A stretch of DNA of 24,099 bases from a virus: positions 1-24,099 of IMG/VR virus record IMGVR_UViG_3300046532_002947. One strand, given 5' to 3'. Every line of letters starts with the position of its first letter. Positions within the stretch are counted from its first letter, which is position 1. A program made the position numbers and the translations under genes. The notes beneath the pieces were generated by a model, which saw only the letters and a list, made by a program, of their open reading frames with translations, did no database searches and had not been told where the DNA came from. This document shows positions 1-24,099 of this stretch, one piece after another.

Positions 1-62
1 ATGGCATTGGAGCTGGGATGGTGGATAGAGCAAAAGACAAACAAGAAAGGATTTTTGTATGA
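1..62 (+). CDS. C-terminal end of an upstream gene (partial)
   Basis: Only the last codons of a gene entering from the left are present. Reading from base 3 gives about 19 residues ending in KDKQERIFV and a TGA at 60-62. That TGA overlaps the next start as ATGA, a typical coupled stop/start. An alternative reading from base 1 ends at TAA 67-69, overlapping the next gene by 11 bases, the same length as the overlap at 11461-11471. I prefer the first reading because of the ATGA junction and because the second has a Trp-Trp pair in a Lys-rich peptide, but both are possible. No function can be assigned. By position it is probably another tail or baseplate component. Confidence 0.45.
   Translation, partial: GIGAGMVDRAKDKQERIFV
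46..51 (+). promoter_or_regulatory. Ribosome-binding site for the 331-residue protein
   Basis: AAAGGA lies 7 bases before the ATG at 59. This spacing favours the ATG at 59 over the second in-frame ATG at 74. Confidence 0.6.
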
Positions 63-1054
63 CTACTAAGAAAATGTTCGATTTGAGCCATTTATCTGAA
101 TGGCGCCAAGAGTTGCATAAATCGTTAGAAACCTTAATAAAACAGAATCAAACTATTAATATAATTCCGGATAATTCGGGCCCATCACAAACTAACGCAC
201 CCTCAAGATACGTTAATCGTATTAATGCATTAAACGAGACCCAATTTGGAGAAAGCATTAGAATCGGTACTGATCGCCCCTTTGGTCGAGGCTCTGGGTA
301 TGGTTCTAAGGGAGCTACTCCAGATTCTATGCAGACTGAGGCGGTAGATATAGTTGTCGGCCCGATGCGACGCAGTTCTAAAATTTTAGCTGATGGAACT
401 TATGCAGATCCTAGCATAGCTGATGCAGCGAGATTCACAATATCTGATGTAACCGATTGTGATACAAATATGGGGTTTTGCGATGGACCGATTGGAAACA
501 AGAAAGCGGAATCTACCATTTACGGTGGAGCAGATCAAGTTAGGTTTTTTGGTTTTAATGGAATACAATTTAGTACAGGCATGCCAGAAGGGCACAAAGG
601 TCTTAAAAACGGTATAAATACAGCACTTGGCGGTAAAGTTTCTCGTGCTCCAAAAATCGTTTTCTCGGCGGGTAATGCTGGCGGAACGACTCCAACCTTC
701 GGATTGCCCGGTATTGAAGCGGATGAGGAGACACCAGTCATTCAAGGAATAGCAAAAGGTCAAAATGTGGAATTATGTATTAATGAATTGGCTGTTATAT
801 TAGACAAATTAAGTGGAGCGCTAATTAGAATGGCTATCTATCAAGGTGCTTTTGCTGGTATTTTAGGAATTACAATACCTCCAGGTATACAGCCACATCA
901 CACCGCCGCCGCCGGCCCAGTTATGCAAGAAACATTCAGCAAGTTTATAGATACACTTATACAACTAAGATTAGATAAAGTTTTTTGGAACAATACTTAT
1001 GTTTCTGACGGCTCTGCTCGGAGAGTTTCTAGTACCAATGTATTCACCTCATAA
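59..1054 (+). CDS. Phage virion structural protein, probably tail/baseplate associated (331 aa)
   Basis: I cannot name a T4 homologue. The first 35 residues are helical and polar. Residues 60-175 are Gly-rich, and the middle holds a short beta signature around residues 157-174 (GADQVRFFGFNGIQFSTG). From memory, this resembles a strand motif in structural proteins of marine myoviruses, usually of the form ADCVRIxGRxxIxxxTG. The segment from about 230 to 265 is a helix that ends in a hydrophobic stretch at 260-275. It is followed by PHHTAAAGP near 279-287 and an amphipathic C-terminal helix. There is no signal peptide. The gene sits immediately before a giant structural gene, with 8 bases between them, in an operon holding gp25- and gp6-like wedge genes. 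A structural role in the baseplate or tail is therefore inferred from context and the motif, not from a defined domain. Confidence 0.6.
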   Translation: MTTKKMFDLSHLSEWRQELHKSLETLIKQNQTINIIPDNSGPSQTNAPSRYVNRINALNETQFGESIRIGTDRPFGRGSGYGSKGATPDSMQTEAVDIVVGPMRRSSKILADGTYADPSIADAARFTISDVTDCDTNMGFCDGPIGNKKAESTIYGGADQVRFFGFNGIQFSTGMPEGHKGLKNGINTALGGKVSRAPKIVFSAGNAGGTTPTFGLPGIEADEETPVIQGIAKGQNVELCINELAVILDKLSGALIRMAIYQGAFAGILGITIPPGIQPHHTAAAGPVMQETFSKFIDTLIQLRLDKVFWNNTYVSDGSARRVSSTNVFTS

Positions 1055-1056
1055 GG
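1052..1056 (+). promoter_or_regulatory. Ribosome-binding site overlapping the preceding stop codon
   Basis: TAAGG, formed by the stop codon at 1052-1054 plus two G, lies 6 bases before the ATG at 1063. This suggests the giant gene is translated by ribosomes finishing the upstream one. Confidence 0.5.
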
Positions 1057-1062
1057 TTTAAA

Positions 1063-4000
1063 ATGGCTAATTCACAATTTTTAGAATATCAGGACAAAGA
1101 TAATTCCGGACTTCTCGATGCATGCGATGAATTAGCTAATGTTCCAGAACAAAAAATATGTCCTCCGTGTCAGAAAAATATAAATTATATTGTTCCCGAT
1201 TGGAAAACTAAAGATGTTGATGAACCTTGGCTGAATGAAAAGACATGTCAATATCAGATCACAATTGTGACTCAGGAATCTTCTTTAATTCCCATTGCCG
1301 ACGCGACCGACGACGAAGCAAACGAACATATACAAGCGATTTTTGATGAGCATAGAAGCGAAGCCATCGATGGTATTTTGGTTTATTTTGAAAAAGACAA
1401 CAGTGAAGACAACGTTTTATCTCTAAATGGTATAACAGAATACGAAAAATATGATCTTGATATCCGTCGAGGATCCCGAGTAAAACTATTATATTCAATA
1501 CCTTACGAAAATATATCCCTTATAAACGATGCGATAGATAGCGAATCCGACGAAGACGAAGAAGACGACCCCGCCAGCGCCGAGATTACAGTAACATATA
1601 ATGCAGCAGAGTTAAATTCTAATGTTTTAAAAGTAAGAAGAGCCCTCAATATGTATGGAACGTATTTAAAAGTTTTCCGTGCAACACAAAGAAGCAACAT
1701 CATATTCGAGGGTGAAAATAGAATTTTTAACTTAAAAAGGTATGGTGACAACGGAATCACGGGTACCGGTACTTTAGAAAAAGTTATTAAAGCCGTCGAT
1801 GGTTTTTTAAGCAAAAAAAAATATATCCTCCGCGGCGGTAAGTTTTCGGGAACAGGTTTAAATAAAGATATTGTAAATGAAATTGGATTTACATTTAGCG
1901 CCGAATATAAATTAAAGAAAATAACCATTACTACGCGAGATTGTGGTGACAAAGAAATCTCTTTTGGTCCAAAGAAAATTAAATCTTTGACAAAAAAGGG
2001 GGTTTTTAAAGATAAAACGGCGATGGGATATCTTTCAAAAATTGACGATATGGTAACTCAACTAACTGCGAGAGAACCTCCGGTTTGGACAGATTTTATT
2101 GTTGAACACACATATCCCACAGTCATTGTTTTAGAGAATTGGCCATTTGGAACAGATAGTTCTTTGGTTACAGCAGCCAGCTGTGTTGGTGATGCATTGG
2201 CTTCAGAAGCTAAACAGCTCGGCCAAGATATATTAGATATAGATTTCGATTTGGCTGATGCGGTTTTATACAATTTTAATAAAGTTTTGTGTAAATCGGA
2301 TTTGGACGAAGTTGAAAAGGAGGCCACTAGTCTTGGCTTAAGTTATGATCCGAGCGAGAATAATTTATCTACAATTACTGCCCTTGCTAAAGTTCAAGCA
2401 AATAAACAATTTGATATATCCGATGGTGTTTTCGGAGACTTATGCGCAAAAGTATTAGGCTTGGGTGACGAAAAAGATGCTGAACCATCTGACACTAAAA
2501 GCGCCCTATCCGATATGCTTGGTACATTAAAACTTTGTGGTCTCAAAGACGTTTTAATAGAAACCACAAACTGTCTATTAGGGGGGCTTTCCTTCGAAGT
2601 ATCTTTGGGCGCCATATTAAAGTCGGCGCTACAAAATATGTCTATTATAAATTTTGGAAAAATGATCAATCTCTTGCCACCTGAAGACAAGGTTGCAGTA
2701 CAAAGTTTAGTCCGTGCAAAATTAAATTCTGGTAATATTTTTGATGAATCATCAGTCAATCAAGAAATAAGCGATTATATTAAAAATGGTGTCGACCCAG
2801 CCCAGATCACCAATATAGAACCATGGGGTGATAGAGAGTTTTTACAGCAAGCTAAAGAAGCCGCCCAAGGTTCACTAAATTCACTAAAAAATTCAACAAA
2901 ACAGATTTCTAGCATAAAGAATAATAATAATGTAAAAACATTAGCTCAAAGATTTGGAGAAAGCCAAAATTCCCCAAAACAAGCGACTGGTCTCATAATA
3001 ACACTTTATGTAGAATCAATTATCGAACATTTCGCCGAGGATCTTTTTAGTGTTTTAGAGGTGTTGAATAGGTTTCCAGGATCCCAGCTCATAGCTAAAT
3101 TGATTCTTTTAAGTGATTGTCCGCAGCCTCCCCTTTTTAGTCCATCGGTCTTAGATTTTGTTAGAGACATAGAATTACCCTTTTGCAAAGGAATAGATGA
3201 TATCACATTGCCGATTATAAGGAATCCTTTAAGCTGGATCCCAGCAAAAAATGATATAACGGGTATTATGTTTACTCAAGTTACATTAAAGCTGCAAAAC
3301 ATATTTGTTTCTGTATTGGCGCGATTAATGGTTAAAGTTTGTAATTTAATAGGAAACTCATTATGCCAAACATTAAAATCAACTGGCCAAATTTTAGGCT
3401 CTTGGGGCGACTTAAATAATAGAGACGCCATCGCCGATATAATTAGAGAATCGATATGCGGCCCAGATGCCAACGCTGACCAAGTTAACGCAACTATACT
3501 TGATATGTTTGAAAAATTAGGCTTGGGTGCTGCCGCATTGGCGGATACAGAAAAGTTATTACAGTTTACTGGAGATATGTCTGCCTCGTTAACAAGAGGC
3601 GAGATGATGAATATGTTTTTGGGCACCCCGACCTCGGAATCTTTAATTATAATGGATCAAATCATAGAATATGAATATCCAGAATATAGAGATGCACTCC
3701 CCGATGAAAGCGCAATCGCTGATTTTACTACAAATATGGGCAATTTGCTGCCAGCCGAATCCCGAACATCGATGCAAAATTTCTTAGATAATTTGGGTGA
3801 TGAAGATAACTTTCCAGCCGATCCCTCAATTTGTGCAACACCGGCAGACTTAGAAAATTTTGGTGATTATAGATGCTCCCTCCTCGAAGGGCGCGCGACT
3901 CAAAAACAATGTCAACAAATGGATACGTCTCAACAAAATGATTTATTAGAAAAACTTGAAGATATCACGAATGCTCTTCAACAAAATCCTAGTGAGTTGA

Positions 4001-7000
4001 TCGCTAATTCAATGCCACCGATTTTGTCAGATCCAGGGTGCCAGAATGGGTTGGTACCATTCGAACCAGAAGTAGTAACAACTGTAAAGAATAAAGCTCT
4101 TGGAATGACTTTAAAGCAAGTGTTTATGGATTTTTCAACTGATATGTTAGGAAATGGCCCCGGAGAAAAGAACTGGGGTCTCTTAAACATGATCTTAAGC
4201 GATACATTGGGAACGCCATTAACTAGTCATTATAGAAGGTCTTTCAACAGAAAGAACTATGTTGATTTTGTTACGATTACCGACCCCGCCCAGCAAGAGG
4301 GCCAGTTCCCACTTTATATAGCAGAATGGATGCGATATCAAATGCGGGGATTAGACACAACATTTAACACTAACAATGAATTCGCCGATAAAAAAACAAT
4401 AACTAAGACATTCCAAGAATTGGGTCTAAGTTTATACGGAGGGATTGATACACTTACACTACCCGATTTTGGATATGAAACCAACGCGGTAGTCAAATAT
4501 ACAGACCAAACAGTTGATTTTATTAGAGAAGGCAGAAAAGCTACGCCTGATATAGAATTACAATTTAGGGATAATAATAAAGGTAAAGTCTTTTGGGAAG
4601 ATTCAACTTATCTTTACGGCTTTAATATGAAGCTATTCTTGTCTGAAATGAAAGAAGAGAAAACGTTTGAAGGTATACTTGCGGTGAACAACCTTCCTGC
4701 AGATACCGCACGTATCAACATTACTAATCTTTTAAATTTTGGCGCAGATATTACTCGGGCTGACACAAAATCAATGAACACCGAGGAGAAAACAGCATCT
4801 CGCCAGAGAACTCCGTCAATTCAAAAAGAGAGGGAGTTTGAGTTTTTGGCAGTCGATGACACCTTCGATTTGTTATCTTTAGATAATTACCCAGATTTTC
4901 AGAAAAGCTTTAATACAAAATCTAATTATACTCCTCAGCTCGTTTTGCTTCATGAAATGTTGACTCAACAAGGTTATGGAGGAACGCTTGAAGACCTTAA
5001 AGGCTTTTATAATGATACGTTAGATATAGTATTCGCAAAAATAGTAGAAGAAATATCCGATAATGAAAATGCATTTTTGTATGGCGCCACATATGATAAT
5101 TTAACCGAAGAAGATGGAGAGTATGTGGTTCAAGCCGGCCAAACCGATAGCCCTGGAGGCACCCTGTATAGTGACGCGACACTTAATGGCGAATCTCTCA
5201 CAAATGATGATGCAGTATTAGGAATCAGTAGGAATCAATATGAAGCTGTGAATACAGAAGATATAAGAATTTTTTATCTTGACCCGGCACAATTTGGAGG
5301 AAACTATGTTAACCCTCCTCTTTATATGAAGCCTTTGCAAAACGAGGGTTGGTTAGGCTTAATAGACATAATATTCCCCGAACTTAGCCCTTGTAAACCC
5401 TCTAAAACTGATTTAATTGATTTTGGTGAGATAGACGAGCAAGTTGAAGAAACATATAATAATATCCCAGCCGACGAAAGGTTAAAATTTGATTCTGATT
5501 GTGCCGTTGAATTGCCATATAATAGAATTTTAGAGAGATACAGTGCCGCAGGAATTCAAGGGGTGATCACGGCAGCTTGTAGAATTTATGCAAGTGTCCA
5601 TTTCATTAAAACAATGGCAGCGTTTACTATCTTTAAACCTGATTTTGATAACGTATACAGTTCAATATACCCACAATATATTGTTGAAAATATAGAAGCC
5701 GCGTTTAAAGATGTTCAGAGCGCATTTTGGGAAAGACTTAATCCATTTAAAGACGAGGAATTTTGGTATTCCTTTTTAGAACAAGCCGTACAAACTTACG
5801 GAAGATTAATAGATGAAGGTAAGATAATTGATCCTCCGGATTCAGTTTTAAACGCTATTAATAAAATTAATACGATGCAAGCAAATTATAAATATCCCAC
5901 CAAAGAAGAGTGGAAGAATTCACAAAACTTGGGAAGCGATCTTGGAAAAGCCGCCGCCGCTGCTATTATGGGCGCCGCACTTCCTATTCCCGGCGCCGGC
6001 GCTGCAGCATCCATAAAGGTATTTGCAGATAATTTTGAAACATACAAGCAATATAAAGAAAGATTAAATTTTGAAGCGATTAAAGCAACCGAAGACGAGG
6101 CTAAAATTGTATTGAAAGAAATGGTTAAGACCGAGCTTCAATATATGGCTGATAAATTTATTGAAAACCTAGAGGCGATCAATATTACTCCCAAGTATAC
6201 TGATATCGATTATTTTATATTGACGCAATTTACAAATGGCGGTATCGATTTAGATTTAGATAAAGAAATTGTTGCTGTTATGGAAGAAGAGCCGAGCGGC
6301 CCATCGTATGGAACAACTTCTAAAGTAGCTAATCATTCTCATGCATACGAAGTTGATATAGAAGGAAATGGTTGGGCTTATACCGCTTATTCTCCAATAG
6401 ATTCGAGAATAAAGCACAAGCACCAAGTAATCAGCTGGGAACTTCAAGCTTCACAGTCTGATTGTTATCCGGCATGTAAAGACATTTATGGAAATGATGG
6501 GGTGGGCCCCCACATACACAATATTAGTAGAATGATCATACCGATTGGCGATGTTGAGTCATATAATTATGAACCATCATACGAACAAGTCTCCAGTACT
6601 GCTAGTGCAGCGATTGATATCGCGAAAGAAGCGATCAATATAGCAGAAGCTGCTGTAGCGGCTAGCCCTCTAGACACGACATTGCAGGCGGCATTAGACA
6701 CTGCAATTTCCGTTTTTGAGCAAGTGTTAGTAACTTTTGGCATTGATATAGAAGAATTATTTAGTTCGAAAAAGCCCTTTGTTATAGAAAAATATATTAG
6801 TATTAATGGCACAAAATATGGAACAGAAGAAGGCTCTGAGATTATTAAATTAAACTCGCCAACGCTCAATATCTCTGATGTTTATCCTGGAACCTTAGAA
6901 ATCGTTTATGCTTTAGGTGATATTTCTCAAGAGGCATCTAGATCTGCTGCAACGCGCGAAGAGCCTACTGATGAGCCTGTGGGGATTAAAGGAGAACTAG

Positions 7001-7689
7001 GAGTGCGTCATGGTTTACAGTTTTCCGCTCTTGTTGACGGTCAGAAGTTTGAAATAACATCTGTTGAAATAGACGCTTTAGATTATGAGATTCAGGCTTT
7101 TGTTCCAGTTCAGGCAAATTCAAAAGAATTACTATGTTTATTAAAAATATTGAAAGAAGATGAGAAATTTAAGCTAGCGGCCCGTTATATTGTTCCTACA
7201 AGTAAGCTATTATCTCTGGCGGCTATTTACAATGATATGGCTTTTTTACCTTCTATCGGCGAAGTAACTGTAGAGACCGGAGAGTATGAAGGCTCCGGTG
7301 TAGAATTTGATGTAAAGCCCGGTATGAAAATTACGTTTGTTGATGGAATTCCTGATTATTCTTCTAGCAAGGAAGGCTGGGCATCAGCAGAAGATAGAAG
7401 CCCTGGCTTTTTACAAGGCCTCGGGGTTCTTGAATGGGATAATTGGGATCAAGAACTTTTAAGAAACTCTAAAGCAAGAATTAAATCCTTGTTTAGAGGA
7501 TTCTATAATTCAAGAGATTTTGAGTCCAATTTTGAATCTATGTTTGACTTTGATCCAGTTGAATTTACTATTAATGAGCTTAAAGGAAAAATCCGCCCAA
7601 ATCTAGCTAAAGCGATACTCCCCAGATGGCGCCGCAAGAAAACTAGAACTAATCCGTTTGATTCTTCAGGCGAATTGTGTAAAAAATAA
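1063..7689 (+). CDS. Giant phage structural protein with HxH/Cys putative metal-binding module (2208 aa)
   Basis: This is a single uninterrupted frame of 2208 codons, presumably a large baseplate or tail protein. The N-terminus has four cysteines (21, 33, 36, 62), including CPPC at 33-36. A strongly acidic linker runs from 156 to 170. Residues 175-400 look like a compact alpha/beta unit. Residues 480-900 are mainly helical, with hydrophobic helices around 650-720 and 745-790. Residues 1627-1654 form an Ala/Gly-rich hydrophobic segment with no acidic residue, followed by a charged, probably coiled-coil helix to about 1715. Residues 1758-1819 contain HSH, HKH, a CYPAC pair and HIH. Residues 1847-1900 form an Ala-rich helix. 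It directly precedes the gp25-like gene. No catalytic motif was seen. Its length far exceeds any T4 wedge protein (gp7 and gp10 are about 1030 and 600 residues). Structural function is an inference from operon context; the metal-binding idea is an inference from the HxH pattern. Confidence 0.65.
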   Translation: MANSQFLEYQDKDNSGLLDACDELANVPEQKICPPCQKNINYIVPDWKTKDVDEPWLNEKTCQYQITIVTQESSLIPIADATDDEANEHIQAIFDEHRSEAIDGILVYFEKDNSEDNVLSLNGITEYEKYDLDIRRGSRVKLLYSIPYENISLINDAIDSESDEDEEDDPASAEITVTYNAAELNSNVLKVRRALNMYGTYLKVFRATQRSNIIFEGENRIFNLKRYGDNGITGTGTLEKVIKAVDGFLSKKKYILRGGKFSGTGLNKDIVNEIGFTFSAEYKLKKITITTRDCGDKEISFGPKKIKSLTKKGVFKDKTAMGYLSKIDDMVTQLTAREPPVWTDFIVEHTYPTVIVLENWPFGTDSSLVTAASCVGDALASEAKQLGQDILDIDFDLADAVLYNFNKVLCKSDLDEVEKEATSLGLSYDPSENNLSTITALAKVQANKQFDISDGVFGDLCAKVLGLGDEKDAEPSDTKSALSDMLGTLKLCGLKDVLIETTNCLLGGLSFEVSLGAILKSALQNMSIINFGKMINLLPPEDKVAVQSLVRAKLNSGNIFDESSVNQEISDYIKNGVDPAQITNIEPWGDREFLQQAKEAAQGSLNSLKNSTKQISSIKNNNNVKTLAQRFGESQNSPKQATGLIITLYVESIIEHFAEDLFSVLEVLNRFPGSQLIAKLILLSDCPQPPLFSPSVLDFVRDIELPFCKGIDDITLPIIRNPLSWIPAKNDITGIMFTQVTLKLQNIFVSVLARLMVKVCNLIGNSLCQTLKSTGQILGSWGDLNNRDAIADIIRESICGPDANADQVNATILDMFEKLGLGAAALADTEKLLQFTGDMSASLTRGEMMNMFLGTPTSESLIIMDQIIEYEYPEYRDALPDESAIADFTTNMGNLLPAESRTSMQNFLDNLGDEDNFPADPSICATPADLENFGDYRCSLLEGRATQKQCQQMDTSQQNDLLEKLEDITNALQQNPSELIANSMPPILSDPGCQNGLVPFEPEVVTTVKNKALGMTLKQVFMDFSTDMLGNGPGEKNWGLLNMILSDTLGTPLTSHYRRSFNRKNYVDFVTITDPAQQEGQFPLYIAEWMRYQMRGLDTTFNTNNEFADKKTITKTFQELGLSLYGGIDTLTLPDFGYETNAVVKYTDQTVDFIREGRKATPDIELQFRDNNKGKVFWEDSTYLYGFNMKLFLSEMKEEKTFEGILAVNNLPADTARINITNLLNFGADITRADTKSMNTEEKTASRQRTPSIQKEREFEFLAVDDTFDLLSLDNYPDFQKSFNTKSNYTPQLVLLHEMLTQQGYGGTLEDLKGFYNDTLDIVFAKIVEEISDNENAFLYGATYDNLTEEDGEYVVQAGQTDSPGGTLYSDATLNGESLTNDDAVLGISRNQYEAVNTEDIRIFYLDPAQFGGNYVNPPLYMKPLQNEGWLGLIDIIFPELSPCKPSKTDLIDFGEIDEQVEETYNNIPADERLKFDSDCAVELPYNRILERYSAAGIQGVITAACRIYASVHFIKTMAAFTIFKPDFDNVYSSIYPQYIVENIEAAFKDVQSAFWERLNPFKDEEFWYSFLEQAVQTYGRLIDEGKIIDPPDSVLNAINKINTMQANYKYPTKEEWKNSQNLGSDLGKAAAAAIMGAALPIPGAGAAASIKVFADNFETYKQYKERLNFEAIKATEDEAKIVLKEMVKTELQYMADKFIENLEAINITPKYTDIDYFILTQFTNGGIDLDLDKEIVAVMEEEPSGPSYGTTSKVANHSHAYEVDIEGNGWAYTAYSPIDSRIKHKHQVISWELQASQSDCYPACKDIYGNDGVGPHIHNISRMIIPIGDVESYNYEPSYEQVSSTASAAIDIAKEAINIAEAAVAASPLDTTLQAALDTAISVFEQVLVTFGIDIEELFSSKKPFVIEKYISINGTKYGTEEGSEIIKLNSPTLNISDVYPGTLEIVYALGDISQEASRSAATREEPTDEPVGIKGELGVRHGLQFSALVDGQKFEITSVEIDALDYEIQAFVPVQANSKELLCLLKILKEDEKFKLAARYIVPTSKLLSLAAIYNDMAFLPSIGEVTVETGEYEGSGVEFDVKPGMKITFVDGIPDYSSSKEGWASAEDRSPGFLQGLGVLEWDNWDQELLRNSKARIKSLFRGFYNSRDFESNFESMFDFDPVEFTINELKGKIRPNLAKAILPRWRRKKTRTNPFDSSGELCKK
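6331..6519 (+). other. HxH/CxxxC module within the 2208-residue protein
   Basis: Within 63 residues there are three His-x-His pairs (1758-1760, 1785-1787, 1817-1819) and a Cys-x3-Cys pair (1801, 1805). Repeated HxH motifs coordinate iron in the tip of the T4 long tail fibre protein gp37. This module is not an obvious homologue of that tip, so metal binding here is an inference. I recall similar histidine/cysteine blocks in structural proteins of marine phages, which would point to a conserved domain. Confidence 0.5.
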
Positions 7690-7706
7690 ATTATTTGATA
7701 ATTACA

Positions 7707-7711
7707 AAAGG
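7707..7711 (+). promoter_or_regulatory. Ribosome-binding site of the gp25-like gene
   Basis: AAAGG lies 9 bases before the ATG at 7721, in the longest intergenic gap of the window (31 bases). Confidence 0.5.
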
Positions 7712-7720
7712 TATTAAAAC

Positions 7721-8086
7721 ATGTCTTCTATCGGAATAAAATTACCAATCACATATGACGCCGGCGATGGGTTCACCATGATCACCACTATTCGTCAGAT
7801 GGTAAAGCAAAATTTAAAAATGTTGATCCTGACTAATCCCGGTGAAAGAGTTATGGAACCCAACTTTGGAGTTGGAATTAAAAGGCTTTTATTCCTGAAT
7901 TATACTGAAAATGTTTCAGGCAAAATTCAAACCAGACTAAATAAACAAGTTCAATTATATCTCCCTATTGTCACTATAGAAGACTTGCAATTTGATTCTT
8001 CTCCAGACACTAACTCTATACGTGTAGTTTTAACTTATCAAATTCCAGACATTGGCATTAACGATTTGTTAGAAATAACTATTTAA
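7721..8086 (+). CDS. gp25: gp25-like baseplate wedge protein (121 aa)
   Basis: This is a member of the GPW/gp25 family (IraD/Gp25-like fold), a small conserved component of the baseplate wedge in contractile-tailed phages and related injection systems. In T4, gp25 sits at the wedge-sheath interface with gp6 and gp53 and helps initiate sheath assembly. The 121 residues match the usual length (T4 gp25 is 132). The diagnostic motif NPGERVMEPNFGVGIKR is at residues 39-55, followed by a hydrophobic LLFLN strand, and the C-terminus has the expected strand pattern ending in LLEITI. An amphipathic helix at about 21-36 precedes the motif. The neighbour directly downstream is gp6-like, the canonical partner. 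Phage gp25 and its relatives in type VI secretion or tailocins are hard to separate by sequence. The jumbo structural genes around it favour a phage. Confidence 0.93.
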   Translation: MSSIGIKLPITYDAGDGFTMITTIRQMVKQNLKMLILTNPGERVMEPNFGVGIKRLLFLNYTENVSGKIQTRLNKQVQLYLPIVTIEDLQFDSSPDTNSIRVVLTYQIPDIGINDLLEITI

Positions 8087-8089
8087 TTT

Positions 8090-8095
8090 GAAGGA
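8090..8095 (+). promoter_or_regulatory. Ribosome-binding site of the gp6-like gene
   Basis: GAAGGA lies 11 bases before the ATG at 8107, a slightly long spacing. There is no closer purine-rich site. Confidence 0.5.
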
Positions 8096-8106
8096 TATCT
8101 AAATAA

Positions 8107-9903
8107 ATGCCCAAAAATGACAAGAAGATTATACCAATAAATTATACTAATAGAGAATTTGACTCGATTAGGGATGATCTACAACAGATTGCAGAAAGAT
8201 TCTATCCTGATACTTTTCAAGATTTTAGTGAAGCATCTTTCGGATCTTTAATGCTTGATGCTGTGGCCTATGTTGGAGATCAGTTATCATTTTATTTAGA
8301 CTATAATGTTAACGAATCGTTTTTAGATACTTCATATAGCCTAAAAAACATCACTCGGCACGGAAGGATCCTTGGATATAAAAATCCAGGTCGACCATCG
8401 ACATATGGGGAAGTGGCAATATTTGTAGAAATTCCAGCTGATGCTACCGGCCTCGGCCCCGATCTAAATTACATTCCAATTTTGAAAAGGGGCAGCCGAT
8501 TTAAATCGAAGCAAGGTCTTAATTTTATTTTAACTGAAAATGTTGATCTTAATCAACCGCAGAATCCTATTATTGTGTCAAAGATAAGTGATGCAACAGG
8601 CGCCCCAACTCATTATGCCATAAAAGCTTATGGAAATGTTGTATCAGGAAGGTTCGGCCAGCAGCAGATTACGATGGGAGCTTATGAAAAATATAAAAGA
8701 ATATCTCTTAAATCAAATAATATTTCAGAAGTCATTTCAGTAACTGATACAGAGGGCAATAAATATTTTGAAGTAGAAAACCTCTCTCAAGATATTGTAT
8801 ATCAGGAAATACCTAATAATAACTTTAAAAACGACAATGTTCCTTCTGTCATTAAACCGATGCTAGTTTCTAGAAAATTTATTGTTGTAAGAGATGGAGA
8901 CGTTGTTTCTCTTCAATTTGGTAGCGGCGAACAATCAACTACTGAAATTATAGCAGAGCCTCAAGCTGTAGCTCTTGATATCTTCGGAAAGGATTATGTA
9001 ACTAATACCACATTTGATCCGACAAGATTATCAAAGAATACAAATTATGGAATAGTGCCGGTCAATACTAAGCTTACTGTAGCTTATAGAGCGACAAACC
9101 CAATGAATTCTAATTCAGCAGTGGGCTCTATTAATTCAGTAGCCTCTCCGATTGTAGAATTTAAAAATAGAGAAAGTCTCTCTACTTCAACTATCAATAC
9201 TGTGGTTACCTCGATCGAGGCCACCAACGAAAAACCAATTGTTGGAGATGTTTCTTATCCCTCGTCAGGGGAAGTGAAACAAAGAATTTTTGATACATTT
9301 CCGACACAAAACAGAGCTGTAACTCAAGCAGATTATGAAAACATTGCGTATAGAATGCCGGCAAAATTTGGTTCTATTAAAAAATGTTCGGTGCAAAAAG
9401 ACCCGGATTCTCTTAAAAGAAACTTAAATATGTATGTAATTTCTGAAGATTCGTTTGAAAAATTAATACAAACTAATGCGGCTATTAAAAATAATTTAAA
9501 AACATGGCTAAATCAATATAGAATGGTTAATGACACTATAGATATCTTAGATCCTTTTATTGTTAATTTGGGAGTTGAATTTATAATTACTACAATGCCA
9601 GCCGCAAATGCAGATGGAGTACTCGCAAATGCAGTTAGAGCGTTGCAAGATTATTATGCTGACAGCTTTTATATTGGAGAGCACTTCCAAATAAGTAATA
9701 TATATTCAGAACTCAAAAAGTTAACTAATGTTTTAGATGTAACAAGTGTTAAAATCTTTAACAAAACTGGTGCTCAATATTCTAATGTCCGATTTTCAAT
9801 AAATAAGAATTTCTCACCTGATGGTAGCCAATTGACCTGTCCAAAAAATGCGATATTTGAAGTTAAATTCCCCGGTGTTGATATCAAGGGTAAGATTAAA
9901 TAA
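8107..9903 (+). CDS. gp6: gp6/baseplate J-like wedge protein (598 aa)
   Basis: This is a baseplate wedge protein of the gp6/gpJ (Baseplate_J) family. In T4, gp6 dimerises between wedges and forms the inner ring that holds the hub. The N-terminus carries the typical pattern of an early helix with FDSIRDDL (18-25), then SEASFGSLMLDAVAYVGDQL (41-60) and an SFYLDYNVNESFLDT stretch (61-75). These are the helices that precede the beta domain in this family. The classical J-family signature follows the middle domain as NRAVTQADYENIAYRMP at about 402-418. The C-terminus is an alpha/beta domain, as in other members. The length is close to T4 gp6 (660). It lies 20 bases after the gp25-like gene and shares one base with the next gene (TAATG). 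The family assignment is firm. Whether it is closer to gp6 or to P2 gpJ needs structure comparison. Confidence 0.9.
   Translation: MPKNDKKIIPINYTNREFDSIRDDLQQIAERFYPDTFQDFSEASFGSLMLDAVAYVGDQLSFYLDYNVNESFLDTSYSLKNITRHGRILGYKNPGRPSTYGEVAIFVEIPADATGLGPDLNYIPILKRGSRFKSKQGLNFILTENVDLNQPQNPIIVSKISDATGAPTHYAIKAYGNVVSGRFGQQQITMGAYEKYKRISLKSNNISEVISVTDTEGNKYFEVENLSQDIVYQEIPNNNFKNDNVPSVIKPMLVSRKFIVVRDGDVVSLQFGSGEQSTTEIIAEPQAVALDIFGKDYVTNTTFDPTRLSKNTNYGIVPVNTKLTVAYRATNPMNSNSAVGSINSVASPIVEFKNRESLSTSTINTVVTSIEATNEKPIVGDVSYPSSGEVKQRIFDTFPTQNRAVTQADYENIAYRMPAKFGSIKKCSVQKDPDSLKRNLNMYVISEDSFEKLIQTNAAIKNNLKTWLNQYRMVNDTIDILDPFIVNLGVEFIITTMPAANADGVLANAVRALQDYYADSFYIGEHFQISNIYSELKKLTNVLDVTSVKIFNKTGAQYSNVRFSINKNFSPDGSQLTCPKNAIFEVKFPGVDIKGKIK
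9886..9890 (+). promoter_or_regulatory. Ribosome-binding site inside the gp6-like gene
   Basis: AAGGG lies 12 bases before the ATG at 9903. That start shares its A with the preceding TAA (TAATG), so re-initiation by terminating ribosomes is likely. Confidence 0.45.
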
Positions 9904-11471
9904 TGTTGATTAGATATACAGCAAGCGCTGATAACACAATTGTCAATGCCTTTCAATTAGACTTAAAAACACGTGGCACTGGCGCTAATGCCGGCGCCTC
10001 CGATGTGTTAGAGACATTCTCAATATATGGAAGAGAAACAACTAGCTCCCAAGAATTATCGAGAATTTTAATTAAATTTCCGGTAACAGATATTAGCACA
10101 GACAGAACTAACGGTGTTATTCCAGCTAGCGGATCCACAAGTTTTTATCTTAAAGTGTATAACGCCCCTCATTCTAGAACGACGCCTAGAGACTATACGT
10201 TAAACGTTTTGCCTATAGCGCAAGAATGGGAAGAGGGTGATGGTTTAGATCTGGAAGGATATAAAGATCTAACGAGAGGGGATGTGGGTTCTAATTGGGT
10301 GAGTGCATCAAGCACTTCACCTTGGACGGGCAGCAATTACACAACAAATGATTCAGTTGGTGCCTCTTATCGAACCGGTTCAGCCGATCCGCAGTTTAAG
10401 CCCACATTTGCTATAGGAACGGAAAATTTAGAATTGGATATTACTCCCTTAGTAGAACATTGGATCGCTGGCACAATATCAAATTATGGTATGGGGATCC
10501 ATCTTTCATCTAGTTATGAAGCCCTCGCCACCGTCGCCAATAATACCACTAATGCTATGGTATTGCCGATTACTGGTGGAGCGGTAGAATCTTATTATAC
10601 AAAGAGATTTTTTGGTCGTAATACCGAATTTTTCTTTCGCCGGCCTGTAATTGAAGCGAGATGGGACTCTACAACAAAAGATGATAGAGGTAATTTCTAT
10701 TTTAGTAGTTCTCGGGCCCCTGCAGCAGACAATGTAAATATCATATATTTTTATAACATTATCAGAGGACAACTCGTAAATCTTCCAGATGTAGGATTGG
10801 GAGAAGTTGTTGTTAGCTTATTTTCAGGATCTGCTAATAACTCGGTTCCTTCTGCCTCCGCCTTAACTCTTTGTAATTCTACTATTATAGCTACAGGTGG
10901 ATATGTTTCAACGGGAATTTATTCTTGTTCGGTTTGCATGCCATCCGCTACTTTAGACACAGTATATGATGTTTGGTTTAAGCCAGACGATACAATTGCA
11001 ACCGCACAATCGTCATCGACACAATATTTCACAGGCGCCATAGAACCAATGTTCTATGATTCTGGATATTCTGTTACATTTCCTACTTATTATTTGTCTG
11101 TTACCAATCTACAGACAAGATATTTAAGCACCGAAACCGCAAGAATGAATTTGTTTATTAGAGAGAAGAATTGGAGTCCGAATATTTATACAGTTGCTAA
11201 CTCTAATATAGAATCTCAAACGATAGTCAGTGCCTCCTATCGCGTATATCGAATTCTTGATGGATATGAAGCTGTTCAATACGGAACTGGTAGTGATCTG
11301 CACACCGCATTATCCTACGATATATCTGGAAGCTATTTTGATCTAGATATGAATTTATTAGAGCCCGGTTATGCTTATGGACTGAAATTTGCATTTTATG
11401 ATAATAGCGTAAGTTCGTGGCAAGAACAAAAAGAATCTTTTAAATTCAGAGTAGAGAGTTATGAGTATTAA
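9903..11471 (+). CDS. Beta-rich baseplate-associated protein with DNRLRE-like N-terminal module (522 aa)
   Basis: The first 260 residues follow the layout of DNRLRE/CBM-type jelly rolls found in adhesive surface proteins. There is an opening ASADNTIVNAF strand (7-17). An SRILIKFPVTDIS strand (53-65) follows, like the usual 'rsllrFdl' strand. Next come an SFYLKVYNAP strand (80-89), an IAQEWEEGDGLD loop with the family-typical Trp (105-116), and later a VEHWIAG segment. The second half is a chain of Ser/Thr-rich beta strands. It ends in REKNWSPNIYTVANSN (420-435) and a beta sandwich with YFDLDMNLLEPGY. From memory, that C-terminal pattern recurs in marine phage structural proteins. Binding of a glycan or another virion protein is an inference. 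The gene is coupled to the gp6-like gene (TAATG) and to the 3286-residue gene (11-base overlap), suggesting stoichiometric assembly in the same wedge. It could occupy the place of T4 gp8, but I see no direct similarity. Confidence 0.6.
   Translation: MLIRYTASADNTIVNAFQLDLKTRGTGANAGASDVLETFSIYGRETTSSQELSRILIKFPVTDISTDRTNGVIPASGSTSFYLKVYNAPHSRTTPRDYTLNVLPIAQEWEEGDGLDLEGYKDLTRGDVGSNWVSASSTSPWTGSNYTTNDSVGASYRTGSADPQFKPTFAIGTENLELDITPLVEHWIAGTISNYGMGIHLSSSYEALATVANNTTNAMVLPITGGAVESYYTKRFFGRNTEFFFRRPVIEARWDSTTKDDRGNFYFSSSRAPAADNVNIIYFYNIIRGQLVNLPDVGLGEVVVSLFSGSANNSVPSASALTLCNSTIIATGGYVSTGIYSCSVCMPSATLDTVYDVWFKPDDTIATAQSSSTQYFTGAIEPMFYDSGYSVTFPTYYLSVTNLQTRYLSTETARMNLFIREKNWSPNIYTVANSNIESQTIVSASYRVYRILDGYEAVQYGTGSDLHTALSYDISGSYFDLDMNLLEPGYAYGLKFAFYDNSVSSWQEQKESFKFRVESYEY
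11453..11458 (+). promoter_or_regulatory. Ribosome-binding site of the 3286-residue gene, inside the upstream gene
   Basis: AGAGAG ends 2 bases before the ATG at 11461, so the effective spacing from AGAG is only about 4. The start overlaps the upstream stop by 11 bases (ATGAGTATTAA). Confidence 0.4.
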
Positions 11472-14400
11472 AAAACTATTTGATTCCGCAAACAAAAATA
11501 CAAACTTTAGTGATTATGCAAGTGACAAAGACAAATACGAATTTGTAGAATCGTCTCGCAATGCAGAACAAATAATAACGAAGAATGATACATTCGTTCC
11601 TCAAATCGACTATTCCGATCCTAAAAACTTTGTTAAGTTTGGATCTGCCTATTATTTTTATAAAGGCGCCCTCGCAAGAATTTCTGAATATTATCCTTAT
11701 GATGGCTCAGATGCTGAAAAGAATAAATTTTACAATGGGTTGTTAGAGGGAGAAAAGTATATCTTTGACTCTCTATACCCAAGCAGCACTGGTTATGCGC
11801 TTTTATCAGCTGATGGTTGGGGGTCACTGAACGGCTCAAAAACATGGGATGGATATGGGCTTCCCTCTTCTTTAGAATATATTACATTCAAAGGGGGTCC
11901 CCTTACTTCCTCTGGCGATTCTTTGGTCGCTCAGAGTTCAAATCCTGATGATGACAAGATTCACTTCTCAAATATTTATGATGAGAATCTTTATCAGACC
12001 GCAGGCCTTCCTGACGATTATGGAAAGGGCACCAGATTATCAAATCTAAGATCTGATTTTAATAATGGAGTGACTGTCGAATTTTGGTTAAAAAAGGCAG
12101 CCTTTGATACCGATTTAACCGAAAAAGAAGTTGTTGTAGATGTTTGGAATAACTATGTTAGTTCAAGCGCTCACTATGGTAGAATCACAATCGAATTGGA
12201 TGGCGCCGCTAGCGCATCTCCGTTCATAATAACTGCACATTCTGGTAACGTATCTGGATCAATTGTTACATCTAGCATCGGTGCAGATTTAACAGTAGCC
12301 TCGTTAGAAGATTGGGGCCACTATTCATTTTCATTCCACAACACTGGAAGCAATTTCACTGTAAAACTATATCAGGACGGAGTTCTTAATGATACCAACA
12401 CATATACCGGTAATATAAACGAATTAAATTCAAAAGGTATGATGGGCCGCGTTGGAGCGCTTTTAACCGCTCCATCCGGCGCCGCCGATACTACACTAAC
12501 TTCATCATATATCGGCGCCGGAAAACTTAGTGCGTCTTTAGACGAGTTCCGATTCTGGAAAACAACAAGAAACTCCCAGCAAATCAGTAGAAATTGGTTT
12601 ACTGATGTAAACGGCGGTGTTAATACCGATATTTCAAATACTACATTAGGACTTTATTATAAGTTTAATGAAGGTATAGTTGGTTCTAGCAGTGTCGATA
12701 GCATCGTTTTGGATTATGGCGGGCGCCTTAGTAATGGTGTCTGGACTGGATATGATACTCATAGTAGAAATACAGGGTCAGCGATGGTGTCTGCTTCCGC
12801 TGCTTTATATGAGCCAGAAGATCCAATTGTTAGAACAAATAATGCAGAATATTTAAATTTAAGCTCTTCGTTAATGGCGTCAGGAACTTTTCACGATCTT
12901 AATAATCAATCATCTTTCATAAATTACGCACCTAGTTGGATCCTTGAAGAGCATGAAAACAATGGGAATACAAACCTTAAATTAATTTCTCATATAATGG
13001 GAACATATTTTGATAGGTTGTATCTCTTGACCAGAGAGGTCCCCAAATTAAGACAAGCAGATTATGTTACCGCATCAATAGCGCCTATACCTTTTGCTCG
13101 ACATCTGCCACAATCGCTTGGAATGTATATGGCTCCAACTTTTGTAGATTCGACGATAATGGAAAGACTGTTAGACAGAAACGACACCAAATTATTCGAG
13201 TCTAATTTAGAAGACACCAAAAATTTAATTTATCTAAATTTATATAATAATTTAACACATATCTTTAAGTCTAAGGGGACAGAGAAAGCAATTAGTAATG
13301 TTTTAAGGTGTTTTAATCTAGACGATTCCCTTCTTCAATTCAAACAATACGCAAGCAATACAACCTATAAAATCAAAAATAACCTTATTCAGAAAAAGGT
13401 AAAAAAGAATTTTGTTAACTTTAACACAGCTAGTAATATACAAGGAGTTGTATACCAAGCAGTCGATTCTTCAAACGCAGATAGTAGCGGATATATCTCA
13501 GGATCTGTCAATAGCGATGATGACGGAATAGAAAATTGTTATGGGGCAACAATAGAAGCGGAGATCCAATTTCCGTTTTATTTAAAGAGAAATACTAATG
13601 TAAGCCGAGATCATACTAATATTTCCCTGTTTGGAATGTATACGACACATACAGCCAGCGCTGCATCATTAAACGGCACGGATACAACGTTTGTTAGCTC
13701 AAGCAACGATTATGCTAACTTTCAGGTATTTGCGATTAGAGATGCGGTTAAGTCTAAAAATGTATATTTTAAATTAACCTCATCAAACATACCGTATCCG
13801 TTACCACAATTAACAAGTAGTACGTTTTTTGAAGTCTATAATAATACCGACTGGAATTTCTCAGTAAGGCTAAAGCCTTCAAATTACCCTCTCTCTGGTT
13901 TAGTTTCTGGATCCCAAGACTATACATACGATGTAATTTTTAAGGGCACCAACACCGAACTAGGAGCCGTAGTCAATAGCTTTGAATCTACTGGATCGAT
14001 CACTTATACATCTGGCTCCAACTTCTTAAAATATCCTAAGAGAATGTATGTCGGAGCCCGCAGAGAGAATATAACTGGAACTATTTTACAAACCTCCGAC
14101 GTCTTAGCTGCCAGCGCAAAATATTGGACAAAGTATTTAGATGACGAATCACTGTTACAACACTCAAATGATTTTTTCAACAGCGGTATTTCAGGATCTT
14201 ATCAAAATATATCTCCATTACAGTTGAGCAGCTCTGCTTTAGATTTGATCAATTTAAACACATTAGCACTTGATTGGAACTTTCAGCAAATAACCGCCTC
14301 CGATGGAGCAGGAAACTTTACTGCTCAAGATTTCAGCTCCGGTTCTGCGCTTATAAGAGACAATTATGGTTGGCTCGGATCGATTAGTGGATATCAGCAC

Positions 14401-17400
14401 ACTGGTTATGGATATGGATTCGGAGCATCGAATACTAATGTTGTCAACAAGAAAGACATTAACATTTTTGAATTTGTTGATCCAGAACAAGCTGTATCCT
14501 CTGAAATGATTAAAATTCTAAATGAGGATGATAAAGTATTTGAGCTTATCGAAACCGTACCTAGCTATCTTTTCACTTTAGAAAAGAGCATGCAGGCTGC
14601 AATATCGTCAGAGATGCTGAAATTCTTTGCAGGAATTATTGATTTTAATAACGTTATTGGAGATCCAGTAAATCGATATAGAAGCAGATATAAGAATTTA
14701 GAGAAGCTCCGAGAGATTTTCTTCCGCAGAGTTACAAAAACTTCTGATGTTGAAAAATTTATTGATTATTATAAGTGGTTTGACAGCGCTATTTCGTCTA
14801 TTGTTTCCCAATTAGTGCCGGCCTCAGCAGATTTTATCGAAGATGCGATGAATATAATCGAGCCTCACGTCCTTGAGAGAGATAAATATCAAACTAAATT
14901 TCCTACATTAGAATTTCAAGAGCCAACGATTGAAGGAACGGTTAAATCAATTGGTGAAAAGCTTTATGACTGGGAACTTGGATCGAGCACAATACCTTCT
15001 AGTCCTCGTAATACCACAAAGCATATGCTATTCTGGAAAAATCGAGCTAAGAGAGATTCGGTAGACATTACATCTGGTGATTCTGTTATCGATTCACAAA
15101 GGGAAACCATAAGACAGATATCTATTACTAGACCATTTATAAGCAGTTCATTACCTAGACTAAACACTGTAGACGGAGCAGCTTATCAGCCCAGCGCATA
15201 TTCTAGAAGAAGATTCCAAAAGCTCTATAACGATGATACAGAAATAAGTCTGACAATTCAAGGCGGTGTTAACTTCCCTGAATCAAAAAACATTGAGCTA
15301 ACTTATAATGCACTAGCGCCTGCAGGTCCTGTCAATACAGAAGGAGACGCCTTCGTTCCGCGAAATGTTTTAGTAGCATTTATGGAAGATATGGTACAGC
15401 AGCCCATCGATAATGATCCTAAGCTAATTTATAAGAAAAACAGAAGAAGCGTTAAAGTTCTTCATGGCCGTGATTACGAAGATGGCGTCGGATATAAGAA
15501 TATTAAATCAAATACCATCTTTCCGTTTAATCTTATCTCTTCAAGCGTAAGTGGAGGTTATCAATCTGAAGTTATGGCTCAGGTTTCAGGCTCAGTTATG
15601 ATCACGAATCTTCATAACGATGTATACGGCCCACGAATGGAAAAACCAATGCAAGGGCCTTTTACTGAATATGCAGTCGGTGGCCACCAATCTCGCCATA
15701 TTCGCTTAAATCCTGGCACCGATACATGGTATGACAGACCGGAAGCGTGGAAGATTCTTCTTGGAACTTGTCTTGACAGCACAACCACTTTGGAAGATTC
15801 TGGCGCCATTGGTATGGTCGGAGCCGATTATCCCTTCCCAGAAGCTAATGATGACGGCGCCACCCCTTATCCGATGACTGCATCTCAAAAGGCAGTTTAT
15901 TATCGCGATATGGTTGCAAAGCGCCCAGTAAATATTAGAAATATTAGGCATACAACTGGTTCAACGATTCTTGGAAATTATAATAATAATTATGATGTTG
16001 TAAGCACATTCGGCGCCTACTCTAATCCACGAAACTTCATCGAAAACCAGCCGACATTACCTCCACAGGTCATTCAAAATAATATGACGAGTTCTACATC
16101 GGTTAGGACTTTTCTAGACATCAGAAGGGATAATGACAACCATACATCTTCTGTTGGCGAGTATTCCACAGCTTATTTAAAGCCCGGCCTCTTAAGTGGA
16201 TCTTTAGCTGATGTTAGCGGCTCCGGAGCAAATAATATAAAAAATAGAAATGTTATATCGACAAGATTCTCCGCTCCTGGTGGAATTGAAGTTATGACCC
16301 CGGGATATACTGATTTTAGAGCTGATGAATTCTCAGTGTATAACTCACTTAACTATAGAAACTTATCTGTACGAGGTATTTTTCAAGCATCTGGTTTGCC
16401 ATCTGGTTCATCTGGGTCGGTTGATCGTCCTCCGACCGGATCCGGGGGCACAACCGCTATTAAAGTGAACGATATTCACAATAAAGCTTTTGCGATTCGT
16501 TCTCATCTTGCGAGACACACTGCAAGATTTGGAAGAGACTCATTATTCGTTACTGGAACTTCTCCCGCTTATGAAAATACTGAAAACCAAGGCGGCCCGG
16601 GCGCCAGTTATGATCAGTTCCCGAGCATGTTTAAGATCCATCGCAATAGAATTGATGTTCTGAGACTTAATTCATCGTCTGTCGCGTATTCTTCTTCAAT
16701 TTATGATAATTATTTTGTCTCACAACAGATACCAAAGTCTACTATAAATTACTCGTGGATTAAAGCATCTTATGTTTCGTTCAACGATCGTTATGGTTTT
16801 GTCAGACCAGATTTTCGAATTAGTTCGTCTACTGAAGGTATGATTGACTGCATCGATTTTGTGACTGCAAGCGATTTTGTATCTTATAGAAGTCCCGGCG
16901 GCAGAGGGTTTGGTAAAGATGCTCAATATTCACCGTCTGATTCCATTCCGACTGATTTTGTTGGATTAAATACTAATATAATTGATCAAGTATTAACATC
17001 GTCCGCCACTCTTGGGGACTCGCTTGATTTAACAACATACCTTAACTATGAAATCAATCCGCTATTAAATTCTGAAGGCACAGCAAGCGCGCTAAATGCT
17101 TTAATATTAAATCGCCAAGGTCCATATGGGCATCCTTCTTGGAAACAAGTTCGACAGAGGGACAATAAAATATTGAGATCATATAGAAATAACAATAGAG
17201 TACATTTTGTTTCTTCAACCGGATCTTACAATAGTCAAGCTGATTTTGAGATGCCACCGGTCTCATTGCGAGGAAGAGCGCTTACGATTGCGATCGAAGA
17301 TTTCAATACGCAGGTTGCAATAGAAGGTTTAGAAGAGCAATTCGAAGAATCGGGCCTCTTTGGTACAAATCTATTACAAACTTACAAAGCAGACTTTAGC

Positions 17401-20400
17401 AACGATTACGTTTATTTTAATTTAGATAAGTTTGAAGATCAATTTGATTTGAATTATTCTGGTAGAACGACCGCCGCCGAGCAACTGATTCAGATTGGGA
17501 ACTCGGATGGGTTTGCGTTGGACTGGATACTTTATACTGAAAACATTTTCCCATCACAAAGAAATGAATTCTTATCACAATCCAGAAATAAGGTTGGTTA
17601 TAATAACAAATATTGGAGAGATTCAAATGCCGATCGAGTAACTCTCGGTGATACCTTTAACAATACTCAAAATCTAGATGTATCTCAAAGCGCCTGGGTA
17701 TTAGACGCCCCACTCGACTTTCTGACAAGAACTACATCGGTGTTTGCTACAGAAGAAGCCACCCCATCGAATACACCCGCAGAATTAAGAAATCTTAGAG
17801 ATTCGTTAAGAATTTCAGCATCGTCAGGCGAACTGCAAAATACGTATTTTACATATTTTACATGCAGTAGTATCGGTGTTGGTGCAGAATTAACAGAACG
17901 AGAAAAAGGCGCAGTATTGACCCCCGGGGCTCTATATGCTAGAAAACACCTAATATCTAGTCCCCGCTCTGTAACAACTCCATCTGGAATGGAGTGGGCA
18001 TTAACTGGCGCCAATACAGGCCCATTTGATTCTAGCGCACAAATTCAAATATATGCTGGTGAAGCGCTCTGGGAGCCTGGACCAAAAGCCGGCATAATCC
18101 GCGCAAATCCGGCGGCGACGGACTTCGCGACCTTTGGGACAGTACCGTGGGAAATATTTGAATCACATCAATCAAGTCCGTGGTTTAACTCGTATGATGA
18201 CTTCAATTATTTGATTAAAAAAGTTAGTAATGCAAAAGAATTCGCTATTGTACCCGAATATAGAAGTAGTGAACACGCAGAAGATTATATAACGTTTGGT
18301 AAATTTATTGAAGATAAACATAATTCATTTTCAATTCCTGAAACCGCTATTAGTAGTTCAAACGATGATTTTTATATTGATTATTCTAATTCTGAATTCT
18401 TAAAAGAGTTTCTAAATATTAATGATTTAGCGTCACAAAGTTTACAAGCGACGGAGATACGTTTAGTTTGTAGTGGTACCATCAGATTTAATCCATATAA
18501 GAGTTTTTATCCCGCACAAAGAGCAACCGACTTGGTAGAAAGATTTTATAAATCGTATTCTCAACCTAGTGGTTCTTCTTATGCCACTGGATCATGGGGA
18601 AATACCTTTTATGGCAATGGAATATCTGGTTCTATGATTAAACCTCTATACCAGTCGTTATTCGCTCCCGGAATTTTGTTTAACACGATTAAGTCCGGCC
18701 TTGCGGTTGACTGGCCAGTTGTGACTGATTATAGCAAAGTGCAAAGAACACAATATGGCGATGATACAACCACAAGCCCCAATAACTGGGCTGTAACTGC
18801 TGATCCTTCTAAATTTGCAACCACCGCATCTTTCTGGGACAAGCGGTTAAGTTTTGAATCAATAATCTATCCCGAACAACACCTAAATGATATTAAATTT
18901 TTTGATATGGACACGCATCCGAGCGCGTCAGTATCGTCAAGTTATACTTTTAATCACGATGGAGATCCATTATATTCTGCTATGGCTTCTAATTTCTTTG
19001 GTGGTGTAGCTGATTTTTATCTTAAAGACTCAAGCTTCACATCTTTAAAATCTAAAGTAGTTGACGCAGTAATAGTTGATAATACTAAAGTTTATATGGC
19101 CAGAGTTAAATTGCGCAGAAGCATGACTGGACCAAGAGATTATAGCAATGAATATGCTGCAACAAATACTGGATGGTCCAATAACGCATTTGGAGCCGGT
19201 GGTGGGCATTTATTGGTTACTGCATCAGGGGGAACTGCCTTTGATTATGATACAACAGCAGCAACCTTTCCACTTCCCCAAGATCCAATGAGATGCACCG
19301 GAAGTTCTACTTTAGATCCATACCGCGAAACTTTTACTATGTATAGTAGGCCTTCAGCTTTTGGCCCAGCGCTCGCTGGCATCTCGGCAAACGGTCAGGC
19401 GACCGTTAGCAAATATCTAGATAATACAGTATATGATAGCTTTAACGGCTTCAACCCTGCATACACACCGCCATATTATAATGGAGAGGCGTGGTGCGAC
19501 ATTATTTTCAGACCTACTGGTTCTGGGGGATCTGCGCGCATAACAATAGAAGAGCTTATTCAACAATCAAATTATGTATATTGGAGAATGGATCCTGGGT
19601 ATGCTTCGTCAAGTATTACTGATCTTACAACTTTCCCGGCGACCGAAAGAAAATATAGGACATCTTTAATATATGATGATAGTATTGACGGCAAACAAGC
19701 AGCACTTTATGAAGGTCCGTTTATTAATGAAAATTCTATGCAAATTTCTGCTAGCATCGATTTGTTTGGAGTTGAATCATCGCCTCAGTTACAAACAAAT
19801 CTCAGTACGAAAGAGAGTCTTGCTACAAATATATCGGCTGGTACAAGATGGGTGATTTCACCTAAATTTGAAACCCCCATGTTAAACTTTAACGATTTAT
19901 CATCTGTTAGAGCTTTAACTAGTTCTGAAGTTTCGTTGCCTACAAGTTTTGGACGAGCATCAACTCCCCGCGGAATGTGGCACCAATTTGGAATCATCGA
20001 ACCGGATAGCTCTAAGGGTATCTTCTTAGAAATTGGAGATATGCCGGTAGACTGGTTATCACATCATTATGACGTTAGAGTAAATGATACTGTATATAAT
20101 GATAACGATGCAGCTAATAATGGCCCTTCGCTTAGCAAAGATACTGAATCGTTGTCGGATTTGGTAGGATTTTCCACAAGTCCTAGTAGAAAATTGGGTG
20201 AATTGAAAGATAATCTGACCGTTTACGAGGCTGTTGTAGCAATACCATATGTAATTGAAACTATAGAACCATCACTTAGAAGAGATGTATCGCTTACTGA
20301 AGCAGCCAAAGACTATAAGAAATTTATTAGTATACCAAGAGAAAGATACGAAGCCGCCCTAACTTCTTCAATAGGAACTGCCACTGGAGATTCTTTGGAT

Positions 20401-21321
20401 TCTGCGGGCGGATCAATTCGCAGACAAGCAGAATTAATGGAAAAATATATCTTCCCGCCTGAGTTAGATTTTGTTAGTAATGAAGATTTAGAGCCGATTG
20501 CGATGTATATCTTTGAATTTAAATATCGGTTTGATAAAGACGATCTCTCTTATATGTGGCAAAATATTGCTCCGAGAGAGTATCAAAAAATTACACAACA
20601 AAGTACCACTGTTTCTCACGAATTAATTAATACAGAATTATTAACAGAAACTAATCTAGCAGAGAATGAAAATCTTCGCTGGATGGTATTTAAAGTTAAA
20701 CAGAGATCCCAAAAACTCTACAGTCAGTTCAAAACACAACAGGCCAATACATATTTGCAAGAATATTCAATAGAACAAAGAATAGAACAAACGCCACTAT
20801 ATAATTGGCCTCACGACTATCTTTCTTTTGTAGAAAAGATTAGTATCGATGCAGAGATCTTGTTTAAGGCAGGAGAAGAAGAGTTAGCGGATCGACAAGA
20901 TTTTGAAGACAAAAATAAGTTAGGACAATTGGGCCCATCAACCTTACGCGGCGAAGGTAATTCTGGCCGCACACTTCCACTTACTCATCATTCGATCCCG
21001 CATAGGGCAGCTGTGACATCCCCATCCGCTCCTGGACCCACAGGTAGAATTCCAGGAAAAATAGGCCCTGTGGTGAATGTCGGCCCGACCGGCGGACCTC
21101 TTGCTACTCAAGTTGGTTATGGAGCCTATTTAGACGAAAACAGTACGAGAATTCTCGTGCCCGAGGGCCCCAAAACAACAACTGGCACAACAACCAACTT
21201 GGCTGCTGCAGGCCCACAGGATACAAAAGCACCAGACCGACGAGGCGTTGCTTCTGCCCCCACCCGAGCCTCGACTTTAAGCCAAGAAGCACTTAATAGA
21301 TTAAAAAAGAAATACACATAG
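11461..21321 (+). CDS. Giant LamG-containing phage tail/baseplate protein (3286 aa)
   Basis: A single uninterrupted frame of 9.86 kb. Residues 1-120 form an N-terminal unit rich in Tyr/Phe. Residues 200-385 form a LamG/concanavalin-like jelly roll, with VTVEFWLKK near 204 and the closing SLDEFRFWKTTRN near 358. Residues 486-625 form a helical segment ending in a KGTEKAISNVLRCFNL pattern like that of gpI-type tail proteins. A second jelly roll follows at 695-910 and a second helical unit at 1041-1148. The region 1200-3150 is beta-rich and unassigned. It contains GPFTEYAVGGHQSRH (1399-1413), LARHTARFGRD (1683-1693) and YFVSQQIPKSTINYSWI (1751-1767). Near the end, EKYIFPPELDFVSNEDLEP (2994-3012) precedes a conserved-looking helical unit. 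Residues 3154-3286 are Pro/Gly/Thr-rich and probably disordered. LamG domains bind glycans or proteins, so a host-facing role is inferred. The helical parts suggest it replaces gp7-like wedge scaffolding. Confidence 0.7.
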   Translation: MSIKKLFDSANKNTNFSDYASDKDKYEFVESSRNAEQIITKNDTFVPQIDYSDPKNFVKFGSAYYFYKGALARISEYYPYDGSDAEKNKFYNGLLEGEKYIFDSLYPSSTGYALLSADGWGSLNGSKTWDGYGLPSSLEYITFKGGPLTSSGDSLVAQSSNPDDDKIHFSNIYDENLYQTAGLPDDYGKGTRLSNLRSDFNNGVTVEFWLKKAAFDTDLTEKEVVVDVWNNYVSSSAHYGRITIELDGAASASPFIITAHSGNVSGSIVTSSIGADLTVASLEDWGHYSFSFHNTGSNFTVKLYQDGVLNDTNTYTGNINELNSKGMMGRVGALLTAPSGAADTTLTSSYIGAGKLSASLDEFRFWKTTRNSQQISRNWFTDVNGGVNTDISNTTLGLYYKFNEGIVGSSSVDSIVLDYGGRLSNGVWTGYDTHSRNTGSAMVSASAALYEPEDPIVRTNNAEYLNLSSSLMASGTFHDLNNQSSFINYAPSWILEEHENNGNTNLKLISHIMGTYFDRLYLLTREVPKLRQADYVTASIAPIPFARHLPQSLGMYMAPTFVDSTIMERLLDRNDTKLFESNLEDTKNLIYLNLYNNLTHIFKSKGTEKAISNVLRCFNLDDSLLQFKQYASNTTYKIKNNLIQKKVKKNFVNFNTASNIQGVVYQAVDSSNADSSGYISGSVNSDDDGIENCYGATIEAEIQFPFYLKRNTNVSRDHTNISLFGMYTTHTASAASLNGTDTTFVSSSNDYANFQVFAIRDAVKSKNVYFKLTSSNIPYPLPQLTSSTFFEVYNNTDWNFSVRLKPSNYPLSGLVSGSQDYTYDVIFKGTNTELGAVVNSFESTGSITYTSGSNFLKYPKRMYVGARRENITGTILQTSDVLAASAKYWTKYLDDESLLQHSNDFFNSGISGSYQNISPLQLSSSALDLINLNTLALDWNFQQITASDGAGNFTAQDFSSGSALIRDNYGWLGSISGYQHTGYGYGFGASNTNVVNKKDINIFEFVDPEQAVSSEMIKILNEDDKVFELIETVPSYLFTLEKSMQAAISSEMLKFFAGIIDFNNVIGDPVNRYRSRYKNLEKLREIFFRRVTKTSDVEKFIDYYKWFDSAISSIVSQLVPASADFIEDAMNIIEPHVLERDKYQTKFPTLEFQEPTIEGTVKSIGEKLYDWELGSSTIPSSPRNTTKHMLFWKNRAKRDSVDITSGDSVIDSQRETIRQISITRPFISSSLPRLNTVDGAAYQPSAYSRRRFQKLYNDDTEISLTIQGGVNFPESKNIELTYNALAPAGPVNTEGDAFVPRNVLVAFMEDMVQQPIDNDPKLIYKKNRRSVKVLHGRDYEDGVGYKNIKSNTIFPFNLISSSVSGGYQSEVMAQVSGSVMITNLHNDVYGPRMEKPMQGPFTEYAVGGHQSRHIRLNPGTDTWYDRPEAWKILLGTCLDSTTTLEDSGAIGMVGADYPFPEANDDGATPYPMTASQKAVYYRDMVAKRPVNIRNIRHTTGSTILGNYNNNYDVVSTFGAYSNPRNFIENQPTLPPQVIQNNMTSSTSVRTFLDIRRDNDNHTSSVGEYSTAYLKPGLLSGSLADVSGSGANNIKNRNVISTRFSAPGGIEVMTPGYTDFRADEFSVYNSLNYRNLSVRGIFQASGLPSGSSGSVDRPPTGSGGTTAIKVNDIHNKAFAIRSHLARHTARFGRDSLFVTGTSPAYENTENQGGPGASYDQFPSMFKIHRNRIDVLRLNSSSVAYSSSIYDNYFVSQQIPKSTINYSWIKASYVSFNDRYGFVRPDFRISSSTEGMIDCIDFVTASDFVSYRSPGGRGFGKDAQYSPSDSIPTDFVGLNTNIIDQVLTSSATLGDSLDLTTYLNYEINPLLNSEGTASALNALILNRQGPYGHPSWKQVRQRDNKILRSYRNNNRVHFVSSTGSYNSQADFEMPPVSLRGRALTIAIEDFNTQVAIEGLEEQFEESGLFGTNLLQTYKADFSNDYVYFNLDKFEDQFDLNYSGRTTAAEQLIQIGNSDGFALDWILYTENIFPSQRNEFLSQSRNKVGYNNKYWRDSNADRVTLGDTFNNTQNLDVSQSAWVLDAPLDFLTRTTSVFATEEATPSNTPAELRNLRDSLRISASSGELQNTYFTYFTCSSIGVGAELTEREKGAVLTPGALYARKHLISSPRSVTTPSGMEWALTGANTGPFDSSAQIQIYAGEALWEPGPKAGIIRANPAATDFATFGTVPWEIFESHQSSPWFNSYDDFNYLIKKVSNAKEFAIVPEYRSSEHAEDYITFGKFIEDKHNSFSIPETAISSSNDDFYIDYSNSEFLKEFLNINDLASQSLQATEIRLVCSGTIRFNPYKSFYPAQRATDLVERFYKSYSQPSGSSYATGSWGNTFYGNGISGSMIKPLYQSLFAPGILFNTIKSGLAVDWPVVTDYSKVQRTQYGDDTTTSPNNWAVTADPSKFATTASFWDKRLSFESIIYPEQHLNDIKFFDMDTHPSASVSSSYTFNHDGDPLYSAMASNFFGGVADFYLKDSSFTSLKSKVVDAVIVDNTKVYMARVKLRRSMTGPRDYSNEYAATNTGWSNNAFGAGGGHLLVTASGGTAFDYDTTAATFPLPQDPMRCTGSSTLDPYRETFTMYSRPSAFGPALAGISANGQATVSKYLDNTVYDSFNGFNPAYTPPYYNGEAWCDIIFRPTGSGGSARITIEELIQQSNYVYWRMDPGYASSSITDLTTFPATERKYRTSLIYDDSIDGKQAALYEGPFINENSMQISASIDLFGVESSPQLQTNLSTKESLATNISAGTRWVISPKFETPMLNFNDLSSVRALTSSEVSLPTSFGRASTPRGMWHQFGIIEPDSSKGIFLEIGDMPVDWLSHHYDVRVNDTVYNDNDAANNGPSLSKDTESLSDLVGFSTSPSRKLGELKDNLTVYEAVVAIPYVIETIEPSLRRDVSLTEAAKDYKKFISIPRERYEAALTSSIGTATGDSLDSAGGSIRRQAELMEKYIFPPELDFVSNEDLEPIAMYIFEFKYRFDKDDLSYMWQNIAPREYQKITQQSTTVSHELINTELLTETNLAENENLRWMVFKVKQRSQKLYSQFKTQQANTYLQEYSIEQRIEQTPLYNWPHDYLSFVEKISIDAEILFKAGEEELADRQDFEDKNKLGQLGPSTLRGEGNSGRTLPLTHHSIPHRAAVTSPSAPGPTGRIPGKIGPVVNVGPTGGPLATQVGYGAYLDENSTRILVPEGPKTTTGTTTNLAAAGPQDTKAPDRRGVASAPTRASTLSQEALNRLKKKYT
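12058..12615 (+). other. LamG/concanavalin-like domain 1 in the giant protein
   Basis: Residues about 200-385 show the LamG-like jelly-roll layout: a first strand VTVEFWLKK, a central WGHYSFSFHNTGSNFTVKLYQ strand pair, a GAGKLSASLDEFRFW closing strand, and a trailing NSQQISRNWF helix. Calcium- or sugar-binding residues cannot be assigned by eye. Confidence 0.75.
13543..14190 (+). other. Probable second LamG-like jelly roll in the giant protein
   Basis: Residues about 695-910 repeat the layout less clearly: ATIEAEIQFPF, then DWNFSVRLKP, a YDVIFKGTN strand, KRMYVGARREN, and a closing YWTKYLDDESLLQHSND segment where LamG domains usually end. It is inserted between the two helical units of the protein. 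Confidence 0.55.
20920..21318 (+). other. Pro/Gly/Thr-rich C-terminal tail of the giant protein
   Basis: Residues 3154-3286 are low-complexity, rich in Pro, Gly, Thr, Ala and Ser, with collagen-like GPTG and GPxG fragments. They end in a basic helix with NRLKKKYT. The tail is probably a disordered linker or assembly peptide. It is unlike the rest of the protein, which is Asp/Ser/Tyr-rich. Confidence 0.6.
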
Positions 21322-21342
21322 CAATACTTATTAGAGAACAAT

Positions 21343-22401
21343 ATGAAATTTATAGATAAAAAAGAAAGAGTAATGGATTTAAAATTGACTTCTTACGGTC
21401 ACTATCTACTTTCTGTTGGCAAATTTGATCCTAAATTTTACGCATTCTATGACGATAATGTTTTATACGATGGAGCATACGCTCAAATAACAGAATCATC
21501 TAACACTATACACGATAGAATTAAAAATAAAACTCAGTATATGGAAGGCCAAGTTTTGTTCGAAGAGGTGGATACGGCCCCGGAAATAATTGATGAGGGC
21601 TCAATGTCTTATTATGCGGGCGATATTACTCCTATCATGTATCGTCCTCGAAAGGATGCCTTCAAGTTTGATCAGGCAATCGGAGATTCATTTTTGGATG
21701 GAGATATAAATATAGCTCCTGCTTGGAAAATGGTCGCTCTTCAAGGTAACATTAGTTCGTCGGTCATGACTGACACTGTAAATGACTTTAAAATTCCTCA
21801 AATTAATATACAATTGAATTATAGACGAAGGCTAATCGAACAAAAATATCTGCCGTCGTTTCCAATTACTACAATGCAAGAAACACAAAGAATCGAAAAC
21901 GAAGCTTTCACGACACGCCCATTTGCAGATGGAAGAGTAGTTCAACTCATAAGAGATGATTTGATGATGTATACCGAGGAAGTTAATACATCTTTATTGG
22001 TTGAGAATTTTGATATCGAGGTTTATGAAGTCTTAACTGGTTCTCTTCCTCCTCGATGTCCAACTTGTGAAAAACAAGATAAATTTAGAAGATTATATTT
22101 TGAGAACGACACCGAAAGAATTCGTGGAGGATTAATGACTCCCGATGGACATTCACCCGGCAGCGGCACCGCTGCGTTTAGAGATTCCTCATCTAATAAC
22201 ACTTTAAGCTCAAGTGTCGGATATTATCTTAACATTCGGACTGATCAAGAAGTAGATCATCAAAAAGCATGCAAGGCAGCGAGTGTGTTTAATAAGCAAA
22301 CTTTATATATTGATTTAGACTTTGAATGCGAAGAGAACAAAAAACGTATCGCACTATTTGATATTTATGGACCAGTCACGGAGCCTGAGATATGTCAATA
22401 G
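21343..22401 (+). CDS. Phage virion structural protein with CPTC motif (352 aa)
   Basis: The ATG at 21343 follows AGAGA (21333-21337) with 5 bases of spacing. The N-terminus, with LKLTSYGHYLLSVGKF (13-28) followed by DPKFYAFYDDNVLYD, is a pattern I recall from structural proteins of marine phages. I cannot link it to a named T4 protein. The middle (about 85-200) is rich in Arg, Asp and Gln with short helices. The C-terminal third has CPTC at 239-242 and further cysteines at 310, 329 and 351, unusual for such a small virion protein and possibly a zinc site. There is no signal peptide or membrane segment. It lies 21 bases after the giant LamG gene and overlaps the next gene by 10 bases, so co-assembly with these is likely. 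Function is unknown. Confidence 0.6.
   Translation: MKFIDKKERVMDLKLTSYGHYLLSVGKFDPKFYAFYDDNVLYDGAYAQITESSNTIHDRIKNKTQYMEGQVLFEEVDTAPEIIDEGSMSYYAGDITPIMYRPRKDAFKFDQAIGDSFLDGDINIAPAWKMVALQGNISSSVMTDTVNDFKIPQINIQLNYRRRLIEQKYLPSFPITTMQETQRIENEAFTTRPFADGRVVQLIRDDLMMYTEEVNTSLLVENFDIEVYEVLTGSLPPRCPTCEKQDKFRRLYFENDTERIRGGLMTPDGHSPGSGTAAFRDSSSNNTLSSSVGYYLNIRTDQEVDHQKACKAASVFNKQTLYIDLDFECEENKKRIALFDIYGPVTEPEICQ
22380..22383 (+). promoter_or_regulatory. Ribosome-binding site deciding the start of the last gene
   Basis: GGAG lies 8 bases before the ATG at 22392. The next in-frame ATG, at 22404, has no better site, so the earlier start is chosen. Confidence 0.5.
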
Positions 22402-24099
22402 AAATGTTTGGAGATAGCTTTAATTTAGTTGCGGGTTTAAAGTTACCCACTTTATTTATTGATCAAGCAACTGTTAACGACGGATATGTCGATATAAAAG
22501 CTAGCTTTTATGTAAGAATAGAAATAGATAAAGCCGGCGCCGACATATTAGACGATCTATCTAATATAAAATTTTATATTCAACAGGTGCTAGATGGTAT
22601 ACCAGAATCGGTAGAAAGTGAGTCTGTCGACGAATCCGGCGCGCTCATTCGGACCACAACAAATTACGCAGATGAAGAATTAGAGGGAACTACCAGATAT
22701 ATTGAGTTGATTTCAAACAATATATCGGTGATGGAATATTATGTCAAAAGTTTACAAAGTAACTTACAACTTGATTATTTTAATTTTGTAAATTATGGGG
22801 CATTTTTTGAGCAGGCCAAAGAACCAATTGAATTGAGTGTAAGCGATTTTATTGAAACTAGTGTTGAAATTGATTCAGACAACCTATACAAAATAATTAA
22901 ATATACTGCAAAAACAAAATCTACAGCTTGGCGAACCCATGACCCACTCCATATGTTCAGCCTTCCGGAGCAATTATCATTTGGGTTTGTAACTTATACG
23001 ACTCCACTGGAGATGAACGGAAACAATTTATATAGTTTATATGACTCTGTTGTGAGTAGTCCAAGATTAATAAACTTTTATAATCCGTTCTTTTCTCAAC
23101 TTTCTTATCAAAAGATACTTGAGAGCGGAGAGCTTATAATCTCCCCCACAAAGATTTTTACTTATGAAGACGGGGGAATTTATAATAATGACGCGATACA
23201 AACAATTGATGGAGATTTTCATACTTCTATGCGTATCACAAGAGAAGAAATGGTTGGCCAATTCTCTATCATCGCTATAACTCCTGGTGACTCTTCTGAG
23301 GCTTTTGTTGAAGCGCTCAATGGATATAATTATATTTTAGCTGTTTATGGAGATACCGAAGAATTATTACCAAGATTACATCTATTTCGCAAGAGCTATT
23401 TGGATAAATCTTCAGCAACTGCGATGGGGAACTGGTATCAAACTTTTAATCAAACTCTAATAAGAATTAATTCGACAGTTATGCAGACTGCAGTATTGCG
23501 CAGAGAACTTGTAACAACTCCTGTGGTAGTAGATAATAGAACCCTCGATGAAGGTTCTTATACACAACCCGTGGAAGATACTTATTCGCTCGAAACTGAT
23601 TATCTTTTTACCAACGAAGGTTCTATTTTGATGAGCCGCATCGGACATTTTAATACTTTAGGTTATGGAACCACAGTACAACCAGATGAATTTGAGGATG
23701 ATTATACTTTGATAGAAAATGGATTCTTTTTCTTTGATTATGAAAAGGCAGCCCGAACGCAGTCTGTTATTTCTAAGGTTTTTGATATTAGTAATATTCA
23801 AAATCTCTTTGGATCCTCCTCGGTTAATCAGTTTTATAAGTTGTCTAATGTGGCGATGAAGAGGCTAAGTAGTGATAATAACATAGTATTTAATAAAACA
23901 ACTACTTTTACTGATTTAGTAGAATCTACATACCCTCAATTTGATCAAATGACCTATTTTAATACCGCAGATAGAACTATCTTCACTGCGAAGTCTTCGT
24001 TCGATTATCTTGGTACAACCATTTATCCTGAATTAATGTTGAGGAATTCGGCTCTTCCCGTCAATAATAATTATGATAATTATCGTTTAATGACTTTCC
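22392..24099 (+). CDS. Phage structural protein, 3' end beyond the window (at least 569 aa)
   Basis: This frame is open from the ATG at 22392 to the right edge with no stop, so only the N-terminal 569 residues are seen. It overlaps the preceding gene by 10 bases. Residues 1-50 form beta strands (MSIEMFGDSFNLVAG, then IKASFYVRIEID). Residues 116-139 hold a YYVKSLQSNLQLDYFNF helix followed by VNYGAFF, a pattern I recall in large marine phage structural proteins. The rest is Asp/Ser/Tyr/Phe-rich with mixed helices and strands and no membrane segment. Thr-Val-rich VLRRELVTTPVVVDNRT occurs near 365-381. No enzymatic motif is visible. Composition matches the neighbours. By position it is another baseplate or tail component, perhaps also very long. 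The function is not recognised. Confidence 0.65.
   Translation, partial: MSIEMFGDSFNLVAGLKLPTLFIDQATVNDGYVDIKASFYVRIEIDKAGADILDDLSNIKFYIQQVLDGIPESVESESVDESGALIRTTTNYADEELEGTTRYIELISNNISVMEYYVKSLQSNLQLDYFNFVNYGAFFEQAKEPIELSVSDFIETSVEIDSDNLYKIIKYTAKTKSTAWRTHDPLHMFSLPEQLSFGFVTYTTPLEMNGNNLYSLYDSVVSSPRLINFYNPFFSQLSYQKILESGELIISPTKIFTYEDGGIYNNDAIQTIDGDFHTSMRITREEMVGQFSIIAITPGDSSEAFVEALNGYNYILAVYGDTEELLPRLHLFRKSYLDKSSATAMGNWYQTFNQTLIRINSTVMQTAVLRRELVTTPVVVDNRTLDEGSYTQPVEDTYSLETDYLFTNEGSILMSRIGHFNTLGYGTTVQPDEFEDDYTLIENGFFFFDYEKAARTQSVISKVFDISNIQNLFGSSSVNQFYKLSNVAMKRLSSDNNIVFNKTTTFTDLVESTYPQFDQMTYFNTADRTIFTAKSSFDYLGTTIYPELMLRNSALPVNNNYDNYRLMTF

Follow-up and report, generated by a model that had tools for sequence, protein, structure and literature searches.

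Whether a few dozen residues inside a giant phage structural protein can form a metal-binding domain of their own, and how such a domain would relate to the iron sites already known in phage fibres, is the question raised by a 24,099-base virus fragment, referred to here as the window (the whole stretch of DNA that was analysed), in which three His-x-His (HxH) pairs and a CYPAC motif lie close together in a 2208-residue protein. Marine phage genomes often contain HxH stretches, and the HxH iron sites known to us all lie within trimeric spikes and fibres. The octahedral iron site of the pyocin fibre is built from six histidines, with each of the three chains contributing two, and T4 gp37, P2 gpV and phi92 contain this HxH motif as well (PMC6116203). 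A stabilising role of iron has been proposed for the Sf14 spike (PMC11821841), and in the tail fibre of the marine Alteromonas phage R22Y six spaced HxH motifs, likewise with proposed iron, are distributed along a trimeric protein; for HxH fibres there is also the Ferrojan hypothesis (PMC11705849).

The module in the window and its gene neighbourhood

The stretch 6331-6519 of the window, inside the open reading frame 1063..7689, translates as NHSHAYEVDIEGNGWAYTAYSPIDSRIKHKHQVISWELQASQSDCYPACKDIYGNDGVGPHIH and corresponds to residues 1757-1819 of the giant. All three HxH pairs and the CYPAC are contained in residues 1758-1819, HSHAYEVDIEGNGWAYTAYSPIDSRIKHKHQVISWELQASQSDCYPACKDIYGNDGVGPHIH, as the first-pass annotation had observed, apart from a trivial off-by-one in the length (62 residues). 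The giant has 14 histidines in total, six of them in the module, and the module's three HxH are its only ones; three HxH anywhere were obtained in none of 2000 shuffles of the giant's sequence, and the cluster of three HxH and CYPAC is far beyond chance. The features of the locus, all on the plus strand, are as follows.

1063..7689, + strand: second gene of the window, encoding the giant structural protein of 2208 aa that carries the module (ORF and translation)
6316..6540, + strand: module in its long form (about 75 aa), residues 1752-1826 (alignments A1, A3, A4 and A6; homologue alignment; tree)
6334..6342, + strand: HxH-1 (H1758-S-H1760), invariant in A4 and A6
6364..6372, + strand: GNG turn (G1768-N-G1770), after HxHxYxVDxx, conserved in A4; GNG belongs to the scan pattern given below, and its conservation in A6 is partly due to that selection
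6415..6423, + strand: HxH-2 (H1785-K-H1787), within a predicted strand (alignments A4 and A6; AF2)
6463..6477, + strand: optional Cys pair CYPAC (C1801 and C1805; residues 1801-1805), in the long-form subfamily only
6511..6519, + strand: HxH-3 (H1817-I-H1819), invariant in A4 and A6
7721..8086, + strand: gp25-like baseplate wedge gene (PF04965, E 6.1e-12; phrog_261, E 7e-19)
8107..9903, + strand: gp6-like baseplate wedge gene (phrog_6, E 7e-19)
11461..21321, + strand: second giant of 3286 aa, whose putative relative in L095 has the module at its C-terminus

The window's copy conforms to the general definition of the module, with exactly three HxH (at 1758, 1785 and 1817) and the GNG (1768-1770) after the first. 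The gp25-like and gp6-like genes directly downstream of the 2208-aa giant support the baseplate-operon setting that had been assigned to the locus; after them come two genes that include the 3286-aa giant, and then structural-looking genes. The gp6-like protein shares 28-31% identity with those of Microcystis phage Mel-JY01 and Flavobacterium phage immuto, and within 30 kb around gp25/gp6 these two cultured relatives have neither the giant nor the module. The 2208-aa giant itself gave no meaningful match to a Pfam or PHROG family and none to GenBank phages, and at least 118 stretches of IMG/VR hold relatives of it.

The giant also contains 26 Cys (residues 21, 36, 62, 294, 410, 686, 760, 924, 993, 1444, 1480, 2025 and 2206, among others), of which about 20 are kept in nearly all homologues covering the position, including an N-terminal CPPC. 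Such a Cys content is unusual for a phage structural protein, and the conserved residues could be metal knuckles or disulfides.

Definition and conservation of the module

Across its carriers, the module has the architecture HxHxY-x-(V/I)-D-xx-GNG-(n)-HxHxI-x-N-xx-V-(n)-HxHx(I/L) and a length of about 41-75 aa, with the 41-aa short form represented by L125. A scan of IMG/VR DNA with the pattern HxHxYx.DxxGNG, which specifies the first HxH and the GNG turn only, returned at least 119 stretches. At least three HxH lie within 110 aa in 62 of the 64 distinct sequences obtained, with exactly three in 59; the two exceptions are L139, a frameshift-broken copy, and L135, whose match was judged unrelated. 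The 91 other HxH in long reading frames of the same loci are accompanied by no further HxH in 84 cases, by one in six and by two in a single case.

The six His are invariant in alignments A4 (36 rows) and A6 (55 rows), over many carriers, and the only further invariant columns, one Gly in both alignments and one Asp in A6, are partly fixed by the scan pattern. Moreover, CAT and CAC codons are mixed, and both common, at each of the six positions, which indicates that the invariance is selected and does not just reflect recent ancestry. Of the six His and two Cys whose invariance in homologues had been raised as a check, the His are invariant, but the Cys pair is optional.

The same DNA pattern occurs in 22 stretches of bacterial and archaeal genomes (257 Gb), none of which holds an intact module. 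A related piece, with the protein sequence HYH..HYHKYKVDEEGNG..HEHEI, is found at L253 3727-3915, on a short contig that is binned as Methanohalobium, has phage-like small ORFs and is perhaps viral. Near position 2160 of L098/L139, a frameshift interrupts the module in a copy of the 684-aa carrier; since L091 has an intact, near-identical copy, the probable cause is an error of sequencing or assembly.

Carriers and sites

The idea that the module is peculiar to the baseplate giant did not hold. Family searches, run on ten carriers from the pattern scan, assign the L121 carrier to a prohead-protease/capsid fusion (phrog_80, E 4e-39; PF04586 and PF05065) and the L193 and L185 carriers to P22-like portals (phrog_156, E 1e-20), with a weaker portal match for the L125 carrier; one carrier protein is hub-adjacent. 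Further carriers are a 370-aa protein (L089, L097) with a C-terminal copy, a 660-684-aa protein (L090-L094) with a copy close to its C-terminus and, in L096, an apparently related protein, so judged by eye, with an N-terminal copy. In L095 it occupies the C-terminus of a protein judged, from shared sequence and gene order, to be related to the window's 3286-aa giant, and the same phage keeps another module, called module b below, in its 2208-aa homologue. A 51-member blastp carrier cluster, in which shared module and flank sequence probably brings dissimilar proteins together, was excluded from the counts of carrier types.

Within the giant's own family, the module is found at three sites, namely that of the window, a second near residue 1200 in L182 and L186, both of which have module b at the window's site, and a third downstream of the window's site in distant homologues of about 2500 aa. 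Among 16 large records with a clear match, all of them fragments chosen for holding the module, 15 have one copy and one, of 255 kb, has three. In this last record, G018 (L137), a 2353-aa protein holds two of the copies and a 2412-aa protein the third.

Searches of GenBank phages by tblastn with the long and short forms gave nothing significant. LR745208.1 (L103), from a 485-kb uncultured phage, appeared at E = 8 and then at a profile E of 5e-8 in a small set, and by its profile match it holds a real distant member of the module. Its HYH...HTH...HVH, without Cys, occupies about residues 209-258 of a 1764-aa protein encoded on the reverse strand by the ORF from 5386. A match to Vibrio phage K251 (E 0.9) was taken as chance. 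At about 2466-4700 on the minus strand, L151 has reading frames that resemble, by eye, a terminase interrupted by an intein containing a GIY-YIG-like portion.

Judged from these sequences, the module has moved between unrelated virion proteins of the tail, portal and capsid-protease types. It is proposed that virion proteins can accept it within loops or terminally and keep their own fold.

Alternation with module b

At the window's site, the 80 aligned proteins (79 homologues and the window, the best 80 of at least 118 IMG/VR relatives) carry one of two modules between the same flanks: module a, the HxH/CYPxC form, in 15, and module b in 65. The 15 module-a rows keep the six His and both Cys, with two rows deviating only through alignment slippage. 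Module b follows the pattern YTxGxEL..GxxYxGYYHVHxDxxGxxxYMxGExH..H, has two invariant His and is represented by two homologues of window 6313-6558.

L016, 14350-14541: module b
L061, 14476-14667: module b

All 79 loci analysed for module b belong to the giant's own family, with none outside it, and module b was ruled out as a second nomad.

The tree of the flanks requires two changes between a and b, and a single clade of module a is rejected (p = 1.5e-90). Furthermore, the module a of the separate pair L056 and L060 is nearest to those of other carriers (51-56% identity with L095, 53-57% with L122 and, for L060, 57% with L127), and its identity with the window's clade does not exceed 51%. 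The tree and the affinities of L056/L060 imply two or more entries of the module into the window's site, with other proteins as the probable source; on this phylogenetic evidence, module a replaced module b there in two separate lineages.

Predicted structure and database comparisons

The AF2 model of the module (36 sequences, 101 residues folded) has a mean pLDDT of 80.8, with values of about 87-93 over residues 11-80, and contains three strands (22-25, 31-37 and 45-51), with a short helix following CYPAC; HxH-2 lies within strand 45-51, and His19 and His78 lie on single bridge residues. The module is thus confidently predicted to fold on its own. In a model of residues 1520-2208 of the giant (pLDDT 73), the module part is less confident, mostly at 50-70.

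Compared with PDB folds by Foldseek, the module model gave no match at E<=0.001 (best E>=1.7), and compared with BFVD none at E 0.001 (best A0A1B1IWS3, prob 0.94, E 0.28), while the module profile against PDB chains retrieved unrelated chains only, at E>=0.06. Short-query matches to scorpion toxin, cytochrome c and vicilin were dismissed as chance level. Pfam YmaF (PF12788, function unknown) gave weak matches to four of the 36 A4 members and to one portal carrier (best E 0.0015-0.0036); the L185 carrier scored 19.4 bits against a curated cut-off of 27 bits, and the window's copy had no match. Positions 119-183 of the 199 in phrog_15223 ('protease'), or 100-188 in L185, weakly match the module of two portal-type carriers at E 3e-4 to 7e-4. 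These similarities suggest that YmaF and phrog_15223 are distant relatives of the module and hint that the phage protease family phrog_15223 carries a relative of it. No curated Pfam or PDB family covering the module was found, nor was it described in the open literature searched, a partial library. Phage HxH metal sites as such are already known; what is added here is a defined, mobile, virus-restricted module without a curated Pfam entry.

Function and alternative readings

The most probable explanation is that the module is a self-folding mini-domain in which the three HxH of one chain form one six-His metal site, a reading to which a probability of roughly 0.55 can be given. The six invariant His very probably hold a metal ion; this binding, one site per chain, the identity of the metal and a benefit to the virion are inferred. 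With two His each, the three HxH would supply six His per chain, the ligand count of the octahedral iron site, and the module would fold around one metal ion, most likely iron and possibly zinc. The metal would then act as the cross-link of a mini-domain small enough for loops or ends of unrelated proteins, and the virion's gain, at a guess, would be stability or adhesion. Against a single site per chain, the six His could form two sites, or sites across chains.

By analogy, the module is best read as forming within a single chain what the HxH iron sites of T4 gp37, P2 gpV and the pyocin fibres form as trimers. With the T4 gp37 tip, P2 gpV, the phi92 spike and the R1/R2 pyocin fibre it shares the HxH, six His in an actual or proposed site and residence in virion proteins, and its HxH are likewise predicted on beta strands. 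It differs from gp37, gpV and pyocin in having three HxH in one chain of 41-75 aa with a GNG turn, in carriers that include portal and capsid-protease proteins, and in its position, the window's copy being internal and others lying in portal and protease-capsid proteins rather than at a spike apex or in a fibre needle; nor was homology of sequence (profile E>=0.06) or fold (Foldseek E>=1.7) detected. The R22Y fibre shares the HxH and the proposed iron, but PMC11705849 does not present its motifs as a movable unit with exactly three HxH.

An arrangement across chains, in which the module would trimerise as a short needle, each HxH forming a six-His iron site, with three metals per trimer as in the gp37 tip, has precedent in phage spikes and fibres, where the known HxH iron sites are formed by trimers (PMC6116203), and in the R22Y fibre model (PMC11705849). 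It is at odds with the monomer model, which is compact and confident and has three strands in succession and a conserved GNG turn, and with the near-constant number of three HxH, whereas needles differ (seven irons in gp37, six HxH in R22Y). Moreover, portals and protease-capsid fusions are, to our knowledge, not known as trimers, and these carriers indicate that the module is independent of a trimeric fibre. This inter-chain reading is considered unlikely.

A role without metal, in which the His-rich strands would offer a surface to which a partner from the host or the virion binds, or would act as a pH switch, draws some support from module b, which is unrelated, has only two invariant His and can occupy the same site of the giant. 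Since, however, the six His and almost nothing else are invariant across carriers, and HxH is a known phage metal motif (PMC6116203), such a role is quite doubtful.

A third alternative places the Cys pair in the metal centre, with the His and the CxxxC jointly forming one zinc or iron site. It is favoured by the invariance of CYPxC in the window's subfamily (15 of 15 rows), and is contradicted by the wider set: among 62 three-HxH modules, 43 lack Cys and keep all six His, 15 have two Cys, three have one and one has four, and such mostly even counts fit a local staple or disulfide better. In addition, the CxxxC is absent in L124, L128 and L142, and in L140, L166, L168 and L197 a Cys pair lies in a different loop. 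The CxxxC can thus no longer be regarded as part of the module core, as first supposed; a His/Cys zinc site including it was rejected for want of invariant Cys ligands, and the joint metal centre is very improbable. The Cys pair would instead serve as an optional extra that staples the loop joining HxH-2 to HxH-3.

Finally, the notion that iron displayed by the module on the tip of the tail mimics a siderophore complex and allows entry through a host iron receptor has in its favour the baseplate gene cluster of the window's carrier and the existence of the Ferrojan hypothesis for HxH fibres (PMC11705849), but occurrence in portals, in a protease-capsid precursor and internally at three sites of the giant, none of them a fibre tip, makes a purely receptor-tip role unlikely and leaves this reading with hardly any weight.

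Returning to the single-chain six-His site, the original suggestion of a metal-loaded structural domain of a different kind survives in its six invariant His and its confidently predicted self-fold, but not in the Cys pair or in a restriction to the baseplate. The complete picture, that of an unnamed, virus-restricted, nomadic mini-domain with a full six-His iron site in one chain, which has moved among baseplate, portal and capsid-protease proteins and usually occurs once per phage record, is put forward tentatively, at somewhat under even odds.

If this picture is true, many uncultivated phages would carry metal-loaded particles, whatever their tail type, and with a portable single-chain site in baseplates, portals and capsid-protease fusions, iron would be expected at other places on the virion than before. 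The idea of the phage as an iron ligand would gain a countable and testable sequence signature, in the form of a short HMM and a peptide of 41-75 aa. The module is also a clear example of how a very small domain moves among structural proteins that are not related to each other, and a single junction in one of these proteins has undergone replacement independently more than once.
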